Of a stretch of DNA of 64,000 nucleotides, positions 1-64,000 are shown in pieces. Each line of letters begins with the position of its first letter. Position 1 is the stretch's first letter. The notes under the pieces were generated by a model. That model made no database searches. It was not told where the DNA came from and saw nothing but the letters and a program-made list of their open reading frames with translations. The translations under genes were made by a program, and so were the position numbers. Origin of the DNA: Ureibacillus manganicus DSM 26584 (GTDB lineage Bacteria; Bacillota; Bacilli; Bacillales_A; Planococcaceae). Where the stretch lies: NCBI RefSeq assembly GCF_000772945.1, contig NZ_JPVN01000008.1:1-64000 (forward strand), written 5' to 3'.

Positions 1-40
1 AAGGTCTTCAAAATGAAAAGCATTTTGATGACCTTTTGTC
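1..40 (+). terminator. Terminator-like hairpin at window start
   Basis: An AAGGTC...TGACCTT hairpin with an inner CAAAATG/CATTTTG pairing is followed by TTTTG. It probably ends a gene lying to the left of the window. Confidence 0.5.
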
Positions 41-50
41 GACAATCTGA

Positions 51-80
51 AATGCCCACCTCACAGGTGGGCATTTTATT
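51..80 (+). terminator. Strong rho-independent terminator
   Basis: A perfect 11-bp stem (AATGCCCACCT with AGGTGGGCATT) around a 3-nt loop is followed by TTT. It sits just after the first hairpin, so the upstream gene appears to have tandem terminators. The 370 bases after it hold no convincing gene before the TetR remnant at 449. Confidence 0.8.
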
Positions 81-448
81 GCTTACACGGGGATAAAAAA
101 TATAGATGTGTAATTCTACATGTTGACCCTGGTAATTCAACTTTCATAAACGGAAAACTACCTAAAAATAAGTTCAACAACCATTATATTTAGACATAAA
201 AGAAATGAGAAATATTTTATTGAAAAAACATGAAGAGTTTAACTCTTTTGAAGTAATTGATTGGAATACAAATGATAAATATTAAAAGAGTTGATAGGGA
301 AACAGTTTGAAAGATCCTTAGCTAATAAATGAGAATAATTGTAGCGTATACATATGAAAATGGGGTGGTTATATTGAGCAAACAAATGAATTATGAACAA
401 AATGATAAATTACTATGGAGCAATGAACGGAAGGGGGAGGGTTATAAC

Positions 449-547
449 TTGAAAAATTATCACTTAAGAGTAGTACGCAACCGTCTTATGATACGAGAAG
501 CGTTCGGTGAATTACTAGAGCACAAAAATTATAACGAGATTAAATGA
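449..547 (+). pseudogene. Truncated TetR-family regulator remnant
   Basis: The best start is TTG at 449, eight bases after an AGGGGGAGG ribosome binding site at 431-440. Only about 32 residues follow before a TGA. They read like helix 1 of a TetR DNA-binding domain (R-V-V-R-N-R-L-M-I-R-E-A-F-G-E-L-L-E and then N-Y-N-E-I, where family members continue with the recognition helices). The recognition helix and the whole ligand domain are missing, so this is a broken gene or a very short leftover. A longer frame opens at 329 but lacks a binding site. It lies upstream of the hydrolase at 719, which such a regulator may once have controlled. The family call is inferred from a short match. Confidence 0.55.
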
Positions 548-718
548 GGCTCTAGCGCGGTTGGTATGTAGTAAAGCTAGAACCAACAAAACAACTGAAA
601 ATTATGAACAATTTACTAATAATTTTAACTGTTTCTAAAACTTATATAAGTAAAAATTTATTTATCAATATATCTACCATTAGTAATGTGATAGTGTTAT
701 TTATAGGACTATCTAAGA

Positions 719-1600
719 ATGACTAAGGAGAATATTATATTGAATTTTACAGCTAGAGATTCCGATTTACTTGGCCAAACACAACAACAATTATATTACG
801 AAGTGATTCCTAATCTGACTAGTAAAGAATGGATAGTATTCTTTCATGGTCTTGGTGGAAACTGTAGTATTTTCAAAAAACAAATTCCACTCTTTAAGGA
901 AAAATACAATCTGCTATTAATTGATTTACCAGGACATGGTGAATCAAATGATCTATCGAAAAAAGAAACTAGTACATTACTAGCTACAAGTCATCTAGTA
1001 ATAGATATATTAAATAAAGAAAACATAGAGACTGCCCATTTTGTAGGAGTGTCATTAGGGACAATTTTGATGCAGTACATAGCAATCCATTATCCAAAAA
1101 GAATAAAATCTATGGTTTTAGCAGGTGCTGTTGCAAAATGGAGAACATGGGGAGAAATTATTGGTAGACCCACTTTAATGAAAGGTGTACGAAATCTCCT
1201 TCCATATAAGGTACCATATGTGGCTTTTGCCTTTATCTTAATGCCTAAGAGTAATCACAAGACTTCTAGAAAGATTTTTATAAGAGAAGCAAAGAAATTA
1301 AGCAAAAAAGCCTACCATCGCTGGGCACTTGTCGCAAGAGACGCTTACAAATTATACAATCAGCTAAAGGGTTTAAATAATAAAATTCCGAAATTATATA
1401 TCAGTGGGAATGAAGACCACATGTTCCTAAAGGGAATTAACGCATATGTAAAAAATGAAGAATTTTCGGAGTTACATCTCATTGATAAGTGTGGACATGT
1501 GTGTAATATTGAGAAGCCAGTTGAATTTAATGAAGTTACATTAGAGTTTATACATAAGCATGCTGCTGCTGATCAGGTTTTGTATAAAAAGATTGTCTAA
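719..1600 (+). CDS. Alpha/beta-fold hydrolase
   Basis: This is a 293-residue soluble alpha/beta hydrolase. An oxyanion-type HGLGG stretch lies at residues 43-47, the nucleophile elbow is G-V-S-L-G with Ser112, an acidic residue follows in G-N-E-D near the C-terminus, and the catalytic His is in C-G-H-V. D-L-P-G-H-G near residue 70 is typical of the family. The length matches small esterases and lipases. The substrate cannot be told from sequence; esterase, lactonase or C-C hydrolase are all possible. The binding site before ATG 719 is weak. It stands alone between a TetR remnant and a decayed toxin module, which suggests accessory rather than core gene content. Confidence 0.8.
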   Translation: MTKENIILNFTARDSDLLGQTQQQLYYEVIPNLTSKEWIVFFHGLGGNCSIFKKQIPLFKEKYNLLLIDLPGHGESNDLSKKETSTLLATSHLVIDILNKENIETAHFVGVSLGTILMQYIAIHYPKRIKSMVLAGAVAKWRTWGEIIGRPTLMKGVRNLLPYKVPYVAFAFILMPKSNHKTSRKIFIREAKKLSKKAYHRWALVARDAYKLYNQLKGLNNKIPKLYISGNEDHMFLKGINAYVKNEEFSELHLIDKCGHVCNIEKPVEFNEVTLEFIHKHAAADQVLYKKIV

Positions 1601-1692
1601 AATAGATTGGTTGAATTAGAGGCATTGATCTCCTAAAAAGAAGGGGAAATCAGGTCAATCATCCAGTCTGGTGAATGAATAATGAATAGCCG

Positions 1693-1733
1693 CTCATCCG
1701 TGCCTGCACACTCAAGGATGGGTTGTTTTTTTT
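1693..1733 (+). terminator. Orphan antisense-RNA-type terminator
   Basis: An ATCC...GGAT stem with the same loop words (gtgcctgca...actcaa) as the terminator of the antisense RNA at 23484-23625, followed by eight T. It looks like the surviving 3' end of another toxin/antisense module, and may also end transcription of the hydrolase at 719. Confidence 0.6.
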
Positions 1734-1757
1734 GAAGTGACCTTATAGGAGACGTTC

Positions 1758-1786
1758 TTGAGAAAACCATAAAATTCTTGTATAAT
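1758..1786 (+). promoter_or_regulatory. Sigma-A promoter of antisense RNA copy 1
   Basis: TTGAGA at 1758-1763 and TATAAT at 1781-1786 are separated by 17 bases, with TG just before the -10 box. The same arrangement recurs at 9005-9033 and 23449-23477. Confidence 0.8.
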
Positions 1787-1792
1787 AAAGGT

Positions 1793-1935
1793 AGAAATTA
1801 CGTAAAGTAAAAAAGACTACCGGATGCACCAACATCAAGTAGTCAAATATAATAGTCGGTCCCTACAAGGGGATTGGCCAAATAAGGTATAGTAACCCAT
1901 CTAAGGCTGTCAACTCAAGGATGGGTTATTTTTTA
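1793..1935 (+). ncRNA. RatA-like antisense RNA, copy 1
   Basis: Predicted about 140-nt RNA from the promoter at 1758-1786 to a terminator whose stem pairs AACCCATC (from 1894) with GATGGGTT, followed by T6. It carries an internal hairpin pairing GACTAC with GTAGTC, as in copies 2 and 3. Its 3' end overlaps the 3' end of the decayed toxin frame on the other strand, the convergent layout known for TxpA/RatA in Bacillus subtilis. The role as antitoxin is inferred from that layout. Confidence 0.65.
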
Positions 1936-2008
1936 TGATTTGACGTAAGTACCGTTACAATTAATGTTGCAAATGTAACGTAAACATTAATGCATCAAAT
2001 ACTGTCAA
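1926..2008 (-). pseudogene. Holin-like type I toxin, frameshifted copy
   Basis: Read on the minus strand, the segment matches the intact 27-residue toxins at 9171 and 23616 (T-V-F-D-A-L-M-F start, ending N-H-K-K). However, the start codon is TTG rather than ATG, and a single-base deletion in the middle shifts the frame to an early stop: 83 bases here against 84 in the intact copies. The toxin promoter (TATAAT on the minus strand) seen at the other copies is not present upstream, so the toxin side is dead while the antisense RNA promoter is kept. Confidence 0.7.
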
Positions 2009-2157
2009 AAGTGGCCCACACGATGTGGGTCATGCGGGTGTTTCCACAGGAAGTGGCGTTCTTAGTCTGCCCTCCCTTAAAAAGGAGTGAGGCAGCCACC
2101 ATTATTTTTCATCTGCATAAAATACCTTAAATATTGTGAAATCTATTATTATCAAAT

Positions 2158-3786
2158 CTAAGTAGCGAGTGCCTCGAGGTCAAGTGCAACCTGAACCCAA
2201 AACTGAGATCTAGATGTAGATAGACGGCATTGTAAAAGTTCTTCAATTTTTTCAATTCGATAACGTAATGTATTGCGATGGATATGTAGAATTTCAGAGG
2301 TTTTTTCTCTATTAAAGTTATTTAATGCAAGACACTTTAATGTTTCGTAAAAAACCTCTCCACGTTCAGTGAAAAATTCGGCTGGAAGAATCGCTTTACG
2401 TAGTTCAATCGCTTGATGACGATTAAATCCTTGATAAAGAAGCATTTCTCGACGTAATTCATCTGAGAAATATACACCTTCCTTATAGCAAATGGTCTTA
2501 ACTATGGACATTAGAGACTTTATATCGTTATAACTCTGATTCAATGATTTCCATTCTGTTTTAATTCCACCAAACAGAATTGATATATTTGGTATCTGTG
2601 TGTTTTCTATTAAGTATGAATGCAGTTCATTCAAATACTGTTTCAATAGAAGATTATCAAAATCTGAAGAGATTAATAGAATCAATTGTTGTTTATAGAA
2701 CTGACAAAAACCACTTACTTCTTCATTCGCTCCTAGCCAACTTTTGTAGGCATCACGTACTTGGGTTATTTCCTTCGAAGAGATGGATTGATTATTCAAA
2801 TCTGGAAGGACTATTCCCATTATCCACTGTTTATTATGATAAAACCCCAGATTTCTCAACTTTACATCCGCATCGTTTAAATCGATTTCCGTTTTTTCAA
2901 TAAGGAATTCCAACATTTCTAATTGTGCTAATTTTTCCTTGGCCTCTAATTGCTTTTGTTGTACAAAAATGTCTATTAATATTGAACTAAAGTATTCAAG
3001 AATCAACTGCTGGTTTGATTGATCTTTAGCTTGTCCTAAATTAAGTAGCCAAAGTATACCCCATATTTCGTTACCTATAAGTAATTGAACAGCAACTGAA
3101 TTTGGAAATTCAGGATTTGATACACGAACTATATTCGGAAACGATTTAATTGATTTTTCTTCAGAGATAGTATTGTTTAGTTGATTAGACATCATTTTTA
3201 CTTGGCGAGAAGGATTGAAAGGTTCTTGATAATCTACAGGAATTGCAGTTGTTAGGATCTTTTGATCAAATGTCGTTAATATTATAGGGCATTTTAAATA
3301 ATTTGCTATAAAATCGCAAGTCTCTTTAATATCTGTAAAAGATGTTAATTGTTTAGTAAGGCCGGGGGAGATAGAGTTCATTAATTCATTCTTCCAAAAT
3401 TGCTTATTCATAATGAGTTGATTAATCGCTTTTGAGATTTTAACAAATGGAACATCAAATGGCATTTCTAAAATGGGTATGTCATGGAACTCACCGAACT
3501 CTAATGCAGCAGGAGGACAGTCCTTTAGATAGTGCCCCGTAGCGAAAATGATGCCGGATATTTGGTGATTTAAGAGTGAATGAAGTAGTTTTTCTTCAAG
3601 AATTGGATCGTCTGGCCATCCTTTTCCACTCGTTAAGAGAAGCTCTCCACCTTCTAAAAAGTGCCCGATTTTATTGCCCCCCATTATATGTGTCCAACGA
3701 ATTCTCCGTGACAATCCACCTTGACCGGAACGCACAGTAATACTACTTAATTCTGGTAAAAGTAAAGATTCCTCAACAGTAATCAT
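2158..3786 (-). CDS. PucR-family transcriptional regulator
   Basis: This 542-residue protein has the PucR architecture. An N-terminal ligand/PucR domain starts at residue 1 (I-T-V-E-E-S-L-L-L-P-E-L). A GAF-like middle region follows, and a C-terminal helix-turn-helix of the PucR/CdaR type lies near residues 505-530 (N-R-E-K-T-S-E-I-L...H-R-N-T-L-R-Y-R-I). Family members activate catabolic operons in response to the pathway substrate. I place the start at ATG 3786, preceded by GGAGGAAA; an upstream in-frame ATG at 3849 has no such site. It is divergent from the isocitrate-lyase-like gene at 3978, with 191 bases between, so it most likely controls the 3978-8770 cluster. The regulated pathway is inferred from position only. 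Confidence 0.85.
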   Translation of the reverse strand: MITVEESLLLPELSSITVRSGQGGLSRRIRWTHIMGGNKIGHFLEGGELLLTSGKGWPDDPILEEKLLHSLLNHQISGIIFATGHYLKDCPPAALEFGEFHDIPILEMPFDVPFVKISKAINQLIMNKQFWKNELMNSISPGLTKQLTSFTDIKETCDFIANYLKCPIILTTFDQKILTTAIPVDYQEPFNPSRQVKMMSNQLNNTISEEKSIKSFPNIVRVSNPEFPNSVAVQLLIGNEIWGILWLLNLGQAKDQSNQQLILEYFSSILIDIFVQQKQLEAKEKLAQLEMLEFLIEKTEIDLNDADVKLRNLGFYHNKQWIMGIVLPDLNNQSISSKEITQVRDAYKSWLGANEEVSGFCQFYKQQLILLISSDFDNLLLKQYLNELHSYLIENTQIPNISILFGGIKTEWKSLNQSYNDIKSLMSIVKTICYKEGVYFSDELRREMLLYQGFNRHQAIELRKAILPAEFFTERGEVFYETLKCLALNNFNREKTSEILHIHRNTLRYRIEKIEELLQCRLSTSRSQFWVQVALDLEALAT

Positions 3787-3877
3787 TAGATTTCCTCCAT
3801 TGTGCGTAATGTACAAAAGATTTCTAAAATCCATTTCACTTTTGAGCACAATTGTACCATAGATTCAAGTGATTGAC

Positions 3878-3930
3878 GGTGATAAAATGTGAAATAACAC
3901 AAAATTCAGAAAATGGGGTGGTGATAAAAT
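3878..3930. promoter_or_regulatory. Direct repeat in the divergent regulatory region
   Basis: GGTGATAAAAT occurs at 3878-3888 and again at 3920-3930, 42 bases apart (about four helical turns), between the PucR gene and the catabolic operon. Spacing and position suit a regulator binding site, but no PucR operator consensus was checked. Confidence 0.4.
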
Positions 3931-3977
3931 ACGTTTGAACATTACGTTTTACTTTTTGATAGGGGGAAGGAGAGACA

Positions 3978-4856
3978 ATGAAACACCCAGCAATGAAGCT
4001 AAAAGAGCTTATTAAAAGTAATAAAATATTAGTAATGCCAGGAGCATACGATGCCTTATCCGCTAGATTGATAGAAAGGGCAGGTTTTGATGCCGTACAG
4101 GTTTCAGGGTTCGGCGTTAGTGCATCATATCTAGGAATGACAGACGCAAGTTTTACAAACCTAACAGATATTTTTATGATAACAAGAAATATTGTAAACG
4201 CAGTTAACATACCTGTGATGACAGATGCTGATACAGGTTATGGAAATGCAGTAAACACAGCTTGGACAGTTCGCCAATTAGGACTAGCAGGAGCAGCTGG
4301 AGTAAACCTTGAAGACCAAGTGTTTCCTAAAATCTGTGGTAATTTGGAGGGAAAAGCTCTCATTTCATTGGATGAAATGGTTGGGAAGATAAAAGCGGCC
4401 GTAGATCATAAAGTACATCCAGATTTCATCATTAATGCTAGAACGGATGCAGTTGGTGTTACAAGTGTAGAGGATGCAATTAAACGAGGAAATGCCTATG
4501 TAGAGGCAGGAGCAGACATGATTTATATTTCAAGTCCTCCATCAGTGGAAATTATTAAACGCTTAGTAAAAGAAATTAAAGCACCTATTAGTATAAATAT
4601 GAAAGAAGGTGGGGTAACTCCGGATCTAACCGTAAAAGAATTTGAAGATTTAGGAGTTGCACGTGTAAGTGTACCGTTGACTACTATGTTTGCTGCTGCA
4701 AGAGGAATCGAACTCGCACTAGATTATTTGAAGGAAAAAGGCACAGCGGAACATTATGAAGGGCTAATGTCTTTTGAGGAACTGAATGATATTACAGATG
4801 AGCAGTTAGTACGAAGTCAAGAGATTAAATATGGGGTACAACGAGAGTCTTTATAG
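3978..4856 (+). CDS. Isocitrate lyase/PEP mutase superfamily lyase
   Basis: This 292-residue enzyme belongs to the PEP mutase/isocitrate lyase superfamily, the group of 2-methylisocitrate lyase, 2,3-dimethylmalate lyase and oxaloacetate decarboxylase. Metal-binding Asp83 and Asp85 sit in T-D-A-D-T-G-Y-G. The conserved E-D-Q is at 112-114, and K-I-C-G at 118-121 carries the Cys120 that lyases use as acid and that PEP mutases lack. A C-C bond-cleaving activity on a 2-hydroxy di- or tricarboxylate is therefore more likely than phosphonate chemistry. In lyases such as PrpB the loop reads K-K/R-C-G-H; here the last position is Asn. An AAGGAGAG site precedes ATG 3978. It is the first gene of the divergent catabolic operon. 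Confidence 0.8.
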   Translation: MKHPAMKLKELIKSNKILVMPGAYDALSARLIERAGFDAVQVSGFGVSASYLGMTDASFTNLTDIFMITRNIVNAVNIPVMTDADTGYGNAVNTAWTVRQLGLAGAAGVNLEDQVFPKICGNLEGKALISLDEMVGKIKAAVDHKVHPDFIINARTDAVGVTSVEDAIKRGNAYVEAGADMIYISSPPSVEIIKRLVKEIKAPISINMKEGGVTPDLTVKEFEDLGVARVSVPLTTMFAAARGIELALDYLKEKGTAEHYEGLMSFEELNDITDEQLVRSQEIKYGVQRESL

Positions 4857-5037
4857 AGAATAAAACAGAAGTAAATCAATAAATTTTCAATAAGGTGGAA
4901 GCGTTTTCTTAAATAATATAGAGATATATCCAAAGTCGATAAAGATAATTTTAAAACTAAGTATATCAGGTTAATTAACATCAGTTAGTCTTAACCTTGT
5001 TCAAGGGGTGTGTCTTAGACTTTTAAAATGGGGAGAG

Positions 5038-6378
5038 ATGCAATTGGAAATGACATTGAGTAGTTTGCAAGGGGATTTAGTTATTATAGGAGTTTTCTTA
5101 ATCATTGGCTTTATTCTTAGGGAATTGATAAAGCCATTGCAGAAAATATTCTTACCGGCATCAGTTATTGGAGGTGTAATTGCATTAATTAGTGGACAAC
5201 AAGTGTTAGGGTGGGTTGAATTACCCAGTTCATTTTCACAATTTTCCGGTGTACTTATTAATATAATTATGACTGCACTCATACTCGGTATTAGCCTAAA
5301 CTTTGAAAAAGCGAAATCATATATGGATTATACATTAGTTTCGCTTGGTGTATATGGATTACAAGCTGGAGTAGGTATTTTAATTGGTGCTGCTTTTATT
5401 ATCTTCTGGCCATTGTTACCAGAAGGCTGGGGTGTTATGGGCGTATTCTCATTCTTTGGAGGACATGGAACAGCGGGTGCTGCAGGTGCAGTTTTTGCAG
5501 ACCTTGGAATTGAAGGTAATCTTGGAATCGGTATGATTTTAGCAACAATAGGTTTAATAAGTGGAGTAGTAATCGGAATGATCATTATAAACTATGGTGT
5601 TCGTAAGGGGTGGGCAAAGTATATACAAGATGCTAAGTCACGCCCGAATTGGTTTTACGGTGGGAGCCTACCTAAAGAACAGCAAAAGAGTATAGGGACA
5701 GAAAAAGTAACTTCAATGAGTATTAATGGCCTAGCACTTCAATTTGGTTTGATTCTAGTAGCAATGTTCTTGGGTAAAGTTCTAATTCAGTCCCTCACAT
5801 TAATTTTACCATTTCTCAGTGTATTACCAGAGTTAACTTATGGAATGGTTGGTGCGATGATTATTTGGCCACTCATGGTTTTAACTAAATTAGATGTATA
5901 TGTTGACAAGAAAACGATAAACAGTATAAATGGTTTATTGTTAGAAATTGTTATTTTAACAGCTATTGCGACAATAAGTATAGAGCTAGCAACAACTTTC
6001 TTTGTCCCACTTATGATTTATTCAATAATAATGGTTGTTTTAACAATATTTATTGCACTATATTTCTGTAAAAAGTTTTGTTCAACAGAATGGTTCGAAA
6101 AGGCAATGGCGATTTTTGGCGCAGGAACTGGACATGCAGGAGTTGCTCTTATGTTAGTTAGAACAATAGACCCTGATTCCAAAAGTAGTGCAGCAGAAGC
6201 ATTGGGTGTTGCTTCAGGACTTACGGCATGGCTAAAGTTTTTCGTTGCATTACTTCCGCTTCTGTTACTACAAGGGATGGTATTACCATTAATAATGATG
6301 TTTGGAATGGGGATTGTTTCACTCGGTTTAGGATGGTTCCTATTTGCGAGAAGGGGAAGTAAAGGTGTAAAGGCTTAG
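5038..6378 (+). CDS. GltS-like sodium/carboxylate symporter
   Basis: This is a polytopic membrane protein of about 446 residues with roughly ten or more hydrophobic segments. It carries the two signature re-entrant motifs of the glutamate:sodium symporter family: G-G-H-G-T-A-G-A-A-G in the first half and G-A-G-T-G-H-A-G-V-A in the second. GltS itself carries glutamate, but here the gene lies inside a catabolic operon with lyase, PrpD and aldolase genes, so the cargo is more likely that pathway's carboxylate (inference). ATG 5038 is close to the GGGGAGAG site and ATG 5050 is better spaced; a GTG at 5008 also opens the frame. I report 5038. It differs clearly from the second GltS-type gene at 62716. 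Confidence 0.75.
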   Translation: MQLEMTLSSLQGDLVIIGVFLIIGFILRELIKPLQKIFLPASVIGGVIALISGQQVLGWVELPSSFSQFSGVLINIIMTALILGISLNFEKAKSYMDYTLVSLGVYGLQAGVGILIGAAFIIFWPLLPEGWGVMGVFSFFGGHGTAGAAGAVFADLGIEGNLGIGMILATIGLISGVVIGMIIINYGVRKGWAKYIQDAKSRPNWFYGGSLPKEQQKSIGTEKVTSMSINGLALQFGLILVAMFLGKVLIQSLTLILPFLSVLPELTYGMVGAMIIWPLMVLTKLDVYVDKKTINSINGLLLEIVILTAIATISIELATTFFVPLMIYSIIMVVLTIFIALYFCKKFCSTEWFEKAMAIFGAGTGHAGVALMLVRTIDPDSKSSAAEALGVASGLTAWLKFFVALLPLLLLQGMVLPLIMMFGMGIVSLGLGWFLFARRGSKGVKA

Positions 6379-6427
6379 TCTCAGAAGTAAGAAATATTAG
6401 TTAAGAGAATTTTCAACAATATACTTG

Positions 6428-6470
6428 CACCGTAACTAATACTCATACTTTAGTAGTTACGGTGTTTCTA
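6428..6470 (+). terminator. Hairpin between transporter and PrpD-like gene
   Basis: CACCGTAACTA at 6428-6438 pairs perfectly with TAGTTACGGTG at 6454-6464, followed by TTTCT. It is a weak terminator or attenuator within the operon and would lower expression of the two downstream genes. Confidence 0.55.
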
Positions 6471-6504
6471 AAATACTCCAGCAACTAGTAAGGGGGAGCA
6501 AAAT

Positions 6505-7893
6505 ATGACAGTAGAAATAGGGGGAAATATCGATATTCAACATTCAAGGGTATTATCTAATTTCTTAGCTGAAACACAGTTAGTAGATATTCCTAATGAG
6601 GTAGTTGAAAGAGCAAAGCTAACGATAGCAGATACGTTAGGTGTGGCAATTAGTGGGTCAGTTGAGTCTGAAATGCAACAGCTTTATGAAAGGTTACCTA
6701 AAGAGGGAGACGTTACTATATTAAAAAGTGGCTTTCCTAAAACTAACGATATCTCTAAGGCAGCCTTAGCAAATGCAACAGCAATCTGTTTTGTTGAGCT
6801 AGATGAGGGAACACCGCCAAGTGGGCACCCTGCTTTACATGTTTTGCCGCCAGCTTTAGCTATGTCACAATATTTGGGGAAGTCAGGATCTGAGTTCCTT
6901 GAGGCCTTTATTTTAGGTTATGAGGCACATTATAGAGTGCAAAAAGCTACTGAACTACGAGAAGAAGTGTATCCTCATGGTAATACTGGTCATATAGGGG
7001 CTGTTGTTGCAATTGGAAAATTACTTGGGTGGGATGCAGAACAATTTCGCCATGGCATTAATATTGCGGCGGGATTACCACTTGGGACATCGTATGACCC
7101 TTGTTTGAAGGGCTCTACAATTGCAAGTGTTTTCGCATCCATAGCTGGACCAATTGCTTTTATTGTTAAAGATTTAGTTGAAAGTGGGTTTACAGGATAT
7201 GATAGTGCATTAAGTGATACATTTGGAAAAATATTGGGGGAAAACTTCAACTCTGAGGTTTTAACAGATCGTTTAGGTATTGATTTTGGAATAATGAATA
7301 ATCATTTTAAATTTCACGCATCATGTGGTGTCATTCACCCCAGTCTAGAAGCCATCGCAGATGCTTTGAATTTTAGATTACAACATGAAGAATTTCCACC
7401 ATATAAATCTGAGGTATTACTTAATCCGAATGACATTAAGAGCATCAAAATTAAAGGCAGTAATAAACGGCCTCAAAGGTTGATGTATATAGCTGAGAAT
7501 AAAAAGTTATCAGCAAAATTTTCTCTGCCTTTTACAGTTGCAACATACTTGATAGCAGGAAACGCAAACATAGAAAGTTTTAATGATGAAGCATTAGCAA
7601 ATACAAAAGTGAGAATGTTAGAAAAACTAGTAAGTTTAGAAATAGATTCAGATATAAGTTCTAGAAATTTATTAGCAGAGGTATCAATTGAATTAAAAAA
7701 TGGAGAATTACTAACAGGAAAGTGCGAAAAGATTTACGGACGTATAGGGAATTCTTCGAAAGACATTGACGTATATAACAAATTCATGTCATTAACTAAC
7801 GGAATTATAAATAATAAAACAAGTAAAGTAATTTGGGATCGTGTTATTAATTTAGAAACAGAAAGTGATATGAGAGAGCTTTTTAAATTGTAG
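6505..7893 (+). CDS. MmgE/PrpD family protein
   Basis: This 462-residue protein matches the MmgE/PrpD family over its full length. The helical N-terminal part has the D-T-L-G-V-A-I-S-G stretch, followed by the E-L-D-E-G and G-H-P-A segments and the C-terminal half with K-F-H-A-S-C-G near residue 270. Members dehydrate or isomerise tricarboxylates (2-methylcitrate dehydratase, cis-aconitate decarboxylase, iminodisuccinate epimerase). Which of these applies cannot be settled here. A strong AAGGGGGAG site precedes ATG 6505. Next to a lyase-type isocitrate-lyase homologue it could prepare that enzyme's substrate, as PrpD and PrpB do in the methylcitrate cycle, but no citrate synthase is present, so the classical Prp cycle is not encoded here. 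Confidence 0.8.
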   Translation: MTVEIGGNIDIQHSRVLSNFLAETQLVDIPNEVVERAKLTIADTLGVAISGSVESEMQQLYERLPKEGDVTILKSGFPKTNDISKAALANATAICFVELDEGTPPSGHPALHVLPPALAMSQYLGKSGSEFLEAFILGYEAHYRVQKATELREEVYPHGNTGHIGAVVAIGKLLGWDAEQFRHGINIAAGLPLGTSYDPCLKGSTIASVFASIAGPIAFIVKDLVESGFTGYDSALSDTFGKILGENFNSEVLTDRLGIDFGIMNNHFKFHASCGVIHPSLEAIADALNFRLQHEEFPPYKSEVLLNPNDIKSIKIKGSNKRPQRLMYIAENKKLSAKFSLPFTVATYLIAGNANIESFNDEALANTKVRMLEKLVSLEIDSDISSRNLLAEVSIELKNGELLTGKCEKIYGRIGNSSKDIDVYNKFMSLTNGIINNKTSKVIWDRVINLETESDMRELFKL

Positions 7894-7957
7894 ATTGTAG
7901 CTTTAACTTAGAATAACCTCTTTAAAACAATGAGGATTTAAAAGGAGGAACTGAACC

Positions 7958-8770
7958 ATGGCGTTTCGCCCTAAACAAAACCGGATTTTAGAAGCTATAA
8001 GGAATGGAAGAGTAGCTTTAGGTATGGAGGTTTATACGAGTAATCCATCATTAATAGAGATTATTGGATATGCGGGATTTGATTTTTATAAGTTAGATAT
8101 GGAGCATACACGGATTAATCCTGAAACAATGGAACATTGTATACGTGCTGCAGATGCGGTTGGGCTTACTACATTAGTCAAAGTTCCTGATTTAAACCCT
8201 ATAACAATCATGCATGCTATAGAGGCAGGGGCTCAAGCAATCTCCGTTCCTCATATTAAAAATAGGGAAGATGCACGTAAGGCGGTAAGTGCTGTTCGAT
8301 ATCCTCCGGAAGGAAACCTTGGCTCGTGTTCTTCGATTCGCTCCGCCAGTTATTCGACAAAAGGGTGGGATGAATATTTAAAGCATCATTCAAGTGAAAC
8401 AATGTTAATGGCAGTACTTGAAGACAAGGAAGCCATCGACAATGTAGAAGAAATTTTTGCAGAATTGAAACCTGGTGTAGATGCAGTCTCGTTTGGCCGT
8501 GGAGATTTGGCTCAATCGCTTGCAAAACCAGGGGAAGAAGTGGATTGGGATCATCCATTTGTCATGGAGGCATATGAAAAAGTATTAGAAGTTTCAAAGA
8601 GGACAGGAATTCCAGTAAACGCAGTTCCCTGGCCAGATGCAACGTTAAGTAATGTCAAAGCAGCAATTGACAAAGGTGCACAAATTTGTCTGTATACAAT
8701 CGATCAGCTGTTATTCTATGAGGCATGTCAAAATATTGTTAAGGAAATGGAAGGAATACTGAAACGATAA
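7958..8770 (+). CDS. HpcH/HpaI-family aldolase
   Basis: A 270-residue class II (metal-dependent) pyruvate aldolase of the HpcH/HpaI/citrate lyase beta family. It has the M-E-H-T-R segment with catalytic His50, a metal-binding acidic residue in the V-L-E-D stretch near residue 155, and the S-F-G-R-G-D-L motif at 178-184. At the position of the conserved catalytic Arg (V-R-P or V-R-V in relatives) this protein has Lys75 (L-V-K-V-P), a conservative but notable change. AAGGAGG precedes ATG 7958. As the last gene of the operon it likely splits a 4-hydroxy-2-oxo acid into pyruvate or oxaloacetate plus an aldehyde; the acceptor is unknown. Confidence 0.8.
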   Translation: MAFRPKQNRILEAIRNGRVALGMEVYTSNPSLIEIIGYAGFDFYKLDMEHTRINPETMEHCIRAADAVGLTTLVKVPDLNPITIMHAIEAGAQAISVPHIKNREDARKAVSAVRYPPEGNLGSCSSIRSASYSTKGWDEYLKHHSSETMLMAVLEDKEAIDNVEEIFAELKPGVDAVSFGRGDLAQSLAKPGEEVDWDHPFVMEAYEKVLEVSKRTGIPVNAVPWPDATLSNVKAAIDKGAQICLYTIDQLLFYEACQNIVKEMEGILKR

Positions 8771-8811
8771 GATTAATATAGCCCACAGGTGAATTAATTA
8801 CAGTAAAAGAG

Positions 8812-8840
8812 ACCCATCTCAAGGATGGGTTATTCTATTT
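8812..8840 (+). terminator. Terminator of the catabolic operon
   Basis: ACCCATC (8812) pairs with GATGGGT (to 8830) and is followed by TATTCTATTT. It uses the same words as the antisense-RNA terminators, so it may descend from one of them. Confidence 0.6.
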
Positions 8841-8884
8841 ATATTGGTAAAGTAACCTATCTGAGGCGACAACTCAAAGGTGGG

Positions 8885-8956
8885 TTATTTTTTATGGTTA
8901 AATGAAAATGTTGATACGATTAATGTCGCGAAAGCAACTGCAAATATTGATAGTTA
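8885..8956 (-). pseudogene. Holin-like toxin remnant without start
   Basis: The minus strand encodes the hydrophobic middle and C-terminal part of the toxin (F-A-V-A-F-A-T-L-I-V-S...N-H-K-K, stop at 8885-8887). The segment that should hold the start and the E-A-L-M residues is deleted. A matching antisense terminator lies at 8854-8894. This is a second decayed copy lying directly before the intact one at 9171. Confidence 0.65.
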
Positions 8957-9004
8957 AAGTGGGGTAACTATGTTTAAATAACAAGGTCATTATTGGTTAC
9001 ATTC

Positions 9005-9033
9005 TTGTTCAAACCATAAACTTCTTGTATAAT
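9005..9033 (+). promoter_or_regulatory. Sigma-A promoter of antisense RNA copy 2
   Basis: TTGTTC at 9005-9010, 17-base spacer ending in TTG, TATAAT at 9028-9033. Confidence 0.8.
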
Positions 9034-9039
9034 AAAGGG

Positions 9040-9180
9040 AGAAATAGCGTAATTTTAAAAAAGACTACCTGATGTTACAGCATCAAGTAGTCAAACATAA
9101 TAGTCGATCCCTTCAAGGGGGATTGGCCCTTTGGTACAGTAACCCATCGAGCTCTCAACTCAAGGATGGGTTATTTTTTA
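9040..9180 (+). ncRNA. RatA-like antisense RNA, copy 2
   Basis: Predicted 140-nt RNA starting about seven bases after the -10 box. It contains a stable hairpin at 9063-9092 (GACTACCTGATG paired with CATCAAGTAGTC) and ends in a terminator (AACCCATC from 9141 with GATGGGTT to 9172, then T6). The last ten or so bases overlap the end of the toxin reading frame on the opposite strand, so the RNA can base-pair with the toxin mRNA 3' region. Antitoxin function follows from the TxpA/RatA precedent and is not shown by sequence alone. Confidence 0.75.
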
Positions 9181-9254
9181 TGGATTGATGAAAGTATTGA
9201 TACAATCAATGCCGCGAATGCTACTGCAAACATTAATGCTTCATATACTGTCAT
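9171..9254 (-). CDS. Holin-like type I toxin peptide (intact)
   Basis: A 27-residue peptide beginning M-T-V-Y-E-A-L-M and ending I-H-K-K, with a single hydrophobic helix of alanine, valine and isoleucine between. This matches the putative holin-like toxin family of Bacillales type I toxin-antitoxin modules, whose members act on the cell membrane. ATG 9254 follows a GGGGGTGAGG ribosome binding site. The leader can fold so that an upstream GGCTCACTCC pairs with that site, a usual translational lock in such toxins. A minus-strand TATAAT lies at 9323-9328, giving a leader of about 60 bases. It is nearly identical to the copy at 23616. Confidence 0.8.
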   Translation of the reverse strand: MTVYEALMFAVAFAALIVSILSSIHKK

Positions 9255-9421
9255 AGGCCTCACCCCCAATCTAAAAGAGGAGTGAGCCAACCACCCTTGA
9301 GTTACCAAACTATTACAATTAAATTATAGCACATATGTTCGTATTTTAGAATTCCGACTATACTACTAATTGTAAAATAGAGTTAGTTTACTAACTTCCA
9401 ATTTAGAGAGGTAAGTGAATG

Positions 9422-9456
9422 AAAAAAGCTACTAGTCACGACTAGTAGCTTTTTTA
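9422..9456. terminator. Bidirectional terminator
   Basis: AAAAAAGCTACTAGT pairs perfectly with ACTAGTAGCTTTTTT around CACG. It lies just after the minus-strand nuclease gene and works in both directions. Confidence 0.85.
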
Positions 9457-9468
9457 TTAAATAAATGA

Positions 9469-10575
9469 TTACGCATATTGCCTAGCAGTTTCAATAATTT
9501 GCTCTCTAAAATCTATAAGATCAATCGGTTGTTGGAAATCTATCATCGTACGTTCCTTATCATTTGATGCATTATTTAAAACGATATAGTTTCTGTTTTC
9601 ATTGAAATACACTCGTAGTATCCATTTCCGAATACTATCATCAATTAATATGTTGAAATAGCTTCGATTGTCACGATAGAATAAGCGATTAGGAGAAATT
9701 AAATCTTTTAAGATTACCTTTGCCACAGAATATGTTTCTAATTCTTCAAGGGTTGTATTAATAGCATTTGTTTCATCATTTTCTTTTTCGATTATTTTCT
9801 CATTGTCACTAGCCAATTCACCTTTTGGATCAGGTAGAGTTATATTAATCTTACTGTCACCAGTTGACTTTAGAGCTGCATTCAATTTATCATTTACTTT
9901 TTCGTTTACAATTTGTTTGAGCCCTTTTGAAATGATAGGTGTGAATTTATCTATAGTGTTTTTTGTTTTTACACCATCATAAATTTTGTTAACGAGAAAT
10001 CTAATAAAGTCATCTCCAGGATCTTCAAATTGCTCAGATAAATAAAGTTTTAATGCATTTAAATACTTTAATTCCGAAGCTGCACTTGCAATGTTATCAA
10101 CATCAAACGTTTCTTTTCTAAATTTAGCAATCTCTTGGACATGGCTATCACGTAATTCAAGAATATTGAAGATGAAGAATGGGGTAGCATCCATTTTATT
10201 TGACTCTTCTAAATCAGTAAAAAATTTGTATTCCACTCCATTTGTGAGAATTCCAAATTTTGCTGATGTAGTTCCGAAATACCGGAAAAGTTGTGAGTCA
10301 TGTTTTGTAAGTTTCTCGTTTATACTTTTACATTCAATTAAAATAATAGGTTCTCCGTCCACTAAAATAGCATAGTCCACTTTTTCACCTTTTTTAATTC
10401 CTACATCCGCAGTGAATTCAGGACAGAATTCTAATGGATTGAACACATCATATCCTAACAGTTGAAAGAACGGCATTACTATTGCAGTTTTTGTAGCTTC
10501 CTCAGTTGTAATTGAATCTCTTAACGTACCACTCCTTTTTGCTAAACTTTTTAGCTGTTCCGTAAATTGCTCCAT
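9469..10575 (-). CDS. HsdR-N-like PD-(D/E)XK nuclease protein
   Basis: A 368-residue protein whose first 150 residues match the N-terminal nuclease domain of type I restriction subunit R and related predicted type IV enzymes. Glu26, then Asp67 (K-V-D-Y-A-I-L), then Glu81-Cys-Lys83 (I-L-I-E-C-K) form the PD-(D/E)XK set. No helicase or methyltransferase follows; the C-terminal part (residues 260-368) is a separate small domain of unknown role. It could be a solitary type IV-like restriction enzyme or a phage-borne nuclease. ATG 10575 follows an AGGGGGTTAATA site and is preferred to ATG 10608. It is divergent from the replication genes at 10903 and ends at a strong bidirectional terminator. Confidence 0.75.
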   Translation of the reverse strand: MEQFTEQLKSLAKRSGTLRDSITTEEATKTAIVMPFFQLLGYDVFNPLEFCPEFTADVGIKKGEKVDYAILVDGEPIILIECKSINEKLTKHDSQLFRYFGTTSAKFGILTNGVEYKFFTDLEESNKMDATPFFIFNILELRDSHVQEIAKFRKETFDVDNIASAASELKYLNALKLYLSEQFEDPGDDFIRFLVNKIYDGVKTKNTIDKFTPIISKGLKQIVNEKVNDKLNAALKSTGDSKINITLPDPKGELASDNEKIIEKENDETNAINTTLEELETYSVAKVILKDLISPNRLFYRDNRSYFNILIDDSIRKWILRVYFNENRNYIVLNNASNDKERTMIDFQQPIDLIDFREQIIETARQYA

Positions 10576-10902
10576 TATTAACCCCCTAAATTCAGTAATA
10601 GGCTCCATTTTGTAAAATTACTTCTAAACTACTAATTTCTCGTTAAATCTTATGGAAAATGTATTCCAATAGTACTTAATTTAGAACAATTCCAAGTCTT
10701 TATTTAATCAATCTTCTAACTTTACCTAGGGTTAAGAATAATATTTTCTGATATAAAAATTGAATATCGCTATTTACTTTAGATTGTTTATTTCCTCCCT
10801 CAATCTCACCTCCAAAAATTTTTTCCAGCAAAATGTCTCACTTTTAACCTCCCAGACCTATATAAGTAAGTGATAGGACAAAATGCCAAAGGAGAGATGA
10901 AG
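10576..10902. other. Divergent intergenic region
   Basis: About 330 AT-rich bases between the nuclease gene and the phage-like replication genes. I see no reading frame, repeat or clear integration site here; it presumably holds promoters for both directions. Confidence 0.5.
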
Positions 10903-11310
10903 ATGGAATATCAGGATTTGTTAGTTGTCACGACTTACCGGTTGGCGGAGACTTTTCAGTGCTCTGCTGAGAAGCTCATTTGGAATTTCCTCCAACACGA
11001 AGATCAATTTGTTGAAGGAGTTCATTATTATCAACTGAATGCCCAGGAGCTTGAATCATTGGAGTTGCGATACCCCCAAGAATTTACTGAATGTGTAAGC
11101 CCTTTTTTATGGACTTTGGAAGGGATGTACAAGCACGCACAGTTGCTAACGGGGATTGAGGCTTGGCGGGCGTATATGAATTTCGTTTACCTCCACTTTA
11201 GTGACTCTGAAGAACTGAAAGAAGCCGTCCACATACTTGAAAATGCTACGAAACAACTAGAGGCCCTTTATATTTACCGTATATGTGAAAAGGAGTGGAA
11301 TGCACAATGA
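10903..11310 (+). CDS. ORF6N-like phage protein
   Basis: A 135-residue protein resembling the ORF6N/antirepressor type of small phage proteins: an N-terminal part that recalls phage DNA-binding modules (V-V-T-T-Y-R-L-A-E-T-F, then N-F-L-Q-H...F-V-E-G-V-H-Y-Y-Q-L), followed by a helical tail. The match is partial and made by eye. ATG 10903 is eight bases after AAGGAGAG; ATG 10897 and a further upstream start at 10870 are less well spaced. Its stop shares an ATGA overlap with the next gene, so the two are translationally coupled. It heads a phage-type replication module. Confidence 0.55.
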   Translation: MEYQDLLVVTTYRLAETFQCSAEKLIWNFLQHEDQFVEGVHYYQLNAQELESLELRYPQEFTECVSPFLWTLEGMYKHAQLLTGIEAWRAYMNFVYLHFSDSEELKEAVHILENATKQLEALYIYRICEKEWNAQ

Positions 11311-12218
11311 AAGATAAACTATTGATCCCTGAAGCACCTTTACAAACTTTGCCTACACTTGTTTTGAAACTAGGTCTAAAAGAAGCACTGATTCTACAAC
11401 AGCTGCATTACCGGCTATTGAGTTCTCCTTATGAAAAAGATGGTTATACATGGTACAAACATACGTACACGGACTGGCAGAAGCAGTTACCGTTCTATTC
11501 GGAACGATCGATTAGTCGAGCGATTCTCAACTTAGAAGATGATAACATTATTGTTTCAACCCAAGAATACAATCCATATAAACTCATAAAAACGAAATGG
11601 TATCGAATCGATTACGAGAATCTTTACCACTTACTTGGGATTGAATATGACCCGCAAAGTCAAAAGGTAATTAATTTTAACGCAAAAGAAGTATTCCCGT
11701 ATTACGTTGTAGATGTAGATGGCGTCCACGATTCATTAGATGATCCTGCCAATAACCCGCAAATTGGCAGTACCACTAACACGGGAGAAACGTCGGGTGC
11801 ATGTCAAAGTGTGTTTACGCTGGATGACACAGATGGTGCATATATAAAAGAAGAATTAAAAGAAGAATATAAAAAAGGTATTGTCGAGAAGAATCTCGAC
11901 GTTGCGGCTGAAATCATAAATTACTTAAACAAGAAAACAAATCGTAACTACCGATTGAATAGTCACTCTACTAGAAGGTTTATCAATGGCCGATTTAATG
12001 ACGGTTATAAGTTTGAGGACTTTATAAGTGTCATTGATTTCAAAGTGAAACAATGGCTATATGATCCAAAAATGAATAGCTTCTTACGACCAAGCACATT
12101 ATTTAGCCCTACAAACTTTGAAAACTACTTAGTTGAGTCACAACAAACTCCAATAAAGCGGAAAAGACGTGAAGTGAAACCAGTTGAATTGGATTTCACT
12201 TTAGGCGAGGAAGATTAA
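11307..12218 (+). CDS. Phage replication initiator, DnaD-like
   Basis: A 303-residue phage replisome-organiser type protein. Its N-terminal part is a winged helix (G-L-K-E-A-L-I-L-Q-Q-L-H-Y-R-L, then R-S-I-S-R-A-I-L-N-L-E). Its C-terminal part (about residues 205-275) matches the conserved phage C-terminal domain (E-I-I-N-Y-L-N-K-K-T-N-R-N-Y then F-L-R-P-S-T-L-F). Such proteins open the origin and load the helicase. ATG 11307 overlaps the upstream stop by four bases and is preferred to GTG 11295, which touches its own binding site. The DnaB-type helicase follows 18 bases after its stop. Confidence 0.8.
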   Translation: MKDKLLIPEAPLQTLPTLVLKLGLKEALILQQLHYRLLSSPYEKDGYTWYKHTYTDWQKQLPFYSERSISRAILNLEDDNIIVSTQEYNPYKLIKTKWYRIDYENLYHLLGIEYDPQSQKVINFNAKEVFPYYVVDVDGVHDSLDDPANNPQIGSTTNTGETSGACQSVFTLDDTDGAYIKEELKEEYKKGIVEKNLDVAAEIINYLNKKTNRNYRLNSHSTRRFINGRFNDGYKFEDFISVIDFKVKQWLYDPKMNSFLRPSTLFSPTNFENYLVESQQTPIKRKRREVKPVELDFTLGEED

Positions 12219-12236
12219 ACGTTTGGAGGTAAGCGA

Positions 12237-13574
12237 ATGGCTAATCAACTAAACTACGAACTCATGGAAAGAAGTCTTCTAGGAACAATGCTAAACGAAA
12301 ACTACTTGATCCTAGATACAGATTTAACACCAGATATGTTTCAAACACAGATGCATCGCTCTATTTTTCGGGCGATGCAGCACTTAGCGTACCAGGATAA
12401 GCCCGTTGACTACATAACTATTTTGACAATAGTGGAACCAAAAGAAGTAGGGGGAGCCCCGTATTTAGCAAATCTACAAACTTTCGCTGACTCAGAGAAA
12501 TTCGACGCTTATTACGAAATGGTCCTGAATGCTTGGCGGGAAAGGGAAAAACAAAAACTAGTATTCCAAGCGCAAAGTGGAAACTGGTCCATCGAAGATA
12601 TACAAAACGCATTGGATCAGCTCCAAACCAACACCACAAGAATAGACACAAGCATTACAAATGATTTAGTAGCCATGTTCCCACTCCCCGAAAAGCCGAT
12701 GGAAGAAATCGCTGCAGTACGAACGAAGATAAAACAGCTTGACCGCTTGTTAGTTGGATTTAGAAACGGGGAGCTCACCATCGTAGCGGGGAGGCCCTCT
12801 ATGGGGAAAACAGATGTCATGAACTACTTTGCCTATACCGCGGGAATAGCTGGATTCCTCCCGATCGTGTTTTCACTCGAGATGGACCGCACGATGCTCA
12901 TCAATCGTCTCGTAGCAACCACAGGTAAAATAAACCGATTAAAAATGCGAGACCCATACAAATATTTCTCAGAAAAACAAAAAGAAAACTGGGTAAATAC
13001 GCTAACAGAAGTCGATCAAGCAAAAATCCATATCGACGACCGTGCCGGACTAACCGTTAGACAAATCCGTGCACAAGCGAGAAGCATTATCCGGTCTACT
13101 CCAGAGCGGAAACCGATTATCTTTATCGATTACTTGCAGATCATTTTCTCAAACGATACGCGCGGAGGAAATCAAACCTACATGATCGGTCAAATCAGCT
13201 GGGAACTAAAAAGAATGGCAAAAGAATTTAACTGCCCAGTCGTTTGCCTAGCCCAACTCAATCGAGGCGTAGAAACACGCCAAAACAAACGCCCACTCAT
13301 GAGTGACCTTCGAGATTCCGGCAATATCGAACAAGACGCAGATGTCATTATCTTGTTGTATCGGGATTCCTATTACGCGGAATTAAAGGAAAAAGCGAGT
13401 GAAGAGTACGAATATGAGAGTGAGGAAGCTGATACGCAAGCGTATGTGGATAAAAGGGGAAATGAACCGCTGGAACTCATTGTAGCGAAGAATCGAAATG
13501 GCCCTACCGGAAGTGCCGTTGTTAATTATCGTAAAACAACGGGGCAGATTTCGGAACGAGTTGTTGGGACGTAG
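12237..13574 (+). CDS. DnaB-type replicative helicase, phage form
   Basis: A 445-residue hexameric helicase. The N-terminal DnaB domain spans residues 1-100 (E-R-S-L-L-G-T-M-L). The RecA-like motor has Walker A G-R-P-S-M-G-K-T at 185-192, Walker B I-I-F-I-D-Y-L-Q, the S-D-L-R-D-S-G-N-I-E-Q-D-A-D segment, and the DnaB C-terminal K-N-R-N-G-P-T-G signature. GGAGG precedes ATG 12237. In a chromosome that must already have its own dnaC, a second copy next to a DnaD-like gene points to a phage or mobile-element origin. GC content in the first half of the motor seems higher than in its neighbours. Confidence 0.9.
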   Translation: MANQLNYELMERSLLGTMLNENYLILDTDLTPDMFQTQMHRSIFRAMQHLAYQDKPVDYITILTIVEPKEVGGAPYLANLQTFADSEKFDAYYEMVLNAWREREKQKLVFQAQSGNWSIEDIQNALDQLQTNTTRIDTSITNDLVAMFPLPEKPMEEIAAVRTKIKQLDRLLVGFRNGELTIVAGRPSMGKTDVMNYFAYTAGIAGFLPIVFSLEMDRTMLINRLVATTGKINRLKMRDPYKYFSEKQKENWVNTLTEVDQAKIHIDDRAGLTVRQIRAQARSIIRSTPERKPIIFIDYLQIIFSNDTRGGNQTYMIGQISWELKRMAKEFNCPVVCLAQLNRGVETRQNKRPLMSDLRDSGNIEQDADVIILLYRDSYYAELKEKASEEYEYESEEADTQAYVDKRGNEPLELIVAKNRNGPTGSAVVNYRKTTGQISERVVGT

Positions 13575-13622
13575 GGGGCGAGTATTGGTCCTTTGTGATT
13601 CTGGAGAATAAAGGAGGAGTAG

Positions 13623-14120
13623 GTGGAAATAATGAGCCAGTACGAAAACATAAAGGCGTTATACGAAGATGCCATTCTCTATGACGAGCCGTATACAGCG
13701 CATCTCATTTACTACCTTCAGAAAAAGGGGGAAATCAATTTACAAGATCCGGTTAGCAAACTCGATGAAATAATGCTTACGGACGCAGAAGAACTAGAGT
13801 TGAAAAATCTAAGAATTAAAGATGTGCTTAACATGCGGCCGGTGAAGATTTACGCCATCCAGTGTAGTGAGCGTTCTTATGCATTCTACCTTGCACAAAA
13901 TGTACTAGATGCAAGGGAACTACATTTCAAACACTATGGCCAGTGGGTGAAAAAGGTGCACTGTTGTTACAATCAGATGATTGATAAGTCTCTCTATTGT
14001 CCTGAGGTAAAGCGGTATAAGAATTTTAGGGAGTTAATCGGGGAGGCGGAGGAGTTTCCTTGGTATGTGGGGGAGGTGAATATTCCCAAAGGTACTCATC
14101 ATAATATAATAATCAAATAA
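13623..14120 (+). CDS. Hypothetical protein of the replication module
   Basis: A 165-residue protein I do not recognise. It has no signal peptide or membrane segment and contains a few scattered Cys residues but no clear zinc motif. GTG 13623 sits five bases after AAGGAGGAG; ATG 13632 is an alternative. It follows the helicase by 48 bases in the same direction and is probably cotranscribed. Position suggests a phage-derived accessory replication or host-takeover protein. Confidence 0.6.
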   Translation: MEIMSQYENIKALYEDAILYDEPYTAHLIYYLQKKGEINLQDPVSKLDEIMLTDAEELELKNLRIKDVLNMRPVKIYAIQCSERSYAFYLAQNVLDARELHFKHYGQWVKKVHCCYNQMIDKSLYCPEVKRYKNFRELIGEAEEFPWYVGEVNIPKGTHHNIIIK

Positions 14121-14245
14121 TTTAGGGTTCCAACAGATCACAATAGTTTATGTTCTAAATTGTTTTTTTTCGCTATATTTATTGTAAAAATTCAGCGAAG
14201 TGGTAATATATTGGTAATTATTATTCTCTATGGAGCATGGATTCA

Positions 14246-14809
14246 ATGGTAAAAAGAATGATCCTTTATCATGGTAATACAGAGAAAGTTATTAATGAAA
14301 TTATTGAAAAAGGTATGTTATTAGATAAATTTAAATCATTTGGAGACAAGCATTATTTAGGTGATGGATTCTATTTTTACAATGACCCAAAACAAGCAGA
14401 GCATTGGGCAAAAATGAAGGTAACACGTAGTAAAAAGTATTTCGGCCAAAACTGGGCAGTTCTAAAATGTTCTGTAACATATGATGGAGAGTACTTTCTT
14501 GATCTTGATTTTAGAGAGCAACAAGATTTCTTCTTTAATGAAATGATGCGCCTTGATAAGCAACTTAAAGAGAAGGAACTAGAAATCGATAAATATAGTG
14601 ATGCTTATTTTTGTAACTATTTATCAAGAATACTTAATTTAGTTATGGTGTCTAAGACATTTGTATATAAAGATAAGCATAATATCTATCCGCCGTTATT
14701 TTCAAACAATAAATCATCGCCATATGTTATAACAAGACATTTCAGAACGGAAAAACAGTTTGTTATTAGAGATAAAAGAATTGTTACCCACTTATCAAAA
14801 GTAATGTGA
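14246..14809 (+). CDS. ADP-ribosyltransferase-fold protein (DUF3990-like)
   Basis: This 187-residue protein has the pattern of the DUF3990-type ADP-ribosyltransferase fold. L-Y-H-G at residues 7-10 is the NAD-binding His position. G-D-G-F-Y-F-Y at 39-45 is followed by a Q-A-E-H-W-A helix at 50-55. A C-terminal strand pair (K-Q-F-V-I-R-D-K-R-I-V) sits where the catalytic Glu/Gln region of the fold usually lies. Such proteins occur as toxins or as effectors that modify host or phage targets; no target is visible here. ATG 14246 is ten bases after GGAG, while ATG 14237 is too close to it. A small gene follows after 18 bases and a related one after that. Confidence 0.6.
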   Translation: MVKRMILYHGNTEKVINEIIEKGMLLDKFKSFGDKHYLGDGFYFYNDPKQAEHWAKMKVTRSKKYFGQNWAVLKCSVTYDGEYFLDLDFREQQDFFFNEMMRLDKQLKEKELEIDKYSDAYFCNYLSRILNLVMVSKTFVYKDKHNIYPPLFSNNKSSPYVITRHFRTEKQFVIRDKRIVTHLSKVM

Positions 14810-14827
14810 AAGATGAGGTGAAAACAA

Positions 14828-15025
14828 TTGAGTAAAATTGTGAAATGGATTAATCGAATGAATGATTATTATGATAATGCAGACGCAACAACGCTGAAAT
14901 TAGACTTACAAGCTGCTGGATTTAACCACGAAATAGTATCACAGTACTATGATGAAGTTGCATGTACTATTGAAGATCATTCGCTAATAGAAATAGATAA
15001 TAATGAAATTGCTGTAAAACTATAA
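14828..15025 (+). CDS. Small protein, first of a related pair
   Basis: A 65-residue protein starting at TTG 14828 after a GAGGTG site. Its first half (W-I-N-R-M-N-D-Y-Y-D-N-A...L-K-L-D-L-Q-A-A-G-F) is repeated in the 47-residue protein at 15100, so the two are paralogues. It has no membrane segment. It lies 18 bases after the ART-fold gene, which fits a cotranscribed partner such as an antitoxin or immunity protein; that role is inference from position only. Confidence 0.65.
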   Translation: MSKIVKWINRMNDYYDNADATTLKLDLQAAGFNHEIVSQYYDEVACTIEDHSLIEIDNNEIAVKL

Positions 15026-15099
15026 ATTTTCTAATAAACTTGTATAAAACTTTTACTACTCTTCCATCATGTTAATAAACATGTTGAGGAGTGGAAACA

Positions 15100-15243
15100 T
15101 TGTTTAATAAAAAAGAAAAAGAAAATAAGATAAACAACTGGGAAAAGAAAATTGACCAGTACTATAAAAATTCAAATAAAGATAAGTTGAAAGCGGATTT
15201 AAAGAAATCTGGTTTTCAAGTAAAGGATAAATCGAAAGACTGA
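15100..15243 (+). CDS. Small protein, second of a related pair
   Basis: A 47-residue lysine-rich protein starting at TTG 15100 after TTGAGGAGTGG. The pattern W-E-K-K-I-D-Q-Y-Y-K-N-S...L-K-A-D-L-K-K-S-G-F lines up with residues 7-33 of the protein at 14828 without gaps of note. It is shorter at the C-terminus, lacking the acidic tail of its twin. Highly basic composition allows nucleic-acid binding. Function unknown. Confidence 0.6.
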   Translation: MFNKKEKENKINNWEKKIDQYYKNSNKDKLKADLKKSGFQVKDKSKD

Positions 15244-15299
15244 AAACCTTTTGGAAATTTTCATACATCTAGTTAATAGATAATCACGAAGAAATGGAA

Positions 15300-15430
15300 C
15301 GAAACTATAACAACTACCCTAACATCAAGTAGTCATTAGAGTTCGTCATTCGGAAGGCTTGGCTCTTTGGATTATATATGTCTAACCCTCCATGTATAAC
15401 AAACCAAAAGGAGGGGCTATTTTTTTTATG
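15300..15430 (+). ncRNA. Remnant antisense RNA of the toxin-module family
   Basis: The stretch from 15310 has the CTACC...ATCAAGTAGTC hairpin and a CTTGGCTCTTTGG segment as in the RatA-like RNAs. It ends in a hairpin pairing CCCTCC (15386-15391) with GGAGGG, followed by eight T. The partner toxin frame on the minus strand (15430-15510) is not recognisable, so this appears to be an orphan or diverged copy. No confident promoter was found. Confidence 0.45.
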
Positions 15431-15655
15431 GGCTATTATATTTACTTTTTAAGATAATGCTCACTTGGTAATAAACTCTCAAACGTTTCGTATAGGAATA
15501 ATTTGTGGATAGTAGCTAGGTAATTGGTAGTATATAATCAAATTAGTAGAGGTAAAAAATAATTTTAAGAATATTATGAGATATCCTTTTATTTATAATA
15601 ACTCGGCAGTTAATATCTACTAAACATATACTATTGATAATAGGAAGTGGTTTAT

Positions 15656-16666
15656 ATGCGTGGTAAAATCTCAAGGTTCAAAAATAGCTTTATAACATTA
15701 GATCATTTAGAGCAGTTTGCAGAACATAATATATCATATGAGCAATTCGCCTTAAGTATTTTAGCTCTTGAAGAAGAGGGGGTCCTCGTTGCTGGAAAAT
15801 CAACACATAGAAATCTCAAAGTCCCATCGTTAGCCTATAAATATCGTATTAATAAAGCTCTATTAAAAAAAGACGTTTATCAAGATATTGAAAAAAAACG
15901 ATTTAAACTTCATAAACTCCTCATTCTCGATGAATATTTTCACCTACCACCAGAAGTGTGGAAAAATGATTATCCCTATATTGAAAAAATTAATACATAT
16001 ATTGAAACAAATGGTTTACCCAATAATGAAGTTCCTGCCCCTGAACGAAGTCTTGCTTTAGTAGGAGATGAAAAATGGATCCAAGAAAAAGGCGGACAAA
16101 AGATATTAGAAAGATTAAATATATGGGATGCACTTCAAATTACTCCTGTTAGTGACCCAGTAGCATTTATTATTAATCCCAAAAAAGTAACCAGTGATAA
16201 GCATCTCCATCTTATTGTTGAAAACAAAACAACCTTCGATGGATTGTCGACAGCAATTCTAGATACTCAGTTTACCACACTTATTTACGGACAAGGATAC
16301 AAAATAACTAGTAGCATTGATTACTTCCATAAACAATTGCCACTGGACCGTGTTCACCATAAGTTCTACTACTTTGGAGATTTAGATTGGGAAGGGATTA
16401 AGATTTGGTACAAATTAAGACAAATAATTGATATTCATTTAGCTATTCCTTTTTATGCTGAGTGTATTGATAAAACACCTACGACATTGAAAACAAAACA
16501 AAAACCTTCCGAAGAAGCAATAGAGAAATTTCTTAGTTATTTTGACTCAATTCAACAAGAGAAGGTTAATATCACACTTGAAAATAAGAAATATTGGCCA
16601 CAAGAAGTTCTTTCTTCGAAAGAATTAAAACAAGTTTGGAGGGAATCGAATTGGACACAGAGCTAA
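15656..16666 (+). CDS. jetD: Wadjet defence protein JetD (Toprim nuclease)
   Basis: A 336-residue protein matching JetD, the nuclease subunit of the Wadjet anti-plasmid system. Its C-terminal Toprim-like domain shows Glu189 in L-I-V-E-N-K and the Asp pair at 242 and 244 in Y-F-G-D-L-D-W-E-G, the expected metal site. JetD cuts DNA once the SMC-type JetABC motor has stalled on a small circular molecule. ATG 15656 follows TAGGAAGTGG; GTG 15647 lies inside that site. Here jetD comes first, and its stop lies inside the start region of jetA (overlap 16 bases), so the four genes form one tightly packed operon. Confidence 0.9.
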   Translation: MRGKISRFKNSFITLDHLEQFAEHNISYEQFALSILALEEEGVLVAGKSTHRNLKVPSLAYKYRINKALLKKDVYQDIEKKRFKLHKLLILDEYFHLPPEVWKNDYPYIEKINTYIETNGLPNNEVPAPERSLALVGDEKWIQEKGGQKILERLNIWDALQITPVSDPVAFIINPKKVTSDKHLHLIVENKTTFDGLSTAILDTQFTTLIYGQGYKITSSIDYFHKQLPLDRVHHKFYYFGDLDWEGIKIWYKLRQIIDIHLAIPFYAECIDKTPTTLKTKQKPSEEAIEKFLSYFDSIQQEKVNITLENKKYWPQEVLSSKELKQVWRESNWTQS

Positions 16667-18168
16667 GTGAAACCATCGTAAAAGATAGTCGCGAACGTCT
16701 GAAACGTGTATTATTATTCGAACCACTTTTTGAACTAGACCGGAGAACTTTTAAGGATTTACATGAAAAACGAGTAGATCTACGTAGTTTTGGTTTATAT
16801 GTATTACTATATTTTTTTGAAATGAAGCTAATACGTGAAAAACATATTGGTGTAATTGAAATTGCGCAATTTCTGAAAAGTATAAGTAAGGACACTTATG
16901 CTTTATCTGATTCGCAGTTAGAAGAAATCGTAAAAATAATTTTAGCAGTATTTAGACCAACCGGTGGGCAAAGAAAATCATATTCATTTTATAATTTTGA
17001 ATTACAAACGGAGGATTCGATTGATTTCCATTATATAAAAACAAACGATTTTGATATTCAAACAAACCGACAATACTATGCACTTGATGATGACGGCTTG
17101 GAACTAGTGTTTGCAACAAAAGAGTATTTCCAGGAGTTTCAGTTATCCATTCACCAATTGATGCTGCGCAAACTTCTAGAAAAGGGAGAATTTGTTGGTG
17201 CCTTACGTCAAATTAATGAAATGCGTATGGATGTTGAAACGATTCATGAAAGAATGAATAAAATCGAACATGAAATTAAGCGTAATGTTGTTTCCATTGA
17301 AACGCAAAACAAGTTTATGAAAGTAATTGAAGATCGAAATTTCCGTTTAAATCGAGAGAATGAAGAATTTGAAGAACTTCACCAATTTGTCTATGAAACT
17401 AAACAAAACTACTATAACTTAGCAGATGAAACCCAGGAAGCCCGTGCATTTGAAATTCTTTTAAAAGTTGAGAAGGCTTTGCACCAAGTACACCACCAAC
17501 ACCAGCAATTATTAAATAAAAGCCTGCAGTTAAAAACACAAGTCCTACAATCGGCAGAAGAAGCTTTGTACTATATCGGTGTAAATTCTTTTAACTTTGA
17601 TAATGAGGTGACATCCAAAATCGTGAGCACACCATATCCTCTTGAGTCTATGAAAGGGATTATGGCACCTTTCCTACCATTAGGACAGTTTAACACTTGG
17701 TCACTTCTCACAGTGTTCTCACCTCAATCATGGAGCGAGACAGAAGATGGACACACGAGTAAAACATTTGAAAAAATAATAGATGAAAAACAACAAGAAC
17801 AATATGCTAGAATTATCCGAACTTACTATAAAGAAATTTTCCAAGATATGATGACTGCTTTTGAACCTGAATCTGAATGGACATTGAAGGAATGGATTGA
17901 AAAACTTCAATCTAGCAATGATCATCGCCTACTACAACGCCGATTTTATGATTTTTTCATCCTATGTCATCAAAAAAGCCCTGTTACTTCACAAATTGAG
18001 GTGCAATCAGAGGAATCCCTGCATTTACTTGCCGAGGTGATGGAACTACTACACGGAAGAACATTGATATGTAAAGAACTTCCTGATCGAATTCAAGTTA
18101 ATGAGCGATTTGAAATTCAAAATATGCAATTTTCTTTAGTTAAGGAGGTAGCCCCAATTGAGATTTGA
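16651..18168 (+). CDS. jetA: Wadjet defence protein JetA
   Basis: A 505-residue protein corresponding to JetA, the kleisin-type (MksF/MukF-like) subunit of the Wadjet SMC complex. It is mostly alpha-helical, with an N-terminal winged-helix region (residues 1-130) and a long coiled-coil-like centre rich in Glu, Lys and Gln (residues 190-300). TTG 16651 lies after GGAGGG and is preferred to an ATG at 16594 deep inside jetD. It overlaps jetD upstream and jetB downstream (11 bases), as expected of subunits made in fixed ratio. The family call rests on order, size and local similarity. Confidence 0.85.
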   Translation: MDTELSETIVKDSRERLKRVLLFEPLFELDRRTFKDLHEKRVDLRSFGLYVLLYFFEMKLIREKHIGVIEIAQFLKSISKDTYALSDSQLEEIVKIILAVFRPTGGQRKSYSFYNFELQTEDSIDFHYIKTNDFDIQTNRQYYALDDDGLELVFATKEYFQEFQLSIHQLMLRKLLEKGEFVGALRQINEMRMDVETIHERMNKIEHEIKRNVVSIETQNKFMKVIEDRNFRLNRENEEFEELHQFVYETKQNYYNLADETQEARAFEILLKVEKALHQVHHQHQQLLNKSLQLKTQVLQSAEEALYYIGVNSFNFDNEVTSKIVSTPYPLESMKGIMAPFLPLGQFNTWSLLTVFSPQSWSETEDGHTSKTFEKIIDEKQQEQYARIIRTYYKEIFQDMMTAFEPESEWTLKEWIEKLQSSNDHRLLQRRFYDFFILCHQKSPVTSQIEVQSEESLHLLAEVMELLHGRTLICKELPDRIQVNERFEIQNMQFSLVKEVAPIEI

Positions 18169-18901
18169 TAGTCAAGAAGTAGAGCAAGCATTTGAACTAT
18201 ACCGTGAACTAGCGTTAAAAGGTGTCATTTCGGGAGATAAAGCAAATACGTATAAGGTGAATGAGGCCATCTATACATTAACGAACCAATTTGTAGATAA
18301 ATTAGACGCAGATTGTATTACTGTTGGACATGAAGTTCATTTAATCCCTAGAACAAAACTATCTCCATTTCACATTAGTAACGAATATATTAAACGTCAA
18401 TTTTTAGGGTCAAAATCATCGAACAGTGATATTTACTTAATGTATTTATGCAGCATTGTGCTAATTGGAAGTTTTTATAATAGCTATCAATCGACAGAAC
18501 CAACGATAGAATTTATGACCTATGAAGTGTGGGTTCAGCAAGTAAACGATCGGATTGAAAGTTTAAAGAGACACGATCAAGAACAATTAGAGAAACTAGA
18601 AAAAGAGTACTCATACAGATGGTCTGCCATTATTGAAAAGTGGGAAACATTAGATGAATTAAAAGAATCCGCCTCTAGGCAAACAGGTCGGACAATGAGT
18701 AGATTAAGTTTCATCGATACAGTCAGACGTTTTTTACAAGAGTACGATTTAGTAGAATTCATAGGCCAAAATGAAGTGTCACTAACAGAAAAGACAAAGG
18801 TCATTGTTGGTAGGTACTTTATGGAACGTGAATTCAATAGGGGAATACTAGAATTCTTATATGGATTTGAGGAACAGGAGGATACACATGCCAGCTATTA
18901 G
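18158..18901 (+). CDS. jetB: Wadjet defence protein JetB
   Basis: A 247-residue helical protein in the position and size of JetB, the KITE-type (MksE/MukE-like) winged-helix subunit that binds the kleisin JetA. It contains a short Glu-rich coiled segment around residues 140-165, followed by a winged-helix-like end (F-L-Q-E-Y-D-L-V-E-F-I...E-V-S-L-T-E-K-T). The start is TTG 18158 with AAGGAGGTAG in front, overlapping jetA by 11 bases. The end overlaps jetC by 14 bases. Confidence 0.85.
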   Translation: MRFDSQEVEQAFELYRELALKGVISGDKANTYKVNEAIYTLTNQFVDKLDADCITVGHEVHLIPRTKLSPFHISNEYIKRQFLGSKSSNSDIYLMYLCSIVLIGSFYNSYQSTEPTIEFMTYEVWVQQVNDRIESLKRHDQEQLEKLEKEYSYRWSAIIEKWETLDELKESASRQTGRTMSRLSFIDTVRRFLQEYDLVEFIGQNEVSLTEKTKVIVGRYFMEREFNRGILEFLYGFEEQEDTHASY

Positions 18902-21900
18902 TAAAATTCGTCTAACAAATGTTGTTTACGAGAATGGACAAAAGCGCTATCACGATGAAGTTTTCTTATTTGATGGTTTGAATGGTGCCTTAGTTCTTGA
19001 AAATGGGGGAGGTAAAACTGTTTTCATCCAAACTGTTGTACAAGCTGTCATTCCTCATGCGACAGTTGCAGACCGGGACATTAAAGATACATTGTACTTA
19101 GAAGAAAGCCCTGCTCATATTGCGATAGAATGGATTATCAATGAAAACCCTAGGCGTTATATCGTAACAGCAGTTACTTTACATAAGAAACAAAATGGAA
19201 TCGATTCCTTACGCTATGTGTATGAGTATGGAGAAAACGATGCACAAAGTATCACTGAAATTCCCTTTGTTCAAAAAACAGCACAAGGTATCCGACCAAG
19301 TGATCGCGGTGAAATGGCGGATTATTATGCATATATGGAGAAAAGCAATAGCTTAAATGCTAAAACGTTCTCAAAATCTATTAAAAGCTTTACAAATTAT
19401 ATAGAAAATCACTATCAAATCATCCATTCCGAATGGGAAAATATTATTAAGATTAACGGTGGAGAAGGAGATGTTGAGAAATTCTTTGATAAATGTAGTA
19501 AAACCGATGATCTAGTTAATCGTCTCTTAATACCTTCAATTGAAAATGCGATGGATGGCTTTAAAGAACATGGATTTGCGGAAACTTTCGAGAATCGACG
19601 GGCAGAGTTCAAAAAATACAAGGCGTTGAAAGAAACGATTGAACAATCCAAACAACTAAATCAAGAACTAAAAATCTATGTTGATTATTTCCGTAAAGTG
19701 GATGAAAAAGAACAAACCTATAACGAAGTTCGACAACATGCTAAGGGGTATATGCATTTATTAGCAGAGGAAATGAATGAAATAACTGGACAACTTACTT
19801 CTTTAGAGGAACAATGGCAACGATATAATCAGGATATGGAAGATTGGGAAAGAAAAAGTGCATCACTTGATATTATAAAGCAACGAAGAAAGTGGAAAGA
19901 GTACGCGGATAAGGAACAGTTGCTGCATGCACAGCTACTTGAATTACAGGATAGAATCGAGAAGAATCGCCAACTTTACTTTTCTCTTATGTATGCACAA
20001 CATCGTGAGACTTCTAATCTTGAAAAAGCACAATTGACTCTAGTAGAGCAACAACTAGCTGAAATTGAGAAAACAAAAGATGTAGCTGATCTTCAAAGTC
20101 AACTGAACGTATTAAGTGGAAATATTCAATATGCCTTTTCTGTACAAAAACAACAACTTGATGAGCAAATATACAATTTATCGTATGAGCAACAACTAGT
20201 AGGTGAAAAGAAAACCCTGCTGGAAAAACAACAAGATACAAATGATGCAGAAATAGAAAAAGAACTTCAACAGCGAACAAAATCACAAACAGCACTTGAT
20301 TATACACATAACCAAATGAAGGATATTAAATCTAGACTTGTAGCACGAGACGAAGAATCCATCGAGCAACTTTTAGAAGATTGGGTTTTGGAATCTGAAA
20401 AACTTGATCTAGAGAATGTGAATCTAAGCGGACGCCTTAAAAAAATTAAAGAACTTCAAAATGAATACAATCAACAAGTATTAGAGATAGAGAAGGACCA
20501 TTCTGCTGAAGAATTAACAAAGGCGCGGATTGAGCAACAATTAGAACATATCACAAAACAAGAAAAGGTCTTATTAGCGCAAATGGCGACTTTGCGTGGG
20601 AATTGGAGTCATATTCAGTCAATTTATGAACGCGAGCAATCCTTTGTTGAACAAATAACAAGTCAAATTGAAAGACTTGAAAAGGAAAAAGAGGTAAAAC
20701 TCATTCAAGAAAGAAGAACGAAGCGATTTATCGATGATTACGAACAGCAAGAGAGCTTCTTTGCAGATCCATTAATTGAAAGGAAAATAACAGATTGGGC
20801 ACAGAATTTTTATGTTACTTCTGGGATTGAATTTATTCAGCAACATGAAAGTGAACTAAAAGGGAACAACTATCCATTTTGGGCATCGACTCTAATTACA
20901 AACGAAAAAGATAAAAACGCCCTAATTGATAAAGTAAAATCGATTCAGCATGAACTAACGTTACCAATCTATATTTTATCCTTAGATGAGGCGCGGCAAG
21001 TAGGAAATGATTTCTTACCACAAAATGCCGTCATTGTCCCTACTGGGTGGACTGACTATCAACAACAATCTGTTTTTCTTGAATATAAAAGAGAAATACA
21101 AGAAATCGCTATCCAAAGGGAAAATGAACGTAAAGGTACTGAAAAGGATTTACGTTCTTGGCAACAGGTATATCATTCCTTGAAGGAGTTTTTAGAGAAA
21201 TATCCGTTTTCTTTGTTTAAGGAAACAGAGGAACAATTATTTACAATCAATCAAAGAATTGAAAACTATAAATACGAAAAAAGAAAAATTGCTAGCGAAT
21301 TAGAAAAGCTAAAGATGGAATACGAAGCAAAACAGTCAACCTTTGCTACAAACACTTCTAAATACCAAGACTTAGTAAACAACCGCATTCCACAAGCAAA
21401 TCAGTATATTCAGCTGTCTAGAAATATACCGATTCTCGACAATGAAGTGAAGCAATGTGAATCGAAAATACAACTATTAAAAGAAGTAAAGAACAACATA
21501 TTAGAGGAACTTCAAAAGCTGATCGGTCAAATGGATGAATACAACCAAAGAATTATACAATTGCAAAATCAGAAAAAGTATCAAATTGAAGAAAATGCCC
21601 TTTATAAACAAACGGAATCTGTTCCACCTACTGAAAATAGCGAAAATCTAGAAGTCTTAAAACATCACTTCAAAACTATAGAAGATCAAATTAAACAAAT
21701 ACAAACGTCTCGTGGAGAACTATTGGAACGCCTCAAAAACTGCTTAGAAAAAATTGAGGCAGCAAAAGTAGCGATGAACGAACAATTAGAAGAATGGCCA
21801 AATCTAGACACAAAATACGCATTTCCTATAGATGGATTACAACAAATCTCGTCTCTACGTAAGATCTATTTAACGCTAATCCGTGAACAAAAAGAATTGA

Positions 21901-23300
21901 ATGACACACATAATGCAGCCCAGGTGGCGGTTAACACAGAACAACGAATATTAGACCAATTGCAAGCACATTTTGTAGAAAGGTTTAAAGAACTGTGGGA
22001 ATTCGAAGGGGATCTGGATGTTGCTTTGGTACAGTTAAAACAGCAAAAGCAAACACTTCAAAAAGAAGCCCGCTTTATTAAAGACCGAGAAAAACAATTA
22101 ATCGAACAACAGGAACTATGCAAAAGTGTTGAGAAACTATTTGACCAATATTCGAGGGTTCATAGATTATTAGATCCAATGTTGATCCCTCTACCGTTAA
22201 CAGAAACAGAGCAAAGTGACTATTTGTATAATAAACTCGCACTCACAAACAAACTAATGAACCAGTTGGAACAAGCACAACAACAATACAATAAAGCGCT
22301 AAATGTTTTGGCAGATGCCAAAGATCAGTTTATTGGATTTGCTGAAAAAAATGTGATAGATCCTACACTTCGTAAAACAACGATTGATGGAGTAAAAATG
22401 AAACAAACATTTGCTGAAATATTAGAACATGACCAACACATGAGTGAACGGATTGAAAATGTCATACAATTGGCTGAAAACACGATGCGTGATCATGATA
22501 AAGAGTTACAGCAATTTATTACGTATATTCACATGCATATAAGAAAATTACGTGATGATTTACATGAGCTACAGAAAAAAACAAAGGTAAAAGTAGAAAA
22601 CGAGACAAAATATATTTACAAAATTGATGTACCAGACTGGGACGATGAAATCGCAAAAGAAAGAATTCAGGAGTATATTGATTGGATATTAAGTAAACTC
22701 GAAACTGTACATTATATAGATGAGACAGGAAAAGAGGATAGTGCAAAGGTTCAAAGGTTTTTACACGATTCCTTCAAAACAGTTCCTATTTTGCGAGTTG
22801 TAATGGGTAATCAATCAATAAAAGTAAAATGTCGTAAAGTGAAAAGTGCAACACACATTTCCAATACTTTTTATACGTGGGAAGAGTCGAATCGATGGTC
22901 AGGCGGAGAAAAGTGGAGTAAAAATATGGCTTTATTTTTAGGTTTGTTAAACTTCATAGCTGAAAAAAGCCAAAAGCTTGCAAAGAGTATGAAACGAAAT
23001 CGAACAGTAATATTAGACAATCCTTTTGGTAAAGCATCAAGTGATCACGTATTAAGCCCAGTCTTTTTCATCGCAGACCAACTAGGATTCCAACTGATTA
23101 CGTTAACTGCCCATGCAGAAGGAAAGTTCTTAAGCGATTATTTCCCAATTGTTTATAGTTGTCGTTTGAAATTCTTAGAAGGACAATCAAAACAAGTTTT
23201 AACAAAAGAGAAGATACTGCAAAAGGCATACTTACGTGACCATGCACCAGAAAGTCTGGAACGTTTAGGTGAAAGGCAGCAATTGGTGTTGTTTGAATGA
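18888..23300 (+). CDS. jetC: Wadjet defence ATPase JetC (SMC-like)
   Basis: A 1470-residue SMC-like ATPase, the motor of the Wadjet system. Walker A is near residue 37-45 (L-E-N-G-G-G-K-T). Two long coiled-coil arms fill most of the middle. The ABC signature S-G-G-E-K-W is near residue 1338, and Walker B with the catalytic region (V-I-L-D-N-P-F-G) is near 1375. The complex extrudes DNA loops and presents small circular DNA to JetD for cutting (established for Wadjet). ATG 18888 follows GGAACAGGAGG; ATG 18861 is inside jetB and lacks a site. No frameshift is visible, so the system looks intact. Gene order D-A-B-C differs from the A-B-C-D order of the best-studied type. Confidence 0.92.
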   Translation: MPAISKIRLTNVVYENGQKRYHDEVFLFDGLNGALVLENGGGKTVFIQTVVQAVIPHATVADRDIKDTLYLEESPAHIAIEWIINENPRRYIVTAVTLHKKQNGIDSLRYVYEYGENDAQSITEIPFVQKTAQGIRPSDRGEMADYYAYMEKSNSLNAKTFSKSIKSFTNYIENHYQIIHSEWENIIKINGGEGDVEKFFDKCSKTDDLVNRLLIPSIENAMDGFKEHGFAETFENRRAEFKKYKALKETIEQSKQLNQELKIYVDYFRKVDEKEQTYNEVRQHAKGYMHLLAEEMNEITGQLTSLEEQWQRYNQDMEDWERKSASLDIIKQRRKWKEYADKEQLLHAQLLELQDRIEKNRQLYFSLMYAQHRETSNLEKAQLTLVEQQLAEIEKTKDVADLQSQLNVLSGNIQYAFSVQKQQLDEQIYNLSYEQQLVGEKKTLLEKQQDTNDAEIEKELQQRTKSQTALDYTHNQMKDIKSRLVARDEESIEQLLEDWVLESEKLDLENVNLSGRLKKIKELQNEYNQQVLEIEKDHSAEELTKARIEQQLEHITKQEKVLLAQMATLRGNWSHIQSIYEREQSFVEQITSQIERLEKEKEVKLIQERRTKRFIDDYEQQESFFADPLIERKITDWAQNFYVTSGIEFIQQHESELKGNNYPFWASTLITNEKDKNALIDKVKSIQHELTLPIYILSLDEARQVGNDFLPQNAVIVPTGWTDYQQQSVFLEYKREIQEIAIQRENERKGTEKDLRSWQQVYHSLKEFLEKYPFSLFKETEEQLFTINQRIENYKYEKRKIASELEKLKMEYEAKQSTFATNTSKYQDLVNNRIPQANQYIQLSRNIPILDNEVKQCESKIQLLKEVKNNILEELQKLIGQMDEYNQRIIQLQNQKKYQIEENALYKQTESVPPTENSENLEVLKHHFKTIEDQIKQIQTSRGELLERLKNCLEKIEAAKVAMNEQLEEWPNLDTKYAFPIDGLQQISSLRKIYLTLIREQKELNDTHNAAQVAVNTEQRILDQLQAHFVERFKELWEFEGDLDVALVQLKQQKQTLQKEARFIKDREKQLIEQQELCKSVEKLFDQYSRVHRLLDPMLIPLPLTETEQSDYLYNKLALTNKLMNQLEQAQQQYNKALNVLADAKDQFIGFAEKNVIDPTLRKTTIDGVKMKQTFAEILEHDQHMSERIENVIQLAENTMRDHDKELQQFITYIHMHIRKLRDDLHELQKKTKVKVENETKYIYKIDVPDWDDEIAKERIQEYIDWILSKLETVHYIDETGKEDSAKVQRFLHDSFKTVPILRVVMGNQSIKVKCRKVKSATHISNTFYTWEESNRWSGGEKWSKNMALFLGLLNFIAEKSQKLAKSMKRNRTVILDNPFGKASSDHVLSPVFFIADQLGFQLITLTAHAEGKFLSDYFPIVYSCRLKFLEGQSKQVLTKEKILQKAYLRDHAPESLERLGERQQLVLFE

Positions 23301-23448
23301 TTGAATGTATTTTATGGTTAATAGAGTGAAAGATATTGCCCTAAGAACGCAATATTATGATTTGTACAAAAATAAAATGACATTCTAAATTTCAACAATG
23401 CAAATTACCTAAACACTTTGGTCAATGCCAAAAGAATTGAAGCCATTA

Positions 23449-23477
23449 TTGTTCAACCCATAAAATTCTTGTATAAT
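23449..23477 (+). promoter_or_regulatory. Sigma-A promoter of antisense RNA copy 3
   Basis: TTGTTC at 23449-23454, a 17-base spacer ending in TTG, and TATAAT at 23472-23477; same layout as copies 1 and 2. Confidence 0.8.
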
Positions 23478-23483
23478 AAAGGA

Positions 23484-23625
23484 AGAAATAGCGTAATGTA
23501 AAAAAGACTACCTGATGTTCCAGCATCAAGTAGTCAACAATAATAGTTGGTCCCTACAAGGGGATTGGCTACAAGATAGTACTAACCCATCCGTGCCTGC
23601 AAACTCAAGGATGGGTTATTTTTTA
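23484..23625 (+). ncRNA. RatA-like antisense RNA, copy 3
   Basis: Predicted 140-nt RNA nearly the same as copy 2: hairpin GACTACCTGATG/CATCAAGTAGTC, then the CCCTACAAGGGG stem, then a terminator pairing AACCCATCC (23584) with GGATGGGTT (to 23617) before T6. Its 3' end overlaps the end of the toxin frame at 23616. A plus-strand reading frame across this RNA has no coding character. Confidence 0.75.
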
Positions 23626-23699
23626 TTTACTGACGAAAGTATTGATACAATTAATGCTGCGAATGCTACTGCAAACATTAATGCTTCAAATACTGTCAT
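23616..23699 (-). CDS. Holin-like type I toxin peptide (intact)
   Basis: A 27-residue single-helix hydrophobic peptide starting M-T-V-F-E-A-L-M and ending V-N-K-K. It differs from the copy at 9171 at about three residues, mostly near the C-terminus. ATG 23699 follows GGGGGTGAGG. A minus-strand TATAAT sits at 23770-23775. The leader has the same GGCTCACTCC segment able to mask the ribosome binding site. Synonymous and near-neutral differences from the other copy suggest both were kept functional. Role: membrane-acting toxin held off by the antisense RNA at 23484 (family knowledge). Confidence 0.8.
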   Translation of the reverse strand: MTVFEALMFAVAFAALIVSILSSVNKK

Positions 23700-23918
23700 A
23701 AGGCCTCACCCCCATTCTGAATAGAGGAGTGAGCCAACCACCCTTGAGTTACCAAACTATTACATTTAAATTATAGCACGTACGTTCGTTTTTATGAATC
23801 CCAACTATATGACCAATTGTAAAAGAGATAAGTTTACTATTCTCCAATCTATAGAGGGAGAATCGGATCGAATAAAGAATAATTAATAATAGAAATCAAC
23901 TAACAAGGAATGATCTCA

Positions 23919-24521
23919 TTGCCAAATCAATCTACTAACAAAACGATAAATTACTATAATCAGAACGCATCAGCATTCACTTCAGACACTGTCGCAGTGG
24001 ACTTCGATGAAAAGCAAAACGTACTCCTCAAATATCTTGCGCCAGGTGCACATATCTTAGATTTCGGTTGTGGTTCGGGAAGAGACAGCAAAGCCTTTCT
24101 TGAAAAAGGCTACAAAGTGACTGCCATGGATGGATCCAGTGAATTGTGTAAGATTGCAAGTGAGTATATTGGCCAAGACGTGCAATGTAAGAAGTTCCAT
24201 GAGCTAGATGAAGTGGAAGCTTTTGATGCAGTGTGGGCATGCGCATCCATTCTCCATGTACCATCTGTTGAATTGCCTCAAGTAATTGAAAATATAGAAA
24301 GGGCATTAAAGTCAGGCGGTTACTTCTATGTTTCTTTTAAATATGGCGACTTCGAAGGCGAGCGAAACGGGAGATATTTCACAAATCAAAATGAAAAAAG
24401 TTTGAGAGAGTTATTGGAGCCTTTTACACAACTGGAATTGCTAGAAACGTCCGTCACACCTGATGTAAGAGCAGGGCGGGGAGATGAAATGTGGTTGAAT
24501 GCGATTGTGAGAAAGAAATAG
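23919..24521 (+). CDS. Class I SAM-dependent methyltransferase
   Basis: A 200-residue Rossmann-fold methyltransferase. Motif I is I-L-D-F-G-C-G-S-G-R-D; the acidic motif II follows in T-A-M-D-G-S. The later V-W-A-C-A-S-I-L-H-V and F-Y-V-S-F-K-Y-G-D strands resemble small-molecule or tellurite-resistance (TehB-like) methyltransferases rather than DNA methylases, since no N-P-P-Y or P-C motif is present. TTG 23919 is eight bases after CAAGGAATG; ATG 23910 overlaps that site. It directly follows the toxin module and stands alone. Its substrate is unknown. Confidence 0.75.
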   Translation: MPNQSTNKTINYYNQNASAFTSDTVAVDFDEKQNVLLKYLAPGAHILDFGCGSGRDSKAFLEKGYKVTAMDGSSELCKIASEYIGQDVQCKKFHELDEVEAFDAVWACASILHVPSVELPQVIENIERALKSGGYFYVSFKYGDFEGERNGRYFTNQNEKSLRELLEPFTQLELLETSVTPDVRAGRGDEMWLNAIVRKK

Positions 24522-24596
24522 GAAATGAATGGAGAACGCAGTTAAATCTGAGAACCGATGAATCTTTGCAATCAATTCCTCTAGTTTCCGAAGTTG

Positions 24597-24654
24597 AGAT
24601 ACGACATATTCAAAGTTATGTGCAATTGCGCATAACTTTGAATATGTCGTATCT
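24597..24654. repeat. 58-bp near-perfect palindrome
   Basis: The arms AGATACGACATATTC... and ...GAATATGTCGTATCT pair along 24 bases each side, and the centre (TGCAATTGCG) is itself palindromic except for one mismatched pair. There is no U tract, so it is not a standard terminator. The words TATGTCGTATC recur at 57183-57193 inside another inverted repeat. It lies between convergent genes. Confidence 0.8.
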
Positions 24655-24745
24655 GGTTTTCGTCAGCTGAGGAATTTGAAGATTTAAAAGTAGCACTAAG
24701 TTTTACGAGCGAGAAATTTGTGTGGATGTTCGAATTTTTTTACTA

Positions 24746-27127
24746 TTAATTCTCAAGTTTCCTTGCTTTCCGTTCAAAATATCGATGAAGTCGATAATCG
24801 CAAATTTCAGTCACCCAATGAAATAAAATCGATTCCATTTCAGTAGGGACCTCAATTTCGAAGGCAAACTCCTTATTACGGAATGCAACAAGCCCTTTGC
24901 TGCTGCCCGACCACTTCGTCATCGGCATTCGCTCGATAAGTGAAGTAACTTTTTTCAAATCATCATCAACTGGATCAATGTGCCTTCTTGCTTTTTCAGA
25001 TAGGAACTCTTTGAAGAAGGGGACAACTTCCTCAGCTGTAATGGCACGTTTCCATTCCGATTTACCTCTCTCAAGCATCGCTTTCAAAACAACCATCTTA
25101 TAGCTTTTGGACATAGCTGTCTTTTCAATTTCATTCAACAAATCCATAAATTGATTAAAAACCAAACTTTCCTCCGAAGTGAGTTCCTCAGCTTCCGCAA
25201 GCATCCCTACATAAGAGCCAAATTCACGAGATAGGTTCAACTCCAATACATTACTATTCAAGTGCATCTCCAAATAAGTCGGTCTGCGTCCCAACTCCAT
25301 CTTCAACTCAAAATAAGCATCAATGATTTGTTGACGATAATTTCTATTTTTCTTCGTTAATTCTTCTAATAAATTAATTACTTCCAAATCGAAATGCAGC
25401 ACACAATCCGTCATTGGTATCGTTTCAACTTCAGTTAACTTCAAACGTTCCGTTGGTTTTAGATCTGGTTTGAAAATCCGCAATTTGCGATCAGCATTCC
25501 GGTAATTCCCGATACAGTCGATAATGACACAGTGAGATTTTCCTTCGGCAATCCGCAAGCCACGACCAATTTGTTGTGTGAAAACTGAAATCGACTCAGT
25601 AGGGCGGATGAATAATAACGTATCTACAGCTGGGATATCCACCCCTTCATTAAAAAGATCGACCGTAAAAATAATCTCAAGATCGCCATTAGTAAAACGT
25701 TCGTGAATCGATTTTCGTTCATGTTTCGCATTCTGACCAGTTAAAACCTCAGCTTCAATTCCCTGGGATTTAAAGTTTTTACATAAATAAATTGCCTGCT
25801 TAACAGAAGAACAAAATGCAATGGTTTTTGTTTGCTTATGATTTTGCCACTCACGAAAAACTTTCTTAATAACGTCATCACGGAGCTGCTCGTTCAATAA
25901 TTCTTCCTCATCATAATGCATACCGAACCAACGAATCTGAGAGTAATCAATTTCGTCCCTTATCCCGTAATAGTGGAAGGGGCTTAACCATTTCCGTGCA
26001 ATCGCATCGAGGAAATGAATCTGTATGGCCACATTACCATCACAAAGACTATATACATCTTGGTTATCCAGTCGGTCAGGAGTTGCAGTAATCCCAAGTA
26101 AAAACTGAGGATCAAAATAATCAATCACTCGATTATAGGTTTTCGCAACTGCATGATGAAACTCATCAATGACAATTAAATCAAAGGCATCCTTTGAAAA
26201 CTTGTCCAAATGAAACTTTTGAGAAATAGTATAAACCGATGCAAAAATCAGGTCACTCTCTGTATCCTTTTCATTTGCATTAAAATAGCCAGTAGATCGA
26301 GTAGGATGTACATTTTGAAAAGCACTCTTAGCTTGTTGCAAAATCTCATCCCTGTGAGCAACGAATAAAATACGTTTAAACTTTTGTGCAAAAAATGCAG
26401 CTAAATAGGTTTTCCCAAGTCCAGTCGCAAGAACAACAAGTGCCTTATCGTAACCTTGCTCCAATGTATCCTCTAATGCCGATAGTGCAAGCTTTTGAGC
26501 AGGGCGCGGCTGTATAATACCGTATTGCGCTGGTTCATCCATAACAATAGAAGGGGTAGCCCCGGCACCATACATTAATTCAGTAGATTCTGCTTCATTC
26601 CACATACTAGATAAAGGCGTAACTTTATTCGCCTCCAAATACTTTGTCTCATATAGTCTCAGGGACTCATCATTAACAGGAATTGTACTTTCACTATAGA
26701 AAACCTTATGAAATGCATCGATAGACTGTTCGAACGTCTCCATATCAATAGTATGAAGATTCCACTCAATTCCGCTCGTTAACGCCGACTTCGATAAGTT
26801 AGAAGACCCCACAATCACATGTTGCGATTGATTCCCCCTAAACAAATAAGCTTTTGGATGAAAAGACCTTCCATTCGACTGAAACATTCGAATCTCCGAA
26901 TTCGGCAACTCTTTAATCAGCAATCGAAGCGCTTCTGGCTGCGTAATACATAAATAATCCCCAACCAAAAGCTGAATCTCACAACCCCTTGCATGTGCCT
27001 TTCGAAGAGTTGGCAGCATCAATTCAACCCCAGATTTCATGGCAAATGCAGTAATCCAGCAAATGTGGATTGCATCATCTGATAGAGTGACTAATTTTTG
27101 TATTAAGTTGGATGTGATTAGTTTCAT
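24746..27127 (-). CDS. PLD-nuclease/SF2 helicase fusion
   Basis: A 793-residue protein. The N-terminal phospholipase-D-like domain has one H-x-K motif (His90, Lys92) with S-S-N at 108-110. The SF2 helicase has Walker A A-T-G-L-G-K-T at 234-240, D-E-F-H-H at 321-325, and motif VI Q-Q-I-G-R-G-L-R. The C-terminal region of about 220 residues is uncharacterised. Fusions of this kind are common in defence islands and act as predicted restriction-like effectors. A second, longer relative lies at 36055. ATG 27127 follows AGGAAGCC and is preferred to a start at 27238 far upstream. It is divergent from the NERD gene at 27257. Confidence 0.85.
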   Translation of the reverse strand: MKLITSNLIQKLVTLSDDAIHICWITAFAMKSGVELMLPTLRKAHARGCEIQLLVGDYLCITQPEALRLLIKELPNSEIRMFQSNGRSFHPKAYLFRGNQSQHVIVGSSNLSKSALTSGIEWNLHTIDMETFEQSIDAFHKVFYSESTIPVNDESLRLYETKYLEANKVTPLSSMWNEAESTELMYGAGATPSIVMDEPAQYGIIQPRPAQKLALSALEDTLEQGYDKALVVLATGLGKTYLAAFFAQKFKRILFVAHRDEILQQAKSAFQNVHPTRSTGYFNANEKDTESDLIFASVYTISQKFHLDKFSKDAFDLIVIDEFHHAVAKTYNRVIDYFDPQFLLGITATPDRLDNQDVYSLCDGNVAIQIHFLDAIARKWLSPFHYYGIRDEIDYSQIRWFGMHYDEEELLNEQLRDDVIKKVFREWQNHKQTKTIAFCSSVKQAIYLCKNFKSQGIEAEVLTGQNAKHERKSIHERFTNGDLEIIFTVDLFNEGVDIPAVDTLLFIRPTESISVFTQQIGRGLRIAEGKSHCVIIDCIGNYRNADRKLRIFKPDLKPTERLKLTEVETIPMTDCVLHFDLEVINLLEELTKKNRNYRQQIIDAYFELKMELGRRPTYLEMHLNSNVLELNLSREFGSYVGMLAEAEELTSEESLVFNQFMDLLNEIEKTAMSKSYKMVVLKAMLERGKSEWKRAITAEEVVPFFKEFLSEKARRHIDPVDDDLKKVTSLIERMPMTKWSGSSKGLVAFRNKEFAFEIEVPTEMESILFHWVTEICDYRLHRYFERKARKLEN

Positions 27128-27256
27128 AGTGGCTTCCTCACTGGAATAAAAAATTATAAACATAAAACAAGATAGTTTCTCTTTCTTTAATAATATATAA
27201 TTGGAATATAAATACCAAATATTAAATTCACAAATCATAGAAAGGAATGTAGCAAA

Positions 27257-28033
27257 GTGGAACTATCCTTATTAATTCTAATTGTTATTTTTGTCGCAAT
27301 GGCAGTACTAAAGGCAAAATACCCAGCCATTAAAGGTGCAGTAGGTGAACGCTTTGTAAATAAAAAACTAAGTGAACTCGGTACAAGCTACAGAGTGTTT
27401 CATGATCTCTATGTCCCGAACGATAAAGGTGGTACAACACAAGTCGATCATATTGTTACATCCCCGTATGGAATTTTCGTCATTGAAACCAAACATTATG
27501 ACGGATGGATACTTGGTCAAGAAAATCAAAAATACTGGACCCAAGTCATCTATAAAAGAAAAGAGAAGTTATACAATCCCATCTGGCAAAACTATGGCCA
27601 CATCCAAGCTATAAAAAAATATATAGGCAAAGAATACTTTGAACCAATCCACTCCATCATCGCATTTTCATCACAATCTACTTTTAAATTCAAAGAAACC
27701 TTTAAATCTGCAAAAGTCATCCAATTCCCACAACTATTAAAAGTCATCAAAGAATGGAATGAAATCAATATAAGCGAACTTGAGTTGCAAGAACTAAATC
27801 GAGCACTTGAGAAATTGATTATTGTTGATAGGAAAGTGAAGAGGCAACTTCAAAAACAACATGTCCAAACGATAAAAACGAATCTGAAAAATCAAAAAGT
27901 GAAAGAAACTGAAAGCGTGAAGCAAAATTTATGTCCTAAATGTTGGGGAGAGTTGTCTATTAAAAAGGGGAAGTATGGTTCTTTTTATGGGTGTGGTAAT
28001 TACCCGAAGTGTAGGTATACGAGGAAAATATAA
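27257..28033 (+). CDS. NERD nuclease with zinc ribbon
   Basis: A 258-residue protein. Residues 1-17 are a hydrophobic anchor. A NERD (nuclease-related) domain follows, with V-G-E-R-F near 30, Q-V-D-H-I-V and F-V-I-E-T-K-H-Y giving the Asp...Glu-x-Lys catalytic set. A basic linker leads to a C-terminal topoisomerase-type zinc ribbon (C-P-K-C ... Y-G-C-G-N-Y-P-K-C, four Cys). The ribbon suggests single-stranded DNA or DNA-end binding near the membrane. GTG 27257 is used, with AGGAATG upstream. It points the same way as the Mrr-like gene 140 bases on, and together they may form a nuclease pair. Confidence 0.85.
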   Translation: MELSLLILIVIFVAMAVLKAKYPAIKGAVGERFVNKKLSELGTSYRVFHDLYVPNDKGGTTQVDHIVTSPYGIFVIETKHYDGWILGQENQKYWTQVIYKRKEKLYNPIWQNYGHIQAIKKYIGKEYFEPIHSIIAFSSQSTFKFKETFKSAKVIQFPQLLKVIKEWNEINISELELQELNRALEKLIIVDRKVKRQLQKQHVQTIKTNLKNQKVKETESVKQNLCPKCWGELSIKKGKYGSFYGCGNYPKCRYTRKI

Positions 28034-28176
28034 AACTACTAAAGGATATAGATTTCGTAATCAAATAAAAGTAAATTAATTAGAAATAACCTTACAAATT
28101 TTGTATATAATGTAATTAGGAATATTTTCCTATTAAAAATAATGCTACTAGCACTATGGAAAGGGGAATGTGATAA

Positions 28177-29832
28177 ATGTACGAAGTAGAGATTCGGCAT
28201 GATGGGCTAAACAAATACAGAGTTATAAAAGGATCAGATTTATACGTAGTGAATCAAAAAGCAGAAATGCAAGAGAGAGCTTGGGAAGAAATGTGGGAAC
28301 GAAAACAAGAGCAAGATGCAAAGAAACAAGAAAGAGAAAGAGCTGCCCTAAAGAAAGAAGAAAAGAAGTCTTTAGCAGAACAATTGACAAAAGAAGCTGT
28401 TGAACAAATTGAAACAATTGAAAATATTTTAAAGCATACTTTAGATATAGATGACAAAATTGATTGGGATTCACTCAAAGATAAATCTAAATTTACTAAA
28501 CCAAAACCAAAGAAAGTTGAGCCACTAAAAATTCCAATTGAGCCTAACAAAAGTGATATTAAATATCAACCTAAGCTTGGGTTAATTGACAAGTTAATAT
28601 CTTCGAAAAAAGAGCAGAAAATTGAAGCATCAAATAAATTATATCAACTGGATTATGAACAATGGGAAAACGAAAAATTAAAAATAGAAAATTCAAATGA
28701 AGAAAACAATAATAAATACGAGGAAAAATTGAAGAAATGGAAAGATGCGGAGAAAAAATTCCTAAAGGAACAAAAAGAAAAAAATGAAGCTATCGAAACG
28801 CAAAAAGAGAATTATTTAAGAGGTGTTCCGTCCTCAATTATTGAGTATTGTGATATGGTTTTATCGAATTCCAATTACCCAGAAAGTTTTCCAAAGGAAT
28901 ATGATTTAGACTATAACGAGCTTAATAAAACATTAATTGTTGATTATTTATTGCCAGCTCTCGGACAAGTGCCAAGTTTGAAAGAAGTAAAGTATGTACA
29001 AACAAAAGATGAATTTAAAGAAATTCATCTTTCAGATTCAGCATTTAATAAAATGTTTGATGACCTGCTTTATCAAATTACGTTAAGAACAATTCATGAA
29101 TTATATGAGGCAGATGATATTAATTCTATTGATTCTGTTGTATTCAACGGATGGGTAAAATCAATTGATAAGGGTACTGGAAAAGAAATAACTGCATGTA
29201 TTTTATCAATTCAAACTGTGAAGTCAGAATTTGAAGAAATAAATTTAGCATTGGTAGATCCAAAAGTATGTTTTAAAAATCTAAAGGGAGTAGGAAGTAG
29301 CAAGCTACATAGTCTTGCACCGATAGCACCGATAATTAAAATTAATAAGGAAGATGAGCGATTTGTATCCTCATATGACGTAGCGGAAACATTAGATGAA
29401 TCAACAAATCTAGCAGCAATGGACTGGCAAGATTTCGAACACTTAATAAGAGAATTGTTTGAAAAGGAATTTAACCAATCAGGAGGAGAAGTTAAAATCA
29501 CACAAGCAAGTAAGGATGGGGGAGTTGATGCAGTAGCGTTTGATCCCGATCCAATAAGAGGTGGGAAAATAGTAATTCAAGCGAAACGATATACGAATGT
29601 CGTAGGCGTATCAGCAGTCCGTGATTTATATGGAACAGTAATGAATGAAGGCGCTACAAAAGGCATTTTAGTATCAACTGCAGACTACGGACCAGATGCA
29701 TATAATTTTGCGAAAGATAAACCTTTAACCCTATTGAACGGAAATAATCTTCTTCACTTATTACAAAAACATGGTCATAAAGCGAAAATAGATCTTAAAG
29801 AGGCTAAAAAAATACTATCGGATAATCAGTAA
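28177..29832 (+). CDS. Mrr-like restriction endonuclease
   Basis: A 551-residue protein with a long charged N-terminal half (coiled-coil-like, rich in Lys and Glu, residues 20-220), a middle domain of unknown type, and a C-terminal Mrr-type catalytic domain from about residue 413: M-D-W-Q-D-F-E-H-L-I, then D-G-G-V-D-A, then I-V-I-Q-A-K-R-Y. This is the PD-(D/E)XK site in its Q-x-K form. Mrr proteins are type IV enzymes that cut modified DNA. The long N-terminal part likely senses the target. ATG 28177 lies 12 bases after AAAGGGG. A terminator at 29981-30011 ends the unit. Confidence 0.85.
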   Translation: MYEVEIRHDGLNKYRVIKGSDLYVVNQKAEMQERAWEEMWERKQEQDAKKQERERAALKKEEKKSLAEQLTKEAVEQIETIENILKHTLDIDDKIDWDSLKDKSKFTKPKPKKVEPLKIPIEPNKSDIKYQPKLGLIDKLISSKKEQKIEASNKLYQLDYEQWENEKLKIENSNEENNNKYEEKLKKWKDAEKKFLKEQKEKNEAIETQKENYLRGVPSSIIEYCDMVLSNSNYPESFPKEYDLDYNELNKTLIVDYLLPALGQVPSLKEVKYVQTKDEFKEIHLSDSAFNKMFDDLLYQITLRTIHELYEADDINSIDSVVFNGWVKSIDKGTGKEITACILSIQTVKSEFEEINLALVDPKVCFKNLKGVGSSKLHSLAPIAPIIKINKEDERFVSSYDVAETLDESTNLAAMDWQDFEHLIRELFEKEFNQSGGEVKITQASKDGGVDAVAFDPDPIRGGKIVIQAKRYTNVVGVSAVRDLYGTVMNEGATKGILVSTADYGPDAYNFAKDKPLTLLNGNNLLHLLQKHGHKAKIDLKEAKKILSDNQ

Positions 29833-29980
29833 ATAAATATAATTGTAATTTATTAGTACATTGCTGAGCGCTGAGCTATGTCTGGGTAATAATAGTTGGA
29901 ATATTACCGCTAGGGGTATTGTAAAGAATCAGTTAAAAATCGTACCCAAACTACAATCTAAAGTATACTGCAATCTCTTG

Positions 29981-30011
29981 AGACACCTATTAAAGCAAAA
30001 GGTGTCTTTTT
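29981..30011 (+). terminator. Terminator after the Mrr-like gene
   Basis: AGACACCT at 29981-29988 pairs with AGGTGTCT at 30000-30007, followed by TTTTT. Confidence 0.75.
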
Positions 30012-30173
30012 ATATAATATTAGTTAAGCTACAGATTATAATTAGCAAATTTAAGAACTACCGATTCTCGCACTAATTCCCATCCCTCCCTTTTTTCCAC
30101 CAACCAACACCAGATCCAAACCTGTTATAATATTACAATAGTCATAGTACGATAGTAGGGAAAGGGGATTGAA

Positions 30174-32108
30174 ATGCAATCATCATATTGGAATTTTCCG
30201 GCGGCGGCTGGTGGGACGATTAATTCTATCAACAATGCGGGGATTGAGACGTTTAAAGGGAATGAATTGGATTCGTTGACGCGAGAGATTTGTCAGAACT
30301 CGCTGGATGCGATAAAAGATGAAACGAAGCCGGTTGTGGTGGAGTTCAAAAGTTTCAAACTACAACGTAACCAATTTCCACAACGCGCGGAGTTATTAGA
30401 GGCATTAAACAAATGCGAAACGACTTGGAAAGGCAAGAATCCAAAATCGGAGCAGTTTATTGATCAAGCAAAATACATATTAAATGAAAATGAAATACCA
30501 TTCCTACGAATTAGCGACTTCAACACTAAAGGATTAGAAGGTGCGCAATCTGGGGAGCTTGGTACGCCTTGGAGTTCATTGGTAAGAGAAGCGGGTTCCT
30601 CAAACAAAGGGGATAGTTCAGGTGGGAGCTTTGGGATTGGGAAGTCTGCACCGTTTGCGAACTCGAAGCTGCGTATTTTATTCTACTCATCACAAGACCA
30701 AACAAACTACCAATCTCATATTGGTGTAGCCAATATTATGTCGTTTGAAAAGCAGCCTGGCCATATTACACTAGGAACGGGTTATTTCACTAACAATCCA
30801 AACTCAACGGCAATTCCTGGGCTAATCAACCTAGATCCACAATTCAATCGTGCCGAAACAGGAACAGATATTTTCGTATCGGCTTTTGAACCAAAAGATA
30901 ATAACTGGGTAGAAGCTGTACGTAATTCAGTAATTTTCAACTTCTTCATCACTATTTGGCAAAACAAACTTGTCGTAAAAGTGGAAGATGAGATTATCTC
31001 ACATGAAAATATCGGGTCGTTCATTGCGCAGCTTGATGATGGTAATGAAGATTATCGTCATGTAAAAAATTACTTTAGACTTCTAACTTCTGAGGACAGC
31101 ATCCAAATTCCATATCCAGCAAAATCTTATAAAAAGATTGGTAACTTCGAAGATGGCGAGGCAACACTTTACATAATGAAAGGTGAAGACCTAAATCGAC
31201 GTGTTCTTATGACACGTAAAGCTGGTATGCGTTTATTTGAACAAAATCGCATTAGTGGAAGTATTTCATTCACTGGGATTCTAATTATCACTGGTAAGCA
31301 CATGAACCAAGTGTTTAAGAAGATGGAAAACCCTGCGCACACTGGTTGGGAACCGAATCGATTTGAGGAAGCTCCGCGTGAGGCTGATACGGCGTTTAAA
31401 GACTTGCGGAAATTTGTTCGCGAAACTGTACAGCAACAATTCCAGGCTGAAACAACTGACACAATGGATGCCTTTGGTTTAAGCGACTTCCTACCAGACA
31501 CAACGACAGTAGAAGGTGAAGGGGACGATAAAAAAGAATCTCTTACTCTCAAAATCAAATCTATCACCCAAAAGAAAAAAGAAAAGCCGAAAAAGAAACT
31601 GAAGAAAAAACAACGAAACCAAGACTTCGAAGAAACGCTTGAAGAAGCGGGCATTACTTCTGAAGGCGATCAAGCAGGCCATTCCGATGAAGAACGTGAA
31701 CCAGGTCTTGGTGAAGGTGGCGGAACTGGCAATACACACGGAGAACAAGGACCTTCGGATGAGGGTGACGGTGGAGCAAAAGAAGGAAAAGGCGAAAAGG
31801 AAAAAAATAAACCGATTGACATGGAAAAACGTTACGTCTGTCTTCAAAAGAATGAAGGACTATATCGCATCAATATCAAACCCGATAAGAAATTTGAAAA
31901 AGGGAAACTAGAGTTCAAAGTAGCTGGTGAACAAAGCGATTACATCTTACCAATCATTGACGTTCAATCACCTGACATTGAAGTGACAAGTATCGATAAA
32001 AATGTTGTACGATTCATTAATTTAACAGGCAAGAAACCAAAAAACATTCAAGTAAAAGTAGAATACGAGCAATACTGCGTGTTGGAGGTGGACCTATATG
32101 AAATTTAA
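30174..32108 (+). CDS. GHKL-type ATPase, defence candidate
   Basis: A 644-residue protein with an N-terminal GHKL (Hsp90/MutL/MORC-like) ATP-binding domain. The N-box is R-E-I-C-Q-N-S-L-D-A (Glu38, Asn42, Asp45). A D-F-N-T-K-G-L stretch with Asp115 serves as G1. The G2 lid is S-S-G-G-S-F-G-I-G-K-S-A-P-F at about 148-161. Residues about 450-555 are low complexity, first Lys-rich, then Gly/Glu-rich, linking to a small C-terminal beta domain. Family knowledge ties such ATPases to restriction-type systems related to eukaryotic MORC. Here no methyltransferase or Z1-type nuclease lies beside it. GAAAGGGG precedes ATG 30174. It overlaps the next gene by 11 bases. Confidence 0.75.
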   Translation: MQSSYWNFPAAAGGTINSINNAGIETFKGNELDSLTREICQNSLDAIKDETKPVVVEFKSFKLQRNQFPQRAELLEALNKCETTWKGKNPKSEQFIDQAKYILNENEIPFLRISDFNTKGLEGAQSGELGTPWSSLVREAGSSNKGDSSGGSFGIGKSAPFANSKLRILFYSSQDQTNYQSHIGVANIMSFEKQPGHITLGTGYFTNNPNSTAIPGLINLDPQFNRAETGTDIFVSAFEPKDNNWVEAVRNSVIFNFFITIWQNKLVVKVEDEIISHENIGSFIAQLDDGNEDYRHVKNYFRLLTSEDSIQIPYPAKSYKKIGNFEDGEATLYIMKGEDLNRRVLMTRKAGMRLFEQNRISGSISFTGILIITGKHMNQVFKKMENPAHTGWEPNRFEEAPREADTAFKDLRKFVRETVQQQFQAETTDTMDAFGLSDFLPDTTTVEGEGDDKKESLTLKIKSITQKKKEKPKKKLKKKQRNQDFEETLEEAGITSEGDQAGHSDEEREPGLGEGGGTGNTHGEQGPSDEGDGGAKEGKGEKEKNKPIDMEKRYVCLQKNEGLYRINIKPDKKFEKGKLEFKVAGEQSDYILPIIDVQSPDIEVTSIDKNVVRFINLTGKKPKNIQVKVEYEQYCVLEVDLYEI

Positions 32109-32943
32109 TAATTCCTTCCCATACCCAGTGCTGTCAGTAGAGAACGACGATTATATTGGCTCGAAGTTTGAAACAAAGGTTGAAGCACAGAAAACATTTG
32201 GCCAACTTTATATCAATCTAAACTGTAATCTCCAAGACAGTAAGATTACGAACCTTATAAATGAAGGAAAAGCAAAGTATGCTTTGCATGTGGAGTGCCC
32301 ACAAACGAGTTTCCGTAAAATCTATCAATCAAATGAAACAAAAATTGTAGCTGCGATTCCTGAGAACCTTTTGCGCGGAAAAATCGATGTGCATCCATTT
32401 CTCTTGGCTAATGAAACAATTGAAGGATACACGAATCCAAACCTGAATGAATTCTACACTGGTACATCCATCACCTACGAGAAGGGAAATATTCTAGCGC
32501 TTGGTGAAGCAGTAGAAGTCACTCTATTTGAAGATGACCTAGAATCACAAAACCTACCTTCAATTGTGACGATTCGCCGTTCAGAAAGTGCAAAGGAATT
32601 GGTCGTTTCACTCAACTCACCACAAGTTATTATCGAGTTGCCAAAGGCTATTTACGATCAATACGCAATTAATGCAGGTTCACGGTTAAAAGAAACGATT
32701 CTTTCTATGGTCATTTTGCCAAGTTTGATCGAAGTATTCTACACATTAAAAGAAGATAGCGCGGACTACAGCGAATACAAATGGTACCAAGTCCTTGAAC
32801 AAATCTTTAAAAAGAACAACATTCCATTATCGCAAGTCATTGATGGAACAATCCCTGTTTTACGTGCAGCACAAATGGTCCTACAAAATCCATTAGAAAA
32901 AGCATTCAACGAAATCCAAAAACTAAACGAAGGGATGGAATAA
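32098..32943 (+). CDS. Unknown protein, second gene of GHKL operon
   Basis: A 281-residue soluble protein I do not recognise. The N-terminal half looks beta-rich, the C-terminal half (from about residue 180) helical. No catalytic motif is visible. Its start ATG 32098 follows GGAGGTGG inside the end of the GHKL gene, and the next gene starts three bases after its stop, so it is translationally coupled on both sides. Tight coupling with the ATPase argues for a fixed-ratio complex, possibly as substrate recogniser or adaptor (inference). Confidence 0.7.
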   Translation: MKFNNSFPYPVLSVENDDYIGSKFETKVEAQKTFGQLYINLNCNLQDSKITNLINEGKAKYALHVECPQTSFRKIYQSNETKIVAAIPENLLRGKIDVHPFLLANETIEGYTNPNLNEFYTGTSITYEKGNILALGEAVEVTLFEDDLESQNLPSIVTIRRSESAKELVVSLNSPQVIIELPKAIYDQYAINAGSRLKETILSMVILPSLIEVFYTLKEDSADYSEYKWYQVLEQIFKKNNIPLSQVIDGTIPVLRAAQMVLQNPLEKAFNEIQKLNEGME

Positions 32944-32946
32944 TCA

Positions 32947-33705
32947 ATGAAAATCAAATTTTTATCTGAAGACGCCTTACAAGACCTTCGTGTAAACTTC
33001 GAAACCTATAAAGAGCACTACTATAAACGCGATGATGCATGGTTTGACGCTTATTTAAGTGAAGAAGGTAGATTGATAGAGTCGAGGATTGAGTTTGAGA
33101 AACCAGAGCTACATATAGGTGAAGATTACTTAGTAAGTGATTTTGAAAATGTGAAGATTGTCTATGAATCATTGAAAGATCTACCAGTATCTCTAGCAAC
33201 TCAAGAAAAGCTCTGGTCCGGACTTGCTCACGTCTATTTCCGTGACTACATTTATTACCGTATTGCAAAAGACATTGAAAAGAAAAACGATACTCGAATC
33301 AAATCAGCCATGTTTTTTGAGAACGGTGCTAAACGTTCGTTGTTTGTTCATGCTTTAGCAAGATTATGGTGGGTAGGGTACATGACATATGACGAGAATA
33401 ACCAAGAAGATCCTTACTGGCTGACAGAGTTTTTCTGTTCAGCAGATTTCTCTGCTAGATGTGTGGTGTTCTTCTCGAGTAACTTCACTTCTAATTGTGC
33501 GATTACTAAGGGGATATTACGGGCTCTGATTGCACTTCGTGAAGATGGTGTGGATATTAAGCGCGCTCATTTCGTTGAGTCAACAAAGTTCCTCAATATT
33601 TCTGGTGGTGCGATGGTACTTGATCTTTTAGAAGATGATGAAGTGAAAGAGATGGTGGAGAAGAGGTTGCTGAGGGTGTTTAGAGAACAAGTAGTATTTA
33701 ATTAA
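32947..33705 (+). CDS. Unknown protein, third gene of GHKL operon
   Basis: A 252-residue protein that resembles, from memory and with low certainty, the DUF6339 family. Landmarks are aromatic stretches such as A-R-L-W-W-V-G-Y-M-T-Y-D-E and Y-F-R-D-Y-I-Y-Y-R. No known nuclease motif is seen, although the conserved Trp/Tyr and Arg residues in the centre could form an active or binding site. It begins three bases after the preceding stop, and a strong terminator at 33770-33803 closes the operon, so the GHKL system is a self-contained three-gene unit. Confidence 0.65.
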   Translation: MKIKFLSEDALQDLRVNFETYKEHYYKRDDAWFDAYLSEEGRLIESRIEFEKPELHIGEDYLVSDFENVKIVYESLKDLPVSLATQEKLWSGLAHVYFRDYIYYRIAKDIEKKNDTRIKSAMFFENGAKRSLFVHALARLWWVGYMTYDENNQEDPYWLTEFFCSADFSARCVVFFSSNFTSNCAITKGILRALIALREDGVDIKRAHFVESTKFLNISGGAMVLDLLEDDEVKEMVEKRLLRVFREQVVFN

Positions 33706-33769
33706 CAATATAAAGGGATATAAATCTAATAGAGAAGCATGTAGGAGTTTTAGAGATAGCCTAATGAAA

Positions 33770-33803
33770 GAACCTTGAAAAGTTACTTTTCAAGGTTCTT
33801 TTA
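33770..33803 (+). terminator. Terminator of the GHKL operon
   Basis: GAACCTTGAAAAG pairs perfectly with CTTTTCAAGGTTC around TTA, followed by TTTTA. Confidence 0.85.
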
Positions 33804-33872
33804 TGTTAATAATAATTCCAAAAATGTAAATTATGTGGGAGAATTAGGTGTGGAGAATCTAAGGAGGTTAGT

Positions 33873-35984
33873 ATGAGTAGAAGATATCGTATTATTCTAC
33901 TAACTTGTACATTTGTATTGTTACAAGTAGTTGGTTTAATTATTGAAGGAAATTTTATTAATTTATTTTCTAGTTTTTGGTATACTTCAGGGTTTGTTTT
34001 ACTAATATTAATGTCTCTAGTTGATCAACCATTTTTCTCTAAAGACTCTAATATTTTTATGAATGCTATTACTGCTATTATGGCACTTTTACTAGTACCC
34101 ATTGAAAATCACAACTTTGTTTATTATTTTTTTATTGTTTATACATTTTATCTAGTAATATCTAGTTATATTTTAATGATTATGAGGAGTAAAGAATTAA
34201 AGGAAGAAAATAAATTTATTCAATTTATTGCACGGTTTAATAGAATTATAGGAAAGCCCGACGCGATATTTTCAGCTTTCTTCCTTTGGGGAGCTGCAAT
34301 ACAATACACCACAAGTTCTGGAAAATTTAATGCCTTACTATTATTTTGGGTAATTTTTATGTTGTTGAATCTTCCAGAGCTATCAAAAGTAATTGAAAAG
34401 TTATTTGAAAAAACAAATATAAAGAGGCTAGGTATTGGGAAAATCTTTGGTGTTCAATCTAAAAATGTATTTTTAGTTAAAGTTGTTGGTAATTATGAAA
34501 ACTTTGAACTATTTTCATATGTTGAAATGAAGTACTCAGTAGATAATAAAATTTATAGAGGCTTTATTTGTGAGATTATGCTCTTAGATAATGAACAATG
34601 GCTAAAAGTAATTGCAAATGAAGATATAAACAAACATTTCCATAATAGAAACATTATTGATTCTTATACTCAGGATACGGTGTATAAGATTGATAGTCCA
34701 CAGTTTGATCATTTATTACATAAATTTGTAGGATTAGTTACGGAAGGAACAGTAATAAGTAAATTAAGATTCATTTACAATTCTATTATAGAAATTGAAG
34801 AAGGTAGTTTGTTGGAAGTAGGTATAAATGGTAAAAAGATTATTTATCAAATAGTACAGGGAAAAGTTGAAATTGAACAGTTAGCAAATAGGAATCAATC
34901 TGGTTATGTGTTAGGTGAAGCAATTCAATTGGGAATGTGGAATAATCAAAAAAGTCAATTTGACAAGTATGGATGGATTCCAGAAATAAACACCCCTGTT
35001 TATATTTCTAGTCCAATAGATGAAGTAATATTAGATAAAGATGAATTGATAGTTGGATACTTACCAGATTCAAATTATCCCGTAATAATAAATAAGACAC
35101 TTGCTATTACACATCACACAGCTATTATTGGTGTAACTGGCACTGGAAAATCAGTATTTACTAGAAATTTAATAAGAGAATTATTGAATGATGACGTTAA
35201 AGTTATATGTATAGATTTCACAGGAGAGTATAAAAATAAATTTACTGATTTAAATCCTGTAAATATAATAAATCAAAATGAAGTGGAAACTATTTATGAA
35301 TATATTGATAAGATAGAAGTTGAAGAGGCTAAGTTTGCTAATCAAAGAAATAATGATGCTCTCAAAGAATGGAAATCTCAAATGCATCAAATAATGAAGC
35401 AATCTATTGATGCATTTTTACGTGATGATACTAATAAAATTACAATCATTGAATTGCCAGAGGTATATAATACTTCTGGTGTAATGTACTATACAATGGC
35501 ATTTATACGTACTCTTTTTTCTATTGCAAAAAATAATAGTTACAATAAAAAAATAAGCCTAGTACTAGAAGAGGCTCATACCATTATTCCTGAATGGAAT
35601 TTTGCTGGTTCATCTGATAAAAATACGCAAGCTGTAATAAATAGTATAGCTCAAATTGCATTACAGGGTAGAAAATATAATATCGGTCTTCTTGTAATTG
35701 CTCAAAGAACAGCAAATGTATCTAAAACTATACTTACACAATGCAATTCGATAATATCATTTCAAGAATTTGATAAAACTAGTTTAGATTATCTAGCAAA
35801 TTATTTTGGAAATGAAATTGTTGAATCTGTAAATAAGTTAAAATTTAGACAGGCAATAGGCGCTGGGAAAGCATTTAAGTCAAATGTTCCAATAATATTT
35901 GAAGTTCCAGAAATTAATGAAGATATTTATTTAAATGTAGAAAAAACAGTTGATGATTTTGAATTGATTGGATCAATTAGATAG
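33873..35984 (+). CDS. Membrane-anchored HerA-like ATPase
   Basis: A 703-residue protein. About five hydrophobic segments fall in residues 8-170 (around 8-24, 33-50, 62-80, 85-106 and 150-168). A beta-rich middle region follows that may match the HAS-barrel of HerA proteins. The FtsK/HerA-type motor has Walker A G-V-T-G-T-G-K-S near residue 420, Walker B L-V-L-E-E-A-H near 563, and then the I-A-Q-R sensor-like segment. HerA motors pump DNA and in defence systems pair with nucleases such as NurA, SIR2 or DUF4297. A transmembrane domain on a HerA motor is unusual and no partner gene is fused or cotranscribed. AAGGAGG precedes ATG 33873. Confidence 0.75.
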   Translation: MSRRYRIILLTCTFVLLQVVGLIIEGNFINLFSSFWYTSGFVLLILMSLVDQPFFSKDSNIFMNAITAIMALLLVPIENHNFVYYFFIVYTFYLVISSYILMIMRSKELKEENKFIQFIARFNRIIGKPDAIFSAFFLWGAAIQYTTSSGKFNALLLFWVIFMLLNLPELSKVIEKLFEKTNIKRLGIGKIFGVQSKNVFLVKVVGNYENFELFSYVEMKYSVDNKIYRGFICEIMLLDNEQWLKVIANEDINKHFHNRNIIDSYTQDTVYKIDSPQFDHLLHKFVGLVTEGTVISKLRFIYNSIIEIEEGSLLEVGINGKKIIYQIVQGKVEIEQLANRNQSGYVLGEAIQLGMWNNQKSQFDKYGWIPEINTPVYISSPIDEVILDKDELIVGYLPDSNYPVIINKTLAITHHTAIIGVTGTGKSVFTRNLIRELLNDDVKVICIDFTGEYKNKFTDLNPVNIINQNEVETIYEYIDKIEVEEAKFANQRNNDALKEWKSQMHQIMKQSIDAFLRDDTNKITIIELPEVYNTSGVMYYTMAFIRTLFSIAKNNSYNKKISLVLEEAHTIIPEWNFAGSSDKNTQAVINSIAQIALQGRKYNIGLLVIAQRTANVSKTILTQCNSIISFQEFDKTSLDYLANYFGNEIVESVNKLKFRQAIGAGKAFKSNVPIIFEVPEINEDIYLNVEKTVDDFELIGSIR

Positions 35985-36010
35985 CAATATTCAATCATAA
36001 AGGAATTTTT

Positions 36011-36055
36011 AAAAGGGACTGTTCTGGATCCATTCCATTAACAGTCCCTTTTTTT
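36011..36055. terminator. Bidirectional terminator between convergent genes
   Basis: AAAAGGGACTGTT (36011-36023) pairs with AACAGTCCCTTTTTT (36040 on). It ends the HerA gene on the plus strand and abuts the stop of the minus-strand helicase. Confidence 0.85.
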
Positions 36056-38937
36056 CATTCCTCAACCAAATAATGATAAACATCATACTGTACAGGTTGA
36101 TCTAAAACCATATTCATAGTAACAACCTTATGTTCACCATCTTCGTCCACCAATTTTTCATTTTTTGCTGTTTGGCTAGCAACTTTAACTGGGCCAAGAT
36201 AGTAGAAATCTTTACCTTCACCGTTATGTTTCTTAACAAATAAATGTACTGTAATACCTTTTTCAGCAGAATGAATGATTGGGGAGATATCTTTAGCATC
36301 TATTGTGCGTTTTTTTGTTGAGCACCATTGGAATAAGTCATTTGATAAAAACTCATCTAAATATTTAGCAGTAGTATCATCATTTTTGTGATAATTTACA
36401 AAGATAGGACAAACATTATCTTTAACTCTTCCCCCGTTAAGCGTACCTTCTTCGTTCTTAGCGTAATTAAGTAGTCTACAAGCATCTTTTCTGGAGTACT
36501 TTTCATATAGTGTCATAGCTTTTGTTTTATCATATTTTGCATTTTTGATGTACGCACATTTTATAGTATCCTCGATATATCCTCTGAAATTAGAGTCCCG
36601 AAGACTTTCTTGGATTTCCTCATTGAATTGATAATTTCCATTAACTATTTTAACAATTGGTTTCAATCCATACTTTTTAATATCAGTTTGGACGAAGAAT
36701 TGTAATGAAAGGATTTTTTCGACTGATGTAATTGTATCCTCATCTATATAAGTACCGAAATCTTGAAGGTTTTGAATGTAATCCTCTTTATTAATAGAAT
36801 CATTATTTAATAACGATTCTATTAATATTATTTCATGAATTCTCTTCCCATTTAAAAACTCTTTGGAAACCATTGTTATTACTGATTGTTCGTAATCAGT
36901 AAGTGATGGAATATCCTCATTCATTTTTAATAGAAACTTGTAGTAGTTATCCGCGTATCCAATAATCACTTCTGGATCTAGTGAGTTTTGAGTCATGAAA
37001 TCATGTAATGTAGGGATTCTACCTAAACGATTTTTGACTTCTGTATAAGCATCTTTTAGAGTCTTTAATGTTGTTAAATTAGTATTATTAATTGCATCAA
37101 AGATTCGTTTCTTTGCAATTTCTTCAAAGTTAATAGTAGAAATACCACTAATGTAATCTGTATTTACTGTTCTACGGCGCACGTTATCTTTATTCATTGA
37201 TTGATCACCTGATAATGCAATTGGGATCAAATAGTTATTTTTATAGTTTCCGATAAAATCGATGATCGTTACATAATCTTTTGAATCGTGTTTACGTAAG
37301 CCACGTCCAAGTTGTTGAATGAAAATAATGCTAGATTGTGTTTGACGAAGCATGACAATTTGGTTTAAGAAGGGGATATCAATTCCTTCATTAAATATAT
37401 CCACAGTTAAAATGTATTGAAGTTCTCCGGTCTCTAGTTGACGGATTGCTTCTTCACGTTCTTCTTGTGAATTATCACCTGTCAAAGCAGTTGTTTTTAA
37501 TCCTTCATTATTCAAAGCAGTTGAAAGATTTCGTGCTTCATCTTTAGAACTACAAAACATTAAACCTTTAACTCTATCACCAGAATGACCATAGTAGTTT
37601 ATTTTTTCAATTATATGATGGACCCGTTCATGTGAAACGAGATTTCTTAAATCAGTCGCATCATCAACTAATCGACCGTCTTTCTCATAATCTAGAACTC
37701 CAAAGTAATGGAAAGGGCAGAGCATGTCATCTTCTAGTGCTGCTTGAAGACGGATTTCATAGGCAATATTGTAATCAAATAATTCGTAAATATTAAAGCT
37801 GTCTGTACGCTCTGGTGTTGCAGTCATCCCAAGTAGGAACTTTGGTGTGAAGTAGTTAATTACTTTTAAGTAAGAATCTGCACCAGCTTTATGAACTTCA
37901 TCTATTAAAATATAATCAAACTGATCTTTTGCAAATTGCTGAAGATAGTTATCTTTTGAAATAGTTTGGATTGTTGCAAACAAGTATTTTGCATTAAGGT
38001 CCTTTGAATTTCCTGAAAGGATACCAAAATCATCTTCATGCCCACCAAGGATTCTTCTGTAGTCCTGCATTGCTTTTTTCAGAATTTGTTCGCGGTGAAC
38101 GATAAACAGCATTTTTTTCGGTGCGAAGTTGCGAACATCGAATGCAGATAAATAGGTTTTCCCAGTGCCAGTCGCAGAAATAATCAAACCTTTTTCAGCA
38201 CCAGTAGCACGAAGTTCTTTCAATTGTTCTAAAGCGACAGACTGCATTTTATTTGGCTTAATAGATAAACTTTCCGCTAGGGAATTGGTTAAATACTTTG
38301 TATTAAGCTCAAGTGCATTTGAAGAAACAGTGTTCACAAACGGTTGTAATTCATGAACTTGCTTGTAATCAGCAATCCATTCCTCTGTTAGGACAATTCC
38401 GTCATTCCAAGCTGTTTCAAATTGATTATTAAAATGTTGGATGATCTCGCCATTTTCTAATGATGTTAAAAATACATTCCACTCATAATTTGCTTTAAGT
38501 GCACTATCTGTTAAATTCGAGCTACCTACAATAAGGGAATAATAGTCTTGGTGTTCAAAGATATAACCCTTAGCATGGAAACCCTTTTCACCAGTTAATC
38601 TTACTTCAACGTTATCTAACTTCAATAATTCTTTAAACATTTTAGGTTGGTTAAAGTTTAAAAAGGTTGAAGTAAGAATGCGTCCTTTGATGCCTTTTTG
38701 TTTTAAATCATAAAGCATTGTTTTTAATGTAGCTAATCCACCTTCAGTAATGAAGGCAACAGAAAAGTGAAACGTCTTACAAGTTTTTAATTCTTGGAGT
38801 AATGTCGATAAGACAGATTCATGGTTCTTATTTGTTAGTAATTTTGGTTTAAATGTTGCAGAAACTGGTTTGTTTTGATCAATAAATCCTTTATGTAAGG
38901 AATTCTCAATTTTCTGGATCAGTTGCTGTTGATTCAT
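36055..38937 (-). CDS. PLD-helicase with DUF3427 domain
   Basis: A 960-residue protein: a PLD-type nuclease domain (H-A-K at 121-123, S-S-N at 139-141), an SF2 helicase (A-T-G-T-G-K-T at 255-261, D-E-V-H at 346-349, and R-G-L-R-K in motif VI), and the long C-terminal DUF3427 domain from about residue 500 to the end. This architecture is widespread in bacteria and is usually paired with a NUDIX hydrolase, as here: the NUDIX gene at 38961 ends 23 bases upstream of this start. It is a predicted defence or DNA-processing enzyme. It is a clear relative of the shorter protein at 24746, but the C-terminal domains differ. Confidence 0.9.
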   Translation of the reverse strand: MNQQQLIQKIENSLHKGFIDQNKPVSATFKPKLLTNKNHESVLSTLLQELKTCKTFHFSVAFITEGGLATLKTMLYDLKQKGIKGRILTSTFLNFNQPKMFKELLKLDNVEVRLTGEKGFHAKGYIFEHQDYYSLIVGSSNLTDSALKANYEWNVFLTSLENGEIIQHFNNQFETAWNDGIVLTEEWIADYKQVHELQPFVNTVSSNALELNTKYLTNSLAESLSIKPNKMQSVALEQLKELRATGAEKGLIISATGTGKTYLSAFDVRNFAPKKMLFIVHREQILKKAMQDYRRILGGHEDDFGILSGNSKDLNAKYLFATIQTISKDNYLQQFAKDQFDYILIDEVHKAGADSYLKVINYFTPKFLLGMTATPERTDSFNIYELFDYNIAYEIRLQAALEDDMLCPFHYFGVLDYEKDGRLVDDATDLRNLVSHERVHHIIEKINYYGHSGDRVKGLMFCSSKDEARNLSTALNNEGLKTTALTGDNSQEEREEAIRQLETGELQYILTVDIFNEGIDIPFLNQIVMLRQTQSSIIFIQQLGRGLRKHDSKDYVTIIDFIGNYKNNYLIPIALSGDQSMNKDNVRRRTVNTDYISGISTINFEEIAKKRIFDAINNTNLTTLKTLKDAYTEVKNRLGRIPTLHDFMTQNSLDPEVIIGYADNYYKFLLKMNEDIPSLTDYEQSVITMVSKEFLNGKRIHEIILIESLLNNDSINKEDYIQNLQDFGTYIDEDTITSVEKILSLQFFVQTDIKKYGLKPIVKIVNGNYQFNEEIQESLRDSNFRGYIEDTIKCAYIKNAKYDKTKAMTLYEKYSRKDACRLLNYAKNEEGTLNGGRVKDNVCPIFVNYHKNDDTTAKYLDEFLSNDLFQWCSTKKRTIDAKDISPIIHSAEKGITVHLFVKKHNGEGKDFYYLGPVKVASQTAKNEKLVDEDGEHKVVTMNMVLDQPVQYDVYHYLVEE

Positions 38938-38960
38938 TTGATAACCGCCATTTCCTCTAA

Positions 38961-39356
38961 TTATTTTTCGTTTGCAATTTTCTCTACAGCTGGAATATCA
39001 GCAGGGGCAAAGTCCAGTTCACAAATCTCGTCTCGCGATACCCATTTTGTTTCAGCATGTTCTAATGCAATAGGTTGTCCGTCCACAAGTTTTGCCTTAT
39101 ATGTTTCAAGTCGAACAATCACTTTCTCGTACTCATATGTAGTGTCTTCAACTTTCTCTCCAACTTCAATCGAGCAGTTAAATTCTTCTTTAATTTCACG
39201 TTGTAGCGCTTGTTCTGGTGTTTCGTCTGCTTCAATTTTACCACCAGGAAACTCCCAATAGTTTGGTAAGGACATTTCTGGGCTGCGCAACGCACAGAAG
39301 ATTTCATTTTGTTCATTTTCAATAATTGCTCCAACAACGTGGACCGATTTTTTCAT
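38961..39356 (-). CDS. NUDIX hydrolase (MutT-like)
   Basis: A 131-residue NUDIX protein with the signature G-G-K-I-E-x7-A-L-Q-R-E-I-K-E-E-F near residues 37-57, in the size range of 8-oxo-dGTP or nucleoside triphosphate pyrophosphohydrolases. It is transcribed just before the DUF3427 helicase on the minus strand and forms an operon with it, a pairing seen in many genomes. It may clean up nucleotides or process a nucleotide signal linked to the helicase (inference). Confidence 0.85.
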   Translation of the reverse strand: MKKSVHVVGAIIENEQNEIFCALRSPEMSLPNYWEFPGGKIEADETPEQALQREIKEEFNCSIEVGEKVEDTTYEYEKVIVRLETYKAKLVDGQPIALEHAETKWVSRDEICELDFAPADIPAVEKIANEK

Positions 39357-39526
39357 TTTGTAATCACCTAAGTTCTATTGTATTTGTAAATGGTTTAAAT
39401 TAGAAAAAATATAAATTAATATTGTGTATTCAGTTATAATTATACTAGAGGAAATTTATATTATAAGTCTTAAATGTTGAGGTTCATGTTTTTAATGAGA
39501 ATTATTGAGATATAACGTACTAACCA

Positions 39527-39566
39527 AACTAGCAACCAAAATATAGTTGCTAGTTTATTTTTTATT
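39527..39566 (+). terminator. Terminator-like hairpin upstream of TPR gene
   Basis: AACTAGCAAC pairs with GTTGCTAGTT, followed by TATTTTTTATT. It lies before, not after, a plus-strand gene. It may therefore be an attenuator in that gene's leader or the end of a short untranslated RNA starting near 39440. Confidence 0.55.
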
Positions 39567-39598
39567 CTCAATAATTAGTGGGGAAGGTGGTGTGGGTT

Positions 39599-40480
39599 TT
39601 GGAACGGATTCGACAAGTGAAAGCGGAGCTTGGCAGTTTGCAAATGGATCATATTGGTGAAAAGATCATTAAGAAAAGAGAATATGAATTAATTTCCTTA
39701 TTTACAAAGGTTCTTGATGCAGATAAGAAGCAGCCAAAAAATGCAGAAGTACGTTACAGATATGCTCATTTTCTTATGCAAAAGAAGCAGTACTTAAATG
39801 CGATTCTTTTTTTCAAACAGGCACTGAAGATTAACGAAAATCCTGAATGCACATTTCCAATCAAAGAAGATCAGTTGATGAAAGCCCATCTTTATATTGG
39901 TTATTGTGCGGGGCAAATGCTAAAAGAGAGTTTAGTAAAAGCAAACGAATTAAATGTTGAACAAGCGCATATGAACTACTTGAATACAGAGGGCTTATCT
40001 CTAGATGAAGTGTTGGATAAGCTGAAAAATCAAACAGAGTTTTATGATGCATATGTTAATGGAGAGAAACGAACGATTAGTTTGGAAGAGTATTTGAAAT
40101 ATAAAGCAGGGCAATATGGGAATGTCATGTTAATAAGCTTTGTTGAGAATAGGGTATTCATTAAAGTGGGGAGCCAGCTTGAAGGAGAGTTACCACTTGG
40201 TATGGGCGAGCTACTAAGGACAATTCTTATAAATATAATACAAAAAGGTATCGCAACCTACGATGATATTCGTGAAGACTTCGACCAAGACTGGAGAACC
40301 ATTACAAGATATATGTCTCGCATCAATTCGAAAGTGCGAGATGATGGAACTGGGTTAAGATTATTAAAGTTAACGCAAGGCACTTTCGAAAATCGTTATC
40401 CACAATCACTTGAGTTAGCTGCGGATAACTATATGATTGTTTTTCGACAAAGTGATTTTTATGAAGATGGAATAATTTAA
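39599..40480 (+). CDS. TPR-like protein with winged-helix-like end
   Basis: A protein of about 293 residues. Residues 30-90 look like tetratricopeptide helices (E-V-R-Y-R-Y-A-H-F-L-M-Q-K-K-Q-Y-L-N-A-I). The C-terminal 90 residues contain a helix-turn-helix-like arrangement (Y-D-D-I-R-E-D-F...I-T-R-Y-M-S-R-I-N-S-K-V-R), suggesting a regulatory or DNA-binding role. I do not recognise the family. TTG 39599 is nine bases after AAGGTGG; GTG 39578 also opens the frame. It sits at the edge of the defence gene block and is followed by two tandem terminators. Confidence 0.6.
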   Translation: MERIRQVKAELGSLQMDHIGEKIIKKREYELISLFTKVLDADKKQPKNAEVRYRYAHFLMQKKQYLNAILFFKQALKINENPECTFPIKEDQLMKAHLYIGYCAGQMLKESLVKANELNVEQAHMNYLNTEGLSLDEVLDKLKNQTEFYDAYVNGEKRTISLEEYLKYKAGQYGNVMLISFVENRVFIKVGSQLEGELPLGMGELLRTILINIIQKGIATYDDIREDFDQDWRTITRYMSRINSKVRDDGTGLRLLKLTQGTFENRYPQSLELAADNYMIVFRQSDFYEDGII

Positions 40481-40490
40481 AATAAATTTG

Positions 40491-40519
40491 GAGCAAATAG
40501 TCAACATTTGCTCTTTTTT
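40491..40519 (+). terminator. Terminator after TPR-like gene
   Basis: GAGCAAAT (40491-40498) pairs with ATTTGCTC (40506-40513), followed by TTTTTT. Confidence 0.85.
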
Positions 40520-40560
40520 AGTCCGTAAGTGTGCGCGAAATCGTTGATACTACTGATTTT

Positions 40561-40592
40561 AGAGGTGAGACAATTGCTGTCTCACCTCTTTT
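40561..40592. terminator. Second strong hairpin terminator
   Basis: AGAGGTGAGAC pairs perfectly with GTCTCACCTCT, followed by TTTTC. It stands in tandem with the hairpin at 40491 and insulates the peptidase gene from the defence block. Confidence 0.75.
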
Positions 40593-40651
40593 CTATAATT
40601 AGAGTATAAGTTCCCAAGTGGAACAAAAAATCGACGAGGAGCGGATTTGAA

Positions 40652-41971
40652 ATGAACAAAATCTCAATGATCGAATTAATGGTGCGTTATGGAATTATGG
40701 TAGAGGAAACGATTGATGGCATTCTATGTATTGATTCCAATGTAGACAATCAGCAACATTTTATGAATGTGGTGGAAGTGTTAAAACAACGTAAGATTGA
40801 TCTCCAAAGTGAAATGATGGAAGAAAAATTTATTGCTATTTTGGAAAGTTTCTTTGAGTCAACGGGGGAAAGTTTATTTCATCCAGAAGAACTAGCCATC
40901 CACACAGTAGATATTTATGTGCGTGGATTGGTGATGCAGTTGAATCGTTTAGGCCTTCCAACGACTTATAGCTGTGATGGTCATGGCAACCGCTATGCTC
41001 AAATTTATTTTACAACAGTTAGAGAAACAAGAAGTGCTAAGCAACTATTAGAACATATTGGAGTAACGTGCCGAATGGAGAACAGAGGATTGAGAATTTT
41101 AGATGACCGTTCTGAACTGCCTAAGATCGCAAGTGTTCTCGCAAAAATTACTGAAAGTGAAGCAAATGATTTAATAGAAGAAAATAGCACTCTAATGTTA
41201 GAGAATGAGTACTATCAATTATTAGAAGACTTGCTTTCAATCTATGGTGTAAGTGGGGAAGAAGGAGAGATTCGCCAATACGTTATTGAAACATTAAGCC
41301 CACTTGTTGACCACTATGAAGTGGATCATTACGGAAATGTGCTAGCTCAAATAAAGAAGGGCAATGGCCCGACAGTGTTAATCAATGCTCATTTAGATAC
41401 AGTGTATGATTTTGTAGAAGGCCGTGAGCTATTGAAAAACGGCAACATTTGGTCTTCAAGTGAAGGGGTATTGGGGGCAGATGATCGTGCGGGAGTTTGT
41501 GTTGCTTTGGCAGTAGCAAAAACGATTCATAATACGGACTTTAATGGAACTGTGAAATTTGTTTTCACGGTGGAAGAAGAAATTGGGCTGCGCGGTGCGA
41601 GTCAAGTAGCGAAGTCATTCCTTTGGGATGTTGACATGGCATTCGTCATTGATCGCCGCGGCACTGGGGATATCGTGACATCTTGCGGTGGCTACCTTCC
41701 TTTCTGTTCAGATGAGTTTGCTAGAAAAGTAGGAAGTATCGGTCGAATCGTACATCCAGGGCGTTGGCAAACAGTTGCAGGTGGTAGTAGCGATACACGT
41801 ATTTGGGCAGAACAGGGCATTAACAGTGTGAATCTATCAGCTGGTTACTATAACGAACATACAAGTGACGAAACACTAGATATTCAAGCGAACTACGGGA
41901 CATATGAGTTTGTGATGTTACTGGTGGAGAAGAGTCGGAGTTTGATGGGGAGAAATCTTATGCGTAGGTAG
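40652..41971 (+). CDS. M20-type metallopeptidase with extra N-terminal domain
   Basis: A 439-residue protein whose C-terminal 250 residues are an M20/M42-like zinc peptidase: I-N-A-H-L-D-T (metal His and Asp), G-A-D-D-R-A-G bridging Asp, V-E-E-E-I-G catalytic and metal Glu, and H-T-S-D-E near the end. The first 190 residues form an extra domain with a T-Y-S-C-D-G-H-G-N stretch, unlike ordinary M20 peptidases. It is probably a cytosolic aminopeptidase or deacylase; substrate unknown. The start is ATG 40652 with GAGGAGCGG in front. A degenerate copy of its central 150 bases lies at 49554-49710. Confidence 0.75.
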   Translation: MNKISMIELMVRYGIMVEETIDGILCIDSNVDNQQHFMNVVEVLKQRKIDLQSEMMEEKFIAILESFFESTGESLFHPEELAIHTVDIYVRGLVMQLNRLGLPTTYSCDGHGNRYAQIYFTTVRETRSAKQLLEHIGVTCRMENRGLRILDDRSELPKIASVLAKITESEANDLIEENSTLMLENEYYQLLEDLLSIYGVSGEEGEIRQYVIETLSPLVDHYEVDHYGNVLAQIKKGNGPTVLINAHLDTVYDFVEGRELLKNGNIWSSSEGVLGADDRAGVCVALAVAKTIHNTDFNGTVKFVFTVEEEIGLRGASQVAKSFLWDVDMAFVIDRRGTGDIVTSCGGYLPFCSDEFARKVGSIGRIVHPGRWQTVAGGSSDTRIWAEQGINSVNLSAGYYNEHTSDETLDIQANYGTYEFVMLLVEKSRSLMGRNLMRR

Positions 41972-42052
41972 GGACCTGTCACTTTCATAACCTTTAAGAT
42001 GAAAATACTGAATTTTCTTATATAATGGAACTATTATATAGGGGGAGAAATT

Positions 42053-43291
42053 ATGAACTTAGAGCGTTTAGAGAAACTATTCAATACATTCAATTCATAT
42101 ACAGATAGTGGTGAGGGGATAAATAGAATCGCTTATACCAGTATGGAAACATCGGCTAAGCACAGTTTAATGCGCTTATGTATGTCTAAAAATATGACAG
42201 TAAGAATGGATGAAATCGGGAATGTTATTGCTAGAAAAGAAGGGAAAAACCCACTACTACCCGCCATTGCAATAGGCTCACATCTGGATTCTGTATATAA
42301 TGGTGGAAAATATGATGGTTTAGCTGGGGTCATTGCAGGGATTGAAGTAGTTACGATGTTAGAGGAAGAAAATATACTACTTGAGCATCCTCTTGAAATA
42401 ATTTCGTTTGCTTGTGAGGAATCATCAAGGTTTGGTGTTTCAACAATAGGTAGCAAAGTGATGACAGGTTCGATTAATGCAAATGAATTGAGAAGGCTAA
42501 AGGATGCAAACCAAATTTCTTTTGAAAGAGCAATCGAAATCCAGAACTTATCCCTTGAAAATTTAGAATTAGCTCATCGATGGCCAGAGGAATTTAAGGC
42601 ATTTATTGAATTGCATATTGAACAGGGACCTGTATTAGATTATGAAGGATTGGATATTGGAGTAGTTCAGGCGATTGCAGCTCCTATCAGATTTGAAGTA
42701 AACCTTTACGGTCAAGCAGCGCACTCTGGGACAACGCCAATGCATTATAGAAAAGATGCTTTAGTTGGGGCTAGCGAATTAATCCTTAACTTAGAAAGCC
42801 TGGCCTTGAAAGAAAGTGTCTATGGAACAGTGGCAACAGTAGGTGTACAAAATGTGAAACCCGGAGGTATGAATATCGTTCCTGGTGAAGTCTTTATGCT
42901 TGTGGATATAAGGGGAATCGATATGGATTCAAGAAAACGTGTAGTTGATGGATTGTATGATTCTATTGAGTTATTAAAAAAACGAAGAAATTTAGAGATA
43001 CAAGTAGAAAAAATATCTGAAGAAAAATCTGTTTTAATGGATTCAACTATCATTGATAAGCTAGCTAGTGTATGTGAAAAACTGGAGTATAAACATATAA
43101 AACTAAGTAGTGGTGCAGGGCACGACGCAATGTATATGTCGAAATTAACGCCAACTGGGATGGTATTTGTTCCATCTCATTTAGGGATAAGTCATAATCC
43201 AGCTGAGCATACAACAATGGAGCAAATATGGAAAGTTATAAACGTATTAAAAAACTGCGTCATCATGATAGATCGTGAGGAAATTAAATAA
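42053..43291 (+). CDS. M20 hydantoinase/carbamoylase-type amidohydrolase
   Basis: A 412-residue metal-dependent hydrolase of the allantoate amidohydrolase/N-carbamoyl-L-amino acid hydrolase group: G-S-H-L-D-S with Y-D-G-L-A-G-V, C-E-E-S-S-R-F, I-E-L-H-I-E-Q-G-P-V-L, and G-A-G-H-D-A-M near the C-terminus. These remove carbamoyl or ureido nitrogen from amino acids or purine-derived compounds. The operon to its right breaks down arginine derivatives, so an N-carbamoyl amino acid or ureido compound is plausible (inference). GGGGGAGAA precedes ATG 42053. It has its own short leader and reads toward the IclR gene. Confidence 0.85.
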   Translation: MNLERLEKLFNTFNSYTDSGEGINRIAYTSMETSAKHSLMRLCMSKNMTVRMDEIGNVIARKEGKNPLLPAIAIGSHLDSVYNGGKYDGLAGVIAGIEVVTMLEEENILLEHPLEIISFACEESSRFGVSTIGSKVMTGSINANELRRLKDANQISFERAIEIQNLSLENLELAHRWPEEFKAFIELHIEQGPVLDYEGLDIGVVQAIAAPIRFEVNLYGQAAHSGTTPMHYRKDALVGASELILNLESLALKESVYGTVATVGVQNVKPGGMNIVPGEVFMLVDIRGIDMDSRKRVVDGLYDSIELLKKRRNLEIQVEKISEEKSVLMDSTIIDKLASVCEKLEYKHIKLSSGAGHDAMYMSKLTPTGMVFVPSHLGISHNPAEHTTMEQIWKVINVLKNCVIMIDREEIK

Positions 43292-43486
43292 TAGGGACGG
43301 GGGTACAGATACACTGATACAGTGAGTTTAAGGACGAGGGACCTGTACCACTGTTCCTTCTCTCATTATCCATTTCGTATCCGTATACTCCATCGCCCAG
43401 GTTGTCCCTCAATTAATGGAAACACCACTTTATGAATATGTTATAATTTCCATAATAATAACAAATTCAGGAAGTGTTGTGACATC

Positions 43487-44218
43487 ATGCAAACAATCGA
43501 TCGAGCAATGGATATCATCAAAACCCTTGCTGCCAATTCGCAATGGTTATCTATTACTGAACTTTCTAAAGAATGTAACCTCCCAGTGAGTACCATGCAT
43601 CGCTTGTTAAAATCGTTAGAAACGCACGGGCTTATTCAAAAAAATGAAAAAACAAAAGAGTATAGCCTTGGAACACTATGGCTTGAGTATGGCCTTCAAA
43701 TGTACGATTCTATTGATTTTACAAGTCATATCCGAGCTGAAATGGAAAAATTGATGCACATCGTTAGTGAGAGCGTCTATTACAGCAAGCCCATGGGAAC
43801 AGATGCGCTAATCATGGAAAGAATCGATAGCCCTGAAAACCAAATTCGCGTGGTTGATAAAATAGGTCTAAGAGTACCGATGAATATTGGTGCTGCGAAT
43901 AAAATAATGCTCGCCCATATGAATAAGTCTACAGCAGACGAAATAATCAACGCCCTGATCCCAAAAGAAGAGCAAACACCATTCTATCAAAAACTAGATG
44001 AAATAAAAGAAAACGGTTATGGAATTAGCCGTGGTGAACGGACAGAAGGAACGATTTCCGTAGCGGCACCGATTTTTAATCATACTGGTGACATTGAAGG
44101 GGCAATTAGTATCGGTTGCGTTAGTTTTAATATGACCGATGAAAAGCTACAATTTCTCATAGAGAATGTCATTGAGAGTGGAAAGCGGATTTCTAAAAAT
44201 TTAGGTTACAAAGAATAG
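43487..44218 (+). CDS. IclR-family transcriptional regulator
   Basis: A 243-residue regulator: an N-terminal winged helix (W-L-S-I-T-E-L-S-K-E...S-T-M-H-R-L-L-K-S-L) in the first 60 residues and the IclR effector-binding domain after it (E-N-G-Y-G-I-S-R-G-E-R...I-S-V-A-A-P-I-F). AGGAAGTG lies before ATG 43487. It lies between the carbamoylase and the convergent arginine-type operon and likely controls one or both. IclR proteins usually bind a pathway intermediate. Confidence 0.9.
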   Translation: MQTIDRAMDIIKTLAANSQWLSITELSKECNLPVSTMHRLLKSLETHGLIQKNEKTKEYSLGTLWLEYGLQMYDSIDFTSHIRAEMEKLMHIVSESVYYSKPMGTDALIMERIDSPENQIRVVDKIGLRVPMNIGAANKIMLAHMNKSTADEIINALIPKEEQTPFYQKLDEIKENGYGISRGERTEGTISVAAPIFNHTGDIEGAISIGCVSFNMTDEKLQFLIENVIESGKRISKNLGYKE

Positions 44219-44230
44219 CTAAAAAAAAAT

Positions 44231-44271
44231 AAAAGAGACCAATGGATGGAGTTCTAGTCCATGGTCTCTTT
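44231..44271. terminator. Terminator between IclR gene and permease
   Basis: AGAGACCA...GGA pairs with TCC...TGGTCTCT; A-rich on the left and TTT on the right, so it can serve both convergent genes. Confidence 0.75.
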
Positions 44272-44334
44272 AACGGTATAAATGAAAGGTGAAGAAGAAG
44301 CAAATCCGTGTATGGATTCTCATGAACGATCAAA

Positions 44335-45789
44335 TTATGAATTCACTTTTTCTTGCTCCGTCTCTGTTGTTTTACCTGGCATTTCATTTTCGAATGGATT
44401 GAACGGTTCTTTCTTTTTACCATGCTCATGCTTAAAGTAATAGAAAAGGTAACTAACAACTAAGAAGGCAATCCCGATTATTAAACCTAGAATTTGAGTT
44501 GGGTCCGTAGCAATGAAAGCAAGTAGCCCTGCACAAATGATAATACATGCAATCGGAAGAACTGGATAAAAACGAATTTTATAAGTTAAATCTTCTAATC
44601 TACCGCCAGCTTTAATATATTTTTTTCTAAACATATATTGGGAGAGGGCAATTCCCATCCAAGAAATTGTGACGGAAATCCCTGCAATCGACATTAGGAT
44701 GACAAACACTGTATCTGCCGCTAGTACACTTGTTAATAATGATAATAGAGAAAATACCATTGTGAAAACTAGTGCATTGAACGGAACCTTACGTTTATCT
44801 AATTTGCCAAAGACTTTCGGTGCCATGCCTTCATTTGACATGGACCAAAGTAAGCGCGTAGAAGCATAGATACAAGAGTTTCCAACGGATAATACTGCTG
44901 TTAAAATAACAAAGTTCATAATATCTGCTGCATAAGGAATTCCTACTAAATCCATTAATGTTACAAAAGGACTTTCTAATAAGCCAAGCTCACTCGCAGG
45001 GAAAATGGCAGATAATATAATAATAGAAGAAAGATAAAAGACAACAATTCGGAACAAGACATTTCGAATCGCACGTGGAATGTCTCTACTCGGATTTTCA
45101 CTTTCACCCGCAGCAATTCCAATCAATTCAGAACCTTGGTAAGAGAAAATAACATTCATCATCGTAACAAAAATAATGGCAAGACCAGCTGGGAACAGTC
45201 CGATGGGTGCTAAATTTTCAAGCATTGGTGCTGGGCGATCTTCAAGTGGGACAATACCGACAGCTGCTGCTATCCCTATAATGATAAATAATATGACCGC
45301 AACAACTTTGATGCCTGCAAACCAATATTCGGCTTCACCAAAGGCTCTCGTTGTAAGGGCATTGATGCCAAATAATAGGGCAATAAAAAGTGCACACCAT
45401 ATCCAAATCGATACATCCGGGAACCAGCGTTGCATCAAAATCCCAGCAGCAGTAAACTCGACGCCGGCTGTTGTGGCCGATCCCACGAAATACATCCAAC
45501 CGAGAGAGAACCCCGCAGAAGGGCTGATGAACCTGCTTGCATAGGTTTGGAATGAACCAGAAACAGGCATGTAAACGGCAAGTTCCCCTAAACAGACCAT
45601 TACCATATACAAAATAAGACCACCAAAAATATAGCCGATTAATGCACCTCCAGGACCAGCCTGGTTAATGGTATACCCTGCGTTTAAAAATAAGCCAGTA
45701 CCAATTACTCCTCCAAGAGATAACATAAATAAGTGACGACTTTTCATCGCGCGGTTTAACTGATTTGCTTGATTTTCCATTTTCACCAT
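44335..45789 (-). CDS. Amino acid permease (APC family)
   Basis: A 484-residue membrane transporter with about twelve hydrophobic segments and the APC signature near the N-terminus (G-G-V-I-G-T-G-L-F-L). It is of the type that carries basic or polar amino acids in Bacillales. It is the last gene of a minus-strand operon with RocB and two DDAH-family hydrolases, so arginine, citrulline or a methylated arginine is a likely substrate (inference). ATG 45789 follows AAAGGTGTGAAG; ATG 45780 is nearby, and a longer start at 45828 lacks support. Confidence 0.85.
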   Translation of the reverse strand: MVKMENQANQLNRAMKSRHLFMLSLGGVIGTGLFLNAGYTINQAGPGGALIGYIFGGLILYMVMVCLGELAVYMPVSGSFQTYASRFISPSAGFSLGWMYFVGSATTAGVEFTAAGILMQRWFPDVSIWIWCALFIALLFGINALTTRAFGEAEYWFAGIKVVAVILFIIIGIAAAVGIVPLEDRPAPMLENLAPIGLFPAGLAIIFVTMMNVIFSYQGSELIGIAAGESENPSRDIPRAIRNVLFRIVVFYLSSIIILSAIFPASELGLLESPFVTLMDLVGIPYAADIMNFVILTAVLSVGNSCIYASTRLLWSMSNEGMAPKVFGKLDKRKVPFNALVFTMVFSLLSLLTSVLAADTVFVILMSIAGISVTISWMGIALSQYMFRKKYIKAGGRLEDLTYKIRFYPVLPIACIIICAGLLAFIATDPTQILGLIIGIAFLVVSYLFYYFKHEHGKKKEPFNPFENEMPGKTTETEQEKVNS

Positions 45790-45874
45790 CCACTTCACAC
45801 CTTTCATATTAAAATAATTAGGAAACACCGATTAACTCATTAATTCTAATATTCTGAAGGTCTATGTTGCATTT

Positions 45875-47494
45875 TTACTTCGCCACTTTGCTAGCGAACA
45901 GACTTTTAATTACACGTTCAATCAACATTGGTGTTTGAACGAAAGCACTTTCGATTGAAACCCGTTCTGTACTTTGGTGTGCATCCTTGCCAAAAGGCCC
46001 TATGTTTAAAACAGGCGTCTGAAGTTCACTCATCTCTTGGAAGGGGATATTGTACACAGCTCCCCAAGTCGGCGTGTTTTGTTCAAAGGTTGTCCATCCG
46101 TCTGATTCATCTTGATAATTCACATAACTTAAATCGCAAAGCCCATTAAAGTAATGGATTTGATTCACTTGCATACCAAACTCTTTTGATGCCGAGTCTG
46201 TCACTAATTGCACGGTTTCTTCTATAAGTGGATCATCAGAAGAATTCACAGCAGGATAGTAAGGGGGTGCAAACAATAATATAATTGCCGGTGCAAGTTC
46301 ATTGCATCGAATGAGTAAATGATCTGCAGCGCGTAGAGACTTTTCCCTTTCATCCCATTCATCATTTGTTAGTACTTCATTGAGTATTTTTTCAACTTGA
46401 TTCTTACCTAATTTCTTTTCTGCATAAGAAAGTAGTTCCTGATAGCGCATGACACGTACTTCACCAATTGGCTGAATCTGCTCACGAGCACAGATTGTTT
46501 TATAGGCTTCATTGCATTTTTTTGCTGCTTCCAATGCGACTTGTTCAAACAAATTCATAATATCTTGGGCCGTTCGTTTCATCAAAAAGACGTTATAAAG
46601 TGCGACTGCACGGTAAGGTGTTTGGGTTGAATATTGTAATTTTAAATCTTTTTGTTGCAAGGAAACGGGAAGGGGAGTACTCTCGCCACGGTCACTTTCA
46701 CAGAAGACAGAGTTCCATTCCATACTTTGTGTTAAAAATGAAGCGATGTAGTTAGCTGTGATGCCTGCTAAAGGTTCGCCGACATGTGTTTCTTTTCCGT
46801 AAAAGAGCGCAGCTGGCATGATTTTCCCAATCGTTCCGCTATAAATATAGTAGTTTTCATCGCCTGGTTTTTGAGTGAAAGATGGCTCACCATTTAAAAA
46901 TAACTTATAGGATATACTAAATTGGTTACGCAAGGATACTAATACCTTTACAGCAGCACGCATACCAGAGGAATTTACTTCTTCATCTGGCACTGTGACG
47001 AGTATTAAGTTGATCGGCCAGTTTTGCGCAATCGCTTTCTCAATCATAGACATATGCAGCACTAGTCCCATTTTCATATCCATTGTGCCTCGGCCAAATA
47101 AATAGTTCCCCGATTCCAAATCAACCCGTGCCTCTTGCTTTAAATCTTTCGAACGATTGAATAGTTCTTTCGTCAACTGTTCTGGATGAAAGGCTAAATG
47201 CTCTAAATCTCCATATTCTTCTGTTTGAACGGTATCAAAATGACTAATTAACACAATCGTGTCTGTTGCATTCGGATGCTTGTAGAGAGCAGTTACCAAA
47301 CTTCTTCCGGCATCAGCCTCGTGAAGTGATAAATAATCAGGATGTTTCAAGAAATAATCATTTTCTAGTAACTTTTGTTTAAGTTTAAGAGGGAATTGTC
47401 GTTCTCCTTCTGTATGTGTACGGCTGTCCCAACTTACGACCTCACACAATAAGGAACGTAGCTGTTGGGGAGTATTCCATTGTAAATTGTTCAA
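45875..47494 (-). CDS. rocB: RocB-like M20 peptidase
   Basis: A 539-residue member of the RocB branch of M20/M25/M40 hydrolases, an arginine-utilisation protein of Bacillus. It shows L-R-S-L-L-C-E-V-V-S-W-D-S-R-T near the start, I-S-H-F-D-T, G-R-G-T-M-D-M-K-M-G, and V-P-D-E-E-V-N-S-S-G. Its exact reaction is not settled in the literature I know. TTG 47494 lies just after AGGTGAG and gives the N-terminus expected of RocB; GTG 47503 is inside that site. It is cotranscribed with the hydrolases upstream and the permease downstream. Confidence 0.85.
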   Translation of the reverse strand: MNNLQWNTPQQLRSLLCEVVSWDSRTHTEGERQFPLKLKQKLLENDYFLKHPDYLSLHEADAGRSLVTALYKHPNATDTIVLISHFDTVQTEEYGDLEHLAFHPEQLTKELFNRSKDLKQEARVDLESGNYLFGRGTMDMKMGLVLHMSMIEKAIAQNWPINLILVTVPDEEVNSSGMRAAVKVLVSLRNQFSISYKLFLNGEPSFTQKPGDENYYIYSGTIGKIMPAALFYGKETHVGEPLAGITANYIASFLTQSMEWNSVFCESDRGESTPLPVSLQQKDLKLQYSTQTPYRAVALYNVFLMKRTAQDIMNLFEQVALEAAKKCNEAYKTICAREQIQPIGEVRVMRYQELLSYAEKKLGKNQVEKILNEVLTNDEWDEREKSLRAADHLLIRCNELAPAIILLFAPPYYPAVNSSDDPLIEETVQLVTDSASKEFGMQVNQIHYFNGLCDLSYVNYQDESDGWTTFEQNTPTWGAVYNIPFQEMSELQTPVLNIGPFGKDAHQSTERVSIESAFVQTPMLIERVIKSLFASKVAK

Positions 47495-47559
47495 AGGGCT
47501 CACCTAGTTTCTTTCATCATTTTGTCTATTTGAACATTTAAATTTGAGAATGAATGTGA

Positions 47560-48321
47560 CTAAAATCGCAGAGATAAACAGCTTAATCCACCATCTTGTT
47601 TTTGGAACTCGGACATTTCAAGCTCGATTGTTTGGTAACCTGCTTCTACAATTTTTTGCTTTGTTTCATCGTATCCCTTTGGAAGGATCACATAGTCATT
47701 CACACGGATACAGTTAGCGGAGTATTCATTATCTTTAGAAACGATGATTTTGTCGTACCCTGAAAACTCTGGATGGTCGACAAATTCGCCAGCAACAACA
47801 ATAGTATTATTGCCAAGATAGGCAATGCCTGTTTTTAAATGGAAAAACTCTTTTAGTTGAATGATTGTTGCATCAAATCCTTTAGATTCTAGAATCTCTT
47901 TCAACTGGCGAGCACCTTCTTCATTCGTACGGGCAGAGATCCCAATGTAAAAGTGATTGTCAATTTGTAGAATATCACCACCATCAAGTGTCCCAGGGGA
48001 TTGGATATAATAAAAGTCTTCATAAAAGTCTTTTAGTACTTGTTCGATTTCTACGATTTCTTTAATTCTAGAATCTGCACCTGGGTTAGTAATAACAGCA
48101 AATTCTGAAGTGAGGACCGCTGTATCTTCAACAAAAGTGGAATCTGGAAATTCTTCACTCGCTTGTAAATGAGTGACCTCAACATCACATTGTTTCAATG
48201 CTTCTACATATGCGGCATGTTGAACGAGCAACTTTTCATAATCTGGTCTCCCTAAATTGGAAGTAGTTAACCCATTAATATAGCTTTTTCCTGGCGTTTT
48301 AACGATTGAATTTTTAAACAT
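47560..48321 (-). CDS. Dimethylarginine dimethylaminohydrolase (DDAH)
   Basis: A 253-residue DDAH of the amidinotransferase superfamily: F-P-D-S-T-F-V-E-D-T-A-V substrate and catalytic Glu region, G-T-L-D-G-G-D, F-H-L-K-T-G catalytic His, and nucleophile Cys248 in L-S-C-L-S. It would hydrolyse methylated arginine (or arginine) to citrulline and methylamine (or ammonia). AAGGAAG lies before ATG 48321. The next member of the same superfamily starts 31 bases upstream, so two related hydrolases are made together. Confidence 0.9.
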   Translation of the reverse strand: MFKNSIVKTPGKSYINGLTTSNLGRPDYEKLLVQHAAYVEALKQCDVEVTHLQASEEFPDSTFVEDTAVLTSEFAVITNPGADSRIKEIVEIEQVLKDFYEDFYYIQSPGTLDGGDILQIDNHFYIGISARTNEEGARQLKEILESKGFDATIIQLKEFFHLKTGIAYLGNNTIVVAGEFVDHPEFSGYDKIIVSKDNEYSANCIRVNDYVILPKGYDETKQKIVEAGYQTIELEMSEFQKQDGGLSCLSLRF

Positions 48322-48352
48322 AATATCTTCCTTTCTAGTTAACTGAAATTCA

Positions 48353-49270
48353 TCAATCTTGTTGAGAAGTCGTTTCCTTTTCTACACGAACAACAGGGGA
48401 TGTTAAACATGTAGGCCCACCTGTACCTAAATAGCTGATTTCATATCCTTTGTATTCATAAACAGTTGCACCTGCATCTACCAGTTGCTTCTTAGTCCGA
48501 TCGTTCCCAGCAACCATCACACAAACGCGCGGCGCTAAAGCAAGAACGTTACAACCTAGAGTTAAATATTCCTCATCTGGAACCTCGATTAATTTAATCC
48601 CACGTTTTATTAATAGCTGTCTAAAGAACACGGGCATTAAACGGGAATGAACAACTGCTAAATCATGGTCCACCATGCTGATAAATGACATGAGGTGAAG
48701 GCATTCATGTTCTCCCTGATCATGAGGAAGTTGTACAACAATGAATTCTTCGACGATCTCTTTTGTCATCTCTCTTAACTGGTCAATAGCTTCTAAGTTT
48801 GTCCGATAACCTAAACCAACACAAAGCGTTTTGTCGTCTAACCAAACTAAATCCCCACCATCACAGACCGCATCTCCCGTTAATTCACCTATAATGGGAA
48901 TGCCTTTTTCTCTTAAATATTCTTTGTATACTTGGGCTTCTGGTTGCCGAAGCTCTTTTCCAGACTTTAGGATAATTGCTCCTTGCCTTGTGAATTTGAC
49001 CGGATCATGGGCGTAAATTGAATCCAACCCCACTTGATTTGATTGCGGAAGAAAGTCAATTTCAGGAACATGTTTTTCCAGGATGGATAGAAACTCAGCA
49101 TATTCTTTAAGGCTCTCATCAAATTTAGGCTCATCAATATAATTGAACCTTTTCCAGTTCTCATTTAAGTGCTCTTGGCTAATAAAAGCATCTTTTGGAT
49201 GTTTAATAATCACTCTTTGTAATGAATTCACCATTGAAGAACTATATGTCGCATTTGTAGAAATTAGCAT
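48353..49270 (-). CDS. Second DDAH/amidinotransferase-family hydrolase
   Basis: A 305-residue relative of DDAH and arginine deiminase-type enzymes: Y-A-H-D-P-V, G-D-A-V-C-D-G-G-D-L-V-W, H-E-C-L-H-L with the catalytic His region, and the nucleophile Cys in G-G-P-T-C-L-T-S. It is longer than the DDAH at 47560 and only distantly similar, so it likely handles a different guanidino compound. ATG 49270 follows AAGGAAGGTG; ATG 49279 is upstream of the useful spacing. It is the first gene of the minus-strand operon. Confidence 0.85.
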   Translation of the reverse strand: MLISTNATYSSSMVNSLQRVIIKHPKDAFISQEHLNENWKRFNYIDEPKFDESLKEYAEFLSILEKHVPEIDFLPQSNQVGLDSIYAHDPVKFTRQGAIILKSGKELRQPEAQVYKEYLREKGIPIIGELTGDAVCDGGDLVWLDDKTLCVGLGYRTNLEAIDQLREMTKEIVEEFIVVQLPHDQGEHECLHLMSFISMVDHDLAVVHSRLMPVFFRQLLIKRGIKLIEVPDEEYLTLGCNVLALAPRVCVMVAGNDRTKKQLVDAGATVYEYKGYEISYLGTGGPTCLTSPVVRVEKETTSQQD

Positions 49271-49279
49271 GAAAAGCAC

Positions 49280-49553
49280 CTTCCTTTTTTCATTATGTGG
49301 AAATGCATTTTATTAAATGGAAAATATAATGCAAATTTATCACTCTCTTAAAATAGTGTCAATTTAATTTTCTCAATATTTCGTAAATTATAATTAGAAT
49401 ATAAATAGTTGTTATTTAACGATAATTTCTAGTTTATAAAATGCCTCTATTAAGTTATAAAAAAGACTCTTATAAAATATTAAGCTGCTAGCAAATCTCA
49501 GAACATTAATTACGAATAATGTTTAAGAGGGGATCAGAAGAAGTTGTTGATGG
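49280..49553. other. AT-rich leader region of the arginine-type operon
   Basis: About 270 AT-rich bases hold the operon promoter. I looked for the sigma-54 elements used by Bacillus roc genes (TGGCA...TTGC) and saw none, so an ordinary promoter under IclR control is more likely. Confidence 0.4.
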
Positions 49554-49710
49554 AGGATAACATCTTGTCTTCAAGTGAAGGGGTATTGGGGGCAGATGAC
49601 CGAGCAGGAGTTTGAGTCGCTTTGGAAGTAGCAAAAACGACTCGTAATAAGGATTTTAATGGAACTTAAAAATTACTTTTACAGTGGAAATCGGGTTACG
49701 CGGTGCAAAC
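49554..49710 (+). pseudogene. Decayed copy of the M20 peptidase centre
   Basis: The stretch CTTCAAGTGAAGGGG...GGGGCAGATGA and the following 120 bases match 41449-41603 of the peptidase gene at 40652, including GTAGCAAAAACGA and TTTTAATGGAAC. In-frame stops, small deletions and missing bases show decay. Only the metal-binding centre of the gene is left. Confidence 0.8.
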
Positions 49711-49777
49711 TGGTGGACATGGTGAAAGTATGTCAAAAGATGATATACTATTTAGAACAATAGTAGGAGGTGTAATA

Positions 49778-50041
49778 ATGAAATGGGAAAAAATTCGTGA
49801 ACAATATCCAGAACAGTGGGTGCTTGTGGAAGCCATCTCTGCCTATTCAGAAAACTCAATTCGCTATATGGATGAATTATCGGTCATTTCAAATTTCCCT
49901 GAGTCAACTATTGCATGGAAAGAGTACAAAAAACTACATCTCGCAAATCCTTCAAGAGAATATTATATCTTTCATACTGATCACGAAGAAATTGAAGTTA
50001 GAGAACAGAAGTTTATCGGAGTGAGGAGGGGACTCCAATGA
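49778..50041 (+). CDS. Small protein of a retropepsin-linked pair
   Basis: An 87-residue acidic protein (M-K-W-E-K-I-R-E-Q-Y-P-E-Q-W-V-L-V-E-A, then A-W-K-E-Y-K-K-L-H). Relatives, as I recall, are encoded just upstream of small aspartyl-protease (retropepsin-like) genes in Bacillales. ATG 49778 follows GTAGGAGGTG; a frame extending from 49703 runs out of the pseudogene fragment and is not the true start. Its stop overlaps the ATG of what remains of a second gene. Confidence 0.65.
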   Translation: MKWEKIREQYPEQWVLVEAISAYSENSIRYMDELSVISNFPESTIAWKEYKKLHLANPSREYYIFHTDHEEIEVREQKFIGVRRGLQ

Positions 50042-50082
50042 TTATTAACATGCAGGACGGAGAAAACATTATGAATTGTTGA
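50038..50082 (+). pseudogene. Truncated partner gene (14 codons left)
   Basis: ATG 50038 overlaps the stop of the small gene by four bases, a coupling typical of a two-gene operon. The frame (M-I-I-N-M-Q-D-G-E-N) ends after 14 codons. The retropepsin-like partner seems to be deleted. Confidence 0.5.
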
Positions 50083-50107
50083 ATTGTTCTATAAGAAATT
50101 TAACTTC

Positions 50108-50139
50108 TAGGGACTGTTCTCATCTAGTTTAAAACAGTT
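50108..50139. terminator. Hairpin between gene fragments
   Basis: GGGACTGTT pairs with AACAGTTCC. No strong T tract; may be a leftover terminator. Confidence 0.35.
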
Positions 50140-50179
50140 CCATATCTATAGTTATACTCATTGAGAGAATAAAGAAAGT

Positions 50180-50497
50180 AAAACAACCTCATTTGTCCAG
50201 CTTTTATTTCATCACTTTTCCCATCAAAAACACTATACCCCATAGAACGATATCCTTTCATTCTCTTTTCAAACATCACATTTAATAAGAGCTCCTTCTT
50301 ATCGACGTAGTCAAATACTTTTACTACAGTCTTATGTTCATGCTGACTATGAAGTCTTACAACAAACTGTTGTAAAGTGCCCTTCAAGGAAATTTGCATA
50401 GTTAAAAATAATGTACCTAGTTTTGCATGGTCAAAACCTTCTCTAGTATATTAACCTGTCAGAATTATTAGTCGTTCTTTATTATCCGAAATCATTT
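50180..50497 (-). pseudogene. Decayed C-terminal copy of the TOTE-type helicase
   Basis: Residues such as K-G-T-L-Q-Q, H-E-H-K-T-V-V-K-V-F-D-Y-V-D and F-E-K-R-M-K-G-Y-R-S-M-G-Y match the end of the helicase at 52842. Homology goes on upstream to the sequence of 53160 despite stops (for instance TATATTAACCTG for TATATTTTCCTG). Motif VI Arg residues are lost (V-V-R-L-H-S for V-G-R-L-H-R). It is a partial duplicate in the same orientation, 2.7 kb away. Confidence 0.85.
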
Positions 50498-50600
50498 AAT
50501 CCAGATAAAAAAGATTTCTGGGATCTTATGGTTTAATTAAGAAAATATTATATGGATTTGATAATATAGGAAGTAACATAACACTCTTTGAGGAGGGATA

Positions 50601-52256
50601 ATGTTGTTAGATATTTTACAAATTATTAAGGCTGGAGAAACTAATACTGTTGAATTTAAAAGTTGGATAAAAACCCCTAAATTTAAGGAAATGATAGAAT
50701 TATTAGTTAAAGAAGCTGTAGGATTTGCGAATACCAAGGGCGGAACTATATTAGTTGGAGTAGAAGATGACGGAGAGATTACAGGATGTTCAAAATTTGA
50801 CACTCAAAATATTATAGAAGCTATTTATGATAAGACAATACCGAAATTATTTACTGATATTGAGGTCATAGAATTAGAGGGTAAAGAAATTCTTTGTATC
50901 ACGGTTGATAAATCTACTGAGATCATCTCAACTTCTAATGGAATAACATATAGGAGATTAGGGAAAAATACAAAGCCTTATTACCCATCAGAATATAGCT
51001 CAAATAAAATAGAAGGTTATAAAGGCGACTTTTCAGCAAAAGTCATCGGAAATTCTAGTGAAGATGATATAGACTTTTTAGAAGTTGAGAACTTGAAACG
51101 TAAATTACAATCGAGAGAAAAAGATTCAACTTTATATAATCTAGATGATTTGAGTTTTTTAAAGGATATAGAATTGATTAAAATAATAGACAATGAAGTG
51201 AAATTAACCGTTGCTGGTGTCTTATTTGTTGGAACCGAGACTGCAATTGCAAAATATATGCCCCAAGCTGAAATACTAGTTTTAACTTATAAAGAAGGTA
51301 AAACAGAATATCATAAAAGATTAGATTTAAAAATCCCCTTAGTAAGAGCCATAGATAGAATTCAACAATTATTTGAGGATCAAAATAGTATTGAAAATGT
51401 TCAAGTAGGATTATTTAAATTAGAGGTACAAGATTATCCAATAAATGTTTTCCAAGAAGCATTACTAAATGCTATGACTCATAGAGATTACGAAAATACA
51501 TCTTCAATCATTATTAAATTTTATCCTACTGAAATAGTAATAGAAAATCCTGGGTCTTTTCCTGAAGGTATAGATAGTAAAAATATTATTAGTCATCCAT
51601 CTACACCAAGAAATAAATTGATAGCAGAGATATTTCAAAAGTTAAAATACGTTCAGAGATCTGGTCAAGGTGTAGACATTATGTTTAAAGATATGCTAGC
51701 TTTAGGAAAGTCTGCTCCAGATTATACTCTATATAATAATGCTGTAAAATTGATTTTGCGTAGCAGTTTAGAAGACGTTGAATTTTTAAAGTTTATAACA
51801 AAGGAAGAAGAACGAATTGGTGAATTTACAGTTCAGGAAATCTGTATTTTAAAATATGTAAAAGAGTATAAAACAATATCGCTTCCAAAAGCGGCTGAGG
51901 TTGCCCAAATTAATAAGCAATCTGTGGCTTCAGTGTTGAGTAATTTAAGTCAAAAGAAAAATATACTCCAAAGAGAAAAAAGAAACAGTTACATGTTTAC
52001 TCATCGTGTTTATGCTGAATTTGATGACCAAATTGAATATATAAAAGATAAAGATTTTGATGAAATTCAGGCCGAAGTAATGATAATCGATTATCTAAAG
52101 AAAAATGGCACTATCACAAGGGCTGATGTAGAGGTATTATGTGGCTTTTCTAATACAACTAGTAAAAGAGTATTAAGAAAACTAAGAAGTGAAAATAAAA
52201 TTGAATTAGTTGGTAAATCAACTGCTAGTAAATATGTCTTATTTCAAGAGAATTAA
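50601..52256 (+). CDS. AlbA/Schlafen-domain ATP-binding regulator
   Basis: A 551-residue protein with an N-terminal AlbA_2 (Schlafen-like) domain: N-T-V-E-F-K, then F-A-N-T-K-G-G-T-I-L-V-G-V. A HATPase-like domain follows near residue 285 (F-Q-E-A-L-L-N-A-M-T-H-R-D-Y, then I-E-N-P-G-S-F), and two winged helices lie at the C-terminus (L-P-K-A-A-E-V-A-Q-I-N-K-Q-S and T-I-T-R-A-D-V-E-V-L-C-G). Proteins with this build are usually called RecG-like or transcriptional regulators and are frequent in defence regions. GAGGAGGG precedes ATG 50601. It is a stand-alone gene. Confidence 0.8.
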   Translation: MLLDILQIIKAGETNTVEFKSWIKTPKFKEMIELLVKEAVGFANTKGGTILVGVEDDGEITGCSKFDTQNIIEAIYDKTIPKLFTDIEVIELEGKEILCITVDKSTEIISTSNGITYRRLGKNTKPYYPSEYSSNKIEGYKGDFSAKVIGNSSEDDIDFLEVENLKRKLQSREKDSTLYNLDDLSFLKDIELIKIIDNEVKLTVAGVLFVGTETAIAKYMPQAEILVLTYKEGKTEYHKRLDLKIPLVRAIDRIQQLFEDQNSIENVQVGLFKLEVQDYPINVFQEALLNAMTHRDYENTSSIIIKFYPTEIVIENPGSFPEGIDSKNIISHPSTPRNKLIAEIFQKLKYVQRSGQGVDIMFKDMLALGKSAPDYTLYNNAVKLILRSSLEDVEFLKFITKEEERIGEFTVQEICILKYVKEYKTISLPKAAEVAQINKQSVASVLSNLSQKKNILQREKRNSYMFTHRVYAEFDDQIEYIKDKDFDEIQAEVMIIDYLKKNGTITRADVEVLCGFSNTTSKRVLRKLRSENKIELVGKSTASKYVLFQEN

Positions 52257-52317
52257 CTAAATAATTAAAGATGATAAATATTAGTTGATGTATCCCTAAA
52301 CACCAACCCAATAAGAA

Positions 52318-52641
52318 TTTGGCCCGAGAGACGTACGAAATCAAGAAGACATTTGGCCCGAGAGATGGGCCAACTCAAGAAGAATTTGGCCCGAGGGACG
52401 AACCTACCCAAGAAGAGTTTGGCCCGAGAGATGGACCAGATCAAGAACGGTTTTGGCCCGAGAGACGGACCAAAAGAAAAGGTCTGGCCCGAGAGACGGG
52501 CTAAACCAAAAGAGTTTTGGCCTGAGAGATGGACCAGATCAAGAAGGGTTTTGGCCCAAGAGACGGACCAAAAAGAGTTCTGGCCCAAGAGACGGGCTAA
52601 ACCTAAAAGAGTTTTGGCCCGAGAGATGGACAAAAAACAGA
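52318..52641. repeat. Noncoding tandem repeat, ten units
   Basis: Ten units of about 29-34 bases start with TTTGGCCCGAGAGAYGG, then GACCAGATCAAGAAG or a variant. Unit length changes by non-multiples of three, so it is not a protein repeat although several frames stay open. GGCCC and GGGCC (or GGACC) in the first half of each unit can form short hairpins. It is placed between convergent genes. Confidence 0.85.
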
Positions 52642-52712
52642 GTAGTTCTTGGGTTTAAATCTCTGATTATATTGAAAATACATTTGGTAGGGCATAAAAC
52701 ATTGTTCAAAAT

Positions 52713-52754
52713 GAAAGAGTTGATAATCTTTAATAAGATCGTCAACTCTTTTTT
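52713..52754. terminator. Terminator downstream of the repeat array
   Basis: AAAGAGTTGA (52713-52722) pairs with TCAACTCTTT (52742 on), followed by TTTT; serves the convergent genes on either side. Confidence 0.8.
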
Positions 52755-52841
52755 AGATAGACTAGTGTGGCATGTTAGATTACATGAATTACTCAATTTT
52801 AATAACTTATTTTTACTCTCCTATGAAACCTTTGTAATATA

Positions 52842-55214
52842 TTAAAACAACCTCATTTGAGCTTCTGCTTTATCACTTTTCGCCTCAAACACACGGTACC
52901 CCATAGAACGGTATCCTTTCATTCTCTTTTCAAACATCGCATTTAATAAGGGCTCCTTCGTATCGACGTAGTCAAATACTTTTACTACAGTCTTATGTTC
53001 ATGCAGACGATGAAGTCTTCCAACATATTGTTGTAAAGTGCCTTTCCAGGAAATTGGCATTGTTAAAAATAATGTATCTAGCTTCGCATGGTCAAAACCT
53101 TCTCCAATATATTTTCCTGTAGCTATTATTAATCGTTCTTCATTATCCGAAATATGCTTTAGTTTTTTTAAGGTTTCATCGCGTTCTTTTTGTTTCATCT
53201 TTCCAGTTAATAAGAAAATATTTTTCGCAAAACCTTGGAACTTAGATGCTAATGCTTGAGCATGCTCAACACGTTCAGTTAATAATAAGGGAGTGGCTCC
53301 TTTATCCAACGCTTTGAGTACATCATCAAATATCATATCGTTTCGATACCTGTCGTTAATAAGCTCTTTATACAATAATTGTATATTCTTTTCTTCCACG
53401 TTTATCTTACTTTTAAAGTTTGTATCCCTTGGAGTTAGGATGTAATTAAAATTTTTAGCTGCTTTACTGTTTTTAGCACTTACTTTATATCGAATAGGTC
53501 CTAGTTGCATATTCATTATTGGTTGTAGTCCATCCTTCCGAGTTGGCGTTGCAGTCAACCCTAGAATGTACTTTGCTTTAACTTTTTTCAAAACTTGTTC
53601 GAAACTAAAAGCGGAAGTGTGGTGACATTCGTCTACAATTACTTGTCCATATTGAGTGACCAGATCTTTTGTCTCACCTTTATAATTAAGGCTTTGAAAG
53701 GTTGCTAAATCTATGATTCCTGTCTGATTATTTTTCCCACCACCGATTTGTCCAATTTTATGTTCTTTTAAATCTAAGAAAGTGGATAAGCGTTCCTTCC
53801 ATTGATCGAGCAATTGCTTTCGATTCACTAGAATGAGAGTACTAGTTTTACGTTTGGCAATTAATGAAGCTGCAATCACCGTTTTTCCAAAACCAGTAGT
53901 TGCTGATAATATACCGGTTGGATATTGCATTAGTTGATTTACAGCTACTTCTTGCTCGTTTCTTAAATGGCCAATAAAATCTACAGGAAATTGTAATCCT
54001 GAATTCGTAGAATCTTTAAATTCAACCTCTATTGATTGCTCATTCAGAAGTTTTACTAAATTCTCTTTACATCCTCGTGGAAGTACTAAGAAATGCTTGT
54101 CTTCATCATAGCAAGATATTATTCTCGGTATACCATGAGTCGAAACTCTTTTGGCTTGAGCTTTGTAAAATTCAGGATTATTAAAAGTTGCAAGTTCCAT
54201 CAAGTTCAGAATTAAAGAAGATGGAAGGAGATTTTTATCAATAAATAACCCATTTTTTTCAATAACTAGAATCCTTTTAGGGATATCCTTATTTGGTGTG
54301 TTACTAGATTGTACTGAGTACTTTGGATTATCGATGTTTTCGTGGTATTCATGTACGATTTTTTGAATTTCTTTAATCGTTATCCGTTGTAAGCTACTTA
54401 AGTATTTCCACTGATCAGGAAAAGGGATTAAATTTTCATCAATAAACACACTATTCCCACTTTTCCTAGGACCATTTTGTAGTGGAAGCGCGATTAAATT
54501 TCCAAAACCCCCAATTGGTAAAGTGTCTTGATTTGGAAACATTCGATCAAATGAATCCATCCCTAGTTCGTGTCTTTTAGAAATGGTACGAGATAGGAGA
54601 ACATTCCCAAGTTTCCTGACAAGTGATGCAGGAGTTGCTTCTTGCATGAAAACCCATACGTGGCATCCATTTCCCGATCTAGAGCGTTCAATACTAGCGG
54701 GAACCTGTAATTCCTTGCAAGTGGAGATAAAGGATTGTACATCTTGTTGCCAAGTTTTTTTATCAAAATCGACTGCCAAGAACCAACTAGTTTCATCTTG
54801 TAAAAGTGGGTAAAGTCCTATAGTTTGCTTACCTATAAGGTGGTCGTAAACAACTTGATCTGTTAATGGGAGAAGTAATCTGTGAGTACATTCTGAGCAC
54901 TTAATAGCTGGTTTTTGACAAATGGGCTTTTGCCACTCATTTTTACAAGCTGGTGTATAGCCAGATTTTCCATTCTTTGTTTCATACCTTACAGCATATG
55001 TATCCGTTCTACCTTTAAAGAGCTGCTTAAATATTTGAATTCTTTCATGAATTATTTGGGTTTTCGACATTACAAATTCATTATTTTGAGAAGCGGGGGA
55101 AGATGGCAAGGAAATATTATGAGAATGTAAAATAGCCTTTAATTTTATATTTTCCTGTTTCAACTGCTCACATTTTTGTAAAGCTTGTTGTAGTTGTAAT
55201 TTTATATTTTCCAT
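52842..55214 (-). CDS. TOTE-type primase-helicase
   Basis: A 790-residue protein. A short N-terminal coiled coil is followed by a Cys cluster (Cys90, 99, 106, 109). The archaeo-eukaryotic primase domain of TOTE type comes next, with metal site D-F-D at 149-151, S-G-N-G-C-H with His185, and F-P-N-Q-D near 226-230. The SF2 helicase has A-T-T-G-F-G-K-T at 438-445, D-E-C-H-H at 528-532, and motif VI Y-V-G-R-L-H-R. TOTE proteins are predicted to work in biological conflicts; other parts such as separate nucleases are not beside it here. ATG 55214 follows TTAGGTGATAAT. A broken partial copy lies at 50180. Confidence 0.85.
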   Translation of the reverse strand: MENIKLQLQQALQKCEQLKQENIKLKAILHSHNISLPSSPASQNNEFVMSKTQIIHERIQIFKQLFKGRTDTYAVRYETKNGKSGYTPACKNEWQKPICQKPAIKCSECTHRLLLPLTDQVVYDHLIGKQTIGLYPLLQDETSWFLAVDFDKKTWQQDVQSFISTCKELQVPASIERSRSGNGCHVWVFMQEATPASLVRKLGNVLLSRTISKRHELGMDSFDRMFPNQDTLPIGGFGNLIALPLQNGPRKSGNSVFIDENLIPFPDQWKYLSSLQRITIKEIQKIVHEYHENIDNPKYSVQSSNTPNKDIPKRILVIEKNGLFIDKNLLPSSLILNLMELATFNNPEFYKAQAKRVSTHGIPRIISCYDEDKHFLVLPRGCKENLVKLLNEQSIEVEFKDSTNSGLQFPVDFIGHLRNEQEVAVNQLMQYPTGILSATTGFGKTVIAASLIAKRKTSTLILVNRKQLLDQWKERLSTFLDLKEHKIGQIGGGKNNQTGIIDLATFQSLNYKGETKDLVTQYGQVIVDECHHTSAFSFEQVLKKVKAKYILGLTATPTRKDGLQPIMNMQLGPIRYKVSAKNSKAAKNFNYILTPRDTNFKSKINVEEKNIQLLYKELINDRYRNDMIFDDVLKALDKGATPLLLTERVEHAQALASKFQGFAKNIFLLTGKMKQKERDETLKKLKHISDNEERLIIATGKYIGEGFDHAKLDTLFLTMPISWKGTLQQYVGRLHRLHEHKTVVKVFDYVDTKEPLLNAMFEKRMKGYRSMGYRVFEAKSDKAEAQMRLF

Positions 55215-55297
55215 ATTATCACCTAACAATATTATCCCAAGATATTCTATTATTTAGTCACATTATACATAGAAACATAAAAAGAAGAGAGGTTTGT

Positions 55298-55600
55298 GTG
55301 ATAAAGAAGAAAAAACGAAAAGAACAAAAGGAATTGTATCATGAACTAGTTAAACGGTGTAACATCAAAAAGTAACCTAAAATGCACTGGAGCCCCTATC
55401 TGGCTTTCAACAATGGGAAGTGGGGCAGTTATCATATGTTGAGTTAACGGATCAGATTCATGAATTATATAGGAAAAAACATGATAAATTTTAATTGTTA
55501 TGGATGAAATAATAATCTACTAACTCTCGAAGAGAAAAAAGAATTTAGACTTTTAACAGATGAAGAAAAATTGTTTTTTATATTTGATAAAGAGGATTGA
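55298..55600 (+). pseudogene. Decayed small hypothetical gene
   Basis: GTG 55298, after AAGAGAGG, begins a Lys-rich frame (K-K-K-K-R-K-E-Q-K-E-L-Y-H-E-L) that stops at 55375. The same protein seems to go on in other frames: L-E-P-L-S-G-F-Q-Q-W-E-V-G-Q-L at about 55390-55495, and L-T-L-E-E-K-K-E-F-R-L-L to a stop at 55600. At least two frameshifts or small deletions break it. Confidence 0.6.
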
Positions 55601-55814
55601 ATATGTGATTATCTAACATTCTTAAACTTATCAATTTTACCTATTATTTTTTTACTCATTTTTAGCAATTGACTATCTTTAGTTTCTCTATTAGGTAAAT
55701 CATCGGAAGGCTTACCTGAAAAAGGACTTTTTTCTTTTTATTTCCCATTTGTACATCTCCCAAATTACGTATATATTATTATTTTTAATATGGTCATAAT
55801 TTAGAGGATTTAAA

Positions 55815-55850
55815 CAAAAAAAGACAGGGATATCCTGTCTTGTCTTATAA
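55815..55850 (-). terminator. Minus-strand terminator
   Basis: On the minus strand GACAGG pairs with CCTGTC (loop ATATC region) and is followed by seven T. It sits at the end of the small gene at 55845. Confidence 0.75.
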
Positions 55851-56048
55851 TTTCACTTCACCGTAACTGCTATCTTTTAATCGTTTAACTGCTTTGTTAC
55901 TTCTTTCAAACAATTCTATTGTATATAACGAAGGAGTAGTTTGCGGAATTGTTTGAGCTGTCGTTTCCATTAAGAAAGGTGATCTAGTTTTACCTCTATT
56001 ACTTTTTGATTCACGAGAGATATTTGCTTCTACTAGATGTTCTGACAT
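55845..56048 (-). CDS. Small hypothetical protein
   Basis: A 67-residue Ser/Thr/Glu-rich frame from ATG 56048 (M-S-E-H-L-V-E-A-N-I-S-R-E-S). The ribosome binding site AGAAG is weak. It has a terminator just past its stop, which supports transcription. Not recognised; may be a leftover of a longer gene. Confidence 0.4.
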   Translation of the reverse strand: MSEHLVEANISRESKSNRGKTRSPFLMETTAQTIPQTTPSLYTIELFERSNKAVKRLKDSSYGEVKL

Positions 56049-56152
56049 AATCTTCTGTGATTCTATTAACTTGCCAGAAGTACTTATCAATCAGTTAAAT
56101 GTATAGCTGATGATTCCATTTAAATAGAATTATTTTGGATTTTTACTGTGAA

Positions 56153-56830
56153 CTATAGGTTATTTTGATACTGAACCTTTTTATTTAACCCACCAGAAAC
56201 ATTAATAGCTTCGCCCGTAATCGCAACGGATAGTGGTGAAGATAAGAAAGTAATCACATTAGCGATTTCCTCAGGTTTAGCTAACTGTCCGATTGAATTC
56301 GTTGTTTTAGCTTCTTCAACCCCTGTATAAACCGCATTCACCGTAATTCCGTATTTCGCTAGTTCAACTTGTTCATCGGCACTAATGCTTTCAACAGATT
56401 GGGTAGTCGGAGCATTGACATTAATGATTCGCCCCCAATTATTTTTCTTCATGTATGGAACAACTGATTGGATGCAACGAGAATAACTCCTAACCTGATC
56501 TTCAAAATCCTCGAGCTCACCATCACTTCCGTAGTTCACCAAGATATCAATACCACCCAATAGCTCTGCGGCTCTCTCTACTAGACTCAAAATAGAGTCT
56601 GGATCTCTAAGGTCAGCTGCGACTGGGTAAATTTTACTTCCTGGTACTGGGTAAAGATGACTTCCGGTTACCGTAAATAATTCTCTCGCAGTTTCTTTCA
56701 AAGTTGTAGCATTACTAGAGCTTATTACACAATCCACACCCTCTTGCGCTAATTGGCGAGCAACCGCCTTGCCAATTCCTTCACAACCGCCTGTAATTAG
56801 TGCCTTTTTACCAGCTAACTGCAAATTCAT
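56153..56830 (-). CDS. Short-chain dehydrogenase/reductase
   Basis: A 225-residue SDR. Cofactor motif T-G-G-C-E-G-I-G-K is near residues 14-22, then N-Y-G-S in place of the usual N-N-A-G. The usual S...Y-x3-K catalytic set is changed: A-P-T-T-Q-S followed by E-L-A-K-Y-G-I, without the normal Tyr. Activity may thus be altered or lost, as in atypical SDRs. The C-terminal P-E-E-I-A-N-V-I-T-F-L-S-S segment is standard. ATG 56830 follows TAGGAGGTAG; ATG 56875 is upstream of that site. Stands alone. Confidence 0.8.
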   Translation of the reverse strand: MNLQLAGKKALITGGCEGIGKAVARQLAQEGVDCVISSSNATTLKETARELFTVTGSHLYPVPGSKIYPVAADLRDPDSILSLVERAAELLGGIDILVNYGSDGELEDFEDQVRSYSRCIQSVVPYMKKNNWGRIINVNAPTTQSVESISADEQVELAKYGITVNAVYTGVEEAKTTNSIGQLAKPEEIANVITFLSSPLSVAITGEAINVSGGLNKKVQYQNNL

Positions 56831-57106
56831 ATTGCTACCTCCTAAATGATATTTCGCACATAAGCGACTTTTCACATGTCTTAACTATTTAAAAGAAATA
56901 CAGAATTATAGTTTTCTGAATAGTTCTTCATTTGAATATACTATTCTCTATATCTAGGAGATATCCTTTGTTATTCAAAAAATAGATAGTAAGGCCTTTA
57001 TATGAACAAAAAGTAGGAAAGGAATCGAGGGGTTAAGGAAGTCCATAGTGAAATACATTAAGTGTTTGAGAGGAGTGATGGTTTTCTGATCTTAATAAAT
57101 GAAAAA

Positions 57107-57206
57107 CGCGTATTTCAACCTACGACTTAATCAAAAATAAGTGCAAATTCGATTAACCGCTGAACCTGCACTTAATTACAGTTATGTCGTATCATCAAAA
57201 TACGCG
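57107..57206. repeat. Nested inverted repeat, about 100 bp
   Basis: Three nested stems share one centre: CGCGTATTT (57107-57115) with AAATACGCG (57198-57206); TACGAC (57121-57126) with GTCGTA (57186-57191); TAAGTGCA (57138-57145) with TGCACTTA (57167-57174). No gene or T tract. The rest of the 56831-57279 gap shows nothing else. TATGTCGTATC is shared with the palindrome at 24597. Confidence 0.7.
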
Positions 57207-57279
57207 ATTCCAAAAATCTCATTTTCGATAGCCACGCAAGAGGGCCGAACATTTCATTGACAGAAGTACTCGACGAAAT

Positions 57280-57558
57280 CTAATCATCATCTCTAAAATC
57301 ATCCGTATCAACAGTAATCAGGACTAAACTTGCTCCTTCAGGTATATTGATTTCCTTTGTGGGACTCGGCGGGTTAAAAGGGATGTTGTCGTCTTCATTT
57401 GTGGCTAACGTTTGGCCAAGTACATCCTCAGCCATTGTAATTGCTTCATGTAATGTATCGCCATCTGTAAATACATACTCTAGATCCGGAAAGTCTACGT
57501 TGTAGGTTTGATCTTCTTCACACCAATTTATAATGGAATAGTATTTGTATATTGCCAT
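57280..57558 (-). CDS. HicB-like antitoxin-family protein, orphan
   Basis: A 92-residue protein with the HicB fold pattern: Y-Y-S-I-I-N-W, then Y-N-V-D-F-P-D-L, then G-D-T-L-H-E-A-I-T-M-A-E-D-V-L-G. The C-terminus is acidic with no DNA-binding domain. AAGGAGATG precedes ATG 57558. HicB proteins normally neutralise a HicA RNase encoded next to them; no HicA-like frame is seen on either side, so this is an orphan with perhaps another role. Confidence 0.8.
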   Translation of the reverse strand: MAIYKYYSIINWCEEDQTYNVDFPDLEYVFTDGDTLHEAITMAEDVLGQTLATNEDDNIPFNPPSPTKEINIPEGASLVLITVDTDDFRDDD

Positions 57559-57708
57559 ATTTTATCATCTCCTTGTACCTAAACATTATAACCAAGCCGT
57601 AAAGAAATCATAGCTGGATTATTTAGCAGTTCTCTCATTGGAAGGAAATCTAGATTTTGAAAGAGAAATAATATAAGAGTGATGGTACTAAAATCAGGGG
57701 GGATACTA

Positions 57709-58152
57709 GTGGATTGTAAAATGGTTAAAAAGGTCTTTCGAGTTGTGGGTATAAAAGGTAATGGACCGTATGCTAATTTTGGCGTCGAGGTTCCAAAGCT
57801 TGCCCAACAACTTCAATTGCGTAAAGGTGAAATTGAATATCATTCAGGGACTGAGATTGCACTTTTCGAACCTAAAAGAGATGAAAGTCATCTGGAAGGT
57901 CAGTATTTTGTAGGATTCACCGTAAATGAAGCGGGGCAAAGTGTTCCAGCTGGAATGGATTATATTGAAACTGCTCAATCCTATGTTACCACTAGGGGAA
58001 ATATCAACCATCTTTCAAATCTTCATAACCAGTTATTGCAATGGGCAGATGAACAAGGGTTTAAAAGAGATTTAGAAGCTCAGATTGTTGAAACCTATCA
58101 TCCAATAGAAAATGGGGAAGAAGTAGAAATCTATTTACCAATTTTGAATTAG
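57709..58152 (+). CDS. GyrI-like/effector-binding domain protein
   Basis: A 147-residue protein resembling the small-molecule-binding (GyrI-like, AraC effector) fold: G-I-K-G-N-G-P-Y-A-N-F, a middle strand E-G-Q-Y-F-V-G-F-T-V, and a C-terminal E-T-Y-H-P-I-E-N-G-E-E-V-E-I-Y-L-P-I. GTG 57709 follows GGGGGG; ATG 57721 is also possible. Such proteins bind drugs or bacteriocins or act as regulators without their own DNA-binding part. Next to a GNAT gene, 30 bases on. Confidence 0.75.
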   Translation: MDCKMVKKVFRVVGIKGNGPYANFGVEVPKLAQQLQLRKGEIEYHSGTEIALFEPKRDESHLEGQYFVGFTVNEAGQSVPAGMDYIETAQSYVTTRGNINHLSNLHNQLLQWADEQGFKRDLEAQIVETYHPIENGEEVEIYLPILN

Positions 58153-58182
58153 ACTTTAAAGGGGAGGTAGTAGAAGGAGGAA

Positions 58183-58704
58183 ATGAATTTGGATACCAAT
58201 CTAGACCTTAAAGAGTTCGATATAAAGATTGCTACAAAAGAAGATAGTAGTAACGTCATTAATATGTTAAAACAGATTGCCCAATGGATGAAAGACCATG
58301 AGATTAACCAATGGCGGTTTCTGTTAGAAGGCGGGGATGATGAGGAGATTGAACAAGCCATAGCCAACCAGGAGACCTATATTGTTTCAAAAGGCAACGA
58401 GTTGGTAGCAACATTTACACTTCTTTCGAAACAAAGTGAATGGGACAGTCATATTTGGGGGGAGGATCAAAGCTCAAAATCCCTCTACTTACACAGACTT
58501 GCAGTTGTTCCCACTTTGATGAATAACAATTTAGGTAGCAGCCTTTTGTCATGGATCGAAAACCATGCAGTTGATCGGGAATATCTTCGATTGGACTGTG
58601 TGGCTGACAATGTAAAATTAAATAACTTTTATAAGAATCATGAATTCGAACTTGTTGGAATAACGGATGGTCATAGTAAATACGAAAAACGGTTGAAATC
58701 TTAA
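58183..58704 (+). CDS. GNAT-family N-acetyltransferase
   Basis: A 173-residue GNAT protein with the acetyl-CoA region L-H-R-L-A-V-V-P...N-L-G-S-S-L-L and the C-terminal N-F-Y-K-N-H-E-F strand. AAGGAGG lies only two bases before ATG 58183, so TTG 58189, eight bases on, may be the true start. Cotranscribed with the GyrI-like gene; a terminator follows. The substrate is unknown. Confidence 0.8.
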   Translation: MNLDTNLDLKEFDIKIATKEDSSNVINMLKQIAQWMKDHEINQWRFLLEGGDDEEIEQAIANQETYIVSKGNELVATFTLLSKQSEWDSHIWGEDQSSKSLYLHRLAVVPTLMNNNLGSSLLSWIENHAVDREYLRLDCVADNVKLNNFYKNHEFELVGITDGHSKYEKRLKS

Positions 58705-58738
58705 AATCGGACGTTGACCATTGTGCACTATTACACTT

Positions 58739-58771
58739 AAACCCCGTTCTTAGTTTCGAACGGGGTTTTGG
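58739..58771. terminator. Bidirectional terminator
   Basis: AAACCCCGTTC pairs perfectly with GAACGGGGTTT around TTAGTTTC, flanked by T on the right and A on the left. Confidence 0.85.
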
Positions 58772-58785
58772 ATTTTTATTAATTG

Positions 58786-59073
58786 TTATAGTCGTATCTT
58801 AACCTCTGAGCCGTCCTTCGCTTTGACATCGACTAGCACTAGCCCCTTATGTTTTTTCAATTCCTTGGCGAAAGGTTTTAATATTTTTTTGTCTAGTTGT
58901 GGGAAGATGAAGGGAATGTCTTGTTCTTTTCTTTCGGCATTTTCATGAATCATTTTATTTATTTTACGCTGAAAACGTTTTGAAGATAGAATGGAAATCG
59001 CAATATTAAAAAATGCATATGGAATTGGGATGGATAACCGAACTTTTTCTGATTTCACTTTTACATGCATCAT
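58786..59073 (-). CDS. Small protein of DUF2089 operon
   Basis: A 95-residue protein related in build to the end of the next gene upstream (strand V-L-V-D-V-K-A-K-D-G-S-E-V-K-I here; D-V-K-S-A-N-G-D-T-V-A-I there). It has a weakly hydrophobic stretch around residues 17-30. Third gene of a compact minus-strand operon with 10-base spacing. Function unknown; probably part of a membrane-linked stress module. Confidence 0.7.
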   Translation of the reverse strand: MMHVKVKSEKVRLSIPIPYAFFNIAISILSSKRFQRKINKMIHENAERKEQDIPFIFPQLDKKILKPFAKELKKHKGLVLVDVKAKDGSEVKIRL

Positions 59074-59083
59074 AGGCTACTCA

Positions 59084-59476
59084 CTATTCGATGAAGATTG
59101 CAACGGTATCACCGTTTGCCGATTTCACATCAACAATTTGGCCATCTAATTCGTTTTCGATTGCTTCCATGATGATCCCAATGTCTAGATCTTTTACGTA
59201 TTTTTCTGATTGAGGAAGGGTAGATGCAATACTGTAGCCAGCCATTAATGCTACTTTAACAAGTTTGATAGGCAAGTTGACCGTGACATTATCATTTTGG
59301 GCAGATACTACACGAATCTTTAAAGTTTTATCTAAATATTTCGTAGGTTTTACAATAGTTTTCCCTGTATCTTCTTTCTCTTGTAACACTTGAATTAGTT
59401 CCGCTCCTTGATTTGCATCAATTTTGCCTTCTTGAACCATTGATAATACTCTTGTAATCTCATCTTTCATGAACAA
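59084..59476 (-). CDS. SHOCT-like/YvlB-type protein
   Basis: A 130-residue protein with an N-terminal SHOCT-like helix pair (I-T-R-V-L-S-M-V-Q-E-G-K-I-D-A-N-Q-G-A-E-L-I) and a C-terminal beta segment. Proteins of this type in Bacillales belong to envelope-stress modules (LiaX/YvlB-like). Follows the DUF2089 gene by five bases, so they are cotranscribed. AGGAGGATTG before ATG 59476. Confidence 0.75.
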   Translation of the reverse strand: MFMKDEITRVLSMVQEGKIDANQGAELIQVLQEKEDTGKTIVKPTKYLDKTLKIRVVSAQNDNVTVNLPIKLVKVALMAGYSIASTLPQSEKYVKDLDIGIIMEAIENELDGQIVDVKSANGDTVAIFIE

Positions 59477-59481
59477 TCCTC

Positions 59482-59847
59482 CTATTCGTCTTTTAAAAGC
59501 TTAATGGCTTCATCTGCTGTGATTTCGCCATTTTCTAACATTGTGACAATCTTTTTCTCATCTACTTCATTTTTCTTCTTTTGTTCATAACCAAGGGCTG
59601 AAATGATGTCTGTTAGCTTGCCTCGAACGGTTGGATAGGAAATACCCAGCTCTTTTTCTACTTCTTTAATACTTCCTCTACAAGCTAAAAATACTTCCAC
59701 AAACTGAAGTTGCTCCTTTGAGAGGGATGCAATCTTTGAAAGTTCAAACTCATTTTCAATCGTCGTGTGACAATGGGTGCACTGTAATTTTGTAATTTTT
59801 AATGTTTCGCTGCAGACAGGACATGTTGTGATTACTTTATAGGCCAT
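59482..59847 (-). CDS. DUF2089 family protein
   Basis: A 121-residue protein. An N-terminal zinc ribbon (C-P-V-C ... C-T-H-C) is followed by a helix-turn-helix (L-G-I-S-Y-P-T-V-R-G-K-L) and a SHOCT-like tail (G-E-I-T-A-D-E-A-I-K-L-L). It is the probable DNA-binding regulator of the three-gene operon. ATG 59847 follows AAAGGAA; ATG 59853 is a less likely start. Confidence 0.85.
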   Translation of the reverse strand: MAYKVITTCPVCSETLKITKLQCTHCHTTIENEFELSKIASLSKEQLQFVEVFLACRGSIKEVEKELGISYPTVRGKLTDIISALGYEQKKKNEVDEKKIVTMLENGEITADEAIKLLKDE

Positions 59848-60067
59848 AATCAAATTCCTTTCTTTAAGTTAATTTGATTATATAACAGAAAATTTAAAAA
59901 ACAAGTAGTTGAACTTAATTATTTTAATTTAATTGTTAATAAAATTAATACCTAACTTAATTTTATTAATTTATTGTTTTTGCGTGTGCTTTTGGACATT
60001 GACCATTTCCTCGGCCAGTAGCCGAGTATGTTATAATTTTCACTGATTATATTGTAGGAGTGTTTTT

Positions 60068-60256
60068 ATGCTATTTGAAATTCTTGTTTTTATTATTTCA
60101 ATATTTTTAGCGGAAGCTATTTATAGATATGGATTATCTAAATTGAAATTTTTAACAAGTAAATCTGCGCTGTATCAAAAACGGTTTAAAAATTATACGA
60201 TCGGGTTTATGTTTGTTTTCTTCATGTTACTAGCAGTGATTTTAGAGATAATTTAA
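60068..60256 (+). CDS. Small membrane protein
   Basis: A 62-residue protein with two hydrophobic helices (residues 1-18 and 45-62) joined by a basic loop. TAGGAGTG precedes ATG 60068. No family recognised. A hairpin (AATAG...CTATT) lies just after its stop. Confidence 0.65.
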   Translation: MLFEILVFIISIFLAEAIYRYGLSKLKFLTSKSALYQKRFKNYTIGFMFVFFMLLAVILEII

Positions 60257-60278
60257 TAGTCGTTCATCACGAATGCTA

Positions 60279-61301
60279 TTATTTCACGTGTTTAATAACC
60301 TTCATCATCATCTGTGCCGCAACTCGTTGCCCCCAAAACTGATTCGTCGTTCCAGTAAAATATAGGTCGGTCTTTGGATGGTAAAAGGCAAAAGACCCTG
60401 TTTGCCCCCAATGGCCGATCATTCCGTTTTTAAAGTCTTTTATAGAAATGGGTTGGTTGGCTATCCCCACACCATAAAAGAATGTACCTGGGAGAAAGAT
60501 GAATTTCCATTCTTTTAGCTCATCCAAATATTCTTTTGGAAAGAGGCGTCCATTAATAAATGCTTTTAAAAAGATCATAGATTCCTTTGCAGTCGAGACA
60601 ATGCCACCTTCAGGCCCGATGGATGACATATAAATTGGTAAGTGCATTTTCTTCTCTTTGTAATAGAAATCGGATGGTCGCGTATCATTGGCATCTTCAT
60701 ATAAGTACGTATTCTCTAATTGGAGTTCGTCGAAAATGAATTCCTTGAACACGGTGTGGATGTCTTTATTCGTGATGGTTTCAATAATTTTACCTAATAG
60801 CTGAAAGTTTGTATCTGAATATTGAACTTTTTGACCAGGGGCGAATTTAGGTTTCATTTGTTTCACTGCCGCTAGTTCTCTTTCGAAGCCCCAGCTCTGA
60901 TCGTTTCCTGCTAGAAGTTCTTTTGTTGCGGTGGAAGAAAAGTAATCTGGAATACCGGATGTGTTGGACATTAAATGTTTGATGGTGATTTCTTTGGAGT
61001 AGTCTTTGCCTTTAAATAGGTGGAGCCCGTGGAGAATGTCATCAGAAAAGTAGTGGGAGAGATTATCTTGTAGGTTAAGACGATTTTCTGATCTTAATTT
61101 AAGTATGACTGTTGTGACGTATAATTTTGTAACACTTGCGATGAAATAGGGTTGATCTGTCGTTAGATTGCCAGCTGCGGATATGTAAGATAACGAATGA
61201 TCTCCACTTTCAACATTGAATACAGTACCAAAAATGTTTTTCTTCGATACCGCTTCTTCAACTAACTCATCAATAAACGATGGCTTAATGGCTGTTAACA
61301 A
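60279..61301 (-). CDS. Serine hydrolase, beta-lactamase fold
   Basis: A 340-residue class C-type serine hydrolase: S-V-T-K as S-x-x-K, Y-S-D-T in the Y-x-N-like position, and G-H-W-G-Q-T-G in the H/K-x-G-like position. No signal peptide, so cytosolic. TTG 61301 lies eight bases after AAGAGGAGG; ATG 61340 has no binding site. It could be an esterase, D-aminopeptidase-like enzyme or resistance protein. Confidence 0.85.
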   Translation of the reverse strand: MLTAIKPSFIDELVEEAVSKKNIFGTVFNVESGDHSLSYISAAGNLTTDQPYFIASVTKLYVTTVILKLRSENRLNLQDNLSHYFSDDILHGLHLFKGKDYSKEITIKHLMSNTSGIPDYFSSTATKELLAGNDQSWGFERELAAVKQMKPKFAPGQKVQYSDTNFQLLGKIIETITNKDIHTVFKEFIFDELQLENTYLYEDANDTRPSDFYYKEKKMHLPIYMSSIGPEGGIVSTAKESMIFLKAFINGRLFPKEYLDELKEWKFIFLPGTFFYGVGIANQPISIKDFKNGMIGHWGQTGSFAFYHPKTDLYFTGTTNQFWGQRVAAQMMMKVIKHVK

Positions 61302-61589
61302 TTGGGTAGCCTCCTCTTCAATCTGAGAAATTTCACTCATTAAGAGTATACGATTGGTCGCTCGTTAAGTTTCGTAATTTCCCATTTGTGGTTTATAGTT
61401 ACACAAAATCAGGACATGAGACCTGTCTTTTAATCCGCACTATGAGAATCGCTAATTTAATGTTAAAATGTACGAATTAATAATTTTGAATATTTAGTCT
61501 ATCAAAGAATTACGATGAACTTGTACATAACCAATGCAATATTCGTGACTTAATAGAAAGCCTAAATGAATAGGAAAGGAGAGAGACGT

Positions 61590-62642
61590 GTGGGAAATAT
61601 TTTGCGAATTGGGAGTGCCTTTATAGGGGTGATTGTAGGTGCTGGATTTGCCTCTGGGCAGGAAATTTTGCAGTACTTTACTAGTTTCGGAATAGCCGGA
61701 ATTTTTGGCGCCATTTTAGCAACGGTTCTTTTTTCTTATCTAGGAATGATCCTAGTGTGGCTAGGGAGTCATACGAAAACAACATCTCATAAAGATGTCA
61801 TTTTTCGAATTAGTGGACGATATCTAGGAACAGTAATTGATTACATATTACTCTTTACGTTGTTTGGGGTAGGGGTTGTAATGATTGCAGGCGCAGGTTC
61901 TAACCTTAGTCAACAATTCGGTCTGCCATACTTTGTTGGGACAACCTTGATGACGATTCTCGTGATTTTAACAGGCTTTTTGAAAGTGAACAAGGTCGTT
62001 TCTATTATCGGTAGTATTACGCCGGTTCTCATTATCTTTGTAGTTTTTATCGCGATTTATAGTCTTGTAACGATGGATGGGACATTTGCTTCCCTTAATC
62101 ACGTCGCACAGTCTGTCCCGACAACGCTGCCAAACTGGTTTATTTCTAGTGTGAATTATGTTTCCTTCAATGTGGCGGTTGGAGCTTCAATGGCGATTGT
62201 CATGGGTGGGGCGGAAAAGAATCCTAGAACAGCAGCATTAGGCGGATTAGTAGGTGGTCTTGTTTTAGGGATTATGATCATGTTAATTCATCTAGCGATC
62301 TTTTCTAAAATCGAAGAAGTGGGCACTTTAGATATGCCGATGCTTGGGATTGTGAGTAATGTCTCACCGATACTGGGAACTGTGATGGCACTCGTTATCT
62401 TTGGCATGATCTACAACACGGCGATTGGAATGTTTTTCGCATTTACATCTCGTTTTGCAGAATCAGGAACAAAGAAATTTAAAACGATCATAGTTGTTAC
62501 GATGATAGTTGGTTATCTGGCAAGCTATGTCGGATTCACTGACCTAATCAGCTATTTCTATCCACTAATTGGGTATATGGGCCTCTTTTTAATGTTTGCG
62601 CTCATTGTTGCACCGATTATTATTAAAAAGCAGGATGTATGA
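61590..62642 (+). CDS. YkvI-family membrane protein
   Basis: A 350-residue transporter-like protein with about ten hydrophobic segments. The N-terminus (I-G-S-A-F-I-G-V-I-V-G-A-G-F-A-S-G-Q-E) is typical of YkvI and more distantly of APC-like transporters. GTG 61590 follows GGAAAGGAGAG; ATG 61566 lies before it. Role unknown; possibly a branched or aromatic amino acid carrier. A terminator follows. Confidence 0.8.
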   Translation: MGNILRIGSAFIGVIVGAGFASGQEILQYFTSFGIAGIFGAILATVLFSYLGMILVWLGSHTKTTSHKDVIFRISGRYLGTVIDYILLFTLFGVGVVMIAGAGSNLSQQFGLPYFVGTTLMTILVILTGFLKVNKVVSIIGSITPVLIIFVVFIAIYSLVTMDGTFASLNHVAQSVPTTLPNWFISSVNYVSFNVAVGASMAIVMGGAEKNPRTAALGGLVGGLVLGIMIMLIHLAIFSKIEEVGTLDMPMLGIVSNVSPILGTVMALVIFGMIYNTAIGMFFAFTSRFAESGTKKFKTIIVVTMIVGYLASYVGFTDLISYFYPLIGYMGLFLMFALIVAPIIIKKQDV

Positions 62643-62649
62643 AATATAA

Positions 62650-62692
62650 AAAGCGCAAACCTTGAATAACAATGGTTTGCGCTTTTTTTTAT
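62650..62692. terminator. Terminator after YkvI gene
   Basis: AAAAGCGCAAACC pairs with GGTTTGCGCTTTTTTTT. Also suited to the convergent gltS on the other strand. Confidence 0.9.
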
Positions 62693-62715
62693 AAATGTGC
62701 AAGTTCAAGCAACAC

Positions 62716-63894
62716 TTATTTAAACAGATTAATCGTTGTAATAATAATTGGCATACCAAACACGTCGATTAGGAAGGCACCAACGATTGGAACGATTAGG
62801 TATGCTTTCTGTGATGGACCGAATTTGCCAACAGCTGCTGACATATTGGCCATCGCATTAGGTGTTGCACCAAGACCGTGACCAAGGAATCCAGATACCA
62901 TGATTGCGGCATCGTAGTTTTTCCCAAGTGCGCGGAATAAGATAAACACCGCAAATAATACGATAAAAATAACTTGTGCCAAAATGATAACAAACAATGG
63001 TAAAGCTAAGTTCGCAACTTCCCATAACTTAATGCTCATTAATGCCATGGATAAGAAAATACCAAGTGAAATATCACCAATTAAGCCGATTTCTTTCATG
63101 TTGATTGCATGCGGGTTGATACGGTCAACGATGTTACGTACGATAACAGCTGTAAACATAGCTCCTACATACCCTGGTAATGCGAAATTTGTTAAGTTTG
63201 AAAACCATTCTCCGATAAACGTACCCAATGCCATACAGAATGTGATTAAGAATACTTGTACCATAAATGATTTTTCTGTAACGGGACGTTCATCTTTTTC
63301 AACGTATTCTTCTGTTTCTTCCATTGCTGGTTTTAAGTTAAATTTACGAATTAAGTGTTGTACAACGGGTCCACCAACAAGTCCTCCAGCAACTAATCCA
63401 CATGTAGCTGCAGCCATCCCAACTGATAGGGCAGAGGAAACGCCAAAGCCTTCAATCGTTTGTCCGTAAGCAGCAGCAGCCCCGTGCCCACCTTCCATAG
63501 AAACCGCTCCTGCCATCACACCAAGTAATGGATGTAAACCTAGTACCTGTGCTAAAGAAACACCGATCACATTTTGCATTAGGGCTAAGAATCCACACGC
63601 TAACCAATAGATGACTAATAATTTTCCACCCAATTTAATCAGTTTGAAACTTGCACCAAGACCAACAGTGGTAAAGAAAGTAATCATGAAGATGGACTGT
63701 AGTGAAGTATCTAAAGATATTTCAACAATACCCATACTTTTTAAAGTGGTTGCTAAAATAGCGAATAATAATCCTCCAACTACAGGTGCTGGAATACAAT
63801 ACCGATTTAAAAAACCGATTCGTTTAACTAAAAATGAACCTATTAAAAATAATGTGACTGCTAGACATAACGTTGTAATTTGGTTTAATGCCAT
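62716..63894 (-). CDS. gltS: Sodium/glutamate symporter
   Basis: A 392-residue symporter with two repeated halves. Signature re-entrant loops are E-G-G-H-G-A-A-A-A-Y-G and L-G-H-G-L-G-A-T-P-N-A. The length and motifs fit true GltS better than the longer homologue at 5038. Takes up glutamate with sodium. GGGGG lies just before ATG 63894. The gene upstream ends 19 bases earlier and encodes a probable formimidoylglutamase-type enzyme, which fits a glutamate or histidine utilisation operon. Confidence 0.9.
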   Translation of the reverse strand: MALNQITTLCLAVTLFLIGSFLVKRIGFLNRYCIPAPVVGGLLFAILATTLKSMGIVEISLDTSLQSIFMITFFTTVGLGASFKLIKLGGKLLVIYWLACGFLALMQNVIGVSLAQVLGLHPLLGVMAGAVSMEGGHGAAAAYGQTIEGFGVSSALSVGMAAATCGLVAGGLVGGPVVQHLIRKFNLKPAMEETEEYVEKDERPVTEKSFMVQVFLITFCMALGTFIGEWFSNLTNFALPGYVGAMFTAVIVRNIVDRINPHAINMKEIGLIGDISLGIFLSMALMSIKLWEVANLALPLFVIILAQVIFIVLFAVFILFRALGKNYDAAIMVSGFLGHGLGATPNAMANMSAAVGKFGPSQKAYLIVPIVGAFLIDVFGMPIIITTINLFK

Positions 63895-63913
63895 ATAAAT
63901 CCCCCTTTGTTTA

Positions 63914-64000
63914 TTAGAAACTATTCATAATTACTTCATTGATAAAGTAAGCTCCTAGTTTAGCTGTGCGATTGTCTACATCAAGTGATGGGTTGACCTC
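63914..64000 (-). CDS. C-terminal end of a ureohydrolase (partial)
   Basis: The minus strand from 64000 to a TAA at 63914 reads E-V-N-P-S-L-D-V-D-N-R-T-A-K-L-G-A-Y. This is the closing motif of arginase/agmatinase/formimidoylglutamase proteins (D...N-R-T-A). Only 28 residues are inside the window. With gltS directly downstream, formimidoylglutamase (HutG) is my first guess. Confidence 0.6.
   Translation of the reverse strand, partial: EVNPSLDVDNRTAKLGAYFINEVIMNSF

What the first reader, a model, noticed from the sequence alone, without database searches (positions are those of the whole stretch)
30174..33705. Self-contained three-gene GHKL ATPase system
A GHKL/MORC-like ATPase with a Lys-rich then acidic linker is coupled by an 11-base overlap and a 3-base gap to two unknown proteins, and closed by its own terminator. 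Described MORC-type restriction systems come with methyltransferase, Z1 or helicase genes; here none is in the operon. This is the best candidate in the window for an undescribed defence system.
Basis: partly seen in the sequence, partly recalled or inferred. Interest (0 to 1): 0.8.

Follow-up and report, generated by a model that had tools for sequence, protein, structure and literature searches.

The report
Three-gene restriction-linked GHKL ATPase system
Three genes that travel together encode what is probably an ATP-driven protein machine, related to bacterial DNA-restriction systems, that helps bacteria recognise and stop foreign DNA; we found no published test of it.

Summary
In detail: three intact genes A (644 aa), B (281 aa) and C (252 aa), 11-nt overlap, 3-nt gap, own terminator-like hairpin. 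It is not undescribed: PADLOC lists it as a candidate, PDC-M33, and A fits the published description of the restriction-linked paraMORC2 GHKL family (GHKL boxes and ExxxH invariant in 74 of 74 aligned relatives). New here: (1) A-B-C is a fixed module: C was found in 75 of 79 loci (the other four contigs end there), and in 398 Bacillota genomes C occurs in exactly the 8 with strong A. (2) Relatives are restriction-linked: a C5 methyltransferase in 42 of 79 loci (27 within 500 nt), HsdM-type ones in others; yet the window's genome gave no C5 methyltransferase. (3) C has a confident all-helical model with no clear fold match. (4) In two relatives C carries a ~130-aa domain shared with the PLD-helicase 2.9 kb upstream in the window. 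Best reading: an ATP-gated DNA-clamp core that licenses restriction with exchangeable methyltransferases and motor-nucleases. The mechanism is inferred: A has no structural model, GHKL rests on motifs, and no phage test was possible.

The parts
30174..32108 (+). Gene A (PDC-M33A; paraMORC2-type GHKL ATPase), 644 aa
   Evidence: ORF; PADLOC PDC-M33A E 8.2e-220; GHKL boxes and ExxxH invariant in 74 of 74 aligned relatives
30285..30311 (+). GHKL box I of A (E38xxxN42xxD45A46)
   Evidence: invariant E38, Q41, N42, D45 in 74 of 74
30516..30536 (+). GHKL box II of A (D115 ... T118 ... G120 L121)
   Evidence: invariant in 74 of 74
30621..30644 (+). GHKL box III of A (GGSFGIGK, 150-157)
   Evidence: G151, G154, G156, K157 invariant in 74 of 74
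31215..31217 (+). Invariant R348 of A, candidate basic finger of the S5-like part (inferred)
   Evidence: R348 in 74 of 74; the S5 fold itself was not modelled
31326..31340 (+). ExxxH motif of A (E385-N-P-A-H389), the motif given for paraMORC2
   Evidence: 74 of 74; family description in PMC2292703
31494..31829 (+). Lysine-rich then acidic/glycine-rich linker of A (residues 441-552)
   Evidence: composition
32098..32943 (+). Gene B (PDC-M33B), 281 aa: N-terminal beta-sandwich, C-terminal helices
   Evidence: ORF; PADLOC E 9.9e-91; model pLDDT 89.5, pTM 0.55
32947..33705 (+). Gene C (PDC-M33C, DUF6339), 252 aa, all-helical model
   Evidence: ORF; PF19866 E 1.6e-54; PADLOC E 8.7e-100; model pLDDT 93.6, pTM 0.90
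33764..33804 (+). Terminator-like hairpin with A-tract and T-tract, 19 pairs
   Evidence: fold -22.1 kcal/mol, z -7.6
24746..27238 (-). Possible partner, not part of the operon: PLD-nuclease/SF2 helicase; its C-terminal ~120 aa resemble the domain fused to C in L072 and L073
   Evidence: PF13091, PF04851, PF00271; phmmer 1.1e-5 among 1733 ORFs

Best explanation
The trio is a member of the PDC-M33 / paraMORC2 group and works as the ATP-driven core of a restriction-type defence. A binds ATP with its GHKL domain, dimerises and closes as a clamp or loop-holder on DNA (as known for GHKL-S5 proteins such as MutL). B (beta-sandwich plus helices) and C (all-helical) are its dedicated subunits that read the DNA state or couple the clamp to an executioner. 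Methylation of host DNA, where a methyltransferase is present, marks self; on foreign DNA the complex licenses cleavage by a motor-nuclease encoded nearby or elsewhere (PLD-helicase, Z1 proteins, McrBC-like pair, Vsr/MutH type). In the window's lineage the methyltransferase has dropped out of the locus; the likeliest nuclease partner there is the PLD-helicase at 24746-27238. Shown: operon, motifs, conservation, fixed A-B-C module, restriction-type neighbourhoods, shared domain between C and the PLD-helicase. Inferred: clamp action, physical coupling, cleavage in trans, defence.
For: PADLOC PDC-M33A/B/C at E 8e-220, 1e-90, 9e-100. C detected in 75 of 79 loci, missing only where the contig ends within 0-99 nt of the trio. 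In 398 Bacillota genomes, C in exactly the 8 with strong A, none without A. GHKL residues, R348 and E385/H389 invariant in 74 of 74. C5 methyltransferase in 42 of 79 loci, 27 within 500 nt; on the A tree it is present in 24 of 24 scoreable rows outside the large 45-row clade and in 10 of 38 inside it; 9 label changes against a minimum of 15 in 200 shuffles. HsdS-HsdM directly upstream of the trio in a Ligilactobacillus plasmid; N6 methyltransferase within 3.4 kb in L018, L030, L031. A distant A' with a C-like neighbour sits between Z1 and a C5 methyltransferase in L112. Fusion of C with the domain that ends the PLD-helicase; 11 of 12 close helicase orthologues in 29 trio genomes lie in the trio locus. 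Purifying selection.
Against: No nuclease was recognised in A, B or C. A was not modelled, and profile comparison with MutL and HATPase_c_3 neighbours failed. 9 of 50 fully flanked loci have none of the scored partners. The window's genome has no C5 methyltransferase. The PLD-helicase is common without the trio: 82 of 398 Bacilli genomes have it, and 3 of 80 fetched helicase regions hold A, one of them apparently the same genome as L030. Defence islands collect such genes anyway, and no island-matched control was run.
Confidence: 0.5

Rival explanations
1. Self-sufficient defence: A-B-C senses and stops phage without any partner, with the effector hidden in C or B (new fold or new active site).
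For: The operon has its own hairpin and no co-transcribed partner; 9 of 50 fully flanked loci show no scored partner; neighbours vary while A-B-C stays; C has conserved polar/aromatic residues (W90, R105, R139, W141, W142, D149, N217, D226) and no clear fold match.
Against: Strong restriction-gene linkage in relatives; nothing nuclease-like recognised in B or C; fusion of C to the helicase-type domain points to coupling.
Confidence: 0.25
2. MutL-like matchmaker for repair rather than defence: the trio helps Vsr/MutH-type enzymes repair mismatches or damage at methylated sites, so it keeps company with C5 methyltransferases.
For: Vsr in 15 of 79 and MutH/Sau3AI-type in 13 of 79 loci; the GHKL/C5-methyltransferase/Vsr grouping was compared with MutL repair by Iyer et al..
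Against: Most loci lack Vsr and MutH; the window's genome keeps the trio without any C5 methyltransferase match; sporadic presence within the genus (11 of 25 genomes) and on plasmids (24 records) fits defence better.
Confidence: 0.1
3. Co-resident of defence islands with an unrelated role; neighbours say little.
For: The window is a defence island (Wadjet type III, Mrr, NERD, two PLD-helicases); islands pull unrelated genes together.
Against: Same-strand closeness to methyltransferases in many loci from distant lineages (27 of 79 within 500 nt; tree) and the C-domain fusion.
Confidence: 0.1

Closest known systems
PDC-M33 (PADLOC-DB 2.0.0 phage-defence candidate)
   Same: All three proteins match its A, B and C profiles over nearly full length.
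   Different: A catalogue entry only; two searches found no paper in the held library that names or tests it.
paraMORC2 family (Iyer, Abhiman, Aravind 2008, PMC2292703; parts 1-3 of 4 read)
   Same: GHKL boxes, ExxxH motif, Gram-positive distribution, neighbourhoods with SFII helicases, DNA methylases and Vsr.
   Different: The parts read do not describe B and C as obligate partners, nor copies without a methyltransferase; the paper's own sequences could not be compared here.
MzaABCDE (Gao et al. 2020; seen only through PMC9523054 section 11)
   Same: A distant trio-like A'-(B')-C' in L112 sits with MzaC-like Z1 and MzaE-like AIPR proteins.
   Different: None of the 17 window proteins scanned against PADLOC matched an Mza profile in the rows shown; the window trio lacks Z1, AIPR and sigma factor.
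VcSduA, a Shedu with N-terminal GHKL ATPase (PMC12137116, passages)
   Same: GHKL ATPase in phage defence; its ATPase mutant abolished protection.
   Different: VcSduA carries its own PD-(D/E)xK domain (DUF4263); A does not match it.
HEF_HK / Response_reg_2 pairs beside C5 methyltransferases (PMC8011034, passages)
   Same: paraMORC-like ATPase with partner next to a C5 methyltransferase.
   Different: Different partner domains; no trio.
CglI / NgoAVII (PMC4267653, passages)
   Same: Methyltransferase plus PLD nuclease plus SF2 helicase with ATP-dependent cleavage, the kind of executioner proposed here.
   Different: No GHKL protein among its three genes.

Membership tests
PDC-M33 | A, B and C profiles in one operon | tested here: met
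   order A-B-C
paraMORC2 | GHKL ATP-binding motifs at the N-terminus | tested here: met
   by motif: invariant in 74 of 74; profile tests against MutL gave no match
paraMORC2 | ExxxH motif | tested here: met
   E385 and H389 in 74 of 74; also EMADH in the distant A' of L112
paraMORC2 | S5 domain behind the GHKL domain | tested here: inconclusive
paraMORC2 | restriction-type neighbourhood (helicase, methylase, Vsr) | tested here: met
   in relatives; in the window only helicases and nucleases, no C5 methyltransferase in the genome
paraMORC2 | direct sequence relation to the 2008 members | not testable with these tools
   figure sequences are not held; Geobacillus thermodenitrificans is in their species list and has a close A (L033), which is suggestive only
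MORC proper | GhXhhpXXRhl motif in the S5 domain | tested here: not met
   full motif in 0 of 74; first ten positions in 20 of 74, the window row has S at the last position
MzaABCDE | Z1, AIPR and partners in the locus | tested here: not met
   no Mza match among the rows shown for 17 window proteins
Shedu with GHKL domain | DUF4263 nuclease domain | tested here: not met
   (Pfam, E <= 1)
Classical type I-III restriction-modification | methyltransferase gene in the locus | tested here: not met
   motif search of the 64-kb window for C5 and NPPY-type ORFs found none (the C5 motif was shown to be too strict on other loci); PF00145 0 matches in the genome; N6 methyltransferases lie on other contigs

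The most novel reading that the evidence does not exclude
A-B-C is an exchangeable ATP-dependent restriction core: one constant three-protein machine that pairs with methyltransferases of different chemistry (C5, HsdM/HsdS) and hands DNA to different motor-nucleases (PLD-helicase, Z1/AIPR, McrBC-like) through a shared ~130-aa adaptor domain found at the C-terminus of some C proteins, at the C-terminus of the PLD-helicase and at the N-terminus of a McrB-like protein next to another trio. In the window's lineage it has become independent of C5 methylation and must tell self from foreign DNA in another way.
Probability: 0.25. Interest if true: 0.75.

Novelty: new variant of a known kind. Interest (0 to 1): 0.5.

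Why it matters
Bacterial MORC-like ATPases have been predicted since 2008 to drive restriction by moving or looping DNA, and eukaryotic MORC proteins are thought to descend from them. A compact three-gene member, with partners that never leave it and with versions both with and without a cognate methyltransferase, makes that prediction directly testable: what the ATPase does, what DUF6339 (C) is for, and whether methylation is the self-mark or only one of several.

Tried and rejected
Sequence matches of A, B and C to solved structures: none for A and B at E <= 1, three meaningless ones for C at E 0.55-0.69. PHROGs: no match below E 0.07. Pfam HATPase in A: none; the weak AIPR_N match (E 0.035 in the window protein, 5 of 74 relatives, best 0.016) and the weak JetA1 match (E 0.0025) were not taken further. 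hhalign of A with MutL and HATPase_c_3 neighbours: no match.

Fold search of C: Foldseek found nothing at E <= 0.001 in PDB (best 2.9) or in BFVD (best 1.1); VIA-align gave 4pqk_D at Z 7.2, rmsd 2.3, 72 residues aligned (178-252), below the level that the tool calls safe for helical proteins. So C's fold is unassigned, not shown to be new; its first ~160 residues are barely tested. B: only common beta-sandwich matches (best Z 7.8, rmsd 3.0, 96 aligned, 1z6j_T), pTM 0.55.

HerA-like ATPase 33873-35984 as a fourth member: rejected, relatives in 0 of 79 loci. NERD and Mrr genes upstream as fixed partners: rejected, 3 and 2 of 79 loci. PLD-helicase as obligate partner: rejected (12 of 29 trio genomes have a close orthologue; 3 of 80 helicase regions have A). 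A fixed methyltransferase partner: rejected for the window. My first C5 motif search was too strict (22 of 79 loci) and was replaced by a profile (42 of 79). A note in the notebook wrongly calls the L113 hit a PLD-helicase; it is a MrcB_N-AAA protein. Viral contigs: none of 16 pattern matches encodes a relative. Phages: 1 short unannotated record of 50,697.

Rows dropped: A5 holds 74 rows, chosen from 78 that cover at least 85% of the profile; near-identical rows and the broken A genes of L041, L061 and L081 are not in it. In the tree counts 10 rows without enough flank, and L010 and L012, were not scored; a locus counts as 'with' on any hit but as 'without' only with 3 kb on both sides, which leans towards 'with'. 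Of 82 genomes with the helicase, 80 regions were fetched (the window's own and the partial one in G125 were left out). One of 11 Ligilactobacillus and one of 6 Lactococcus plasmid records was looked at, and one of 2 Priestia.
Full report
OBSERVATION. The window holds three genes on the + strand: A 30174-32108 (644 aa), B 32098-32943 (281 aa, 11-nt overlap) and C 32947-33705 (252 aa, 3-nt gap). Behind C lies a 19-pair hairpin at 33764-33804 with -22.1 kcal/mol and z -7.6, although the simple terminator scan missed it. The lysine-rich and then acidic, glycine-rich linker of A is real. dN/dS against copies in Ureibacillus and Lysinibacillus genomes is 0.036-0.090 in the 13 of 16 gene pairs where it could be computed, with dS often above 1, so all three genes are under selection but the ratios are rough.

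WHAT THE PROTEINS ARE. PADLOC-DB assigns A, B and C to PDC-M33A (8.2e-220), PDC-M33B (9.9e-91) and PDC-M33C (8.7e-100), a phage-defence candidate. Pfam gives only DUF6339 for C (1.6e-54). In an alignment of 74 A proteins the residues E38, Q41, N42, D45; D115, T118, G120, L121; G151, G154, G156, K157; R348; E385 and H389 are invariant. These are the three GHKL boxes plus an ExxxH motif. Iyer, Abhiman and Aravind 2008 (PMC2292703; [quoted passage not shown] The MORC-specific S5 motif is absent (0 of 74). A search pattern for the three boxes hit 99 of 1049 open frames of at least 200 aa, all of them among the 105 A-family members. Against this, no Pfam HATPase match was found and hhalign found no relation to MutL or to the HATPase_c_3 proteins of neighbouring genes, so GHKL is a motif-based assignment.

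STRUCTURES. C gives a confident all-helical model (pLDDT 93.6, pTM 0.90) with no Foldseek match at E <= 0.001 in PDB or BFVD; VIA-align's best is 4pqk_D, Z 7.2, rmsd 2.3 over 72 residues of the C-terminal third, which the tool treats as possibly only a common helical arrangement. B has an N-terminal beta-sandwich and a helical C-terminal part (pLDDT 89.5, pTM 0.55). No nuclease was recognised in either.

A FIXED MODULE. A scan of 84,980 species genomes kept 79 loci, the best of 199 that encode a relative. B was detected in 78 and C in 75 of the 79; the four without C have 0, 0, 77 and 99 nt of contig left. A is split in L041, L061 and L081, and B is broken or partial in L081, L083 and (contig end) L059. 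In 398 Bacillota genomes A is strong (E <= 1e-102) in 8 and weak in one (G200); DUF6339 is in exactly the same 8 and nowhere without A. In the window's genus A is in 11 of 25 genomes. A sister clade whose A is only about 22% identical has the same A-B-third-gene order in all 6 loci looked at, and the third protein relates weakly to C (hhalign probability 67%, E 5e-5, 182 columns).

RESTRICTION LINKS. In the 79 loci (up to 10 kb of flank) a C5 methyltransferase is present in 42, within 3 kb in 37 and within 500 nt in 27; Vsr in 15, a MutH/Sau3AI-like protein in 13, PLD-helicases in 17, Z1 in 9, a second GHKL protein in 7, McrC in 6, and a small protein right upstream of A in 23. With 5 kb on both sides, 41 of 50 loci have at least one of nine scored partner families and 9 have none. 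Twelve trio-bearing relatives have 0-5 matching places for PF00145 per roughly 3-4-Mb genome, so 42 of 79 is far above random placement; islands were not controlled for. On the A tree the C5 methyltransferase is within 3 kb in 24 of 24 scoreable rows outside a 45-row clade and in 10 of 38 inside it; 9 changes against 15 or more (mean 20.7) in 200 shuffles. The root is a midpoint, so 'ancestral' is an inference. Methyltransferases of another chemistry also sit there: HsdS-HsdM directly before the trio on a Ligilactobacillus plasmid, without an annotated HsdR in the 17.3-kb stretch (whose gene table may be incomplete), and N6 methyltransferases at L018, L030 and L031. On a Priestia plasmid the trio is followed by MutH/Sau3AI and dcm; on a Lactococcus plasmid it lies between an AlwI-type endonuclease and AbiG.

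THE WINDOW IS DIFFERENT. Its genome (99.99% complete) gave no C5 methyltransferase match, nor did G020 and G003, while 9 of 12 trio-bearing genomes have one; it has N6 methyltransferases on other contigs. Around the trio lie Mrr- and NERD-type nucleases, two PLD-helicases, a HerA-like ATPase and, further off, Wadjet type III.

LINK TO MOTOR-NUCLEASES. [quoted passage not shown] weaker matches to helicases in L024, L026 and L032). The second query also hits the N-terminus of a McrB-like protein in L113 (1.3e-6), where the order is Z1 - A - B - C - a short frame - McrB-like - DUF2357/PD-(D/E)XK. Among 29 trio genomes, 12 have a close orthologue of the helicase (48-57% identity, one of them split) and 11 of these lie in the trio locus. 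In the genus only the window's genome and G007 (74%, with two stops) have the close form, both beside a trio. Against exclusivity, 82 of 398 Bacilli genomes have the helicase and only 3 of 80 fetched helicase regions hold A, one apparently being L030's genome again; 79 of the 80 match the profile of the shared domain, so the domain belongs to the helicase as such. L072 and L073 themselves have no such helicase in the flanks held.

DISTANT BRIDGE. The weak hit G200 (L112) has A' (PADLOC PDC-M33A 7.7e-10; own GHKL boxes and EMADH) followed by a 314-aa protein without similarity to B and a 242-aa protein weakly like C (hhalign 61%, E 8e-5), set between a Z1 protein (MzaC 7e-62), an AIPR protein (MzaE 4e-79), Vsr and HNH on one side and a C5 methyltransferase on the other. 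This ties the trio to the Mza-like group of restriction-linked defence; PMC9523054 section 11 describes related Z1/methyltransferase candidates.

MECHANISM. Best reading (0.5): an ATP-gated GHKL clamp (A) with two dedicated subunits (B, C) that licenses restriction by partner nucleases, with methylation as self-mark where a methyltransferase is present. Rivals: self-sufficient defence (0.25), MutL-like repair helper for Vsr/MutH (0.1), island co-resident (0.1).

KNOWN OR NEW. Not undescribed: a catalogued candidate with a 2008 family prediction for A. The held open-licence library has no paper with PDC-M33 or DUF6339, and searches for GHKL defence, Mza/AIPR, paraMORC and PDC-M with PADLOC (listings, with passages read from PMC12137116, PMC8011034, PMC11514479, PMC13092281, PMC9523054 and PMC4267653) showed no test of the trio; subscription papers and supplements were not searched. 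New here are the fixed module, the exchange or loss of the methyltransferase, the unassigned fold of C and the shared domain with motor-nucleases.

Noticed in passing
window 15647-23300: Complete Wadjet type III set in the order JetD3, JetA3, JetB3, JetC3 (E 2e-108, 7e-206, 2e-111, 0).
   Followed up: no
window 50601-52256: 551-aa protein with a partial match to PADLOC pAgo (E 2e-21, residues 20-453), possibly a short or degenerate Argonaute relative.
   Followed up: no
window 36055-38937: Second PLD-helicase with DUF3427, a near full-length match to PADLOC mREase_IV (E 7e-296).
   Followed up: partly
window 28177-29832 and 27257-28033: Mrr-type restriction protein (PADLOC mREase_IV 2e-69) and NERD nuclease with topoisomerase zinc ribbon, between the PLD-helicase and the trio.
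   Followed up: partly
window 33873-35984: HerA-like ATPase behind the trio's hairpin with a non-matching N-terminal third; no relative in 79 trio loci.
   Followed up: partly
L046 9666-9980 and 22 other loci: Small protein (about 70-104 aa) mostly directly upstream of A in 23 of 79 loci and on a Priestia plasmid; no Pfam family, only a weak Cas11a-like PADLOC match. The window lacks it.
   Followed up: partly
L051 13499-16453, also L050, L053, L054: About 1000-aa protein right behind C with RNA polymerase alpha-CTD, HHH and sigma-70 region 4 domains.
   Followed up: no
L066, L069, L063, L070, L081, L084 (Paenibacillus): Trio between two C5 methyltransferases and followed by a second GHKL protein and a Z1 protein: two GHKL systems in one cluster.
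   Followed up: partly
L113 1599-12568: Z1 helicase - A - B - C - McrB-like AAA - DUF2357/PD-(D/E)XK on one strand.
   Followed up: partly
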